A program made the position numbers and the translations under genes. This document shows, piece after piece, positions 1-64,000 of a stretch of DNA of 64,000 bases. This stretch comes from Pyrrhoderma lamaoense. Its lineage: Eukaryota > Basidiomycota > Agaricomycetes > Hymenochaetales > Hymenochaetaceae. The stretch is taken from assembly GCA_002794735.1 (NCBI GenBank), contig NBAZ01000026.1, positions 124,001 through 188,000 of the forward strand, read 5' to 3'. The notes beneath the pieces were generated by a model. The model had not been told where the DNA came from, did not search any database, and worked only from the letters and a program-made list of their open reading frames with translations. The stretch's first letter is position 1. The number at the start of each line of letters is the position of its first letter.

Positions 1-2
1 CA

Positions 3-1013
3 AGTATTGAGGTAGAGGAAGGCCTGAACAAAGACAAGCTTGAACAAGGACAAGTCGCTTCAAAAGGAGAGGGATCTAAGGCCCAGGGTCTTGAAGGATG
101 GTTAGCATGCTTCAAGGGGTTTTCTCCTGGCTCTTCCCGTGTCGGATACCGAACTTTATTGGGCATGTCACTTCAGTCCTTCCAACAACTTACTGGAGCC
201 AACTACTTGTAAGTTTGTCACCTACAATTGGTAAAAAATCTATCTTACAATCTTATTAGCTTCTACTATGGCGCAACTATCTTTGAATCAGTCGGAATCT
301 CAGATTCATATGTGACTCAAATTATTCTCGGTGCGGTCAACTTTTTCTGTACTTTTGGTGGTCTCTATGTGATGGAACGCTTTGGACGGAGAAGGCCTCT
401 CATCGTAGGTGGCATCTGGCAGAGTGCATGGCTTTTTGTCTTCGCAGCAGCAGGTACAGCAAAGGACCCGACAGAAAACCAGGGCATTGGAAAGCTTATG
501 ATTGTCTCTGCTTGTTTCTTCATCCTTGGTTATGCCATGACATGGGCACCCGGTATTTGGATTCTCATCGGTGAGACCTTCCCAACAGATACCCGTGCAA
601 AACAGGGTGCACTGTCCACTGCTTCAAATTGGGTCTGGAACTTCTTACTTGCATTCTTCACACCCTTTATCGTTTCCGCCATCGACTTCCGATACGGTTT
701 CGTATTTGCTGCTTGTAACCTTACCGGTGCAGCCGTTGTATACCTATTCCTATACGAGAGTTCAGGAATGAGTCTGGAAAATGTCGACCTTATGTACCGT
801 GATGCGAGCGCGAGACCTTGGACAAGTCGCCAATGGGCACCCCCGGGCTTCTCATCCCGAAAAGAGCTAGAAGCAGAGGTACAGAAGCCAAGGCGTGCGC
901 CTGTTCTTGGAGAGGGAGATGCAGAGAAACAGACGCCCGGAGCGGGACCAAGTACTGTCGACGATGGTACAATGGCTCTTGGTGCAGAGGAATCTCGTAT
1001 GGAACACGTTTAA
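3..1013 (+). CDS. MFS hexose/monosaccharide transporter, 3' part
   Basis: C-terminal part of a major facilitator sugar transporter that moves hexoses across the plasma membrane; the 5' part lies before the window. Two exons are visible: one ending at 208 in QQLTGANYF, then a GT-AG intron (209-259, phase 2), then 260-1013. The seam restores FYYGATIF, a strongly conserved stretch of fungal hexose transporters. Further family marks are the loop motif RFGRRRP, GETFPTDTRAKQGALS in the late loop, and YGFVFAACNL with ESSGMSLENVD at the last helix. The hydrophilic tail of about 60 residues ends at the TAA at 1011-1013. The reading frame is intact. It converges with the M28 protease gene downstream. 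Substrate preference cannot be read from the sequence. Confidence 0.93.
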
Positions 1014-2682
1014 TCTACTTAATTCCCGCATATGTACACACCGCAACAACCATCCTTTTCTGGTTAAGCGGCGAAACAAACCATATCAAAAAGAAAGACA
1101 CACTTATTATAATAATTAATCGTCTTTGCATCCTTGCTATATCTTTTCACATTCCCATATTAAGCTAGTGGTCTTCAATCTCAGTTCTCACTAATACAAC
1201 CAAACTATTTTTGATAACCAACTGTTGTGGCCTTGCTTTCTTTTTCTTTCACATTCAACTTGTATCTCTAATTAACGACTTCATATCAAATAATAGTTGC
1301 AATGACTTTTCAAAAGTTTCTTAGTTAGTACTAGTATCTCACTTTTTTGTGCTAACATTACTATTTTCTCTTTTGCTTATCTCATTCTCGGATTAGATGT
1401 ACGAATGATCATCTCTTGGGATAAAGCTTCTTCGAAATGCTTTTAGCCAAGCACACATACCGCTTCTTACCCACATGCGTCTGAGTTTCTGGAATTTCTC
1501 GGCTGTCTTATCTACGATTTTTGTATCTCTTTCAACTTTGTCTCCGCGGTTTCATGCCACCTCTCTTTCCTCTTCTTTGTTATCAAAACAAAATAAGTGA
1601 TGTAGTTATATAGACCGAATTGGAGTCCATTATTTGCCATTTACTACTTAATGCTTCTTCGACGTTATGAACAAGCCCTTGGGGTTTACGCCATGTCCTA
1701 GGCTGCATTCAATTCTTCTTCTTCTTTCAAGAATTAGGGTAAAAAAAAATTAAATGATTAAGGAAGGAAATCCTCCACAACAAATATTTTCTCATCCATC
1801 CCTTCATTTCATTAGCACACATCAATCGCAGCAAGACATCCCAGCTCTCAGGTGCGCATACGAGAGGACGTCATGCACTAGCGCATAAGCGAGTGTTTAC
1901 CCTCAAAATTCAAGCGAGAAAATATCTAAAAAGTGTATGTCGCATATGGTTCCTGGCGTCCTCACAGATACCCTACCTGGGTGTTCAAATACTTAGCTGA
2001 AGTTCCTTCGTTCTACAGCCATCATGAATATGCTCAACAAAACGATTGAAACACATGGAATAAAATATACAAAAACAGACTTCAGTTCACTTCCAGTCTA
2101 GTCCAAGAAACTAAAAACAGGAGTCAAACCAAAGCAGTGCACGAGAAAGGAGAGAAATATAAAGGAGTGAGACATAGGTCTTTTCTAGGCATTAAGACGA
2201 GTCAGGGACGAAGTTGCTAGAATAGGAGTGAAACAACAACAACAACAACAACAACAAGAAAAAAAAATCTAGAACACAGCATTCTATTTTTATCACAATA
2301 TCCTAAAATTCTTAATTCTGCTAGTTCACCTACTTTTGTCGAGTGGCCTTGATTCATTCGATTTCATATTGTCAGCCCCTTTAGACCATCAGTAACAAAG
2401 AGCAAATTATACGCATAACTCTTACGACGTATGTCACATAATCCTTATGATTCGTTGATTTTCATTGGGTGCAAATTGAGTTTAGGTTATACTACAGATA
2501 CATAAAGTGTGAATTAAACCAGTTCCGAAAAAAAAGGAAGAGAAAACTGGAAAAATTGATGAAAAAAAACTGAAAAAATTAGGCTCCAGAAAGACTTTCA
2601 AACACCCACTCAACACCAAAGCTAAGTTTAAAAAAACCACTAACAACAACAAAAAGAGGACGTTGGACGTAAATCAAGGGAG
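1014..2682. other. Convergent intergenic region with (ACA)n tract
   Basis: About 1.7 kb between two convergent genes, presumably holding both 3' UTRs. It is AT-rich, with several A-runs and an (ACA)n microsatellite at about 2232-2257. I see no convincing gene or RNA in it. Confidence 0.6.
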
Positions 2683-5516
2683 TTACGACAACTCAAAGGA
2701 CTTGGTAACCTCCAACAGCCCATCCGTCCGTTTCGTCACATGAGCCCACTTCGGAAGGAAACTCACAACCTCCTGGAGGGCAGGTATCTTCTCGCTCTCA
2801 GCCCAATCGCAAGCAGCAGTTCCTGTGAGCGGGGACAAAGAGTCCCAAGCGACGCTCACCTCAAACGTACGATCCCAAGTTCGACTCCAAAGCCTAAACT
2901 CCTTTATACCGCCTTCTTCAGCAGTCGGCAATGGGAAACCGTCTTGTACGCCCCCTTGTGCTCCTTGTACACCTATGGTGTTCACACCAGAGTCAAAGTA
3001 GAGACGACAGCCACGAGATTCCTTTCCGCGAATCGTTATCAAACCCATTCCTGGAGCGGTGAGAGTTGCATTCACAGTCATCCATGTATCAGGATCACCA
3101 GACGAGGGATGTGGGTCGAAACTCTTCCAGAGGCAAGAAGGAAGTCCACCTCGCTGAACGTCCGTCTTACTACACTCAACTTCCGTATCCCACGATGAAG
3201 GAATTTCAGGAAGAATCCGTCCTGAGAGGTAAGGATCAGAACCTGTCAAGCGAACTTGATTCGTCCCAGAGTCAAGATCAAGTGTCTGCTGGAAGAACAC
3301 TTTAAGAGGTGCACCCTCAGAGAAGGGGAACATAAAAACATTATAAAGAACAGAAACGACCAGTACCGCGAGCAAAGCGAACGAAACCCGGATAGAGACT
3401 TTTGGTAAGAAAGGTAAAGACGGAACAAGTCCAAGAAGTGAAATCATTGCGATTGAAAGATATACCGTCTGAGCTGGACTCCCGTCTGCAAGCGTCTGAT
3501 TGAGCGCATTGACAAGCATGACAGCAATTTGTGTAAGAAGGATAACCGGAAATGGGACAGCAAGTAGAAACTCCAGCAGCCAGGACCCGAGTTCATCATC
3601 ATCACTGATATCCTTGGGCTGAACAGCATGTCCATTTCCGGCTAGGAGAGGAGTTCGTTCGGTAGCTTGTGCTTCCTGGTTATCCGATTCCACTTCTACT
3701 TCTCTGTCAAAGGTCAAATCTCCCCTTATCTCAGCGGCTGGAAGAGTGAAAAGTTTTATAAGGTCAACTAAAAGTGCAGTGAACAATCCTGCATAAGTAA
3801 ATGTGATGAAATAAAGCCCAGCGATTTGATCCCGGCTAATGAAAGCGGTATCAATGACGAGCAGGAGCCACCAGAATGCAAAGCATTCCACGAGAGACAT
3901 AGACTTCTGCTGTGCAACAGGGAAGTAATACGCAGAAAGTGCCGTGATTGTATACATAGATAGGTAGCTTATGGTGAAAAACGAAATCAGCACTGATACT
4001 TGGGAAGAATATATGATCTTAATATGTACGTTAGTTATATTTTTTGCCGCAAGAAATGAAGATAAGTACATACAAATGGATTGAGATATACGTATAAAGA
4101 GCTGAGTCCTATGGATAATGCTCCAGAAACGATGATGGATCCTAGTGTTCTTCCCCAACCCCTTGCATCCCAATAAAGTTTCTTCTTCTTCCAAAGGAGG
4201 AAGATAAGTATCCCAGTCAAGATAGGGCATGCTATTAAGAGCACAATATTGATTATATAGAAAGTCGTAAGAGATGCAACTACAAGAGACTCTCCGAATA
4301 CTAAACGTATAAATATGTGAGAGGCACGTTATAGATCGCTCAAAACAGACTTACAGTCGAAATAAACAGGTGGCCCATCAGAAGTCGTTTTCTCGTCGTC
4401 TATCACTGCTAATGCAGAGAACAATGTTGATTCCATCATACTCCATAAAGCTGCCCGTCCACCAAGAGCAGGTATTGAATCATCGCGGGTATGGTATAAA
4501 CTGCGCCGACGATAGAATGAGAAGTCAAGACCTGCTAATCCAGCAGTAGTGTAGATAGTATAATCAGTTGCACTTCTAACTACACCCCTATTGAAAGCAT
4601 CTGCACTCATAACGAGTGCATGTGGGTGAGGGACGCTCTTCCATGCACGAGCCAGACTCGTGGTAGTAGAGCGCAAAAGAAGCGGTCGTCTAAGTTCACC
4701 AAGTATATGTGAATGCAATAGAGCCTCTAGGATTTGCAATAGCTTACCCGCCTGCCCCTGCACCTTCAAGATTTATGAATGTCGTCGCAAGCTTTGACCA
4801 AGGATGTTCAAGGAAACTATTGGGAAATAATCAGTTGCTGTTCATCTTTGTGAACAAGAAGTAAAATACGCACGCGTGCGCCCCATTCAGATAGTCCTCT
4901 TCACCATTATTGATGTTAAAGACCAAGTTTCTCTTCGGTTGATTCTTAGAGAAATATTCAACCAAAGATATCAACGTTGCAACACCCATCCCATCGTCCG
5001 TAGCACCTGGGGCAGTTGAAACTGAGTCGAAGTGAGCTGAGAACAGGACACCATCCCGTTCAGGCTGGGAGCCTTCCACTTTGACTAGAACATTTAAGCC
5101 TTCAAAGTATACAGCAACATTACTATTCGCGTGTGAGTATGTTGCATTACTGACGAGATCGTCGTCGACGGAAACGAAAGAAGAAGTAGATGCGATAGCC
5201 TGTACTCGCTCAAGAATGTATTTTCGCACTTCATCATTCTGTCTACTCATATAAGGATGCGGAATTCCTGCCACCTTTCAAGTTGAGTAGACAGTCCGGG
5301 ACGTGAGTCTACATCTCCAACAAGCAATAAAAGAAGGAGTACCTTGTGAAGGTCAGCGTAGGCGCGTTCTATATCCAGACCATGTTGGTTGCTGTATTCC
5401 GGGACAGACGGGAGGTCATCGAATATGGCGACAGAGATGAATATGGCAAGGTATACGACTAAAAATAGAACGGTCACTGGAGTTGTCCTGAACGCCAACA
5501 ACTCGCGGATGCCCAT
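2683..5516 (-). CDS. PFF1: Vacuolar membrane protease, peptidase family M28 (PFF1-like)
   Basis: Zinc aminopeptidase-like protease of the vacuolar membrane. Six exons fit: 5516-5343, 5274-4874, 4816-4748, 4689-4355, 4300-4074 and 4017-2683. They add to 2541 bases (846 residues) with no frameshift. The start gives a short cytosolic segment followed by a membrane helix (TVLFLVVYLAIFISVAIF). The protease domain shows IPHPYMSRQNDEVRKYI, the metal-site motifs HFDSVSTAPGATDDGMG and NNGEEDYLNGAHAF, then LEGAGAGGR, DAFNRG and YHTRDDS, all typical of PFF1. Several membrane helices follow, with an acidic loop, and then a lumenal C-terminal domain. The length is close to the family's roughly 900-1000 residues. 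Introns are 54-68 bases. It lies tail-to-tail with the transporter and only about 180 bases from the 3' end of the bestrophin gene. The symbol follows the yeast homologue. Confidence 0.93.
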
Positions 5517-5698
5517 CCTCGTCAGACTGTGACGAGCAAAGTTACAAACACCGAGGATGTGTCTTCTAAAACGGCCTCTTCACAATGACGTCATTCCAGT
5601 CTACCCACAAAAAAGTCGCGGTGACAATGTCCAATATTTTATTATTATTATTTAAATTCTTATTTTGATTATTTTGATAAATAACAATAGCCCTAAGC

Positions 5699-8077
5699 CT
5701 ATATTTTTTGTGTACTCGCAAGTGTCGCAAGTTGCACTACCGCAGAAATACCCCCAAGTCCACTGGCCTTTGTCGTCTCGTTATCCTTGCCTTCCATTTC
5801 TAGTGGCTGTTCTGAATCGTGCTGGTCGTCATCCTGCGGGAAATATGTGTTGGGACATCTCAGACACTTCAATGACTCGATCTCCGCATGCACAATTTCT
5901 CGACAATACAAGTCGAGATCAAGATCATTCTTTCGTGAAAAGGATGAGAAAATAAATAGATTAGTTTCAGAAAACAATAACGTCACGTATGCCCAGTCTA
6001 GAATAGACTTACCTCGTCATATCCGAATGGTTGTTCCAATTCGGTTCCAATGGCGAGGAGGCCCAAATAGAAGAATGACGCAAATGCTACACCAAGTATC
6101 GTGTACCAGCCAAACTCACTTATAAGTTGGAATGGAAGTAGCAGTAGATAAAGCCATATAAGTCTATAAAACATTAACAAAGTGTATACTTTGGTGATAA
6201 AAAGTAAGCTTACTGTCTAATGCAAGCAGAGTATATACTGGGAGAAGATATTAAATTCAGAGGTCAATACTTAAAACAGCTGCGCAAGGACTTACAATGG
6301 TATTGGTGTAGTAAGCACACGTTCTAGAGCTACGTTGATTAGAAATGAGATTTACGTGAATCATCTCATGGACAACAACGAACCAGATAAGCTATCCTCA
6401 AATGTCGATATACAAGTGTATAAATAACTAAAGGAGTAGACTGACGGAGAGTTTAGCCATTTTTTTTTTAAAAACTAACCAATATGGACTCACCAGGAAC
6501 ATTTCCTCGTTCTTCCATCGCACTACACCAAATACTGATACATCTAAGAATATCCAACGGGATGTTAGACCCACCTCCAGCTACTAACGGATGATACTTG
6601 GGCTCCGGAGACCCAATAATACGATGTTCACGCCTAAGATCATCATCCTTCGAGATCCTAATATTCGCACCACCACCACTGTTCTTCCTCGTCTGTTCCT
6701 TATATGTGCCTAACTTTGAACCATACGAAGCTATCGCAGTCACTATAGAAGCAAATGGCATCAACTCCGGGTCTAAGATATAAGGCTGCCGGTGGCGTGG
6801 GCATGCAGGAAGTAGTAATGGTTCCGTGGGTCGTCAGAAACATGAGGCTCGGGAGGGACTTGATCATGATGAATTTCATTGTGTAGCTGCTGTGGATCAG
6901 ATGTATCGTAAGGATTCTCTGGGTCTGGAAGTCTTTGATATGTCGATCGAAGGATAGCTGCTGGAAACGGAATATGGAACAGATTAGGACCCCGATTCAA
7001 ATGCTCGTGTGGCTTGGATAGGATGGGTGACGTTGGTCGTTCTCCCGCGTATCGTTGAACGTTTGGTTGCTTTTGTAAAGTAAAAACTCGCGATAATCAT
7101 TATTACAAGCTATAGACTGACTTACATTATGGAGTGGTTTGACTAGAGGATAAAGATCCTCGTAGAAAATTCCAAGTTCTCCTCGGAGGTGGTGCTTCAC
7201 TGCTACAACGAACCTAATCCCATAACATTATTAACGAGTTCAATCTTGTGAATAAATCTCTGTTCTTACCCTTCGATCAAATCAAGGACAATTCGTTTCT
7301 CATGCATCATCCGAATCGCTTCTTCTTCCTTACTTTTACCAGGCAGAGCAGGTAGCTCGGCATCCTTTTTGAGCCTATTCGAATCCACGAATGGGTTTTT
7401 GTCTCCTTCCTTAGTATGGTTACCTTCAGCTTTAGCTTGTCCCGTCTGGACCACGTTATCTGCGCAAATACTAAACTTCTTTTCTTCTGTGTCTTTTTCT
7501 GCTGTCAGAGGAATGTGAATCCACACGAGTCTACTGAAAGTACGGGCATTCTTGACAAGGTCCGACCACAGGCTACGGCCCAGAGTATATCTCTCATAAC
7601 TGTGAGGCTGTCGTTAGTAAATCTAACACAGAGCTAATTGAATTTTTTGTCACGCACCCGCTGGAAACACGGTAAGATATAGTTAAGCCAAGTACAACAC
7701 CAAGAACTGTAATAAGAATCTGAGGTACTTCAAGATTAAGACTAGTACTTTTAGAGATAGCTGTCACGACTATATAAGAACGAAAGGGCGATTAAAAGCT
7801 CTGCTACTCGGATATAATTCTAGGTACAATGCGTGCTCACCTGTTGCGAATAGTGTATACAAAAGAACAGCGGGCCACACTTTCCATAGCTAAAAATCAA
7901 ATTTAGAATGCCATAAATAGACGATAACACAACCATACTCACCACTGTTCCTCTTCCAAAAGTCCAAGAAGCTACTTCTCTAGGAGGTGCCAGTGGAATC
8001 AACACATCCTCCCCTAGATCATTTGATGCAGGAAGAAGTAAGTGGTGACCAGATGAAGACCAGCGTGTATAAGACAT
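5699..8077 (-). CDS. Bestrophin-like (RFP-TM / UPF0187 family) chloride channel
   Basis: Membrane protein of the fungal bestrophin family (chloride or anion channel by homology). I resolve twelve exons: 8077-7943, 7889-7841, 7769-7658, 7599-7270, 7213-7126, 7069-6842, 6785-6494, 6440-6384, 6329-6296, 6237-6214, 6163-6013 and 5929-5699. They sum to 1731 bases (576 residues), in frame. Family signatures are LWKVWPAVLLYTLFATV, LGVVLGLTISYRVSSGYERY, KRIVLDLIEGFVVAVKHHLRG, RCISIWCSAMEERG, STFEDSLSALERVLTTPIPF and FGYDENDLDLDLYC, the last a conserved acidic C-terminal motif. The intron at 6786-6841 uses a weak GTTTCT donor and the one at 6330-6383 a GTTCGT donor; both are needed for the frame. The middle loop is long and His/Pro-rich. 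Confidence 0.9.
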
Positions 8078-8415
8078 ATGCGAGCATTCTGCTCATCAAG
8101 CTAACATTGATCGTTCGATCTTATAGACAAAATAGAAGGTGCCACAAGTTCTAGGGACTAGTAGCAAAGCTAAGTTCTTAAGCAGGAATTAAGTCTCGGT
8201 TAATTACACCAAAGGAGATATCATCCTTCTCCTAGTCTCTATTTACGTTTGTTTATGTAGATCTAGTGCGGATATATACAGAATAAAAATACAGATATAA
8301 GCTAAAAAATACTAATGATACAAGTTCAGATACTAGTGATACAAGCTGAGAAGCTTTTTGTTTTTGTACGCGTGTGTGTATGTTGCGTGAAGAAAGGGTG
8401 AACGAGGGAGCAAAA
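8078..8415. other. Short intergenic region
   Basis: About 340 bases between the bestrophin start and the zinc-finger 3' end. AT-rich; it should hold the bestrophin promoter. No distinct motif recognised. Confidence 0.5.
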
Positions 8416-9577
8416 TCAACACAAGCCCAATTTTCTTGGAGGATTTCTCTGCCTATTCGAGGTCCTCGTCGAAGTCCTCGTCTTCAATTGAGTATTCCTT
8501 GTCTTCTTCGTCGTCTCATCCACGTTCTCTTTATTTGCAGCCTCTGCAGCCTTTGCAGCTTCTAAAGCCTTTGCAGCCTCTTCGTCCCTTTTAGCCTTTG
8601 CCTTTGCCTCTGCGACCTTTCTTTCATACTCGATAATGCTAGCCATCATTTCGGGATTAAACCCCCGCATCTCACTCTATATGTTCGAACATGGCGTCTA
8701 TATGAGTCCAGTCGAGAGAAACCAAGCGTAAAACCGTCGCAATTCTCATTTCCGCAGAAAAATTCCTTCGCGCGATGAGTGCCTTCGTGCCTTGTCAACA
8801 ATGGTTTCTTATTAAAGGCTTTGTTACAGCGCGGATGGGTGCACTTGAATTTTCTTTCATCTGCATCTTCCTCTTCACTGGAGTATGACCTGCTCGAGGG
8901 TATCTCCGAAGCGTATCTACGGCGTACATTGTTATTAGGTTGCCGTTTCTTGTTGTTATTCCTCCCTCCTCTCTCCACCATTGAGAACGCTCGACGTGGG
9001 ATGTTAGGTGAAATGGGCTGAAGAGGAGGCGTATCGTCCTCTGTATAATAATCCGTGTCATCCGTATCATCGTCCGTGTAACATTCCGTCACATCAGTAA
9101 AATCGGAGTCAGTTGGCGATGGGCAAGACGAGTATGAATTATTTCGTGAGAGTTCTGAGTATGGCTCATATGAGCCTTGGGTTATCGGTGCATCAATGCC
9201 ATTATAGTATAATGGCATGTCTATGTCTTCGGGAGCCAACGATTGGGAAAGGCAGAAATCCGGGTAGAGATCAGAGAGTATATAATCGGAGCTCTGATTC
9301 GTTTCGTTCAAGAGCGCAGTTGGTAAACCCTCTGTCGTAATATTAAGGATGTCAAATGGGCTCAAGCATAGATCTGGAGGAGTGTCTTCCAAATGCATGC
9401 TCCTGTTGTGCATGTAGATATCTGAGATTTTAGTAATCTCGTCGGGGAAGGTATGCTATTATAGAAATGGTTGGACATGATCAGTATGGTGTAACATCGT
9501 GAACTGTTATTGATTGTTTTACTCACATACAGTGTGTACTGGTCCCAGATATACATGTCTGTTTTATTGTAAACCAT
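8416..9577 (-). CDS. C2H2 zinc-finger protein, paralogue A (one apparent frameshift)
   Basis: Putative nuclear DNA-binding regulator. Exon 1 is 9577-9527 (starts MVYNKTD; a second ATG at 9556 is equally possible). A 71-base intron with a GTGAGT donor follows, and exon 2 starts at 9455. The N-terminal half is acidic and Ser/Asp/Thr-rich, as in activation regions. Two C2H2-type units follow: FKCTHPRCNKAFNKKPLLTR followed by HEGTH, and a second with FFCGNENCDGF and a His pair near RRH. Read literally the frame stops at 8646. Adding one base near the G5 run at about 8658-8662 lets it continue to 8416 through an Ala/Lys/Glu coiled-coil-like tail; exon lengths are then divisible by three. A paralogue lies at 37314-38251 with the same exon-1 length class and donor. 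Confidence 0.8.
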
Positions 9578-9603
9578 TTTTTGAGTGGTGAGTACAGTGA
9601 GTA

Positions 9604-9912
9604 TAGTTCTTCAGGTGTCAGAGGTAGTGGTATGAAGTAAAGAACCAACCTCATGTTGCTTTATCTATATGGCCTGGAGGCCGCTCGCCTAGCGATGCTA
9701 CAACCTGTGTGCTTTCAACGAAAAAACATATTGAATGTATTAGAATGGAAAGGACTGGCGCCCGCTTAGGCTTAATTGCTGGTTCGAAATTTTGAGACAA
9801 AAGGATTATGACGAGCGCGAAACACTATTCGGTGGGAAAGTTCCCAATTAGGGGTGCTAATGCCACTCAGTGTTAGCAACCCTTGTTGTAGCTGAGACAT
9901 TTGTTAAATATC
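9604..9912 (-). promoter_or_regulatory. Conserved upstream block of zinc-finger gene A (copy 1)
   Basis: Noncoding block ending about 30 bases before the zinc-finger A start codon. It aligns over about 300 bases with 38288-38603, at the same place before the second zinc-finger gene. The core around 9735-9840 is nearly identical, including AATGTATTAGAATGGAAAGG and GGTTCGAAATTTTGAGACAA. Near its distal end lies an inverted repeat, TGCTAA...TTAGCA with an inner CACT/AGTG pair (about 9858-9882). Probably a shared promoter/5' UTR; a small mobile element is the alternative. Confidence 0.7.
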
Positions 9913-10019
9913 AATCAAATTTAGACAAATAGTATATAAACATATATAAAAAGATCTTCACACAACAAAGGCTATAGCATAAGAGTAATGCCGATCATGA
10001 TATAAGATTTAAGGCACCC

Positions 10020-12032
10020 CTACAATCTCGCCTTCAGCGACTCTATACCATACTCTTTCTTCGCTCTTTCTCTCAGTTGTCTTCGCAAAATTTTTCCACT
10101 TCCATTCTTCGGGATCTCGTCGATGAAAACAACTCCGCCAGTGAGATGCTTATGTCGGGCCAAACGTTGAGAAATGTAATCTTGTATAGACTTTGGATCT
10201 ACTCCAGGCCTCGAAGGCACAATGTAGGCCCGGGGTATTCTGTTCCTTCACTAGACGAGCCGTCATTATTGCAGTATGAAAACAAGACAAAACCGTATGA
10301 CTTACCCTTGAATACCAATGACTGCGGCATCAACCACATCTGGGCTTCTCAGAAGTAAGTCTTCAAGTTCAGCAGGCGCGACTTGCAGCCCTGTATCCAA
10401 TATCGCATCAATAAAATATAGCAAAGGACAGAGTCTATGCTATACCTTTCACTTTAATCAACTCTTTCTTCCTGTCAACGATATGTATTATCCCATCTCG
10501 CTTTACAACAGCAATATCACCCGTCTTGTACCAACAACCATCGACAAAGGCTTCCTTCGTCTCCTTCTCCTTTTTCCAATATCCTTCAAATACATTAGGA
10601 CCTTTAAGCAAGATCTCACCCTCTTCGCCAGGCCCAACACCATTCCCATTGTCATCTACTAGACGTGCCTCCATCCCGGATTGATATAACCAACCCCAGT
10701 CACGTCTGGATCACGTTCATGAGGCAAGAAACTTGTTGCGGCAAGCGTTACTTCACTCATTCCCCATGCCTGTTGTATCACGACTCTTTTACCTTTCCGA
10801 GACATAACTTCTTCCGCTTGAAGTTGGGTCTCTGCTCCTAGAGGTGCAGCTCCGCAAAGAAGTGACCTAAGGCTTGAAAAGTCTGTTTCTTTTGCAAGCG
10901 GATGCTTGGCCAACGAAACCACAATAGGAGGTACAACAGCAAAAGTGGTGATTTTGTAGGAAGAGATACATTGTAGAAGCTTGGGGAAGCTATAGGCGCT
11001 CATGACGTACGTTGTGTCTCCGAATTTGAGCGCATTAAAGACATAGTGCTGCTGACCCACTGTTGTGCGTTGACGGAACGATTAACTTAAACAATCACGT
11101 GAATATTAGCCAGGGACTCACTAGCATGATAGAAGGGGACGAATACAAGAACATCTTCTGTGTCTGGTAGAGAGTCACCGCTTTCACGAGCAACCTTTCT
11201 TCCTAAATCGCGTAACAATTGAGATTGGACACAGTGCGCAACAATGTTGTACATCGTTATTTTACATCCTTTCGGCGAGCCTGTAGTCCCACTACTATAG
11301 TTTAACGCTGCAACTCTGGAAGATAGACCAAATATTAGGGAAAATATACTAGGTGAGCACAAGGGCATAGAACTCAACCGTTCATGCATTTCTTTGTAAG
11401 ACTTTGGCCTTTCCCAGTCTATCTCTCCAGAATCCAATAGATCTCCAAGGGTCTTCAGGCCACCGCGTTTACCCTTGTTCTTTGTGATAAGAAAGACATT
11501 ATCTGTAGACATGCCCAGGGTCTTCAAACAATGCGTGATGATGTCTGCTGTTTCCTCTCCTACAAAAAACACCTTCGCGCCGGTGTCAAGAATCTGATAC
11601 TTAAGTTCTTTAATCTAATATAAGCCATAGTACGAGGCCATTCCGAAGATGAGAATACCTACCAGCTTCGGTAGACTTGGGATTTGACCCGCTAAGCGTC
11701 GCACCTGCACCGATAATGCCAAGCATCGTAGGAGGTACCAACAGACTGTTCGGGGTACATAGCATCACAACATCTCCAGAACATACACCGGCAATTTTTC
11801 GTAGTCCACTGCCTACTCGACGTGCAAGGCTCCTTAGTTGAGATGAGGTGATGACTTGAGTGGGATCCTCGGTATCTATGTAAACGGGTTTGTCCCAGCT
11901 GAACCTCCAGTCGTCTATGCCTCATTAGTGGTAGTTCTACAGTGTAGAGCAGCAAGAACACACACCAAATATATATGACAGAATATCTTTGACGGGTACT
12001 TCAGGTTCTGGGTATCTTGACTTGATGATCAT
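10020..12032 (-). CDS. 4-coumarate-CoA ligase-like acyl-CoA synthetase (one apparent frameshift)
   Basis: ANL-superfamily enzyme that should activate an aromatic or fatty acid to its CoA ester via an acyl-AMP. Seven exons: 12032-11966, 11914-11663, 11607-11379, 11315-11122, 11059-10446, 10390-10306 and 10245-10020. Motifs in order are the P-loop-like YSSGTTGSPKG, the QQAWGMSE signature (A5), GYWKKEKET, YKTGDIA with DRKKELIKVKG (A8), and PKNGSGKILRRQLRER with the catalytic Lys (A10). The protein ends KARL, a plausible variant of the C-terminal peroxisomal signal, so peroxisomal location is inferred. Exons sum to 1667, one base short of a multiple of three; the break is at GGYINPG/MEARLV, next to GGG at about 10674-10677. 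The third intron uses a GTTGAG donor. Substrate unknown. Confidence 0.87.
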
Positions 12033-12579
12033 GATATGGGCGCAAGTTCTTTGCGTTTATTATTCTTCGTAGAGTTCTTAAAGCTTCGTGCCGGTAATAG
12101 TATTGATCGTGCGAAATGTCCATTAATTGAGTACAGTCTGTATGAACTGAGTATCATTGAGGAGGTCACATCCACTTCTTCCTGAGTTCACGGATAAACA
12201 CTTTTTACTGGGTGCAAGGATGTGATTGACAGCTTTCTCAGATTAGTCATCACATACAGGGCCGAGACTTTTGCGTCGCCCTCCAAACAAGGCTCATTAG
12301 AACCCACGCTGACTAACCAGCACTAAGCTACCTCCATGTGCATGGGTATATTTGAAATCAATGACCTTCGGATAGTAATAATTTTTCTAAGCTACAAGCC
12401 TAATTCAAATACAAGAATACAAAAGAGAAGAGCATGCGTAAGTACAATGCTACGAACGTTACATATACAAAAACATCCATCCAATCGGATCTTAGAAATA
12501 CAATGATTAGAAAATTATCCTTATGAACCCAAGGAAGTACAATCTGAGTAGGGAGTCTATTAGGATGTGGGTGAACAAA
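12033..12579. other. Intergenic region between CoA ligase and GH16 gene
   Basis: About 550 bases between the CoA-ligase start and the 3' end of the KRE6-like gene, both on the minus strand. It should hold the ligase promoter and the GH16 3' UTR. No specific element recognised. Confidence 0.5.
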
Positions 12580-14821
12580 TCAGCAACCATCATAGAGCTT
12601 ATTCCGGGGCGACAGGTAACCTGCGTTGGCCCATGTAGTCCAATTGGGATTCGAATAGGCTTCAAGATGTCTAGAATTAAAATATTAGTATCAGATACAG
12701 CTTCATCAGGTGTCATCACAGATAGTCATGTGTTACTCACGAATTGATGTATTTTGCCGTTGGATACCCACTTGGGTCACAACCTATGTTGTCCCCGCTT
12801 CCAATTATATCATCTCGTTGGTATACCCGTACATATTCAACATACATCCGTGACGGAAAAACTAGATGCTCAAAATCCTGAGCTTCGAAACTTGGACTCA
12901 TGCCAAGGTTTAGTACAAGATACATAGGCTCCTCAGGCACCAGCCTAGCGCTCACTTGGCTTACAGAATCAGCCCCGATTGATGCTGCGGTGACTCCCCA
13001 GCTTTCTTTTCCATGGGCGTACCATTGTATGTAACTGCTGTCCCGGGTCTTCGGGAAGAAAAAAATTCAATACCATAAGTAGAATACCCACTTCCGTTGT
13101 ATAAACTGTTCGAAACCTGAGTCACTGCTGAAATACTCTGCTGTAGTGCTGTTCCGGTAAAAGAGTTGAAATGCGTGATGTTTGGATCGATAATAACCGT
13201 TTCAGGTGTTGAATTTAGGAACTGAACGTGCGCGTTGAACGGTGCAACCTGAAAGCTCTGGCTCACCTCTCCACCTCCCTCACCGAAAGCAGCATTTTGT
13301 GCAGCTCGAGCAAGATCTACTTGTGCCTCGAGTACGTCTAATTCAGGCACGCCACGACCTACATTCGTATTTGGTCCAGGGTGATCAGAGTCTGGACAAG
13401 TACACGCGCTAAGCCTCTGTCCATTAAGGTCGCTCAGGTAACTCCCCTGCCATCCATCAGTTGTAGACGAGTTAGGATTTCCGTTGTGATCCATTTGCCT
13501 CGGAAAGGTGCCAATGTCACACGTATCATAACTGTAAGGCCATGTACCATCTGTCGTGGCGCCAAATCCTGCTCGGCCTAGGTTACCTAGCATCCACACA
13601 CCGGGCCACAGACCCGCGACTGATCCTGACCCTGGAAGGGAAACTGAGACCTCAACATATCCAGAGGAGAAACAAAATTTATTCCATCCCGTAAGCATAC
13701 CCGACATGTAGTCCAGCCCATGATTTTCAGTTTGAGACAATGTGATCACTAGTTTTCCTCCCTCCGTTGTTATTGCAGATGGGTCATACCACTCAAGGTC
13801 ACCTGTAGCCCAATAGTGAAAATCTTGGGCTTCCCAGTATGCATCATCACCAGGGTAAAAGCTTCTTCCATCGAGTTCAAATTCGTCAGAGAATACTAGA
13901 CTCCATGTTCGACCGTCACTTCCAGTTCGTTCATAGACATCAGTTGGAGTATCCTTGTCTATTAAGGATTTAAACCCAGGGAGTTCAGGTACCTGACCAG
14001 AACCGTTGATTCCACCTATGTTGAACTCAGAACCTCTAGGACCGTGAAGATCATAGAAATGTATTGCAACTGGGTACGCGAGAAAAAGGCCAAGAATGAC
14101 AAGAAGAAGAAGGAAAAGTGTTGTGACATTCGCAAAACCTCGCAATGAGCAAAAAACGAATGGTTGATCAAGCCCGCCTTTGTAACCGAAAGCATTATTA
14201 CGACGAAGCAAATGTCCAGACTTAGGTGGATCAGGCGCATGAAGATAATCGTCTGGTTCCGGTCCGGATGTGACCCATGGATAGATAGGATGGGGTAATG
14301 CGGCTGAAGGATTTGAAAAAGTCCTCGAAAGCGGTGAGTTTGGAACTATTCTCTTTTCAGATGGTGAAGAAGTAGATGTGGAAAACGAGGATCCGGCGGA
14401 TAAAAGCCTTTCAGAAAGACTAGGACTGATATTCTATGTGTTTATTCAAAAGAAGGTGATTAGTAGAACACACGATTAGATTATTACGATAATGAAAGGA
14501 ATATTCATATAAAGCCTGGGCGTGGAAATCTAATGCTCAGGTGATTATTAATTGTGGACTAACAATATCGAATATAGAACGCTTAATATGCAAACAAATG
14601 ATAATGCAACATACTGAGGTATCATATCTAGTCATACTGAATCTCTGGGTAACTACTTTTGATGGGCTCAATGGTCGGGATGGGGATACTGCACTGGAAG
14701 CCGCCCTATATCCAGGAGACATAGGTCGTATTTCGGCCGTAGGCGATGAGCTCTGATCCCGAGCTCGACGTACATCTATCGAATTACTGGGGAAATGATG
14801 TATATTTGAAGGAAGAGACAT
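12580..14821 (-). CDS. KRE6/SKN1-type GH16 protein of beta-1,6-glucan synthesis (one apparent frameshift)
   Basis: Type II membrane protein of the KRE6/SKN1 family, needed for cell-wall beta-1,6-glucan and acting in the secretory pathway. Model: exon 1 14821-14615, exon 2 14433-12741, exon 3 12670-12580, about 663 residues. The cytosolic N-terminus is Ser/Pro-rich. A conserved stretch (PIYPWVTSGPEPDDYLHAPD, then NNAFGYKGGLDQPFV) precedes one membrane helix at about 14055-14130. The lumenal GH16 domain has WSLVFSDEFELDGRSFYPGD, the catalytic ELDVLEAQ (ExDxxE), PEEPMYLVLNLGMSPSF, RMYVEYVRVYQRDD, and the terminal HLEAYSNPNWTTW...LYDGC. One base is missing in a T7 run (plus-strand A7, about 13059-13065), where FF must continue into a KTRDSSYIQWYAHGKESWGV-type frame. 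Exon sum 1991 confirms the one-base deficit. The 181-base first intron is longer than its neighbours, so a small extra exon is possible. Confidence 0.88.
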
Positions 14822-17800
14822 GGTCAAGACCACGAAAGCTAGAGAATATAGGGAGGCGTCGTGGTACGAGGATGAATACAATAGATTACAGCGACGAGCA
14901 TCCACATGGTGAGCACGGGTTAAGTATCAAAGTCTATTTCAACTTCACAGATACGGTAAGTACTCGCCGCCAACTCAATAAGAGTTGCATCAATCCGGAG
15001 GTCACACATTTATATTCCGTGATTAAAACTTCCATGTAATGAGCAGCGTAATCAATTAATTTTTACTTAGATGAATGTCTGAGACAACGATAAGTAGATA
15101 GAACCATATATTGATATATCGGGCTAGGACGTTCATCATGCTCACTTGTTGCTGTGAGCTGGCAAGACTCCTCGTGACGACATCGAGGAAGTTGAGTGTG
15201 ACATGGTAACTGTATGTGACAGAGCCATCGCGGAAGATATTACTAATGATATCAGCACATTATTTTTACTTTTTACATTCATGTAACTATGATAACCACC
15301 CCTACCCCTTGAATCCGATGTTCTTCGTAAGGGACAATATATGGCTAATATTGTGTGTTATATTTGAGACCATTTTGCACCCTACTTGATGTTGATTAGA
15401 GTAGGCCTACTTTAGATTTACTCATGAACCCTTCTTTCTATGATTATAGCCCAGAGAGAAAAAACATGAGCAACCAAGGAAAGCTTTGCGCATCTAAAGC
15501 CGAGGTATAGAAGCTAGCTATAAAAGTAGTGCAAAAATAAGACGGACACTACTTCGTTTTTTATATAAGACATGCAATCTTTCACAACGTTCAGATTTTT
15601 CACCTGAGTCTCTAATGATTTCTCTAGACTCCTTGACAAATAAATAACAATCGTTAACCAGCTTCACAAGGTGAGTTAGTAGCTTTTATTCGATCAGAAT
15701 CCAACTCCTGTCCCTTATTGGAACCGTTGGAATAAGTATCATCTACTTGAAAATTTCCCTGCATTGAACGATTTCCTTATCACTCAAAGTAAGGTTCCAA
15801 CTTGTACGATAACCATGAACATTACAACGACAAAAGCGAGGAGAAAACAGAGAACTAAATTTATCTTACCTTTTCGAAGGAACTACAATGTATCTTCACG
15901 CTTCTCAACCTCCAAATACACCTTCGTTCTAGATTTTGTCTAGAACTCCACGGGGCGGAACCTATAATATTGAGTGTAGATGACATCTGTTCCCCAGTTC
16001 CTCAATGATACGATGAAAGAAGGATCAACAACTTGTGTTCTGTTTTCCTCCGTTCGAATTCGAGTTCTCAAAATCCACAAAGTATCTATAATTTTTCAAT
16101 ACGGTGCCTACACAAATTGTACTAGTAATTGACTTTTCGGGCCGACCAGCGATCCGGACGTAAGCGGCCGAGGGTAACATCTATCACTAAGCCATCAACT
16201 TTAAGCAAGTCTCTAGTTCTCTTTCCTGCGATCTAGTAATCTGTCCATCTATCAAGGATATTGCTACTATAATACCATACATAATTTCAAAAAACATAAA
16301 TATAGAAATCTTAATTGAGATGTTAATTTTCCAAAGCTATAGGTTTGTTAGACGCCATCGGAATGGGTGCCCGACAACACTGCGGTTGTCTTAATGAGAT
16401 TCTCATTTGATATTAAGGCATCAAGCCTGAGTGTCCAACTTAAACTCAAGTTAAAATACGAAATCTTCTTTTCACAGATATACGTCATAATTTGATACCA
16501 TTATGATAGGTACCATAACGACTCACAGTCCATCATAGAAGGATTATAAAAGACAAGTGTAAAGATACTACCGCGGTGTTCATCCTAAAGGTGAGTGAGC
16601 TATAAACCAAAGGAACCTATTATATTGAATGATTGTTGAGTACATTCCGCGGCGTGCATGAAAGAACCTAGCTTTTAACCTTATTTTTTCTTGTTTGGCC
16701 ACTGGAGCTGCGTTTATGCATAGTGCTATGACCTTTTCCGCCTCGTTTGTTCTTGACGAAAGCTGGAAGCAACAAATCTGGTGCGAGACGGAAACATGAT
16801 TTTACCGTTACTTGTTTGTAAGCCTATTGGTAGAGATATTTGTGGAGTCGCAGTATTGGACGCTGTATTTAGTTAATCCGGTAGTCTAAGCTGTAAAGAC
16901 TTGCCGCGGAAACTGATTTGTCAGATCTTCTATATCCCGTTGTAACCCATTTGAGGTATCTTTTGAGTTATTTATATATAACTCTCCTTCTTTCGTGGTA
17001 TCTACTATTATATCGATAGACCGATCCGTATTAGAAGAGTTGATAAACAAGACATCAATCCAAGCATTCTTTAGCGCTTGGTTTATTTGTATAACGAGCC
17101 TCAAGTATCCTTACTGTGATGCATTATATACTCTTATGCTGGTACTGTCAACGTAGGTATGTATGAGAAGTAATCTCAAGTTGTGTACTTCAGGGACTCC
17201 CGAAGGTAATCTGATTCAGGGTCATCTATGCGTGAGCATAAGCTTATAGGAGATGGTTAAATACAACGCTCTCGAAGAAGCATAGAATCAATTGCAGCGT
17301 CTCGAAATTCGGACCGAAATACGTACTATACCGCGGCTGGAACGATCTACCGCAAGTGCTGATGCAATCTTGCGCTTCTACCGGATATGTGGAGGAACCT
17401 CATATCCTTAGATATAAACCCAACTTGACTGGTTATAAGAGGGTTTTTAACGAGGGAGAGAGGAGTTTGCCTAGATAGTTAGATAGAAAACCGGAAATCT
17501 TCTACCATTGCTCTTAGAGTTGCTTTCTTTTGATAAACTCACAATGTAATCTAATCAAACACACAAGAAAAGTTCCGAGTTTTCGCACACTCAAATTACT
17601 CGATGTCAGAACGCTTTGATCGACTAATCCAGAATTATGGAGAAATAAGTAACAAAGGTCTGAGCCAAACTAAGTCAGTGTTCTTTCCCGCCTTACGGTC
17701 AAAAGGTTCTGCACATAGCTTCGCTATTAAAAGTGAGAGAATCCAACGCGATTGCCGAGGAGATTCCAGGTATATCAAACCTCCGTCATCTACGCTTATT

Positions 17801-18039
17801 TGTATTGGCATCTGTCTAACAACTTCTAGCACGTTGTCCCGAGCTCTGCTCCGTTACTCCGTCTATCAATGGTACAAGGGAATTTGCGAACCTTTGTCCC
17901 CTGAACAACTGTCAACCGCACTCTCACGCTCACATCAGTCACAGTGTAAAAAAACTTGCTATTGGGTCATTACTCATAATATAAAAGCCAGACTGGTATT
18001 CGGAAATGAAGAAACTATAACATCCATTCTATACCTCTC
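14822..18039. other. Gene-free region upstream of the Zn2Cys6 gene
   Basis: About 3.2 kb of AT-rich sequence with only short unsupported ORFs, including 16886-17104 (minus). It divides the KRE6-like gene from the Zn2Cys6 regulator, which are divergent, so both promoters must lie here. No repeats or RNA genes recognised. Confidence 0.55.
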
Positions 18040-19560
18040 ATGTCCACTCCATCTAGTTCACTTGTTTTCAAAAAGCGCATTACTGAGGATGATGTGCAAG
18101 AACATGTTGACCACCGTAAGCGCCGCAGAAATAGGACTACTCAGTCTTGCTTAAATTGTCATGGATCTAAGAGGATGGTTTGTAGTTTATTAAGCTTATT
18201 CTATTAATGTTTCTCATGTTGGAGCAGTGTGATAGGTATTCTCAAACACATATCATTACAATGCGTAGTAGTGTTAATAGAGTCCTTAAAGGAAAAGACC
18301 AGCTTGTAGTCGCTGCGTGAAGCTTGGCCTGGTATGTATTTACCATATGTCTACTAGATCATTATGGATGATTTATCCATCTTCAAGAGTGGTACATGCG
18401 TTTATGAGGTCGATGATGTTTCACAAAGGTTCGTTCATATGATTGTTAACTGAGTTTGGATGCTGAGAATGCGTTTTCATCAGGAGTGCGGATAAGGATG
18501 AAGTTGCTCATCTCAAAAATAGAATAGCAGAGCTTGAAGGTTTTATTCGTGAATTTAAACGAAAACCTCACCCCCGGTGGTCCAATGACCTACGTAATCG
18601 TCATCAATCCATTCCATCGTCGCCGCAATCGGAAAACGGGATGGATAGTGACACTTCAGACATACAGAACCCACCGGGACTAGATAACAGCGACTCATGC
18701 GCAAGTTTGAATAGCCCGAGTTCAGACAACGTTCCACATACACCTTCAGGAACTCGTGCATGTCCTACCTTTTTCGGAGGACAGCAGGACGCCACGCTTT
18801 CAGAGTTTCCAGAAGCAACGAAAGTTCAAACACCATATATTGAACAGAGTTCTATCGCCGAATTCAGTACCAGCCATGCCGATTTCGACCATATCTTTGG
18901 ATTCGACGATTGCTCTCTCTTACCTAGGGAAGATGATAGCACATTGGCTCGGGTTTTTTCCCAAGTCCTCCAGGCTGAAATGAGAGCCCCAGCAATGTGC
19001 AAATGTATGAAAGGTTCTTCAGCCTATTCTGTTATACTGGAACTGGCCCCTCATCTGCGCCGAGCCCTTGATGCTATGAGTTCATTCCCAGAGCACAACG
19101 CATCTAGCTCGCACATATCATGTTCTTATCTAAACATGCTTCAAGAGCTAAGCTCATCTGTTACGTACGTCATTCCTTTGTTTGTGCGCTGATATACGGT
19201 TACCAAACGTTTTCTTATAGTTCTGTTGTCGAAGCCGTTTCGTCTTCTCTTTCCTCCTCAACCCCTATATACAATGTCGAAACACCCAACAATGTCTCGT
19301 TATCCACGAATGCTTCGGACCAGGATTCGCCTTTGCAACGTGTTCTAGCTGCCCGTCGGGCATCAGCCCTCAAAAAAGCCCAAGTTGACCAAGTGTCTCT
19401 TGACGCTACATCAAACTTCTCTCAAGCTCACTCAACGTGGGAAAATATTGACGCATCAGGATTGGGTACGGAGGCGCCCGAGTTCGATCAATTTATGTCA
19501 TGGGAGCCATCACCACTAGTCAACTGGCCAGCTCCATTCTCCTTGGTATCTGATCTATGA
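18040..19560 (+). CDS. Zn(II)2Cys6 binuclear-cluster transcription factor
   Basis: Fungal zinc-cluster regulator, nuclear. Six exons fit exactly: 18040-18177, 18228-18235, 18292-18331, 18388-18428, 18484-19164 and 19221-19560 (1248 bases, 415 residues). The cluster is split over four exons: CLNCHGSKRM, then C-D-R in an 8-base exon, then KRPACSRCVKLGL, then SGTC. This gives the C-x2-C-x6-C-x6-C-x2-C spacing followed by the sixth Cys. An Arg/Lys-rich segment lies before the first Cys, and a short coiled-coil linker (DEVAHLKNRIAELEGFI) follows. A Ser/Pro-rich region comes next, then a helical part with CKCMKGSSAYSVILELAPHL that recalls AflR-type C-terminal regions (weak). It is too short to hold the usual fungal-specific middle-homology domain. 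No gene cluster it might control is evident next to it. Confidence 0.88.
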
Positions 19561-22500
19561 AAACACATTTCCGCTTTCTGGAAGCTCTGTGTACTATTTA
19601 TTTCTTGTATTAAAATTGTGTATATGTAGATGTGGGGAAACAAAACTAGAGTAACTTCCTAAAATAGCATCAATGCAACTTACTAAAAGAAGCCATACCC
19701 TTTGCGAAAAAGCTCAAATATCACTGGTCATACGGTACAAGTATTATACAGATATCTTTCTCATCGCTAAGGGAATCATGGATGAGGCTGGCTGTACTCT
19801 TTAGGCATTTTGAGAAAAGTAAAAGCCATGGTATTCTCAAAATTCTAAGCCGCTATTTCGATTTATCCAAGTTCTATCAGGATAAATTCGAATATTTTCT
19901 TTCACTGCATTAAAAGTCCCGAGATACTATTTACATAATATAGGACTGTTCGGCTGTGGACCAGGTAGTCGAAGAATTGGAACGATTAAAATAGTCTTAA
20001 GCCCGTCTCGTTCTGATTATCCAAACCACGATTACCTCTATTTTACAAGACCATTATCCCACAATAGGTAATAACAATGAGCACAAGAAGCCTTTGCAAT
20101 AGAGGAGAAGTATCCAAGCTTTAGAAGTAGATAATTATCACCACCTGACCCAACGTCTTTTCTTTGTGTGAATGGAGAGTTAGGGGATCGATTTGCGTCT
20201 CATATTCCTCGACCTTCTACTTCATTCAGTATCATCCTATCTCCTGGAGCCATGCGAAGCTCGGTGTCTTCGGGGAAGTAGTCGAAGATAACCTCATAGA
20301 GGAAGTGGCGTACGTTTATCTCCATTTAAAACCATATAATATGAGCGAGACGGAGTAGTGCAACTATTATGGCCGCGATATCGTTGGTTTCCTGGATAAC
20401 TGAATGCATCGCTTCCAACCTGCATTAGATACATGAGGTAGAGTAGTAAAGAGAGCGCGGTGAAGTGATCGGTTCTCCGCTTCCGGGAGGAGCCTTATTG
20501 CGATGTACGGCATCAAGTTCAGGTTTTCAAGTGTCCATCACTCCCCGGAACAACTTACTTGCTATGAAAAGAGTGCCCTAGTATATCCTCTAGTATACTT
20601 AGATCAGCATAATATTATAAAAAGACTTAGGTTTTATACGAAGCGTGTAGAGACGGGCATCAAATTCTAAAAAAATAATGTTCCGAGTTACTTTTGATAG
20701 CCTGCTTCCGATGGTATTTCAAGTTATAGAGACACAAGATCATGTAGCCCACCCTATTCTGTGTATTTTCTAAGTCACAAGTGATGTATCACAACATATA
20801 TTAATTACCCAGTGATATGATTCCTAGGGTAGTCCTATGTAGAATAAAGTAATATTAAGAAGACGCCACATAAATGATCATATGGGATATTTACAAAGAG
20901 ATTTGAGCATGAGACACTGGTTATAAGCTAATAATAGTGATCTCTGGCAAACGTTCATCCTATGTATTTAAAGATTAACGTTTGTACTCGTATCCTTACC
21001 AAGCTAGAGTTGGTTGTTTGCCTCGAGGTAGATATTCAAATAAAAATAGGGGTTACATAATAAATACCAACCTTCATTCCGAGATGCACCTTTAATCGTC
21101 TATTGTAGTCAGGTGGAAGTCAAAGCTTACATCTATTTTCTAGACCAGATATGTGTATTATGAGACTAACACTGCTATATACTCTGAGACAAAAAAACAT
21201 CATCCAAATAACTTCGTTCAGGTCGGTTTCTTCAATAAAGCTTTTACAAATTCTATTTTCAATACATATTTCTTCTCAGACATGACTTGAGTAAACGATC
21301 TTTCCGCAATAATCAGGCTCTCCCACATCCATTATTGCTTCCGCAGCAGTTGGGATGCGGAACGGAATTGTCTTGCTTACCGGGAAAAGCTTGTAACCTC
21401 GGTCTTTCGATGTCCTTTGATAGATACACAAAGCTCGAAGGGCACTGCCCGAGAAGATATCAGAGGTGGAGATATCCTATCACCCGAGCTCCGACTTACC
21501 CCGTTTGATTAGGATCACCAAGTCTAGAGACTGGTGGAGTCTCATGAAGGACGAGTTCCATAGAAACATTTATTCCTTCCTAGGGAAATATAGGAGAGTT
21601 GACGGATTTATCAAACGATAGCATGTGTTAACAGAGTTAGATAATTTTTGTATGGCTTTGAGCGTACTACGATAGACAAACACCCATTGTCGTACTAAGG
21701 ATAGTCTAATACTTGCTCTTTGCCCTTGAATAACACCATGTATGACCATAACAGTTACGTAATGTCACACTCATAGAAACATAACCTTGATTAAATCTTC
21801 CCTGTGTGTACGCTTGCAGCCTTTTATACATATAGCTCCTATATGCTTTAAAAAAACCATCTCGCGGCTTCATATTGTGCTCTAAAGTGCCATTCTTGCT
21901 TCGAAAACGTTTTCTACTAATATAAAAAGTGAACTACAGCCTAGTTTTTGGTCGAAGTCTGCAAGGAGCCGAGAGATCGTGCCAAGAGTTTCATAAAATC
22001 TTTAGCCTTAGCCTTAACAAGCCCCTTACAGATTGATATTCAATCATCTCTGATGCAACGGACTTCCGTAAAATATGACTATAAAGCGCCCTACTGTCGT
22101 AGCTTTTATTCGGTTCAATGAGTGAGAAAAGTTTCCAGATACCTACCCTGGCGAAAGGGGTCATAACTTCACATACAAAGTAATCCCTTCATCTCTACCT
22201 TCGTTGATAAAGCTAACGTCACATTTCTTACGTCAATCAATATAATTATCTGTATCTTTTTCTCATCTGGAAGCCAACACATTGAGTTTAAATAATATTT
22301 GATATCAAACATTATTTTAATCACCAGAACGCCAAGCATGATCACTCACTTTCATTGAATTCAATTAATGGTACCTTGAAGCAAGAGTGCGTCATTGACT
22401 ACTTGGCCAATAACTTACTCATGATTACGTTACTGTTTCTATACCCATCAGTTCTTATTACATGTAGAGTAAACTAGCCTATAAACCAATACAAATCATA

Positions 22501-25446
22501 GGCACACAATCTCTTCCGCAACAATGGCAACGATGTTGTCATCTCTGATCCGACCTTAATCTTGACTTTTGCTGTGAACTCACAATTAAATACACCTTAA
22601 TGAGCTAATCTCTGGCACAAAAACATCTAACTTTTTTTCCAATTCATAAATTGTACATCTTCTCCCTTTCCATGTTGCACAAGGGAAACGAAGCTTAATA
22701 CTTTGAAATCATACATATATACACATGGGGTACATTCAGAAGCGACAGTAAATAACGTTTCATCGAAAAAAAACTCAGGGATTTACGTGTCCGGTTATTC
22801 TGAATGGTTTCTTAAGTTTCCGCATACTGACTGTCTAGCAGAGTTTTGATTGAGTCGTAAGAGTTTGACATCTTCCTGTGTTTTGAAGTAAGAGACTATA
22901 GAACATTGCTATCTAGCTTTCTCTTCTTATTCTAGCATTGTCAAGGACGTAACACACTCTCTAGAGCCTCTATTGAGATTATAATAATATTGAATACTAC
23001 GATGGGTAGATTCGACAATGTTCTAAAGTATCGGCCTACAAGCCTTACTCGATTCTAAAACTCAAGACCGAGTATGGAGTAGTAGCATACATGTATCTAT
23101 CTTCGTACAAATTTTATGCGCGCTGATTACACCAAACTAGACTCATGATTCAGTAGTGAAGTAGTAACGAGAATCTCAGATAACGTAAGTTAGCCATATA
23201 ATTACATAATAGTTTTCTTATTTCACAAGGTCCAAGCATATCTCTAATAAAAGGGGCCTTTGAAGTAGCACTTCTACATTCACATCCTTGATGAAATATA
23301 AAACTTTTCGCTTTACCACTCAAGTACATAGAGAAGTCTTAACGACATATGGGCTATGAACAAGTGCCCATCGAACAACGTATTCATCATAGAATCAGGT
23401 GAAAACGCTTATAATCATGCTTACTGGATTACGCTGATCCAGCCCTTCTATACAAAACATCAACAAACTATAGCTTCATCTAATTAACTTGCTGTAAGTG
23501 AGAGAGAGAGAGAACAAAGCCTTATAATCGCCCAATCGTTATTGGATCTCCCGCTTGAATGAAATACTCTTATCTTTGGAATACTGCTTCTATCGGTAAG
23601 AATCGGGCACGATTGACTCTGAGTGGATCGCTTGGAGTTTTCTATGACGCACCTTCTTTAGGTTAGGCCCTTATTGATGAACCTGGGTTGTATCTGCTAG
23701 CCTCCATAAGCCTATCTGAGTATTAACCTTCTGATTGGCTGGCAGAAATGTTCATGATATAATCGTGAGGTTCCGAAAGTGAAGAGACATCCCTTGTTCT
23801 ATCAATATGTCCTTCGGGACTTCATTCGTTATAGGTTATAAGGATATCGTAAGAAGACAGAATTTTAATGTATTTGTTTCTTGTATGAAGAATGCCTCGA
23901 TCAGTATCTATATATTCCTGCCTTGTATATGGGAAAAGTTTAATAAAAAATGTTCATACTTTCAGAAATAACAAGTGGCATCCACAACCTTACTTGTAAA
24001 CTTTGGACGTCAAGCTCTAGAAAAAAATGTGATCTGACGCGATAATTAGAAGCCTAGAAGCGTAACCTGCCCCCATTAATCCTGGTGGGGATTAGCAGTT
24101 GCGATTTGCGGAGAGTTAAGGGACGGGGGGCTTCTCAATTTCCAGCTCCGAGATTCTGAATTTTTGCAGCCTATAAACACACAACGTTGCTTTCCATAAA
24201 TCACTCTCAATACTTCCAGCCTCCAACCTATGATTACACCTTCACGAGCCTAACTTGAGATCTCAACCGAGGATAGTGAAAACTTGAAATTCTAGTGTCA
24301 GGTTTGGACCTTTTTAGTTGTATTTATTTAGTGGCGAGGACCTGGGGTTCAAGAGTCTGCTTACCACCAGACACGATGCTCTAGCTCCCAATTTTGAGGG
24401 TTAAAAGGACAAGAAATTCGACTTTGGTCGGAGTGTAGAAATTGATAGAGACTTTGGGGGAAAGCTGAGACCTCACAGACCAGTAAAAGCAGTAGAAACG
24501 TACTTTTGACCTCTTTATACGTACAGCTACATGATACACCAAAGTTCGAAATCCAAGTGATACGATGTTTGTGATAATCAGGTACATTTCATGACCAGGT
24601 TTGCGAATATATGGAGAACGTACCACGAGCATCCTTCCTTCCGGGCGAATTCAATGAATTGCTTGATTTCAGTAATTTGACGAGGCTAAGAGATAAGGCA
24701 TCCATAAATCATGAGACTGTGTTTGTCCGCATTTCTAAACAATTTATGGGCTTACCATGCTGCTCACTGGGTGCTTGACCTTGTTACACAAAGAGCCTGA
24801 CCGAAGCTATAGTTTGAGATAAAAGTGCATGTATTCTTGTCCGCTTGGACGACTTGTAGTACGGTCAGAACGTTACAAACTCGTTCGAGCATCCTAATAA
24901 GCAGCAGAGTAGTAGATAAAGAGTACAGGCGACTATCAGAGAGCTACTTCGGGGTGGGGTGTGTGTGAATAGTTTGAATGGGAGTTAACTGGTTAACTGA
25001 TTGAGAGGGATGTGCTTAATTAACTACAGCCTCAAGTCTGGAGGCTTATATATCAAAACGGCGAGATAAAGGGTAGATAATAAGGGAAGCATGGTGTCCG
25101 GGTGGCCATATACCACTGGACGAAGAGGTTTAAGCTATCAGAAATGAGGGGGACATATAAACGATTCCTATCCCGAGTAAGAGTAGAAAGTGAAGCTAAA
25201 TAGTATGAGAAATGAACCAGGCGCGCGGCCGAGTAGTAGCAATGGACGTTCCGGGCGAGTTACAAAGTGCATTATAAATGCACTACGACCGGCCAAACAC
25301 CTAGTTGGTCCTACAGGGGCTAAAGTCGAGTTGTTTGTGATTAGTGGTTCGTGGTTTCGAGGGACGTTGGGCACACATTATCATATACACGCGGACTTAA
25401 TCATTCATTGGGAGTGCCTTCAACCCTTCTAGATGAACGATTTCTT
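19561..25446. other. AT-rich gene desert with eroded coding fragments
   Basis: Almost 6 kb with no supportable gene. Many stop codons in all frames and AT-rich composition. Apart from the fragments at 20200-20519 I see only short ORFs (21287-21508, 24381-24632, 25190-25432) without recognisable motifs, introns or codon bias. No terminal repeats or tRNA genes were found by eye. Confidence 0.6.
20200..20519 (-). pseudogene. Eroded coding fragments of unknown origin
   Basis: Two short protein-like stretches in the minus strand sit in different frames with stops between them. One, near 20519-20371, reads YIAIRLLPEAENRSLHRALF and goes on to GWKRCI. The other, near 20322-20200, reads RHFLYEVIFDYFPEDTELRM and goes on to APGDRMILNEVEG. 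Their composition looks like real protein rather than random translation, but no family is recognised. They could be the remains of one gene or of a transposon. Confidence 0.35.
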
Positions 25447-25491
25447 CCAAGTGCTAAAGTACCAAGTATTAAGGCGCCAAGCGCTAATAAT
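25447..25491 (+). repeat. Three tandem 15-base repeats
   Basis: Three consecutive 15-base units starting CCAAG: CCAAGTGCTAAAGTA, CCAAGTATTAAGGCG and CCAAGCGCTAATAAT. The first nine to eleven bases of each are the best conserved. Noncoding context at the border of the desert and the microsatellite island. Confidence 0.6.
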
Positions 25492-25526
25492 CATATCTAC
25501 ATTACCCATCTCCTGAGAGAATTAGT

Positions 25527-27145
25527 GGGGGGGGGGCGGGGGGAGGTGGTAACAAGTATATATATATAAATTAAAAATCATATCAGATATATAACCATAT
25601 ATATTATATATTATATATTGCCACGTTTACCGTTCACCGTTTAAAACATAAAACGTCAATGCAGTATCAGCCAAGATGAGTAATAATAAAGAAAAATGAG
25701 TGATTTAAAACAAACTGACAAAACTGACATGTTATTCGACGAGGAGGAGGGAAAGAAACGAAAAAAAAAAATTGCTTTAGGGTTAGTGGGATTGATGGTG
25801 TTTGATGGTGTTTGTAAGTAGATGGAGATACGTGGGGTCGATAGCTAGAGTATATTGGAATAGATGGACTGGACGGAATGGATGGATGGGATGGAAAGAT
25901 GAGAGATAGCGATGACAGTAGCAACGGACAGTAGTTGTAAGGGGGTCATAAGTCTGGTCGAGTGGTTAATGTAAACGAAGCCGAGATTGAGGTTGAGATT
26001 AAGCTGAGATGTCTGTATATCTGTATGTCTGTATGTGTGTGTGTGCGTATGAAGAGGTATGAGAGAGAATGAGAATGAGAAGAGAATGAGAAAGAGAATG
26101 AGAGAGAAAAGGAAGTCCATAATTACGAAAGTGTAAAGCAAAAAAAAACGTCAGTACGAAAACCAAGGAACCAAGAAAAGTAAAAAAAAAAGAGGTGTGG
26201 ATGGGAGGCAGGTTAAGCAAAAACGAAACAAACGAAACAAACAACATGGGGTCCCAAACCAATAATCAAGAATCACCAACCGCACCAAAAAAGATGGGGT
26301 AAAAAAAAAAAAAAAAAAAAGAAAAGAGTGCTAGCACAGATGGAAGAAGGAGTAGAAGTAGAAGAGTGAACCTATAACCCACACGAAACACAAAAAAAAG
26401 GGGGAATTATAAAAAAGAAAACATCCCCCCCCCCAAAAAAAAAAAGTCGAAAAGTGAAAGAGATTGTACAAGGGGACCGATATCTCGAGGACAGTGAAGA
26501 CGGTGGGGAACAGCTCGCGGAACCATTCCATCATCTTCGCCTTCGCCGATTTCGGAAGTCCGTTGTGTGCATACATATATATATATATATAGATATGTAC
26601 GCACCCCCTCCCCTCCCTTTATCCTCTGCCCTTCGAACGTATATAATAAAGCGAAAGGTCTGGGTGGGGGTGTATGGCGGGAGGGGGTCCGGAAAATCAA
26701 TATGTACACAAAACGCGATAGAGAATCCTCGCCTCGCTCTTTGCTCTTCTTTCTTTTTATCAATTTCTCGTTTCTTGTTTCTTCAGTTCTTCAGTGTGCT
26801 TATATAAGTGGAAAGGGATGGTTGAGGAGCCGTGGTCGTTTAAGGGTGCCTAGGCGAAGGGGAGAAGGGAGAAAGAGAGACGGACAGGTAGGTATTGATT
26901 GGACGGATAGATGAGCGTCGAGGAGTTGCAAATTGAACTCTTAAAAGAAAGCTTCAAGCTTGTAATCAAGGAATAACGGCCCATTTGCGTGGGGAAGGGA
27001 CTGGGACTGGGCTGGCCCCGTATTGAGTGTTGATTGTAAACCAGACCAGAGTCCAACGTCTCCAACTCCCATTTCTCCCATTTCTCCAGTTCCAACTCCT
27101 CCCCCTATGTCTCACCTCTCCGCTTCCCACTTTTTTTCTCTCTCT
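25527..27145. repeat. Low-complexity, homopolymer-rich region
   Basis: Dense simple sequence: a G10 run at 25527-25536 followed by C and G6; alternating AT at about 25557-25620; GAGAAT-type repeats at 26060-26110; A20 at 26301-26320; C10 followed by A11 at about 26425-26445; and (TA)n near 26574-26590. Purine-rich on the plus strand. The long minus-strand ORFs here are Ser/Phe/Leu/His-rich by-products of this composition. It includes the 3' flank of the glutaredoxin-like gene. Confidence 0.7.
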
Positions 27146-29549
27146 CTACCTGCCCTTCCCTTTCTTCCTCTTCACTTCTTCAAGTCTAGCCCCAGCAGCG
27201 CGTAACATCCTCACAAGCTCACTCTCCCCATCTTCTCTCTCTGTCATCTGTCCCTCTTCTCCAACTTTGCCACCATCACCACCGTCAGGATCAGCATCAT
27301 TCTCGTTACCAGCCCCAGCACCTTCTCGGATAGCTCTCAAGGCAGGTACGTCCACAAGCTTCCTCACCCTCTCCCGCTCGAGCATCGCAACGTGCTCTTC
27401 CTCGCCAGCCTCAGAGTTTGGCCGATAGGTACGTACTCTCCTCCAACAAGTAAGATCGGGTACTCCAGAGTCGACGAAGACGAAGACGATGATGAGGGGT
27501 GAGGATGATGAGGAAGAAGGAGATCCAAAGAGTAACCGTCTCAAAACAGGTTCGACGACGTCTCTGTCCACCCGTCCGTCCATCTCGAAATACGTGATCC
27601 CTCTCACCCCAACCGCTTTCACCTGCCCCCTTTTCGCTTCGGCAGCAGCGGCGGAGGTATCAACAACGACGAGTCCACCTTCCAACAGAGCTTTCAACTC
27701 CCTCGTCCTCGCGTGTCTACTCTTCCCAAAGACGACAACGGGGTTATACTTCCACGTCTCTCTCACCATCTCTTCTTCCACACTATTCCACCGCACTCGC
27801 ACTTCCTTCTGCTAATCTCTCATCTTCACGACCAACACCACTTTGTCTCCGACTCCCAAGACCGCGCAAGTCAAAGTCGAGTACGAGGTCGGGGGGTATA
27901 GGACGGGTAGGGTCAACGTACGAAGGGAGCGCGTTCCAGGGTAGGGCAGCCATGAAAGACGTTAGCGCTGCAAGCTCTGCTCGTGGACTGCTGAATTCGT
28001 ATACGTCATTCTCTTCTTCTTCTCTCTCCTCCTCTTCCTCCTCCTCTTCTTCTTCTCTTCCCTTGTTCTTCTCTCTATCTCTCCTTCGATGGAGGACTCG
28101 AATTCACCGTCGACGACTAACACGTCGTCGTCGCGTCGGCTGATGGTGTTGTCTCAGCTCCTACGATGGCACCTACACCTACACCCTTAGCCTTCTTACC
28201 CTTCCCATGCTTCCTCCCCCTCCCCCCAGTTTTCTTCTTCTTCTTCCGTTAGGACCACAGCCCCATTCCCGTTGTTAGTCCCGAATTTAGCAGAAAGCGC
28301 TAGCAGCCGATCGTCCAACTCGTTGTTGCTGCCTTTCACGACCCCAACTCCGAGTCCGAGTCCTCCGTCTTTTACACCTCTATCGTTGTAATTGTAGTTA
28401 TATTTCCCTAGGTAAAGTTCTCGCCAGCCTTTTCCTGGCGCTGCACCGGCTGCACCGGGTCCGGAAGCATAGTACGACGACGATGAATACGTCGAGGAAG
28501 AGGAGGAGGAAAGAGAGGTGGTGAGGATTGTCCAGGCTGATAGTAAAACCAAAGCGAGCAAGGCGAGGAAGGTGATGAGAGACCTTCGTCGGCGGAGGAT
28601 GAGTAACGGGCCCGACCCTATTCCAATGCTACTACCACTACTACTACTGGAGGTAGAATAGTAGTTCGGTTCCGAGCTAGGAAACGTAATCGGGATGGGA
28701 ATAGGAGTAGGTATGAGAGAAGAGACTTGGCGGGAGGAGTGGTGAAGGTGAGTGTGGGTAAGCGTGTGTGAGGCGTGTTGGGGAGTGTAAAGGAGATTTA
28801 AGAGGGAGGATGTTGTTGTTGTTGCTGTTATTCTTCTTTGACAACGATGACGATGGAGATGAGCCGCCTGGAGCTGAGGCTAGAACGGGAGAGAAGAGAG
28901 ATGCTAGGCGACGGAGAAAGGTACGTGGAGAGCCGGATGAGTAGCTTGAGGATGTTGAGTATGAGGATGAGGAGAGAGGAGATGATGAAGATGAAGATAT
29001 ACTTGAAGAGGAAGACGGAGATGGGGATGAGGAAGGGAGAGAGATTCGTGGTGGGTGAGGAAACGATTTGGAGGGCGTCCCTGGCGAGAGTTGGTGTTGG
29101 TTATGGGGAGATTGAGGAGGGAGGAGGAGGACGTTTGCTTGTAGAGTCTCGAAACTGTCAGAGTCGCGCATGGCGGGGAATGACTGCATGGTCGGGAGAG
29201 AAAGGGAGAGAGGAGGAGGCGAGAGAAAAGGAGAGAAAGAAAAGAGTTAGTAAAAACGGTTGACGATAAGGACGAGGGCGGGATCAGACGACGGGATATG
29301 GAAGGAAACAGAAACCAGGGTAGACACGGACTAGTGCAAGTGGGGGAAACCAGGAGGGAAGAGAGAGAGGGAAAGAAAGAGAGGGCGTACCTGAGCAACG
29401 TTTGCAGCAGCGGACATGATCGAGTTTAGACCAAGGCCGACGGCTGAGGAGTGTGCAGGCATCGTGTTCGTGTTCGAAGAGGAGAACAGCTTCTCGCTCT
29501 CGCCGCGTTCTTGGTGATGAAGGATGGACGACGTCCGTCTGTGCGCCAT
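27146..29549 (-). CDS. Glutaredoxin-like single-pass membrane protein without active-site Cys
   Basis: Thioredoxin-fold protein resembling the membrane-anchored glutaredoxin-like proteins of mushrooms. Exon 1 (29549-29391) is clear, with a GTACGC donor; the next exon starts at 29183. A Ser/Pro-rich region and a membrane helix after LILRRRRSLITFL (about 28600-28530) precede the lumenal part. That part has FMAALPWNALPSYVDP, LVLDFDLR, then, after a 61-base intron, WKYNPVVVFGKSRHARTREL. This is the glutaredoxin beta-1/helix-1 region, but no CPYC or CGFS motif is present. Near the C-terminus, EYPILLVGGE joins VRKLVDVPALRAIREG across a GTACGT intron. Frames change at a C4 run (plus G4, about 27495) and within the Ser-coding microsatellites, so the central exon structure is unresolved. 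Its GC content and codon use are higher than its surroundings. Confidence 0.68.
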
Positions 29550-30196
29550 TTCTGTCCCCCCCTTTTATTAATTTTAATTTTATGTCCACTTTATGTCACC
29601 CAGAGAAAAGGTGAATGGAATGGAATGGTATGGAATGCGTTGTGGTGTGGTGAATGAGAGGGGGAAGTAAACAAGAAGGAGAGAAGAAAAAAAGTAAGTA
29701 ATGAGCGTAATGAACGAAATTGATGGCGATCGCGGGTCGTTTTACTTTTTTCTGTCAATCAACACAATATTAATATCACTACACACACGCACGCACGCGA
29801 TCTGATCGGTGGTAATTACCCATTTTGGGTATCAGCTTTTCTTCTTCTCATAACGTTCATCTCCTGTTTTCTCTTTCTCTTTTGCAAAAATGATCATTGA
29901 TATTGTCCTCGCATCCTCTTTACGCCCGCGAAACAGTTTTCTTATCTCTCTCTTCTCCTGAGGGGGGGAGTGTTAGTTGTTATTTTCACGTTGTATGGTC
30001 TTGGATCTTATGATTTTATGATCTTACTTGCTTGCAAGTTGCTACTCACCGATAAATAGTCTTGTCCTGTTTATCAATGACTCTTTCTTTTTCCTTTTTC
30101 TCAAACAAAACAAGAGAAACCGAAATTCAAATTCAGATTTATATTGGACTCTCTTCCTCTTTGACATAAGTCCGTGTTGATTCCCGCGTAAGTGTC

Positions 30197-30200
<4 letters not shown>

Positions 30201-30238
<38 letters not shown>
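30201..30238. repeat. (CT)19 microsatellite
   Basis: Uninterrupted CT dinucleotide run of 38 bases, in a pyrimidine-rich stretch upstream of the glutaredoxin-like gene. Confidence 0.95.
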
Positions 30239-30246
<8 letters not shown>

Positions 30247-30519
30247 CTGTTATTTTTGTTTATATCATTAGGGTTATTCCTAATCTATTCGTTCTTAAGA
30301 TCTTGTTAGGATACGTCATTGATCGTCTCTCTCTTCTTCTTCCTTCCAACCCTCCCTCCCTTTTCCCTCTTCCCTCTCTCCTAAGATGATAACAGACAAC
30401 AAAATCATCGTGATCATGAATAAGTTTCACTTTGTTTTATACGATTATTGATTGTGCAACAGGTGTCTATCGTTTTGGAATTTAGATCACGATTATCAAT
30501 TACCCAGAGATATCTGGTA

Positions 30520-30563
30520 TCTGATATATTATATACTATATATTATATACTATATACTATACG
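30520..30563. repeat. AT-rich short tandem repeat (TATATACTA-like)
   Basis: Successive imperfect copies of a TATATACTA/TATATTA unit over about 44 bases, self-complementary in part. Confidence 0.7.
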
Positions 30564-32297
30564 ACATGCCCCCTCCCTCCTTCTCCTCTTCCCTCTTTTT
30601 TATAAATTCAGTCTCGTTCTTTCCAATCTTTTCTCTGACTCTGTCTTTGACTCGCTGACCCGATCCACCGATTCGATGACCGACCGAGCGATTGATAGAC
30701 AGATTGGTAGACAAAAAACACATATAGAGATAGGAGCTCACACGTATTTTCCATTAAATCTGGTCTGATCTGATTTGATTTGTATCGTGCTTGTTTGAAG
30801 TGTCGGTATTGGCGTTGATGTTGGTGGCGTTGGTGGCGTTGGGTGACGGTGACTGGATCCCTAACCTCTCCCGTATGCCTTCGGGCTTTGGGTTCTTCCA
30901 GCTTCGTTAATTGACTCGTCTAGCTTGCTTGTTTATCGTCTCCCCGTCTCCCGTCGTCTCTGTGTTCTGTGCTATTTAACCTGGATCTCTCTTTCGTGTT
31001 CTGCCCTTCTCTTCTACATTGCTCAAAAACAGATAAAAAATAAAGAAAAAGGTGAAGAAAAAGAAAAAGTGAAGAAGAAAAAACGTTACCAAAAAGGAGC
31101 TTGATATTCTCCGGGAAGGGGGGGGGGTTGTCTCTTAACAGCCACCCTCTCCACCCACCCTCTCCACCAACTCCCTCCCGCGCGCGCGGTGCGGCGCCGC
31201 TTCTTGTTCCCCTCTAATCACCACAGCACACAACACGATATATTATTGAACAATCATAATATTCATATATGATACGGAATTGGGAAATTGGGAAATTATA
31301 CATCCCAACCAACAACCAAATAATTTCCCGCTCCTTCTCTTTCCCCCCCCCCCCCACTTTCACTCCCGTACCCGCTCCTTACCCCCCTCCCCCCCCTGGT
31401 CGTCGTCGTCGTCAGGTTAGTAAAACACGATAACACTATATTAACTTGTGATTGACTTGCTGGAACGTTCAGAACGCCACTTCCATATATACACATTCAA
31501 GTATACTCAAGTAATCAACAGTCAAGCATTCAACATCGTGTGTAACTTGGTATTTCTGTATTACCTGTACTCCGATTTTCTCTAACACCGAACTAGTACC
31601 TTCTACTTATTTCTCTGGTTCGTTCATGGACAAATTCTCATTCAAGTCCCCCCCATTCACTTATTCTGCCCTTCCTTCATTTACTTATTTCTTTCCCCCT
31701 ACTCTGCCCAAATAGCTCCATATCTCCATATCTCCGGGGTAGAGGAGGGAGGGAGAGGGGAGAGGTTGCTTTAAACAGTAAAATATAGTAAACAGGCCCT
31801 CCCCCCACCCCCACCCCACCCCCGCAAAAAAAATTAAAATAAAATAAAATAAAATACAAAGAGAATACAAATAAACATATCCTCTTTCTTCTGTCCTCAT
31901 CGTCAATCTAAAGACAACCCTTGACCCCTTGACGTCGAGCGGGTGCTTGCCGCCGCCGCCGCCCGCCACTGCCATATTCTCCTCCTGATCAAGTACGTGC
32001 GTACTTACGATATCCCTTTCTTACTAGGACACACATACACACATCGCATGCCACATGTACACATACACCGACATACACCGACGTACGCACACACACACAC
32101 AAATATATATATATAAGCATTTTTATTCAATTAACGAACTACCAATTCTCAGCTACCCATCCACCCGTTCATCATTGATTCATTCCCAAGTAAAATCTCC
32201 TACTAACGTACGTACGTACGTGATAGCAAAGCACTGTCCCATAACCTAGTTAATCATAAATCATGATCACAAACAACATCAAAGGGAGAGAAAGAAG

Positions 32298-32580
32298 AGA
32301 GAAGTGAGAAGTGTGAAGTGAGAAGTGAACTGCGTTTAGAAAGGAATGTTGGGATGTTATGGACAAAAACGGATGAATGAGAACGGAAGACGGAAGACGG
32401 AGGACAAAATACGGGAGACGAAAAAGAGAAGAGAGAAGAGAGAAGAGAAGGGAAGATAAAGAAAGTGTTTGGCCAAGGTTCAGTCCAAAGCGCGAAGACA
32501 ATGAACAATGAACAATGAACAATGAACGAATGAACAATAGACAGTAAACGGTGGTCAGTGGACAATGGACAATGAACGGA
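32298..32580. repeat. Cluster of 7-8 base minisatellites
   Basis: Neighbouring short tandem repeats with different units: GAAGTGA-like (about 32298-32330), GGAAGAC-like (about 32383-32404), AGAGAAG-like (about 32420-32452) and ACAATGA-like (about 32499-32545, with diverged copies to 32580). The adjacent unlike units suggest local slippage rather than one expanded element. Confidence 0.75.
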
Positions 32581-35500
32581 TCAAATAAAAATAAGAATAG
32601 GCCAAAGAACTCAAGAGGCCAGTAACGTTGAGCTCTGAGTAAGAGAAAGAAAAAGAACGAATTGACGTACACAAAACTATACATTATTACATACGTACAT
32701 TACTACATATCTCAGTCTGATGAGTTAAACAACAAGTCTAACTTCTATTTAGAATGTAACAAGGTATCTCAAATCAGATTTACCTCGACTCCCCCATTCA
32801 TAGGCCTATCTATGAGTACAGAGAGAGAATGTTGTCGTCATCGTTGGTGGTGGCAGGGCAGTTGGTACTAGAGGAGGAGGAGGAGGAGGAGGTACAACCA
32901 CAACCCGAATTCTTGCCTCCAGAAAAAACAAACAGAAAATTCAGCCAGAGGGAGCAGAGATAGACGGCAGTGACGTAAGAACAAGCCAGTCGTGGAAGTG
33001 TAGAGAACGGGATTGGAAAAACCAGGGACGAAAATAACGACGAACATACAAAAGACTGCAAAGAAAAAAAATGGATCCGAATAATAGTATCAAGAGTTAG
33101 CTCTACGCGCTATACGCTATACGTTTATTGATTTCTCTCTCCTACATCTCTTTTATTTATTTTTGTTACTCCTACTACCCCTCGCTTTTTTCATCATATG
33201 TCTTTTGTAATTTCTTCTCCTACCTTAATTCGCGCACTTACCCACTTTCCAAATGTCCCCTGACATTTATTTTTTGAGATATGAGAGTGATCTACTTACT
33301 CCTGCCCCCTTAGCTAGAGTATAGGTCTACACATGTAGTAATCATGTCACACAACCACGAAGCTGAATGGACAAAGTAAAGTTGTAATCAGACCAAGTTG
33401 ATAATAAAGGAGATTCAGAATCCACTTCGGTTCGGGTATTCAAAGAATATAGAAAATAAAGAGAACACTCGAGGACACGGAAAAGGCCATAAAAGATGAC
33501 ATTTCAATAGAGAAAGGGTGTTCAAGACGGGGAGGTCCGAATGTCAGTTCCAGAGAATTAAGATACATAAAAGAGTGAGCCGAGACATCCGAAAGAACCA
33601 AACAGATATAAGAGGTCCGGTAGACCAAAGAGAGCCGTGAGTACCGAGAAAAGTATAAAGGTAGATAAAAAGCCAGTAAAGGATTGAAGAATAGCTAGAT
33701 TCTAAGATAACGAGCAGAGAGAAGCAGGTAATGGAAGCTACATTTGAAGGGAAGGTATTGTCACCATGAGTAGTAGGCAATAACAGGTACCGAAGGGCCG
33801 ATAAGACTAAGAGTAAAAAGCACAGGAGAACGAGAACGAGAAAAGAAGCGAGAAAGGTAAAATAGAGCTTCCTTCAAGGTTCTATTCTCCCTTAAGAAAA
33901 CAGGAGGACAATGTAGTGGTATGTTGATGATGGATGGGGATGTGTGGGGTTGATTCGGACCCCTGATATCCGAGAGGCGAGGAGACCGAGTCGGAGTCGG
34001 AGGCAGCGGAGGAGAGAGAGGAAGAGGCGAGTGAGATGGGTAGATACGGAGAAGCTTGATGCAAAAGAGGCAGAAAACACGCATCCTACCTGTTTGTGTA
34101 TGTACATGTGTAGCGTGTGAGAAAGAGAGAAGTAGAGAGAAAGATTTGAGAAAAAAAGATAACGTGAGCGAGGTGTCTTGCGTGGCTAAAGAGGCTAGGT
34201 TTGTTGCAGCATGGATGAATGTGAGAGGACGGAGGAGATAGAGAAGTTTGGAAAGAAGACGGGTGACGAGAGAGAGGTAGCTGAGAGTGGGAAGAGAGAT
34301 AATAGATATGCAATATTCAGATACGATAGGTCTAGGCGAGAAAACGGAAAGACGGAAAGACGGGGAGGCGATGTGAATGACGAAGATGATGGACGCGGAG
34401 GTGAACTGATGCGACGGCGACTGTGGTTGCTACTTTACTACTCGCTACTTGTTATTTATCAGTGTGGTGGATGGTGGATGGAGGCCAAAAGGAATATGCG
34501 AGATGAGGTATGAGATACGAGATAGAGTTACGGTGAGAGTGGGAGTACTAGTGAACACGTATACACGTAAGAGGAAGGCCGATCTATCCTTGCACGGAGA
34601 TCTGCAGCAGCTATCCACCGGTTCCGCCGTTGCTCTCACTCCTCCGTCCCTTCTTGGAGTTCTTCCTCTTCGATATCCGTACTTTGTGTCCAAGTCAAAG
34701 CAGAGCTTGCCAGTTTGACATACGTGCAGAACTTACACGTGCAACAAGTGTTAAGAGTATAGACTTTCGACTAAGCGAGCCAAACATTCCTTGACGCCTT
34801 ATTCCTTCTTTCTTCGTCTCTTTAATATCTTTTACTCGTTGTACTCCGAATCACTAGGATAAAAAAATTTATAAGTTCTCCTAATTTCGAATTTCTAGTT
34901 ATAGATCTTGAATGGATCTAATTCCGAAATAATTGTTTTAAGCCCGAGATAAGTGAACCATTCTGCATCTATTTTTTAGGCTTAACGGGTAACCCATAAT
35001 ACCGTAAACAATGTGCATCGTGCATTGAATTTAGCTTGATGTCGTTAGGAGAATATAGTACTGGGGGTAGGAATGATAGAAGAAAAGAAGGAAAGGAGGG
35101 AACGGGAGGCTGCGGGTTGCGAAGGAGTCTTTACTCTTCGTTTCTAAAATCCCTGAATTCTTCTTTTTGGTTCGTGTATCGTCGTATTAAATATTGAGGA
35201 TATGTGAGTGATGCAAAGAGGGCAAGGGACAAATAAGATAAGGGATTTAGGAAAGAACAGGAACCGAACCAAACGGGAAGTCATCCCTGGCTTCCTTTGC
35301 TTATTTACTTCCATCCGAGTTTCTCTCCCTACTTCTTTACCTAACTTTTCCTAGTTACAACTTCGCTTCATCTCAAGTTCTTTCGTTCTATTAAATGCAT
35401 ACTTTACTGCATCAACATGTACTTACATCTCACACCTTACACACTTACACCTAGACCTTTTCCCTCTGTGTATCTCTCTCTTCTTATCCGGACTTCTTTG

Positions 35501-37313
35501 TGCATTGGCCCCTCTCCACTTCTCCGCCGATAAGCAAAGGAAAAAAACATTTACATGAAAAATGCTTACGGCAGAAGAAGGTGGAGGATATCAGGATAGT
35601 GTTATCATACTATAATGCAACGATTATGGGAATATACAACGAAATACTGAATGTTATATGTTGTACTTGAATATGACTACATTAAAAGTATAAAGTAAAT
35701 AGAAGAGGCGACTATTGATCTAGTCCGGAAACTACTGAATCGCCAATTGTGCTCCTTGTCCTCTTTACTTCTTAATCAAAATGACCTCAGATATCATCGA
35801 CGTTGTCGGTCAATCATGATAATCTATAGCGGTACATGTATTTATGATTAGAAACAGCGATATCATACTTGTATTATATAGGGCCCGTGGTTAGATTGAG
35901 GTTGAGTCCGTATACCTTGCTTCAATCTATGTTGGAAGTTGGGTTCAAGGATCACCATTAGTGGATCAGAGCTCAACTAAGACGCGGTGACTGCGCGAAT
36001 CAAAGTTCTTCTCAAGAACTCATACATTTTCCTGTATCTCCTTATATAATTCACTCGACACCAAAGCAACAACGTCTACTTGCTACCAGCCTTTCTGTCT
36101 TTGTTTCCATCTCTGTCTCCCTAAGTCTTCACTTTAGCTGGCTAAAATTGACCTTTCTTTCTCTCCATCGTTTCGCCAGTCTCATCTCTCAGATTCAAAA
36201 CACTCCAAATTGCGCGCAGATAAACATATCTTTATCTAGACCTATCCACACATTCATAAAATTTCGGAATTGACGACCTGGAATATTTCCAACTGGGTTG
36301 TAGAAACATATATGAGAAGGAAATAGAATAGAGACTGAAAGACAAGAGAATACACACAAAAGGACGAAAAAAACGTGACCCGTCGATAATATAAGAATGA
36401 AGTCACAGAAGTGGACAAAAGGGATAGACATATGAAGTAAGAAATCAGTCACTGTTATTGTTGGTGTATTCATACAGTATTGCATGACGTTGTGGATAAC
36501 TGAGTGTACAAAATGAGTGACGTAAGGAAAACATGGCGTTGAGATAAAGACTAAGAATGTGGTTTGGTTTGGAGCTGACTTCTTGCTGTTGTTTTTCTTC
36601 TTTTCTTCCTTTCGGTCGTTCGCCATCGTTTCTTACAAAGAAGTCCTATGTATTTGGACTGTACAAATAGTGAGATCAAGTATAGAACTTGACCAACGTG
36701 AGATTTTATGATGAATATACAATACCAGAATACTGGTATATTTGATTGTTACAAGATGGGAGGTATATACACAAATTAAATCCGAGAAAAAAAATTATAC
36801 AAGGTGCGAGAGAAAGTTGAGATGAAAACGATGCGATGACAATGCTAAATACAAAATTGGTTGTGATTGTGAATGTGATAGCAAAAGAAAAAAAAACAGA
36901 CTTGAAGATGCAGGATGGAGGTGATAACGGGAGTAAAAGTGAAATCAGAGGAAGACTTGTCTAAAGAAAATGGAAAAGAAGAAGAACGAGGAAGAAACAG
37001 AAACGATAACTAGGACAAAATTGTGAAATGATGACTTTTTGGCGTGACAAGAGGGGTGAGATGGGTGACGCGTGAATGTATAGGTGGATGGAATAGATGG
37101 ATTAGAAGGATGGATAGATGATGGTATAAGAGAGAAAAAAGCAAAGTAATAGTAGAAATAATAATACAGATGGCGTAGAAGAGGGAAGAGAGAAAATGAG
37201 TCCAACAATACTCAAAATTGAGTAAGAGATTTTTATATGAGGGGAAAAAGGAAGGAAGAGCAGGCACTAGCACTAGCGACGGATCATTGAAACGGGAACG
37301 TTTTCCTTCCCAT

Positions 37314-38251
37314 TTAGACATCTTCTCTGTCTCTTTGTACATGGTTTCTGCATCCCATTGACATCACCCAGCTCTCCACTTGCTTCGTCCGCGCCATCGC
37401 AATCATTTTTTGTAATAATGGCCGGGTCTTTGATCGCTGTTTCATACATGTTCTTTTACTCTCATGTCGAGTTAAAGCGTCCTTCCTGGAGAAGCTTCGT
37501 TTACTTCTTTCACATTCTGGGTTTGAGCAGTGAAAACCTTTTACTTCGTCATGTGTCTTTTCATGCCTTCTTAAAGCCGGTAAATCCCTTAAAGCTAGAG
37601 GACAGCCCTTGAATGTGCATTTGAATTCTCCCGTAAATAAGACTCTATCTTGACGAGTGTATGATTGACTCGAGGGTAGAGTAGTTCTGTACCTTTGGCG
37701 CGCGCTGGTTCTTTGTTTGGGCTCCTCGACAGCTCTCTTCTTTAAGGTTCTTGCGTCATCTTGTACATTTTTTGTTAGAACCATGAGCGGAGTTGTATCA
37801 TCATCAGAATCATCGTCAACGAGTTCGGGAGTGGTTGTCGTTGGGAAAAACGAGTAACTATCAATTTCCTGCGCCTCTGGAAATGGCGAAGCAGATAGCC
37901 CCTGAAATGATGGAGGTCATCGTATATTGACATGTCTATCTCTTGATATTCTAGAGGACAAGAGTATCCGATGTTTATATAGATACTGTCGACTATGGTT
38001 TTGCTCAAGTTGTCTAAGAGCGGGGTAGGTAGCTCCAAGGATTTGATGGGGAAATTTTGGAATGGCTCCATGTCTGTTTTATAGGATCCTTGTATATATT
38101 TATCATATAAACTCGCGACCTCATTACTCTCTTCAGGGAGTACGTGCTTTTTGAGACATGGTCAAGTTGAATGAGATATCGTTCAATTTCATATAAATTC
38201 ATCGTTCATCTTACTCACATACAAAGTGTAAAACTGTGATATATCCAACAT
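37314..38251 (-). CDS. C2H2 zinc-finger protein, paralogue B (one apparent frameshift)
   Basis: Second zinc-finger regulator, paralogous to the gene at 8416-9577. Exon 1 is 38251-38219 (MLDISQFYTLY), with the same GTGAGT donor position after a Tyr codon as in copy A. A 72-base intron follows, and exon 2 is 38146-37314. The region after the intron aligns with copy A (LPEESNEVASLYDKYI against FPDEITKISDIYMH). The fingers are FKCTFKGCPLALRDLPALRR with HEKTH, then FHCSNPECERSKRSFSRKDA with LTRHE. The A-type coiled-coil tail is absent. One base is missing at or near the C4 run at 37899-37902, where DDLHHFRG must continue as LSASPFPEA; exon 2 is 833 bases, one short of a multiple of three. Protein identity to copy A is low outside the finger positions. 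Confidence 0.78.
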
Positions 38252-38287
38252 TTGATTATGAATCATAACTGTAAGTGCGAAAAAAAT

Positions 38288-38603
38288 ATAGTTCTTTGGG
38301 AGCCAGAGATGATGGTAAGAAGTAGAGAGAACCAATGCTCATGTTGCCTTTATTTATATGGCATGGAGGCCGCTCGCCTAGCCGAAGATACAACCTGTGT
38401 GTTTTCAAAGAAACAACCTCCTGAATGTATTAGAATGGAAAGGACTAGCGCCCGCTTAGGCTTAATTGCTGGTTCGAAATTTTGAGACAAAAGGATTATG
38501 ACGAGCGCGAAACACTTCTCGGTGGGAAAGTTCCGAATTAGGGATGCTAATGCCACTCAGTGTTAGCAACCGACCTTTGTTCAAGCTGAGACATTCGTTA
38601 GCC
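38288..38603 (-). promoter_or_regulatory. Conserved upstream block of zinc-finger gene B (copy 2)
   Basis: Counterpart of 9604-9912 in the same position and orientation relative to its zinc-finger gene. Long exact matches include GCGCCCGCTTAGGCTTAATT, GAAATTTTGAGACAAAAGGA and TGCCACTCAGTGTTAGCAAC. The inverted repeat TGCTAA...TTAGCA is conserved. Differences from copy 1 are scattered substitutions and one- to four-base indels. Confidence 0.7.
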
Positions 38604-38744
38604 AACAGCCAGATTTACGCCTTAAAAAGGAAACTGTTGATAAGCAAGAAAAAGAAGATCCTTGGATGATTACATGTAAGGCTGTGCATCAGGCTAACAT
38701 CATTGATAGAAAATCCATAATATTGCTCCCGGAGGTTCGTACTT

Positions 38745-38915
38745 ACCAGACTCTTTCTTCGCTCTTTCTTGTAGTTGCCTTTGGACAATTTTATGATCCA
38801 TTTTACAGGAGCTCACTGACGAGGATGTCTGCGATGAATTAGATGCTGAGAAATATAATCTTGTATAGATCTTAGACTCGCTCCGAGGCCTAGAAGGCCC
38901 AAAGTACATTAGATT
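38745..38915 (-). pseudogene. Relic of the CoA-ligase 3' end
   Basis: A fragment matching the last exon of the CoA ligase at 10020-12032. It keeps GPSRPRSESKIYTRLYFS-like and QRQLQERAKKES-like stretches that align with VPSRPGVDPKSIQDYIS and RRQLRERAKKEY. The intervening part is scrambled, and the catalytic-Lys motif PKNGSGK is lost. Nothing of the upstream 90 percent of the gene is visible. It lies beyond the conserved block in the same order as at the first locus, so it marks one segmental duplication of zinc finger, upstream block and ligase tail. Confidence 0.8.
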
Positions 38916-38945
38916 CGTCACAAGAGAACAAATAGGTAAGCGCAC

Positions 38946-40697
38946 ATTTGAACACGATTAGATAAGGCACTAGTCATATATGTATCTATTTTTCTCAGTT
39001 TTCAATTTTCAAGTTCAGCAAGTGTGATCTGCATTGCAAGTACTTTCAATCATTGTATTTACAAGGCCAGATCTTAGCCAGGCCCAGTGATATTCTATTT
39101 CCAATTTGCTATGAGAAAATACAAGAGATGTAAAAAGCGATCAGAAAATTGTTGTAAAAAATCATAATAGATAGAGAATCGCATATAAACGAGACGTTAA
39201 AGCTTAGACTTCTTACTGACTTTACAAATCACATGACCTAGTCGGACACAGCCACTCAGCCTTTGATTTATGCTTACATTTTCCGAGTGCCCTGGTGCAT
39301 TTCATAGCCTATCCTGTAAACTCAATTTGAACATGGGAATATTTTTCGCCAGAGTCAAGCTAAAGCCATGATACAAGGCACATATCCAAGACATTCATTT
39401 ATTATGTAATAGCACCTGAGAATCAAACCCTCCCTCCTTTCTCTCTCATCAGCCCACTAAAAAGAAAATTTTATCATAAGTTAGATACGAAACTAATCAA
39501 GTCTTATCTCGCATCCAAGTACAGCTTGCAGGCACATGGACAAGTATAAATGATTGATACGCACCGTCTTTCTCCTGCTAGCCTCTCTCAGTCTATTCAA
39601 TTCACTCACTCAGTCGTCGCTTACGCTGAAAAAAGCTAGCTTCTCTTTTCTTACCGCCTAGTCAGCTGCCTCATTCCTATCTTCAGCATAAAGATAGCTT
39701 CCAACTCTAGCTAGAAGCAGCAGAGAAACGTATATTGTCAAACTCAAAGTCAGTAACACCATCGTCATTTTTTGATCATAGACGTTTTACAATTATTATC
39801 AATGCTACTACTCCTACTTTTCTCATGTACTTTTGTTTGACTAATACCTCCCTTTAGCTATTGCAAACCGGAGAGCTTATCGGATATCGGATGAGCAACT
39901 AGGTGAGACCTTCCCTTTGCTAGAAGGTATCAACGGCATATATTATCGGCAGAACTACACTCACAGTTCATTATTATACTACGTATCATCGTAATATCCT
40001 TCTATCAGCTTGTGAAAGAAGCTCAAGGAGGTGTCATAATGTAGCAAACTTGATCTTTGTGAGAATGAACTCGACCCAACCAGCGTAGATGAGGAGCTTA
40101 TTCCATATGTGACAAAAATAATATCAATGAATATGTATTTTTCTTACACACGCAATGATAATATTTTGCAATTTCGCTTCATCTTTTAACTTCTTTTTAT
40201 GAGTGATTATCTTGATGATTAGGAATTTGCTTTGCCAACCCTATAATCTCACAACACTTTCTATTATTCAGCTATTGTGCAAAGTGAGTGCATTATGGAA
40301 TCACTCCCGTTGTTTATCATTTACCTATCCCTGGATATTTAGATATGATCAAAGTAGGTATACAAAGGTGTTGCAAGTTTGCCCCTTATTTCACTTATCA
40401 ATTTTTTTAAATTTCATTTTTTTCTAAGCAAATTATCTGCTTATATCACTACTACATTACATCAATCTTTACTCTAAAGGATTGCGATATCCAGAGTTTG
40501 CTCCGAGTCTGAATGGTATATACCGAGATTGCATTTAGAAGTGAAAGGAAACTCTCTTTTGTATAGACTGTCAACCAATTAATAAGCACTGTTTTCTCTA
40601 CAAAGCATATAAATATCGCACTAAATTGGACGCTTCACCCATCTAGTCCAGATAGTGACTGTATAACACGAAATTCAAGGCGGATAGATTTTGAGAT
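38946..40697. other. Intergenic region before the kinase array
   Basis: About 1.75 kb, AT-rich, without a supportable gene. It should contain the promoter of the first kinase-like gene. No repeats recognised. Confidence 0.5.
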
Positions 40698-42676
40698 ATG
40701 TCTCACTCAGTAACAAAAAGCTCAGTAACAAATAGCCCATTCGAGCCCAGGCAAGTTTTATCTCGAAAGAGGTGTACTGTTTCCGTAAGTAGTGGTCCTT
40801 ATTCAAGGGGGTAGCTTCTGTAGTCCACTTCTTTTCTTCTATCAGCTACCAGCTCCGAAGACTGATGATACGCTTCATAGATATGCTCTGTCAGTTCCGG
40901 CGAAGAATTCACTCAAAGCAAATGGAAATCCCTAGCAGGCCAGAACGTTGCGGTGAAGAGCGGTAAGTATAAGACAGACAAAAGGGGACAGAAACAAACG
41001 GAACCTTACGAGAGGGAGCTCCGTATATTACGTGCACTACCCAAAGCCCCTGGTTTAGTAAGTATGAATAAAACCCTTATATTTATATAGATTTACTTAT
41101 AATATGAAAGATAAAGTTCCATGGTGAAATTGAAGATCCTAATGGATTCCACGCTGTAATGAATTTGGCTGGTTACGGAAGCATGGATTATAAGAAAAAT
41201 ATAGAAGCGCTCAATGATAAGGGATCAAATCCCGAAATAGCACTCCGGTATAAGTATCAGTCTTTACTTTGGTATGTTATATTTTGCATTCCCTTACATG
41301 GTCATATTGAAGCGATTGTGATTTTCTGCAGGTGGACACTGTCAGGGCTGAAAAACCTCCACGAAAAAAGTATAGTACATCAACATCTCACGTAAGTACT
41401 ATGTGATACACTTGAGTTATGGTTTTCGCTCCAACATTTTTTCATATAAAGTCCAGAACATATTCTACTCGATAGTCGACGAGATTTTAAATTCAGTATC
41501 GGGGGCTTTGGAAGGTAATTGGACTTATAACGTGGCTAATAGCTCATTTTGACATGTATCGATCCCTCACAGTGCAGTTCAACCCCAAAGAGATGCGATA
41601 ACACAACTTATAACCCCCATCAAGTATGCGGCTCCAGAGCAACTGAATAATCAATTTGGGGATCCCAAATCAGACGTCTGGACTTTAGCGTGAGTATCCT
41701 ATTACATACAGGCTGCCTCATGACAAGCATAAGTATATTATGGATTGCTTATCTATTTGTAAATATTTGGAATCACATAGGGTCACTGTTTTAGTACTCT
41801 CACTGGGAGGGCATCACCCTTTTAGTGCATACAATAGTCAATCATTATATGCCGAAATCATAAACGATGGACCCAATGGCCTTAGCAAGGTGTTACAATC
41901 GATCCCTATATTTTCATTTCTAGGCGGAGACTGTAAGTAAAAAAAAGTGAATTTCAGATAGGAAACTGCTTAACTCGGCATGCCTAACAACAGTTCGCGA
42001 CTTGATGCGTGGAATGTTACAGACGGATCCGGGCGCTCGTATCACAGCGAGTGACGCGTTTAAACATCCTGTACGTCAATATCTAATATAAAGATAATGG
42101 ATACAAAGAAAGTAAAGCTCTAGCTGACTTATACTCATCTCTCTTGAAGTTCGTGAAGAAGAACAGTAAATCAGGTCCACCCACGAGTAGTGAGAATAAT
42201 GTGAAATCTAGCGGACCACAAAGCCCCAAAATACCACAGGCCAAACCAATAGAAGCACCAAAGAGCCACTCAACTGTAACAAAACAACCAGATTCTGCTA
42301 GAAGCATTCAGAGTCCTATCAGCGGTCCACCAAAGATCAAGCCTCGTAAGCTCAACTTTCGCTCATCACTGATTCAAAAGCCTCACTGATAGTATGCCTG
42401 TTGATCAGAAACTGATATAACAAAATCCCAGAATATCACTAGGCCGAGTACACCAGTCACCACAAAGCCGACTAGTGCAGCTATAAAGAGTCCAGGTAGT
42501 AGTAAGACTAGCGACGTAAAAGGTGAAAGTTAAACTCTTACATCGAGAAAAAGTAAAACTAATTTTTTACTTTCAACTCAGCTGCAGCATCAGGTCAAGT
42601 CAGCAACAAAAGTGACATTGTCCTCCCCGTTTTAGGAAAAGGGAAAAAAGGCAAAAAGGGAAAACCACAGAGTTAA
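40698..42676 (+). CDS. Kinase-like protein 1, predicted pseudokinase
   Basis: First of five tandem kinase-like genes. It keeps the beta-3 lysine (NVAVKS at about 40946-40963), a possible helix-C Glu (YERELRILRAL), an APE-like motif (IKYAAPEQL), SDVWTLA and a helical C-lobe ending DAFKHP. The catalytic residues are replaced: the HRD motif reads HQHLT (Asp to His), the following Asn becomes His (PEHILL), and DFG reads GFG. No glycine-rich loop can be read from the first exon (MSHSVTKSS...), unlike its four neighbours. Introns split the catalytic loop and follow GFG-Ser in phase 2, as in the other copies. The tail is Ser/Pro/Lys-rich and ends GKKGKKGKPQS. Start and first exon are uncertain; a decaying gene is the alternative, though the tail exons remain open. 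Confidence 0.72.
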
Positions 42677-43765
42677 GATAAGAAAGTTAGATTCATATTG
42701 GATTTTCTCAACATTACTCAAAAATCAATTATTGGAATGTCATATATAAGTGCTTCGAAAGTGTAACTTTCATCATAGATATTTACAATAAATCTCCATG
42801 ATCTACTATATCCCTCGTTTAGACTCTTCATCAAGAAGACTAAAATTGGACGTTGTACATTGAACTTGAACTTCAGCTAACACTATTTTAGCCTTTCTCG
42901 GAGTAGACCGTGCACTTTCAAATTCAAATTTTGATGAGACCCATTTAATCACATACGCGAAAATATTACCTAAGTTGAGGAATTATACCGTGATAGTAAT
43001 ACAGGGCGAAATCTATCAAGATATTACGAAAAATAGCGCTTAGAAATGTATATGATCAAACAAAGTAATAACTACTCTCAGACGGGTCCAGAAGATTTTC
43101 CATCATGGATTGAGCTTTGATCTCCAAAGTTTTTGACGTGATGGCTTACAGCGGTGGTCGCAAAGTAGTACAATTATACCTTTACGTTAAGTCCAGCTCG
43201 TTACTATAACCCCCTGTCCCGCATTAGGAATATTGCAAGTGATACGTGATTTTTTTTTGACTTGATACCTCGCTTTGTTTGCTTTGCACAAGTCAGAGGC
43301 TAGAATGTTCTATCTAGCGTGTGTGCTTTGGGTTGGCAAGTAACTTTCATACGAGGACTTTTATTTGGAACTTCAACTCCACTGATATACATACCCCATT
43401 TTTACTCTGTTGAGATATCAAGGTATACAGCTATCATAAGTATATGCACATAACCAGGCGTTTGAGACACGACATTCTCCGAGATCAGGGATACACAAAA
43501 CTCTCTATATTCCAACTTGTAGTTATTCCCTTGCATGCTCGATAATTATCTTGTTGTTCAATAATACTCTACAAAGCTAAACTATCAGCTCCGACAAAAT
43601 GTTTCAAAGAACAAGAAATTTGCTAGTGATGCAACTTTGCTTACTCAATATCGTACACTGGTAGTAGAATGTCAATGGTGTTTCAATACGAGATGTATTT
43701 AATATACTTATAAAGGCAAATTTCGTGCCGCCTGCTGCTGTTACCAGTCCTGGTACGCTAGCCTT
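42677..43765. other. Spacer between kinase-like genes 1 and 2
   Basis: About 1.1 kb of AT-rich sequence with no supportable ORF; presumed 3' UTR and promoter. Confidence 0.5.
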
Positions 43766-45555
43766 ATGTCAGTCCTAGCTTCAAAAGGGTTCAGATGTAT
43801 TGGTCCAATAGGTGAAGGCTCGTCTGCGTCAGTATTTGTGAGTCAAAATCTCTCTTTCATTTTCTGAGTTGATTAATTGACGTGAATAAAGGAATGCGAG
43901 GCTTCTGCAACTTCGAGAGACAGCTTTCAGTGGCACCGCTTGAGAGGAAGACCCCCGGCGCGGGTTGCGATTAAAATGATACCTCGTGACTTGACTGTTG
44001 ACTGTGTTGCTGAACGGCGAGCTCTAAGTATTCTACCAGAGGATAAAGGAGTTGTATGTCATGAGCATAAGTTTCACATCCCTTCAACTACTGATCATAT
44101 GCCCAAGATGAGATACTATGGAGTGATCGAAGATGAGGAGTTTTGTTATATGGTCATGGAACTTGGAAGCGTTGGAGATTTGTATAAAATCACCAATATG
44201 CTTGGGGCAGGTAAACTATCTGATAAAGTATCAAGATTTAGAGCTATTTTACAGTAAGGTCACTGTATATGATGTCTGCCGTAGGACTAATAACAACTTG
44301 TTAGCAACTTGACGGGTGGGCTGAAGAAACTGCATGACAGAAGGCTTCAGCACAAGGACATCAAGTGAGTGTTATAGTGTCCAATACATCATTGCAAGCC
44401 GATGATCTATACTTACATACTTACATCCTCCTCTCAATGTAGGACAAAAAATATTATTTGTAGATCCTTTACGCCTTTCGATTGTTTTATTGCAGACTTC
44501 GGAACGTAAGGGCATTTAAGCTTATAAAACATCTTTTTCTACTAAATTCCTTTGACAAGAATGCATCAGAAAGGCGTTGATAGTACTCCCACAACCATTG
44601 AAACTACCCCAGACTATACAGCACCAGAACAGATCAGAGGGAAGCTTGAGGAGGAGAAATCAGATGTATGGTCCTTAGCGTAAGTCTGATTTTTGCTCGA
44701 GATAGCTGAGATATCGGACATTTTCTTCTAGTGTAGCTGTTGTAAGTGCCTCACGAGGGAAAGAGCCGTTCCCGCAGAATACAAAAAAGTCCATCATCTT
44801 CGCCAGGATATTAAGCGGATATCTTCATCAGAAGCTTCAAGACTCATTCCTATTCGAGATACCTGCAGGTACGAGTAAACATGTTTTATTAACGTGACAA
44901 TTTTCAGGGGAAAGAACTCTTATTCTAACTCTCGATAGCGAAGGACTTGTTGTTAGGGATGTTAGAACCTGATCCTAACTTACGATTCTCTGCTAAAGAG
45001 GCATTTGAGCATCCTGTGAGTCTATTTTAGCTCGCAAGCATAAAGATAAAGATCTCTGAGACACATAAGTTCACTCAAGGTGGAGAATTTGTACGCCCTT
45101 TAAGGAGGGTATCTGGTTCTGCTCCAGGTAAAATATCTTTCTCCGTCTCGAGTATGGCACCGCGCAAGGATCAACCTACGAGTATAACTCCTATAAAGAA
45201 AGTGAATCAAGCGATACCAGCAGCGACAAGCTCAACACAGGCTCAAAATATGAGAACGTCCTCAAATATTCTAACGCATCCGAGCGCTCGTGTGATAAAA
45301 GATAACGACAGTGGTACACCCCAAAGTATGTTTATCTCTTTCTCTTTCCACATGATAGATTTTATAGAGCTTGTTCTATGTTTTAGACGCAAGACTTCCA
45401 GTAGTGACACTCAAGGGGTGGATAAACATAAAAAGGATACAAAAGTAAAGATAATTAAACCGACCGGCGATGGAACGAAAGCAAAAGAAACCTCTAAACA
45501 GGGAAAGAGGAAGAGGTCTAAATCCAGGGATCCTACTGGGAAACCCACTACTTGA
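43766..45555 (+). CDS. Kinase-like protein 2 (Ser/Thr kinase fold, catalytic residues intact)
   Basis: Second gene of the array. Exon 1 (from 43766) holds the glycine loop IGEGSSASVF followed by a GTGAGT donor. The next exon gives RVAIKMI and a long N-lobe through MRYYGVIEDEEFCYMVMELG. The catalytic loop is QHKDIKTKN (HRD with Lys, Asp kept), followed by DFGT, then YTAPEQIRG and SDVWSLA. The C-lobe has LLLGMLEPDPNLRFSAKEAF. Phase-2 introns split the Lys of DIK and follow DFG. The C-terminal tail is Lys/Ser/Thr-rich (KGKRKRSKSRDP near the end). The exon join near 45327-45390 is uncertain: the unspliced frame is open, whereas the 61-base candidate intron would change it. Substrate and family beyond the protein-kinase fold are unknown. 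Confidence 0.8.
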
Positions 45556-46462
45556 ATTGAGATGTTATTATGTGATAAAAAGTAGGTTGTATGTGTGAAG
45601 AAATTTTTATATAGATAGATATTGTGCTTTATACAAAAAAATGGATAATAAATATATATATAATCTCTACATCAGAGGCCTAATCGGGTAGATTCCCATT
45701 CTCCCATTACTACCTTTCAGGGCTACAAAAGAATATGATGGAATGGAGATCAGAAACTCGGGTTATCACAGTTGTACATGTACATTTACATAACATCTGC
45801 AAAAACAAGTTGACACAGATGGACTTTGCTTTATCAATCGCATTCGTCTTCGATTTTCGTCATATGCGATTTCTACATTTTTTCTAGTACTTTTATCCTG
45901 CCTTCCCAGAGCAAATGTAAGATATTAATCTAACTAGTTCATAGCAAACTTCCTTCGGGATCTTCCACAACGAATTAATACAATGTTATCAAATGATAAC
46001 TCATATGAGATTGGTGCATATCACATTTGTAGGTGGCGTTCTAGTTTCAAGCAAACTCAGTTTCGATCGTTTGCAGAAAGGTAAATCAAGAGATGATTTT
46101 CCTCTTCTTTTCGGTGACTAGATTTTAGAGAAAGTGCGGTAGTATATCTTTATCATTCCTCTGTACTAGTCTCCCGAGATAATCCAAAGATTGGATGATC
46201 ACATATAGGCAATGTCCTCGGAGAGTAGCTTATGACTCTATCTTTTAAGTAATATTAAAATTATATAGAAACGAATACTAGCGAGACCTAATCTGTACGT
46301 ACGTGAGACGTTTGCATAGTCAACAGTGCATGAGAATACAGCCGGAGAAATCGTCTGTGCTTCGTCGACTGTATATAAGCATACATAGTGAGATATCTGA
46401 TATTCTTTAGAGTAGCTTAGCCTCCCCTGCGTCTAAAACCCAATATCAAAAAAAGTTTGATC
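45556..46462. other. Spacer between kinase-like genes 2 and 3
   Basis: About 900 bases of AT-rich sequence without a gene. Confidence 0.5.
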
Positions 46463-47890
46463 ATGTCAGAGCTTAAAATTAGTGACCTTCAACTAATTAA
46501 AATCATGGGTGAGGGTAGCACCGGATCTGTCAAAGTATGTTGCATAACTATCTACCTCTATGAGTACGTTTACATTGGATTTGGATATAGGCATTAAGGA
46601 TACCTGATGGATTAAACAAATCTCATCCATGGAGAGCTATAGCAGGTAAAGTTATTGCAGTGAAGTCAATACAACGGAAAATGGAGTTTCAGTATGAAAA
46701 AGAAAAGAGGAACTTAGAAGCACTAGCACCTATTAAAGTGTTCAGCAATAGTAAGTCGCACTCAAGGTAACACATATAGTTGTACCGCTTATACCTTTAT
46801 TTCATCTAAGATGAAATTTTATGGCACGACATGTAACCAAGATTTCTATTTTCTTCTTCTAGAGTTTGGTAAGTGTGGAAGTTTATATGATAATATGTCC
46901 GAACTGCTAGAAGCGCCACAAAAGACCATAATAAAGAATATCCGTACGATGATGTGGTATGTGTATCTATGTATGTAATTATGCTTGCCCGGGTAATAAC
47001 AAGCATTGTTCAGGCATGTAACACTCGGTTTGATGAACATTCATAAACACTCTCTAGTACACTGCGATCTAAAGTTAGTCCTTCCTAACGATTTTCGATC
47101 ATGCTCCCAATATCCGTACTGATTAGGCCAGGAAATATTGTTCTTCGCTCTAAAATGACATATGAATGTTTTATTGCTGATTTTGGATCGTAAGTTTGAG
47201 TGTAAACTGGATGAAACAAATTCTCTCTAAAACTTTGTAAATATTATTTGTAGGATGTATCGGATAGGCAGAGATGAAGTACCAAATTATATTGCATCAC
47301 GTAAATATGCAGCACCAGAACAAATTTCTGGACGTTACGGTCTTACTAAATCAGATATTTGGGCAACAGGGTATGTTGAGTGATTATTCATGTATTACTC
47401 CTACTCACTGTAACACATACAGGCTCACATTCGTGGTCGTTTCTATAGGGAAAGAACTCTTCTCCGAAGATGTGAAGAAGGATGATATATATAAGAGCAT
47501 ATCAGATGGCTCACTTATTAAAAGGATACAGTCTATGTCGTTTTTATTTCGAGAACCCGTCGGTGAGTCGAATAGGCGAGTACTTATTCCACTATGAATT
47601 TAACTCTGTTGATAGTCGCTGACTTTTACTCGGGATGTTGGAGATGGATCCAGCTATACGCTTTACAGCAGAAGAAGCACACAATCATCCTGTATGTGAG
47701 AATTATTTATCAATGTATCGATATATACAAACATATTCTTTCAAAGTTCGTACAGAATAAACCATTCATACGTTCAAAGAGAAAGAAACCTATGGCACGA
47801 TCACTTGAAGCATCGAAAATGTCTAAGCAAAAAGCTAGTGTGGGCACAGATCCCAGGGAAATAACACTGATAAGACCAGATCACAGCTAG
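46463..47890 (+). CDS. Kinase-like protein 3 (catalytic residues intact, one apparent frameshift)
   Basis: Third gene of the array. The first exon has MGEGSTGSVK, the next KVIAVKS. The catalytic loop reads LVHCDLKPGN (HRD with Cys, Asp kept), then IADFGS, then RKYAAPEQISG and SDIWATG. The usual phase-2 introns are present. The C-lobe segment should read ADFLLGMLEMDPAIRF, which needs one added base in the T4 run at 47624-47627; as written the frame changes there. After a short intron the tail starts FVQNKPFIRSKRKK and the frame ends at 47890. Further Lys/Ser-rich, coding-like sequence continues in other frames to about 48218, so the real C-terminus may be longer, with another indel or intron. 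The helix-C and VAVK exons look normal. Confidence 0.75.
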
Positions 47891-48218
47891 ATCAGCCAAA
47901 ACACCCGACTACAAATTCCGTTTTCAAGACCAAGAAACCTGAAACAAAAAAATCTTCTGGGAATCAACGCATTTCAAAGGACTCATCACGAGCGGTAAGC
48001 AGAAAAAGGCTAGTGGAGGAAACACTTCCAGTACACTTGGTGGTTCATTTGAGGTAAGCACAAGCGCTAGTTCATCAAGTAAAGCAAAGATGTCCCAAAA
48101 GGCAGCATCGAAAGTACCGAGCAAGGACCCTGCTTTGGACAAAATAGGTAAATATACTGACCCGCATAAGATATCAAAGTCGACATCCTCGGAACAGCTC
48201 AGAGAACTAAAATTGTAG

Positions 48219-48723
48219 CATCACGGGATCAAAAGAAAGAGAGTCCCAAAGCTCTTAGAAAGCTTGCTTGAGCAGTTGAGCTCTACAAGATAAGGCAAAA
48301 ACAAGAAAAATGGGTATCCGGCTAATTGATTGTTGCTTACTCAATTTGTATATCACATGCACAAGACTCGGCAAATTTCTTTTGATACAGCTAGAGTCTT
48401 CTCTTCCAGGAGATATTGATATCGTTACTCTATTCTCCTGTCGATTCTCGGATTTCATTCAATCTCCATCTCTACTACCAATCAAGGTATACTATGATAG
48501 TAGCTATAAGTACAACACGTGTCATACATAGAAATACGATATCTGGAAGTCATCCTGTGTTACAAAATCCACATCCTGTCGCAAACTTATACTCATTCAT
48601 GCGTGCAATTAACTTTGCAATTCCTTGTACCTTGAACGTACTCTTTAGGTATATAAAATGCAGCAAACTTCTTCGCGATATAATGAAAGGGAAAAGCTCT
48701 AGTCGGACTCAATAAACGATACG
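48219..48723. other. Spacer between kinase-like genes 3 and 4
   Basis: About 500 bases, AT-rich; no gene seen. Confidence 0.45.
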
Positions 48724-50480
48724 ATGCCAGGGAGGGACATCTCTGAGTTCAAATACATAAAAAAAATGGGACAAGGGGCTTTTGGTTCAGTTTACGTATG
48801 TCTAGTCATTTGCTTCTCAATAGATTAGTCATTTTGACATACCAGATCTCTAAGATCTATAAAGTACCCGACAACCTGGGGATCCTTTCTTATTGGAAAA
48901 AACTGAAGGGAAAGGAAGTTGCTGTAAAGACAATACACGGGAGACCAGACATATTCAAGAGTGAGAGAAATATCTTAGAGTGTATTCCTAAGAACTCTAG
49001 AGGATTAGTAAGTAAACTTCAGGTCATTCTATGAGTGTCAGAATACTCACAGACCATCTAAGATGAGATATTATGGCTCAGCTGGTGATGAGATGAATGG
49101 TCATCTAATAATGGAGCTTGGTCCGTATGGGTGTCTCTTACAAAACAAGGCCCGACTAAACCAAGGGGATCTATCAAGCAAGACGAATAGATACAGGTCG
49201 TTGTTGTCGTAAGTCAGCATTATCATCTACAGTGACAGTTGATAAGAACATGACCCTGAAGGGATTGTTTATCTGGACTTGCAACTTTTCATAACGCGGG
49301 CCTTGTACACCAAGACATCACGTGAGTACCACAATAATCCCCGATATTGGCGAGTTCTCAATGTGATCAACTGCAGCCCGAAAAATATCGTGATACGTTC
49401 TATTAATCCTTGGAGCTGTTTTATTGTAGACTTTGGAGCGTATGTATCTCTTATCTGTGTAAGTCTCTTATCTCATGACATTATTTTAGAACATACAAAC
49501 GCACTGATGCAGCTCCGGTGGATCTTAAAACGACATGTCGGTATGTAGCTCCCGAGCAACTCAAACGTGAGTACGGAAATCCTTTGTCAGATATCTGGTC
49601 TCTTGTGTAAGCTGGGAGCTCTATAATATAACACTTGCGTGGCATCTCATCGTTTATACGTTATATAGAGTAAGCTTTCTGCTGTGCTCCTTGGACGACA
49701 ATGACAACCCGTTTAAGGACATTACACATGAAAGTTGTATACTAAAAATGATTGAAAACGGGAAGCTACTCAAAGAACTTATAACTGGCTCCTTTCTGCT
49801 TGATTCGAAATCCGGTAACTTCCTCAATCTATTATGAGATGAAGGTCAAGTATCTAATAGCATTCCATATAGGCGAGGATCTTATACTTGGAATGTTAGA
49901 ACCGGATACTAAGCTACGGTTTTCGGCGGAAGAAGCATACACTCATCCAGTGAGTATCATCTCCGCTCTTTATGCTCAAATGAGTACAAAGGTTTGTATT
50001 GCTCACGGTTCATCATAAGTTTATACAAGGGAGACCATTCACAACGAACCTACGTAAAAGGGCACAACTCAAAAGATCCCAAACAGAACCAACAGTAATC
50101 CAAAGAACTAGAACAACTTCGTTGAATGTATCAAATGTAGCTCCTCTAGTAAACTTCCAACCAGCCCAATCCAAAGATCTTAATACAAAAGTACCGACAT
50201 CTCCCAATTCCAAGAAAACACTAGAAACCCAACTGAGAAAGCCTGCATTAAGAAACGTAGAATCGCTTCAAAAAAAGTCCATAGTCAATTTGGATAAGAT
50301 GTCAACCAATAGTTCACGTAATCGTAAGTACTGAAATCTTAGGATGGAACAGGATTGAGATGGTTTATATAACAAATTTCCTCAGATGTAGAATCTTTGC
50401 AAAATTCTGAGCGGCGCCGATCGGTTAGTAGCCTAAGACGAAATTCGAAGCCGACGGTACGTGAAAATAGGATAGCATAA
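48724..50480 (+). CDS. Kinase-like protein 4 (catalytic residues intact)
   Basis: Fourth gene. The start MPGRDISEFKYIKKMGQGAF leads into GSVY with a GTATGT donor, the clearest glycine loop of the array. Then come KEVAVKTI, a helix-C region with SERNILECIP, LVHQDITPKNIVIRS (HRD with Gln, Asp kept), VDFGA, RYVAPEQLKREYG and SDIWSL. The C-lobe ends LILGMLEPDTKLRFSAEEAY. Phase-2 introns lie in the catalytic loop and after DFG. The tail begins FIQGRPFTTNLRKRAQLKRS and stays basic and Ser-rich to the TAA at 50478-50480, after one more intron near 50330-50386. The exon boundaries between the glycine loop and VPDNLG are approximate. Confidence 0.78.
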
Positions 50481-51139
50481 GCGAGTTTTATACTATTAAT
50501 CATTTATTACAAATAGTTACTACCAAAAGAGAGGTAGCAAAAAAAAGGTAGATGGAATAATTCTGAGAATCATTACTTTTGTTATGTATAGGGATACTTA
50601 GGGACATACAATTGATAATAAATGACACCAGTACTCAAAGAATCTGAAATGCAGCGTGTACAGTAATCATCCAAAAACGTATACATATATATAATAAACG
50701 AACTCTCAGCCAAATCTACTAAAAAAGGGACATATATCATACTGTATTGATACTATGAGCTCATCCGGATTAAGGCATTCGTATTATAAGGCTGTTCTAG
50801 CAAGATAGTTGAAAATCCTAGATTTTAGACTCGAAATATCTGAAACACCGCTATTCGTCTTTGCAAGTGGTCTCTTTTCTGAAGCATGCATAAATTACTC
50901 TCTGTCGTAGGCCGCTTATCGAAACTCAACTTCTCAGTATTATTTGCTTATATACAAGCATTATCTAATCTCCCAAGACGCACAGATACTTCATAAGGTG
51001 CCCTAGCATTATAGTCTGGAGAGTTATAATTGCTATAACATAGAGCTTCTTCAAGCGAAGGATCAAACCCGTTATAATTAGAAGACGCTAGTTTCTCGTA
51101 TGGAGCTATAATATAGCTCTTGGATGGATATATTATATC
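50481..51139. other. Intergenic region
   Basis: About 660 bases of AT-rich sequence with no supportable gene. Confidence 0.45.
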
Positions 51140-51433
51140 CTATACACCTTCAACCTGAGCCCTGTCAGCAGTATCTGCAGACACCCCTTCTGGCTCTATG
51201 TGCAAAGTAGATTTAGGAAACTGGGGGGAGTGAATTGCATATCGAAGAGATGGAAGGATACGAACTACTATGTAGCGTTCGCCATCCTTAGCAGACGTGA
51301 TCTGATATTCATTACCTGTCTTTATGCGTATATTCAGATGATGTAAGCTCTTCTCTGAGAGATAAAGGATGTTAGGATGTATGCGAAACTTGTAGAACCT
51401 CTGCGGTGATGAGGACGATTCTCCTATAAGCAT
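51140..51433 (-). CDS. Hypothetical protein, possibly the 3' part of a larger broken gene
   Basis: A 97-codon ORF with protein-like composition (RFYKFRIHPNILYLSEKSLH, YRI-free but with repeated beta-like segments such as GERYIVVRILPSLRYAIHSP). I recognise no family. Just upstream on the minus strand (about 51690-51434) other frames hold protein-like stretches (LEDEEPKFQILTRILKEAQP, then KKSLVESQLHLGTTVLSLSN). The ORF may therefore be the end of a longer gene with introns or frameshifts. It is the only minus-strand ORF within the kinase array and lies between genes 4 and 5. Confidence 0.35.
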   Translation of the reverse strand: MLIGESSSSPQRFYKFRIHPNILYLSEKSLHHLNIRIKTGNEYQITSAKDGERYIVVRILPSLRYAIHSPQFPKSTLHIEPEGVSADTADRAQVEGV

Positions 51434-52471
51434 CCTATCATCGATGCAGTGTCTTTTCTTAATGTTTCTGGAGTGGTTATTACGAGTGACGACTCCAGCA
51501 GATTACTGAGGCTCAATACTGTTGTACCCAAATGAAGTTGGCTCTCAACCAATGATTTTTTGTCCCTTACGCCATATTCTGAGGGAAGATTTCATACGGC
51601 TGAGCTTCCTTCAGTATCCTGGTAAGTATCTGAAATTTGGGTTCCTCATCCTCGAGTAATAGCATTTTGATATATTCCAGCAACTACCAGTGAAGAAATA
51701 GGTGCTACTTACTACATGCTTGGCAACAAAAGAAATACCTTCTTTGACAACTATATTTAAAAGTGAGCCCTTAAACAATGATTACGATTCTATCGATAAC
51801 ATTGACGCTGTTTGAGAAGGACTGTTACCCTCTATCATCTAGAACTGTTAAACCCTGACACATAGATGAATCAATTGTAAAACCGGGTTCTTGCTGTTGA
51901 CTTCCTAACCAAGCAATTTGCCGCATTATAAGTACGCCATAGTAAGATTGCAATTTTACCTTCGTATTACGTACATGTTATTTGTAATAAGTTTTGCACT
52001 TCCTATTTTCATGTCAAGGAAATTGAACTCAAGCCTGATATATTGAATCTATTTGTTTGTGATTTATGCTTTTGATAGACTCTACGTGTGGTAATTCCTT
52101 TTTTTCTTATCATTTGAAGATGTGGAGCTCATTTTTAGAACTACCGACACTATGAGCCCATTAAATTTTACCAATATTATAAGGTAAAAACTATCTTTTA
52201 TTAAGCTAAACTACCAAAAGAAGCAAAGTGACAATTATATACGCATGTCTAGAGATACAAATATGACTGATTTATCGCTAATATATATATGGGTCTATTG
52301 TTTGCGTATTTCATTGCAATATTTCAAGTTCCTTCGTTATACTACTTTTTGAATCTGTTTGGCTTTGCATCTTAGAATGTGTTATATATTGCGAGGTCCA
52401 AATCCGAGATCCACCATGCAAGTAAGTCTACAGTAGCAGTGAACCGCTGATCGTTAGACGTACCTCCCATC
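51434..52471. other. Spacer upstream of kinase-like gene 5
   Basis: About 1 kb of AT-rich sequence; apart from possible upstream fragments of the 51140-51433 ORF, no gene seen. Confidence 0.45.
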
Positions 52472-54785
52472 ATGGCAGCTCAAGGATTAGCTGGGCTTGT
52501 CCCTTACGGTGAACGCCTTGGTAAAGGGTCATATGGAGAAGTTTTTGTAGGTGACAAAGCCTAGCTACTATTATCTATCTAACACACTTACAGAAGTGCT
52601 ATGTTCCGCAAGATATCAACTGGGACTCCCCATGGTATGAATACAGAGGTCAAAAGTTTGCAGTTAAGAAAATGAAAAAATCAAAACGATATATAGAACT
52701 TCAAAATTCAGAACTAAAAGCACGGAGTGTACTTCCGATATGCAATGGAATAGTGAGTCTTATTCCTAGTACAACTCGAGCAGCTTTCTCATCTCTTTCA
52801 GCTGAGACATTATGGAGAAGCTGAAGATAAGGAATACATCTATATAGTTATGGAGTATCTCAGACACGGAGATCTGCATACTTTGGGTAGACAAGTGCGT
52901 GTTAACCCGGACCCTTACGGAGTTATACGGCATATAATGTAGTGCGTGGTGCATTCCTGTTAAATTGTGAAGCTAGTTAACTTAGTCACAGCACCTTATT
53001 GGAAGGACTTGTGCGTTTGCACGCTGAAGGCTTAGTTCACCAAGACATTAAGTAAGCCATAATAATTCAAGTTTGAGCTGTCTATGATAAACTTATACTA
53101 CCTATGACCAGACCGCAAAATATTCTAGTAAGGGATCCTAACACTTATAGATGTGCTATCTCAGATTTTGGATCGTAAGATATGACAAAAACTCCATTTT
53201 ATGCGTCTTGGTTTGATTAACGCCTATATATAGGTTATATGTGATGAATAGTGATCCAGCTCAAACTTGGCTCAAAACCACTTATCATTATGCGGCTCCC
53301 GAGCAGGCGAAATCAGCATTGTTAAATTTACCAGACTATGGAGACCCTAAGTCGGATGTTTGGTCGTTGGCGTAAGTCGAGATTCTACTTATTAAATATA
53401 GGTTATCTTGACCGTTATCTCCTTCAGGATGTCAATTGTTATTATAACACGTGGTGCTGAATACTTTGATGTTACAGAAAAGAAAGAAGTTATATTTAAT
53501 GGAATTGTTGATGGTTCGGCTGTTGATGATCTTCGGCGAGAATCAATTATCTTTAAGGACGTGATAGGTATTATCTTTTGCACAAACTTCAAATCATAGT
53601 GTTCTCATGGCTTTCGTTATTTCAGTCGCTGATTTATTTCTCGGGATGCTTGCACAAGACCCGAATGATCGATTTTCGGCAGCTGAAGCTTTCAGCCATC
53701 CCGTAAGTAATATCCTCTCTCGGGCGGAGGAGATTAACTTACGGGTATGCTCTTGATATAGTTTATTCAATATCAGGAATTTACAACTCCGCTAAATAGG
53801 TTTAAACCCTTTAAACCACTAAAGAGAAACTCAAAAGGCAAAGGAGCTATACCTCCCCCAAAAAAGATAAAAGGTATTCCAGATCCAGTCATAGCTAGTT
53901 CCTCAGACTCAAAAATACACGGAGCAATGGGATTAAGAGGGACAGTAGGACAAACAGGAGGAAAAATTGCTCCTATTCTAGGTACTATCTCTTATTTGTT
54001 CTTTTAAACCGTGTCTTTATCCATCACGTCTCTTGTCTGATTGTTACAATTTTATTTCAAACTAGGCCCAAGAATAACAAATATGCAGACATCTACAAAC
54101 AGGGAGCAGGGACATGAAGGAGTTTCGCGAAGACCTATGTCTGCACGTCCATCAGGTGGTGGTGAACGAGCTCTACCGCTGGCTAGTACAAATAGCACAG
54201 CATTTTATGGTAATCTCCATCTAAATGATAGGTCAGCGAACAAAAGAGTTTCAAAGGCTCCAAATCCAGACAGGCCGGCCTCCGCAAGACCAGCTTCAGC
54301 ACGACATATAACGAGAGCGGTAGGATCGGATAAACAAGTAAAACCACCATTGGCGACACCATTGAAAGGACTCAAACACCTGTCTATCCATGCTTCAGAT
54401 GACACTACAGGTTGGTTTTATCTTATCATGTACGTAAAAGCGGACAAACATTTAACTCGCTTTATGAAGCACAACATGAAAGAAGACGAAGGAGAAGAGA
54501 AGACAAAGGCCCACCATTGTCGCATACGAAACAATTTGAAAAGATCAACGAAGGGGACGGTAGGCACAATACAGGAAAATCTAGAGGTAAGCTGGATATT
54601 CTATCATACCTACATTGCTCCCTGCTAATCCGCTATCAGCCGCGGCTACACCGAGTCGAAGTGACAGCATAACACAAAACCAGGTAAGGGAACGAGTAAA
54701 TAGGACAACAGAGGCCAAAACATATATTGTTCATGGGCGAAAAATAAAGGTCAAGGAAGATGGGACAAAAGTAGTTGTAAGATGA
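52472..54785 (+). CDS. Kinase-like protein 5 (catalytic residues intact, long SARP-repeat tail)
   Basis: Fifth and largest gene. The first exon encodes MAAQGLAGLVPYGERLGKGS then YGEVF (glycine loop), next KFAVKKMKK, a hinge YIVMEYLRHGDL, the catalytic loop LVHQDIKPQNILVRD, SDFGS, YHYAAPEQAKS and SDVWSLA. The C-lobe has ADLFLGMLAQDPNDRFSAAE and ends HP. Phase-2 introns match those of the other four genes. The tail of well over 200 residues is basic and Pro/Ser/Ala/Arg-rich, with repeated SARP-type units (RRPMSARPSG, DRPASARPASARH), and ends in a compact YIVHGRKIKVKEDGTKVVVR segment that looks folded. Several small tail introns are approximate. Confidence 0.8.
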
Positions 54786-55234
54786 TTGTGATAACATCTA
54801 GCCATCAATCATAAAAGCAACTATATCAATACTAATACTAAGTAAAATAAAGAGAATCAATAATAATAACGATGCAGAATCCTAATGCACCATACCTAAG
54901 GCAAATTGAAGGGATGAATGAATAAGTGTATTCGTTATGTCCGTTATGAGAGGCGGTACTACAGCCCTTAGTACAACGTCCCTAAAGGCCACTGCTACGA
55001 CTTTAGCTTTTTCATCTATATGGTGTTATGTATGATACATTTCACTATATTCACAATTGACAAGGGTAATAAGCAGGCTCGCCATGCTTATGGCGTTAGA
55101 TACTTGCGAAACACTATATTTGGTTGTGTAAAGAACTATATATATGTGATTTCATATTATGAATCAAAGATTGTTGATTTCATGATTCCTACAGTAGATA
55201 TATAAAATGCAATTTGCATGATAATCTATTTTTT
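54786..55234. other. Intergenic region between convergent genes
   Basis: About 450 bases between kinase-like gene 5 and the convergent GH92 gene; presumed 3' UTRs. Nothing else seen. Confidence 0.5.
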
Positions 55235-58200
55235 CTAACCAATAATTTTCCCATATCCACCAGTAGACAAAGACGGAGGCAACGATTCAATATCACTCCC
55301 ACACTTAAGCGTCCTATCGTTCGTTAATTCAAGTTCGATCTCACTACCCATCTCAAATATTGACCAGCTGATATAACAATTCGACATCCACACCTTACCA
55401 TTCACCTTAACACTCTAGACGATAGACAACTATAATTAGATCAGATCAGCATGAAGTATGCTTCTTACTTTGACATATATATTCTTTCCTCTTCCTTCTG
55501 TCGAATAATCCCCTTTAAATCCTCTAGTAATGATTGAGGTCGTGCCCAGAAGTGGGTTGCGAATTCTCACCGATTCGAAGAACGGTGATGAAATAAGAAA
55601 CTCTTTCGTCGCGGGAAGAGGATACAAACCAAGTAAATTGAAAACAACATAACTTCCCATAGCACCAGAGTCTAGGAGAAAGTTGGATGAGAATCTACGA
55701 CGTTTGATTATTGGGAAGACATGCCATCATTTCCAGGTAGGCCATTCACGCTCGTATTATAAGAATCTGCAATTACTTCACGTGATCGTTCCGCACTCAG
55801 ACCAGGTCTGTCAGCATAATGATACATATATGGAATCTGTTGGGAAGGCTCGTTTGTAGAATCAAAGTATCCCTAATCGTAAGTCCAATGTAAGGTATAT
55901 CTATGCAAGATCACTAAAGAAATAAAAAAACTCGCACGTTGTCAAAAATGAAGTCCAAACGGCGGATAAACGACTCTCTTCCACCTTGAAGTTCCATTAA
56001 TTTTGCCGTGTCATGAGGAACATACTGTGAATACTGATGCAACGTTTTAAATGCCTCAATATTCAGCTGAAGGGAAAGAAACATACTACAATAGGACCAC
56101 CCTCGTAAAAGCCATCTTTCTTCCCACCATCGAGGAAACACGTGCTATGTCGAGGATCATGTACGGAACAATGCCTAGGGTCTGTATATCCGAAGGAATC
56201 GTTTTTTGCGTATCGAGGCTGCGTATAAACGCGATTATCGAAACAATATTCTTCAAAGACAAAGATACCCATACCTGCATAAAGCCATGGATACCCTCTA
56301 TCACTTGATCATTAGCATCTTGAATGGTCGTATTTGGATTCCAAACCCATTCAAATCCTCGAGATCGGTTACTATACTTCTGCCAATCTTTTATATTACC
56401 CAACTCCTTAGCCACTTGAGAGACCGTAAAATCATCGAAGGAATACTAGTATCATTAGCGAAAACAGTCTAAATTGACAAAAGGAAGATTATTACTTCAA
56501 GGGTACGAGAAACTTGTCTCGTGTTTAGTCCGCCTTTACTAAATTCGTCGCTAGGAATGTATCCTATGTACTTTGAGAAGAGATGAAAGGTTTCTTTAGG
56601 ATAGAGTAGCGTACCAAACTGCTTCCAAACATCTGCTTGTCTTCCCATAAGATCCCATCTCTCAGGCTGCTCTTCAGCGTCCTTTACAAGAGCAGCGTAC
56701 AACGCCTCCGAAGAGACATTGAGATTTTCAAAGAACTTCTTGTATCTGAAATGGTTGACTTATAAGGTTTCGCTTGCAAACAAGTTATTGTACGCACTTA
56801 ACATAAAACTCCGCAAGTATAGGGTCTCCACCTTAGTAATATACAAAAATGAGAAAAAATGAGAAATTAGCGAGACTTTTTGGAGAGATAACAAATACGT
56901 ACTAGAACCTCCTTGAATAAATTGCTGCAATGTAGCCCCTCGACACTCCGGAAGCCATCCTTCATTTCGTTGAATATCAATTAAGGATCGTACTACTTTT
57001 GAATAAGTCACAGGATCATGTAGTGACATCAACGGAAAGAGTGTTCGATATGTATCCCACTAAGTCAAAACAAGACGCTCAGTACATAACAACTAATTCA
57101 TCAGTATACACACATTGCAGTATAGAGAATCGTAGTAAGGCTCATCAGACTTCCATTTAGGATTTTCTCCACTATCTGCGAACTAAATTAGATCTTGTTT
57201 ACCATGCTGACGAGATAAATATGTGGACAAACAATCAGCTGGAACAATGTGTGAGCGATACAGCTACGGATCTGGTTAGAAATAGCGTTTCTAGCGTTTC
57301 AGATTTCATTATCGTATAGCTTACTGAGGAGTAGAAAAGAGTGACATCTGCTTTACGACTCGTATCCGCACTGATATCAAACCGCGAAAGTAGCTCGTTC
57401 CATTCTGAACGTGCTGCTTCATGTACTTGAGAGAAGTTAAAATCAGGAATCTCGCGTTCTGCGTTCATGCATGCTTGACTTGATGAGATAAGGGACACCC
57501 CAACACGTGCAAGGACCACTAGACGTTTTTCGTGTGCTTCCTTTGCAACGTGAGGCGCTCGAACAAAGATATTTTGAGAATCGCCTTTTTCGTCTTCTTT
57601 GGCAAAATCTCGTAAGGTAAGCAAAGCGCCGACTTCTCCAGACCGTGGAAGTGCCTCAAATGTTGTTGTATTCATGCTTATTTCACGCCCATGATATACC
57701 CCGTATTGAACGGGAGTAAATGTGGATGGTGTCTCCTCTTCGTAACGGAAGTCGGTACAAACAAATGCATCGTAACTTGATCCGATAACGATAAATATCG
57801 ACAATGTCAAAAAATAGCAGGAAAATTCGATCATACTTGCCAGTCCCAAAACTTGCAGCAAATCTCGCCCCGCCTTTGACACGCCCTGTTTCGGGGTGAC
57901 ATTAATCTCTAATATGTGTCCGGAGCGCATTCCGTCATTCGTCAGGTCCAGGACCATACGTGGCCTCCAGTCTATATCGTCAGATAACAAAATTCCATTC
58001 TCAATCGCTTCCTCCTTCGTTGGAAATGTGTATCTGTGAAGAGCCGTCCGACGTGTTGCTGTAAGCTCAACTCGAACACCAGTCGATAGATTCGTTGCAA
58101 AGTATCCCGGGGAACCGGCATCATCAGCAACCCCTCCACCAAGGGGAGCGAAGTCTGCAATGGCATATTTGAACCGACGTGGAACTTTACGTTGACTAAG

Positions 58201-58697
58201 TATGACCGGACACGTCGAAAAATTAGAGCAGTGGGTAAGTGGGAAGAGCTTGAAATTCGAGAGAGGGATGTTTCCCCCTGTGCCATCCTCATGAAGTTGG
58301 CTGAACCCTGTTACCTTGTACCGTGGATCAGCATCATATCCAGCGTGCTGAAAATCGGAATAGAGTACTGCGTCATGAGCTCAACTAATTCCTAGTATGA
58401 GTAAACATAGAAACACACATTTCCTGGAGAATCAGTATCCATCCCTGCTTTAACCATGCCATGAGGTAGAGTCGCTCCTGGAAAAACATGACCACCGTTT
58501 GTTGTCCCGATAAAGACGTTGACCAGATTTGTTACGTCTCCTAATACAGCAGGTGGGATTACCTTTCTGGCTCCTGAAGAGCTAGTAAAACTGAGTGAAT
58601 AAACAGAGGCATGAAGGTAAAGAGTTGTTCCTATTGCAACTACAGCTAACGTGGCCAGTAGCGATCTACTCCTCTGAGACAAGAGGAACGATGACAT
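55235..58697 (-). CDS. GH92 alpha-1,2-mannosidase (one apparent frameshift)
   Basis: Family 92 glycoside hydrolase that would trim mannose from N-glycans or mannoproteins with calcium help (family knowledge). The start at 58697 gives a short cytosolic part and a signal-anchor or signal peptide (LLATLAVVAIGTTLYLHASV). Then VNVFIGTTNGGHVFPGATLP, HGMVKAGMDTDSPGN, intron 58348-58418, and HAGYDADPRYKVTGFSQLHE. Next are VELTATRRTALHRYTFP and VLDLTNDGMRSG, then SLHDPVTYSKVVRSL, GWLPECRGATLQQFIQGGS, QYSQYVPHDTAKLMEL, FNEPSQQIPYMYHYA-type and LPGNDDSGAMGSYVVF. The last exon (55415-55235) ends GGYGKIIG. One base is missing near 57866-57877 (KGGARFAASFG region). A GC-AG intron splits GNDD/SGAMG near 55725. 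About ten introns; not all boundaries are certain. Confidence 0.87.
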
Positions 58698-59348
58698 ATT
58701 TCAGGGGAGAAATAAGGCACAACAAGACCTACTTGAAGACTATTCTTACTTTGCTAGAGGCCCCTACCTTCCTCGCTCACAGTTTCCCGCTCACATCCAC
58801 GGTCATTGATTCCAGTAATACCAGGTGGCAATACTCTTGGCAAGCACACGCTTAGTTATTCCGACGCCATTCCAGATTTACCGAATAAGTCTAAGTTCCG
58901 ACAATTTTCGCTCTGTAATATGTCAATAATGATTCCAATTTTCTCTACTTTCGTGTATACATTTTGAACGGATGCTTCGTAAGCACACCCGAGTTTTTCA
59001 AGAACGAGATAGGAGAAGTACACGAACATGTACAAGAGAGTAAGATGATCGATCGAAAACCGTGTGAATGCCACTCGGACCGCTCGCTTATTGAGCATCC
59101 CTTACATGTAAACTACTTTAACAGGAGATTTACATTCAATACAAGACAAGAGAAGACAAGGCACTAGAATGTGAACAAATTCTTTGTCAATTCAGAACAA
59201 AGATCTGTATGATGTCTGAAAGTATCTACCAAGAGAAGGTCAACATGATAAATAGTGAGTGATAATTCAAGACTTCATAGGCTCAAGTGCATGTACGTGT
59301 ATAACCTTCTCTGAGATATTACACAAGTCACCAAGAGAGTATTCTAAA
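58698..59348. other. Divergent promoter region of GH92 and GH16 genes
   Basis: About 650 bases between two divergent carbohydrate-active genes. Both promoters should lie here. No specific motif recognised. Confidence 0.55.
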
Positions 59349-61091
59349 ATGTCCAACAATGACACACTTTATATTCCCTCAGAGTTCTCCTACCATGACC
59401 AGCTTCTTCACAATTATTCTCGGGCTCTATCACAATCCACACCAGACCAAGTTTCTGTATATCCAGAACCTCCGAGTACAGGGCGGTCTTATATGGATAC
59501 TACGACTTCAACAGCGAGTACGTCATCGGAATATAGCTCTTACTCCTCACCATCATATTCAATCTTATCAATATCTCGTGAATCATATTCAAACTCTTGT
59601 CGTCATCCCCTCTCTGGCCCACCTCCATTCTATTTCGATTCAACTCGAGGATTGCGCGAAAAAGGTACTTCTGAAAGTTTATATTCTCGGAACGGTCAAC
59701 ATGCAGGGCGTATGATAAGCTACAAGTGTAAAAGATTGAGGTTTACGATTCCCGGATTTACTGGTGAAATCGAAAAACCTTGGCTTTCTAGACGTGATCC
59801 ACTGGAGAGGATAAGCTACGCCTGACTCTTGTATTATCTAGCCTGGGAATAATAGTCAGTTTTATCTATTGTTACGTTAGTTTGAAAAATATGAACTTTG
59901 TTGGGAACGTATGTCTGGTCATGGATGAAGACTTCAGTAATGGTTTAGATCCTAGTCGCTGGGTGGTAGATGTGAATATGGGCGGTTTTGGGTCTGTTTC
60001 CTTTCGTACACTATTGGAGAAATATACACTCTGACAGTTTGAAATAGAAATGGTGAATTTGAGATGACAACAAACTCATCCAAAAATATCTTCGTTGAAG
60101 ATGGAGTTCTTTACCTTACCCCGACAATAACCTCAGACGAAATCGGATCAACCTCCGTCTTCAATGGATATACTTATAATATCACTGGATGCACATCATC
60201 TGATGTACTTGAGTGTGCAGCCGTTTCGAATTCCACACTACAGACAGCCATTAATCCAGTCAAGTCCGCTCGTATCTCAACTATAAACTCAACAAGTATA
60301 AGATATGGACGCGTCGAAGTTGTTGCACGTATCCCTGAAGGTGACTGGCTCTGGCCGGCGATTTGGATGCTTCCTAAAGAAAATGTCTATGGAACGTGGC
60401 CTATTAGCGGAGAGATTGATGTAATGCCTACCCAACCTTCAGTAATAGATCTGTACTTAATTTCTCACTTTCTAGATCATGGAGTCACGCGGGAATGATG
60501 CAAGTTACATAAAGCAGGGCCGAAATTATGTCCGATCCTCTCTAAACTGGGGCCCAACAAAATACATTAACAGTGTCGAGAAAACATACGGCTGGCAGCG
60601 CAATCGTCGAAGTACATACGCAGATGGATTTCACACTTATACCCTCGAGTGGACCGACAAATTTATAAGGGCGTATGTCGACAACCGTAATAAAGCGATG
60701 ATAAATATACCGTTCAATGAACCCTTCTTCAAACGAGGAAACTATCCTGAAGTAGTAATGAATGGAACGACGGAGATCCTTCTCAAAAATCCATGGGAAA
60801 TCTCAGGAAACAATGCCGCCCCATTCGACCAAGGTATATCTCCTATCCATGTCGTTTATAATCCTTCATTTACGATATTTAATAGATTTCTATCTCATAA
60901 TGAATGTCGCTGCTGGGGGTACTAATGGCTGGTTTCCAGATGGTTATGGGAACAAACCCTGGCTAGATGGTGATACAAATGCAATGTACGAATTTGCTGA
61001 GGCTCAAAATGAGTGGTATTCAACATGGCCATCCGACCCAAGGAAACGCGGAATGGCAGTTTCTAGCGTCAAAATGTGGCAGAAATGCTAA
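59349..61091 (+). CDS. Membrane-anchored GH16 endo-beta-glucanase-like protein (one apparent frameshift)
   Basis: Type II membrane protein with a GH16 beta-glucanase domain. Exons: 59349-59991, 60048-60420, 60476-60833 and 60886-61091. The cytosolic N-terminus is Ser/Tyr/Pro-rich. Near its end come LRFTIPGFTGEIEKPWLSRR and a membrane helix around LVLSSLGIIVSFIYCYV. The lumenal domain has VMDEDFSNGLDPSRW, FGNGEFEMTT, GRVEVVARIPEGDWLWPAIW and the catalytic GEIDIMESRG (ExDxxE). It continues with YTLEWTDKFIRAYVDN, FYLIMNVAAGGTNGWFPDGY and NKPWLDG, and ends VKMWQKC. It belongs to the basidiomycete GH16 group with an intracellular tail, distinct from the KRE6-like copy at 12.6-14.8 kb. One base is missing near 59806-59812, between EKPWLSRRDPLER and the membrane helix; exon sum 1580 agrees. 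It is divergent from the GH92 gene. Confidence 0.87.
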
Positions 61092-61551
61092 ACTTACAGA
61101 ACTTGAAAAATCCTGCCCTATTCTCGGCGTCATTTTCTCATCACACAAACTAATTTATAAATATCTATTCATCACTCAACTCTCTGTAATTTCCACCTCA
61201 ACTTGTATAAGTATTCAATGTCGAACGTGTCTGATAATGAGCAATTAGCCCCTTTCCTGGTATATAGCTAATTACCAAATACAAATAAGTGTAACAGTAT
61301 AAAATGCACTATCTTCTAATCAACAATCAAAGTTCGTCTATTGCCAAGCACGAGATGCTATTTCGTGGAACCATACATAATCAAGCGTGATCCATTCTTT
61401 CCTCATAAAGACAAGTTTTCTACAGCATTATATAGAATACTTATAATGCATTAATGACGTTAAAAATAGCAGTGATATAGAAATCGCAATCTATCGACTC
61501 TCTTGTCAGGTTAGAATTTAATAATATTAATATAATTAATAGATTTGGTTG
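61092..61551. other. Intergenic region
   Basis: About 460 bases, AT-rich; no gene seen. Confidence 0.5.
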
Positions 61552-62324
61552 ATGCCGCGCATATGTAAGAGAACAAGGTATGAAATTTTTTCAACCTATC
61601 AGGTATCTGTGCTTTATCTGATTTTTCTTGAGCAGAAGAGAAGGCCCGGTTGAAAACAGGGAAGTAAATCCAACAGGTACTTTATCCTATCACATACTAG
61701 AAGACGCGAATGGCGATGGGACTGCTCTTGTTTCGGGTGCTGTTAATGATACAGCTAAATTTATGATGCAAGACAAGAAGTCAAGTCAAGAGTCGGGTAC
61801 GATCGCATCAGAGTCTCGGCCAAGAGAGAAGCGAGAGAATCACGACAATAATACACCTCTTCCGGCTCCAGATCTAGCAAAGGACAAAGATCTGACTAGG
61901 ACGGGGGCAATTCTGAGGAAAACTCAATCAGGAAGTAGACGGAAAAAGACAGAATGCAAGTGCTTCCTCTTCAAAACCAACCACGAGGAGGAAAAAGAGG
62001 ACCGTTGTATCAGACAATGAGCCGGGTCAGCTCGAGGATCGAAGAGTCGCGAGATCCATGTCAAAGAAAGCTACTGAGGGAGCAGAGACTACTGATGCGA
62101 CACCAGGCTCTTCGAATAATTCCGCTGAGCCTCCCGATCGAGAAGTAAAGTCGCTGCCAGTTCGAGAAGTAAGGTCGCCGCTAAAAAGCCACAAAAGCGA
62201 ATATGATGACGTGTCTAATGATTCATATACTCTAGTTTTGATTTTAGGAGTTTTGTTGTTCCTTGTGTTTTCTTTGCAATTATTGTCCTTGCTTTCGGTT
62301 TTGCTTATCCCAATTACTATCTAG
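61552..62324 (+). CDS. Hypothetical basic protein with C-terminal membrane segment (one apparent frameshift)
   Basis: Proposed exons are 61552-61577 (MPRICKRTR) and 61636-62324, joined across a 58-base intron. The soluble part is charged, Ser/Lys/Arg-rich and probably disordered. The C-terminus is a long hydrophobic stretch (YTLVLILGVLLFLVFSLQLL and about a dozen more residues), so a tail-anchored membrane protein is likely. Read literally the frame ends at 62020; removing one base from the A5 run at about 61944-61948 joins it to the downstream frame, and the exon sum (715) agrees with one extra base. No family recognised. The start exon is plausible but not certain. Confidence 0.5.
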
Positions 62325-62397
62325 TTTGCTATCTTATCAGGTCTCCATCGCAATGTATATATATGTAGCAGATATCTGCAATGAATAATCAATATAG

Positions 62398-62601
62398 ATG
62401 TCATACAATATTCCCTATGGCTTGTCAACACGCTTATCTAGATCTAGTGAGATGTATCCAAAATTCTATGAAGGCGACATTCGGGAAAGAGAAGATTCTA
62501 GATCTGAATTACTTGATTATGTAATATTTTTACTTAGTCAGGTCTTAATTTGGTATAATCATATGATCGACTTGGCATGTGACCTATACGGTAGACCATA
62601 G
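62398..62601 (+). CDS. Small hypothetical ORF
   Basis: ATG-initiated 67-codon ORF between two small membrane-protein genes. It has a hydrophobic helix-like part (DYVIFLLSQVLIWYNHMIDL). No homologue recognised and no intron evidence; it may be chance. Confidence 0.2.
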   Translation: MSYNIPYGLSTRLSRSSEMYPKFYEGDIREREDSRSELLDYVIFLLSQVLIWYNHMIDLACDLYGRP

Positions 62602-62655
62602 CGACAGCGGAGATACCTGAGAGTATCAATCTAAGCTTTCAGAGTTGGGAGGGCG

Positions 62656-63196
62656 ATGACAGAGACTACGCTGGAACAACACTCTGATAGGGAATCAGCT
62701 AATGAAGCTGCAATCTCTGATACCCCAGAGGATATACAGGAACAGGAACAGGAACCAAAGGACGAGGATAATGAGAACTCAGAAACAGAGGCGGAAACTC
62801 TCTCGACATCATCAAGATGGAGACGCATGCGTACGTTAGTCATCCTAATTGCTGCTCTCTGGCTTGCCTTTGTCATGTTCCGTATGGCTGGAGAAAGGAA
62901 GCGAACAAAGGTTATCTACGCGAGCCGGTGCGTATGCAACACAACCCATCTTTCCTGTTACTGTTCTCAACACCCTTTTTTGCTATAATTTCAATTTACT
63001 ATATAGATACTCTGAAGATTTCAAATTTAGACCCGCAGCAAGTCCTATCGTTACAGAACAGTTAGCGGATGGTCGCACTAGGATTCGCGGAGCGGACCCT
63101 ACATTGCGCGTTACACCCACGCCGACTGCAAAACCAGAGAAGAAGAAAAGGAGACGAACGAGGAGGAGCAAGTCCAAACCAAAGAGTGGACGATAA
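62656..63196 (+). CDS. Conserved small fungal membrane protein of unknown function
   Basis: Two exons, 62656-62927 and 63007-63196, total 462 bases (153 residues), in frame. The N-terminus is acidic and Glu/Gln-rich (IQEQEQEPKDEDNEN); one membrane helix follows (LVILIAALWLAFVMFRM). Across the intron, KVIYASR joins YSEDFKFRPAASPIVTEQ, leading to DGRTRIRGADPTLRVTP and a strongly basic tail (KKKRRRTRRSKSKPKSGR). The FKFRPAASPIVTE / RTRIRGA part looks like a conserved module known in fungal hypothetical proteins, but I assign no function. The topology suggests a single-pass protein with the basic tail in the cytosol or nucleoplasm (inference). Confidence 0.75.
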
Positions 63197-64000
63197 TATG
63201 GTTTTGTGAGTATCATCTGCTTTTCCCCGTAACCACCTGAGACTAAATAAACATAAATCTTCTACAGTTTCATTGTTTTTACTTTTTGTGCCACTGGCGT
63301 CTCGGGTACTGTCGTATATCATTATTAATAAAATCATTCTCTTTCACGGTTCAAACATTTAATGTAGATAATGCATGAGGACAAAAAATCAAAGTCTAGT
63401 CTCAAGCTCACACTTAGTAGGTGTGGAGGTCGAATTTCAATTCAGTCTTTCATAATGCAATGTAGAAGAATGATCTCCATAAAGCATGAGAGACGCTTTG
63501 ACTTGGATTCTTTAACTTGGAGCAGATTATTTTTCCAGAGCCTCCCGCGCCGTTCAGCGATTCACTTTTTTGGCGCACACTGTAGCTCGGAGGTATTTTG
63601 GGGAAGAGTCCGGCAGCATTGTGGCGGTACTCCAAGAGAATTGAAGCTCAGGAATCAGAATTCAAGCTCGATATATTCTATCAATTAAAAGACACTCCGG
63701 CGATCGAGGTTCTGTTATGTTGTTTGATACATCTATTCATTCATATATCATAATGCAGCTGCGCATTGTGTTATGCTGCTCTTTTGTTAAATACATATAC
63801 ACATAAATAAATTTTCAGAATTCATCTCAGCAATTGAAATGGAAAACCTCATTGCAGAATAGGAATATCGGTGTTTAAGCCCGTATGGAATATTGGCTGT
63901 ATTCACTCATTCGAGGATCAGCTCGTGATGTTGACCAGTTACCATGTGCAGGCTCGGCCCAGGAACTATTGGCATACGCATACATCATAGTTGTGATCAT
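63197..64000. other. Window end without a supportable gene
   Basis: About 800 bases. An ATG-initiated 105-codon ORF at 63371-63688 has no recognisable motif, and a minus-strand ORF overlaps it. An exon of a gene extending past the window cannot be excluded. Confidence 0.4.

Follow-up and report, generated by a model that had tools for sequence, protein, structure and literature searches.

Five kinase-like genes in the window (the whole 64,000-nucleotide stretch of Pyrrhoderma lamaoense DNA that was analysed) probably belong to a small, old and apparently lineage-restricted family of putative intracellular non-RD Ser/Thr kinases with basic tails, undergoing slow birth and death, a reading to which we assign a probability of roughly 0.6. 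The genes all lie on the + strand, as the first-pass annotation had it, and form the largest cluster of the family that we found. Their models, made by hand and guided by homology, comprise the following features:

40698-42676, + strand: g1, predicted pseudokinase gene; 11 exons, 425 aa, open-frame hand splice model, PF00069 at 106.4 bits
40698-40784, 40881-41057, 41111-41271, 41332-41391, 41452-41514, 41573-41689, + strand: g1 exons 1-6
41781-41932, 41994-42070, 42150-42345, 42409-42501, 42582-42676, + strand: g1 exons 7-11
41372-41514, + strand: g1 degenerate catalytic loop HQHLTPEHI and GGFG for DFG, with phase-2 introns at 41392-41451 and from 41515
42150-42676, + strand: g1 basic tail, about 125 aa, net charge about +17, ending GKKGKKGKPQS
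43766 to about 45555, + strand: g2, putative kinase gene (HKDIKTKNI / ADFG), hand splice model, PF00069 at 124.5 bits
43766-43837, 43892-44053, 44108-44253, 44305-44364, 44443-44505, 44560-44679, 44732-44868, 44939-45015, + strand: g2 kinase exons
from 45070, + strand: g2 tail, reading uncertain beyond 45325
46463 to about 47890, + strand: g3, probable pseudogene (HCDLKPGNI / ADFG), kinase-domain similarity exon by exon
48724 to about 50530, + strand: g4, putative kinase gene (HQDITPKNI / VDFG), hand splice model, PF00069 at 94.5 bits
48724-48795, 48846-49007, 49063-49208, 49262-49321, 49377-49439, 49490-49606, 49669-49814, 49873-49949, + strand: g4 kinase exons
50020-50323, 50386-50456 and beyond, + strand: g4 tail, last intron uncertain
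52472-54785, + strand: g5, putative kinase gene (HQDIKPQNI / SDFG); 12 exons, 559 aa, hand splice model, PF00069 at 134.4 bits
52472-52546, 52594-52752, 52802-52941, 52992-53051, 53112-53174, 53234-53371, + strand: g5 exons 1-6
53428-53567, 53626-53702, 53762-53981, 54066-54410, 54470-54586, 54640-54785, + strand: g5 exons 7-12
53762-54785, + strand: g5 basic tail, about 271 aa, net charge about +32, with an RRRRRR run and RPASARPASAR repeats

Once spliced, the kinase-domain frames of g1, g2, g4 and g5 are open over about 280 codons, and all four proteins submitted to Pfam (g3 was left out) match PF00069 at 94.5-134.4 bits, against a curated cut-off of 31.7. The kinase fold initially ascribed to all five genes holds for these four, whereas g3 shows frame breaks. 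The reported variety of catalytic loops was recovered in full (HQH, HKD, HCD, HQD and HQD in g1 to g5, extended in the list above). The catalytic HxD aspartate, the Mg-binding asparagine, DFG, the glycine loop, the beta3 lysine and the alphaC glutamate were identified by eye in g2, g4 and g5, and exon by exon in g3; the intact family members would be Ser/Thr kinases. g1 had been listed simply as one of the variant loops. It keeps the beta3 lysine and the alphaC glutamate, but HQH stands for HRD, GGFG for DFG and a histidine for the catalytic-loop asparagine, and the glycine loop is missing. With these catalytic elements gone, g1 is, by its motifs, a pseudokinase. g3 is probably a pseudogene. 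Its frame shifts from exon 2 to exon 3 if the strong donor at 46751 is used, and would be kept by a weak donor, GTGTTC, at 46738. In exon 8, a stop interrupts the frame bearing LLLGMLEMDP, and the in-frame acceptors found are intra-exonic, so that their use would lose this motif. The tail frame ends at about 47890, with basic Ser/Pro-rich sequence running on in other frames. Matched piecewise by exon to the family profile, g3 reaches 210.9 bits.

Common descent is best documented by the introns. All eight kinase-domain introns are common to g1, g2, g4 and g5, at matching motifs and with identical phases (0, 0, 2, 2, 2, 2, 1, 0), in hand splice models whose selection for aligned frames biases them toward shared introns; g3 entered this comparison only partly modelled. 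The shared positions go beyond the two previously noted, and include the phase-2 intron that interrupts the K/T/A codon following D-[IL]. Several acceptors in the gene models read AAG. Outside the array, contig C3 carries one further copy and C37 two (C37a and C37b), which have the common introns and motifs: eight of eight in C3, seven of seven modelled in C37a, and six of six in the partly modelled C37b, where one donor is GC. The exon matches that first led to C3, C37 and C16 were weak, with E of 8.5e-4 to 0.08, and membership rests on the reading of each locus. Two C16 loci (C16:369k and C16:195k) have the HRD arginine and seem to form a remoter HRD/DYG branch of the family; read unspliced, they gave weak exon-by-exon scores and were set aside as close members. 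No convincing extra copy was seen in the 10 kb on either side of the window (no match in L020, two in L021 at E 2.6 and 5.4), the remainder of the array contig, C26, being covered by the own-genome searches only. A search for relatives in viral contigs returned 73 pattern matches, none of them confirmed.

Scored against a profile built from the remaining members, held-out members reached 149.6-241.0 bits, as compared to 122.8-141.5 bits for the best database protein, which holds two kinase domains, among 291 listed (including 69 mannosidase matches); C37b passes this protein narrowly (149.6 vs 141.5 bits). In a kinase-domain tree of 39 sequences, which had been proposed as a check, the eight family members form one clade (SH-aLRT 96.4, bootstrap 99). 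The remaining sequences are 11 further kinases from this genome, kept from 20 loci once 4 duplicates and 5 matches that were short or split had been removed, and 20 external domains from 19 proteins chosen by hand; the HSD-type arrays described below and the C16 loci stayed outside the tree. Intron structure, held-out scores and tree together uphold the idea of one ancestor and an old duplication, and support the view that the five array genes arose long ago as copies of a single protein kinase gene and have since diverged strongly, with 30-38% pairwise identity between the kinase domains of g1, g2, g4 and g5. Two alternatives to this idea had been raised at the outset, namely separate conserved families and decaying copies: the copies group as one family, and one of the five, g3, looks decayed. 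The proposed expansion is seen in the tandem array, but it is not tandem only, given the copies on C3 and C37.

We compared the family with known fungal kinase expansions. FunK1 (PF17667, Pkinase_fungal), suggested for comparison by the first-pass annotation, is described in PMC3203195 as expanded in mushrooms and dimorphic fungi and, by our mapping of the position, as having a serine after the catalytic D-[IL]. It resembles our family as a fungal kinase family with a lineage-specific expansion and varied active sites. The genome contains at least 117 FunK1-matching stretches (which are not gene counts), clustered and outside the array. In contrast, the array proteins align to most of PF00069 and leave PF17667 unmatched (none of g1, g2, g4 and g5 at E 0.001), no PF17667 match on C26 is among the matches listed, and the residue after D-[IL] is T, K, K, T and K in g1 to g5 and A in C37a instead of serine. 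On these grounds we rejected FunK1 membership. Laccaria bicolor has a TKL expansion (PMC2838846), which, like the HSD-type arrays of the present genome, offers a likeness in expanded or tandem kinases of mushroom-type fungi. PF00069 outscores PF07714 in all four array proteins, a rough test of the TKL group that speaks against a TKL or tyrosine-kinase-like identity. The HSD-type arrays, on C11, C39, C56, C33, C10 and C31, carry HSDxK or HGDxK loops and, with exon joins unmodelled, a GT after the next full codon (phase 0) at 12 of 12 sites, not inside the K codon; because loops and donor position differ, we rejected identity with them.

Among solved structures, the family profile best matches apicomplexan calcium-dependent kinases (cgd3_920, 117.9 bits), RAD53 (108.7), PLK4 (100) and ULK2 (98.4). 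This likeness to CAMK/PLK4/ULK-type Ser/Thr kinases is one of general kinase fold only, and the array proteins differ by their non-RD loops and by having no further Pfam domain. Plant tandem kinase-pseudokinases and rhoptry (pseudo)kinases likewise include pseudokinase members (PMC6170490, PMC3682881). These are resistance proteins in plants or proteins secreted by parasites, and the array shares neither their architecture nor any sign of such a role.

Whether the family is confined to its lineage bears directly on a possible but rather unlikely alternative, in which a broadly conserved basidiomycete kinase family with a housekeeping role was missed by the searches and the array is a local duplication. 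Two protein searches (best 120 of 282 and best 120 of 945) listed generic kinases at 23-34% identity. Besides plant, animal, protist, bacterial and metagenomic sequences, these come from a small number of early fungi or yeasts (Rhizoclosmatium, Physocladia, Blastocladiella, Lachancea); most of the matches listed are nameless, and of those that carry a name none is from an Agaricomycete. A profile search including five members likewise found none among the matches listed. These results argue against a conserved family and are consistent with the lineage-specific expansion proposed earlier; they do so within limits, since in each protein search some 8,000 candidates, preselected for 5-letter words in common, were scored, and distant relatives may have been missed. 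In favour of the conserved family, the C16 loci carry a normal HRD, as would be expected of a conserved ancestor, and the host has no annotated close relative (the GH92 neighbour's best match is at 46%, the best named one by E-value at 40%; this neighbour points to no more than an Agaricomycete-like host). Among the papers listed by full-text searches of PMC, none was recognised as describing this kinase family, which is not proof of absence. On balance, the family is apparently restricted to its lineage. If truly so, this small mushroom-type genome would hold a third kinase expansion next to FunK1 and the HSD-type arrays, and the family's members, ranging from active-looking through altered-loop and dead to decaying, would form a compact natural series in which to study the loss of catalysis. 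In other respects, the family exemplifies ordinary gene-family birth and death.

The other alternatives concern the forces acting on the copies. Synonymous sites are saturated between them and branch lengths reach the bound in our dN/dS attempt, so that ages and omega values are not measurable; of the tandem duplication with fast divergence proposed before, old duplication and strong divergence stand, and 'fast' is inseparable from 'old'. Making the terminal branch neutral worsens the fit for g2, g4, C3 and C37a (2dlnL 13.1-22.7), worsens it somewhat for g5 (5.5) and leaves it about as good for g1 (0.9), in a comparison that, with equal parameter numbers and one fixed topology, gives no formal p-value. 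The function of g1 could accordingly be lost, although by a rough estimate about 16 stops would be expected in its 280 codons at neutral distance and none is seen. A cluster in which most copies are becoming pseudogenes with little present function seems improbable to us. It would account for the frame breaks of g3, for the lost catalytic residues of g1, compatible with neutral drift, and for the uncertain tail ends of g2 and g4, but sits poorly with four of five kinase domains staying open with splice sites kept at such low identity, and with the poorer neutral fit of the intact copies. We consider it very improbable that the genes form a fast-evolving conflict family, in which diversifying selection for self/non-self recognition or defence would act on the kinases and on a decoy pseudokinase, and tandem duplication would maintain them as a reservoir. 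The strongly diverged array, its varied loops, its pseudokinase and decaying copy, and the other large kinase arrays of this genome would suit such a family; the divergence, however, is saturated and looks old rather than recent, the branches of g2, g4, C3 and C37a fit purifying constraint better than neutrality, and kinase models alone were matched by Pfam in four of four proteins (E 0.001). Nothing observed supports any one of the suggested roles in self/non-self recognition, signalling or stress. Least credible of all is an undescribed family in which competent non-RD kinases and g1 as a dedicated pseudokinase cooperate from one cluster, with polymorphic members in allorecognition or antiparasite signalling. 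Under the preferred reading of an old kinase family in slow birth and death, copies would arise, diverge and die slowly, which would make the cluster an ordinary tandem family and not a dedicated recognition system.

How such kinases might work can be outlined from their loops and tails. In RD kinases, the activation-loop phosphate makes a classical contact with the HRD arginine. This arginine is replaced in all five array genes (Q, K, C, Q, Q) and in C3, C37a and C37b (Q in each), hence in all eight close members, which should not depend on the phosphate-to-arginine contact. General kinase knowledge suggests that what switches them on or off is probably their level, a partner or the tail. g1, if it acts at all, would most likely serve as a scaffold or regulator of its sibling kinases. 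The long basic tail reported behind the kinase fold was confirmed in four of four tails (g1, g2, g4, g5; 80 certain residues counted for g2), with K+R at 14-21% vs D+E at 4-8%, and S+T at 16-26%. The g5 tail had no Pfam match at E 0.001. For the basic tail, the most likely role is to tether the enzyme to something acidic (a nucleic acid, a membrane or a microtubule) or to serve as a docking site for substrates. Similar basic stretches, read by eye from unspliced sequence, follow the kinase loci of C3 and C16:369k.

The host genome comprises 30.65 Mb in 72 contigs (C plus number), with the window located at C26:124001-188000. Long open frames were listed for the whole window on both strands, the array stretch was read directly, and gene models were built by hand with frame-consistent GT-AG introns (window coordinates):

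40698-42676, + strand: g1, hand model
43766-about 45555, + strand: g2, hand model
46463-about 47890, + strand: g3, hand-read exons
48724-about 50530, + strand: g4, hand model
52472-54785, + strand: g5, hand model

These kinase-like genes are spaced 0.8-1.9 kb apart, and the array is real, its members forming a coherent family. The kinase domains of g1, g2, g4 and g5, which share 30-38% pairwise identity, are open frames with eight introns each. Whereas the first-pass annotation had claimed two shared intron positions, all eight proved common to these four genes, with phases 0,0,2,2,2,2,1,0 and identical motifs in every one. Introns 1-3 lie past the glycine-loop segment, past the alphaC/beta4 junction and within helix E; introns 4 and 5 fall inside the codon for K or T that follows D-[IL] and one residue past DFG (GFG in g1); and introns 6-8 are found past S-D-[VI]-W-S/T-L, ahead of the segment leading to G-M-L, and past H-P. 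The tails of g1, g4 and g5 carry additional phase-1 introns. Of note, the widest gap in the array (1.9 kb, 50700-52400) contains an open frame of 120 codons (51143-51502, - strand) that has no Pfam match at E 0.001.

Of the five kinase-like genes noted earlier, four have an open kinase domain; g3 shows frame breaks. This copy retains exon-wise similarity and the glycine loop, IAVK, HCDLKPGN, ADFG, APEQ and SDIW motifs. Its frame is lost between exons 2 and 3 when the strong donor at 46751 is used, while a weak donor, GTGTTC at 46738, would keep it; moreover, a stop precedes the LLLGMLEMDP frame in exon 8, and the tail frame ends early. Judged from these features, g3 is probably a pseudogene, though an assembly error could also account for the breaks. 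Likewise, the catalytic loops are as varied as described, but in g1 the catalytic residues themselves are altered: HQH replaces HRD, His the catalytic-loop Asn and GGFG the DFG, and the glycine loop is missing, while the beta3 Lys and an alphaC Glu are retained. By established kinase biochemistry, we take g1 to be a pseudokinase.

Protein searches of the own genome (queries g5, g2, g4, g1 and the C3, C37a and C37b copies; E up to 1) gave initially weak matches outside the window (E 8.5e-4 to 0.08) that were borne out by reading the fetched stretches:

C3:746512-747933: C3 copy, eight introns, same phases; HQDIK, ADFG
C37, about 60.3-61.6 kb: C37a, seven introns in the modelled part; HQDIA, SDFG
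C37, about 63.4-64.4 kb: C37b, six introns in the modelled part, one GC donor; HQDIK, ADFG
C16, about 369 kb and 195 kb: two distant loci, read by eye, unspliced; HRD, DYG

The family counts are lower bounds, the best candidates alone having been scored. In the unspliced sequence, the C16 loci apparently use the same donor after D-L.

The common ancestry proposed earlier was borne out by maximum likelihood: in a tree of 39 domains, comprising 8 of the family, 11 from other own-genome kinases and 20 external ones, the eight family members form one clade (support 96.4/99). Left out of this tree were kinases whose domain is broken up into short exons, the C16 loci and the HSD-type arrays. Scored against profiles built without the respective member, g1, g2, g4 and g5 reached 168.1, 241.0, 232.0 and 225.3 bits, and C3, C37a, C37b and g3 (pieces) 211.0, 221.1, 149.6 and 210.9 bits. 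Among 291 listed database proteins (69 of them mannosidase matches), the two-kinase-domain protein P0023 came highest, with 122.8-141.5 bits. Within the clade, C37b branches first. The grouping of g3 with C37a (92.3/94) suggests that the array predates the C37 copies; the remaining inner nodes have support of 24-88/57-87.

Two other kinase groups of this genome were considered and rejected as the family's identity. FunK1 membership is ruled out, as PF17667 matches none of 4 window proteins; in addition, FunK1 has Ser in place of the typical catalytic-loop Lys, according to PMC3203195, whereas g1-g5 have T, K, K, T and K. FunK1 itself is very largely expanded for a 30.65 Mb genome, with at least 117 PF17667-matching stretches (stretches, not genes), many densely clustered, on C42, C2, C31, C29, C13, C37, C6, C55 and others; none of the listed matches is on C26. 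The HSD-type arrays are ruled out by different loops and a different donor position: on C11, C39, C56, C33, C10 and C31, loops read HSDxK or HGDxK, with GT after the next full codon at 12/12 sites. These kinases form an expansion of their own, distinct also in donor position, and several are tandem (C11:778-798k, C39:58-99k, C56:4-28k; stretches L009 and L010, L011-L013, L014 and L015, respectively). By eye, WD40-like sequence apparently lies downstream of one C11 copy. Kinase matches at C39:79894/94358 and C56:8800/22864 score almost equally, are similarly spaced and share their catalytic-loop DNA, which may reflect contig duplication or a second haplotype. At C10:246510-247373(+) and C10:250416-251279(-), two kinase matches that score identically but face opposite ways, 3 kb apart, suggest an inverted duplication.

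Because third codon positions are saturated (29-37% identical; six members, 249 codons), dN/dS is unusable. Relative to a one-ratio codon model with fixed topology and equal parameter numbers (no formal p-value), making a terminal branch neutral cost 2dlnL of 13.1 (g2), 22.7 (g4), 21.4 (C3), 13.7 (C37a), 5.5 (g5) and 0.9 (g1). Neutral drift over the fitted distance would leave about 16 stops per 280 codons in g1, and 0 were observed; given this absence and the low 2dlnL, g1 is therefore either under constraint for an altered function or not resolved well enough.

Database searches with g5 alone and with an alignment of five members (about 8,000 candidates scored each) returned generic kinases at 23-34% identity among the best 120 of 282 and the best 120 of 945, respectively, from plants, animals, protists, bacteria, metagenomes and a few early fungi or yeasts. 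No Agaricomycete occurs among the named rows, most rows being nameless. A search of viral contigs with two patterns produced 73 matches, among them no relative, and no description of the family was found in the literature searched. The family is old and apparently lineage-restricted, with typical birth-and-death features. For the adjoining GH92 alpha-mannosidase gene (56089-58380, - strand, several open frames), the best named of 69 matches are Agaricomycetes at about 40%; the host thus lacks a close annotated relative in the database searched, which limits the claim of lineage restriction.

Non-RD kinases generally do without the Arg contact to a phosphorylated activation loop. The tails are basic in 4/4 genes (net charge +7 to +32) and would suit binding of acidic partners or substrate docking, while g1 may act as a regulator of its sibling kinases. 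For the self/non-self role suggested in the first-pass annotation, this analysis found no evidence, and the biological weight of the finding is modest. By eye, basic Ser/Pro/Arg-rich stretches also come after the kinase domain in the C3 copy and at C16:369k, and Lys-rich stretches lie upstream of both C37 domains (about 1200-1400 and 4100-4240 of stretch L043); judging from the C37 copies, the basic region may flank the kinase domain on either side. Elsewhere in the window, two GH92 open frames overlap at 57975-58310, and 26300-34500 is a long, low-complexity-looking stretch (by eye) in which overlapping open frames occur on either strand.
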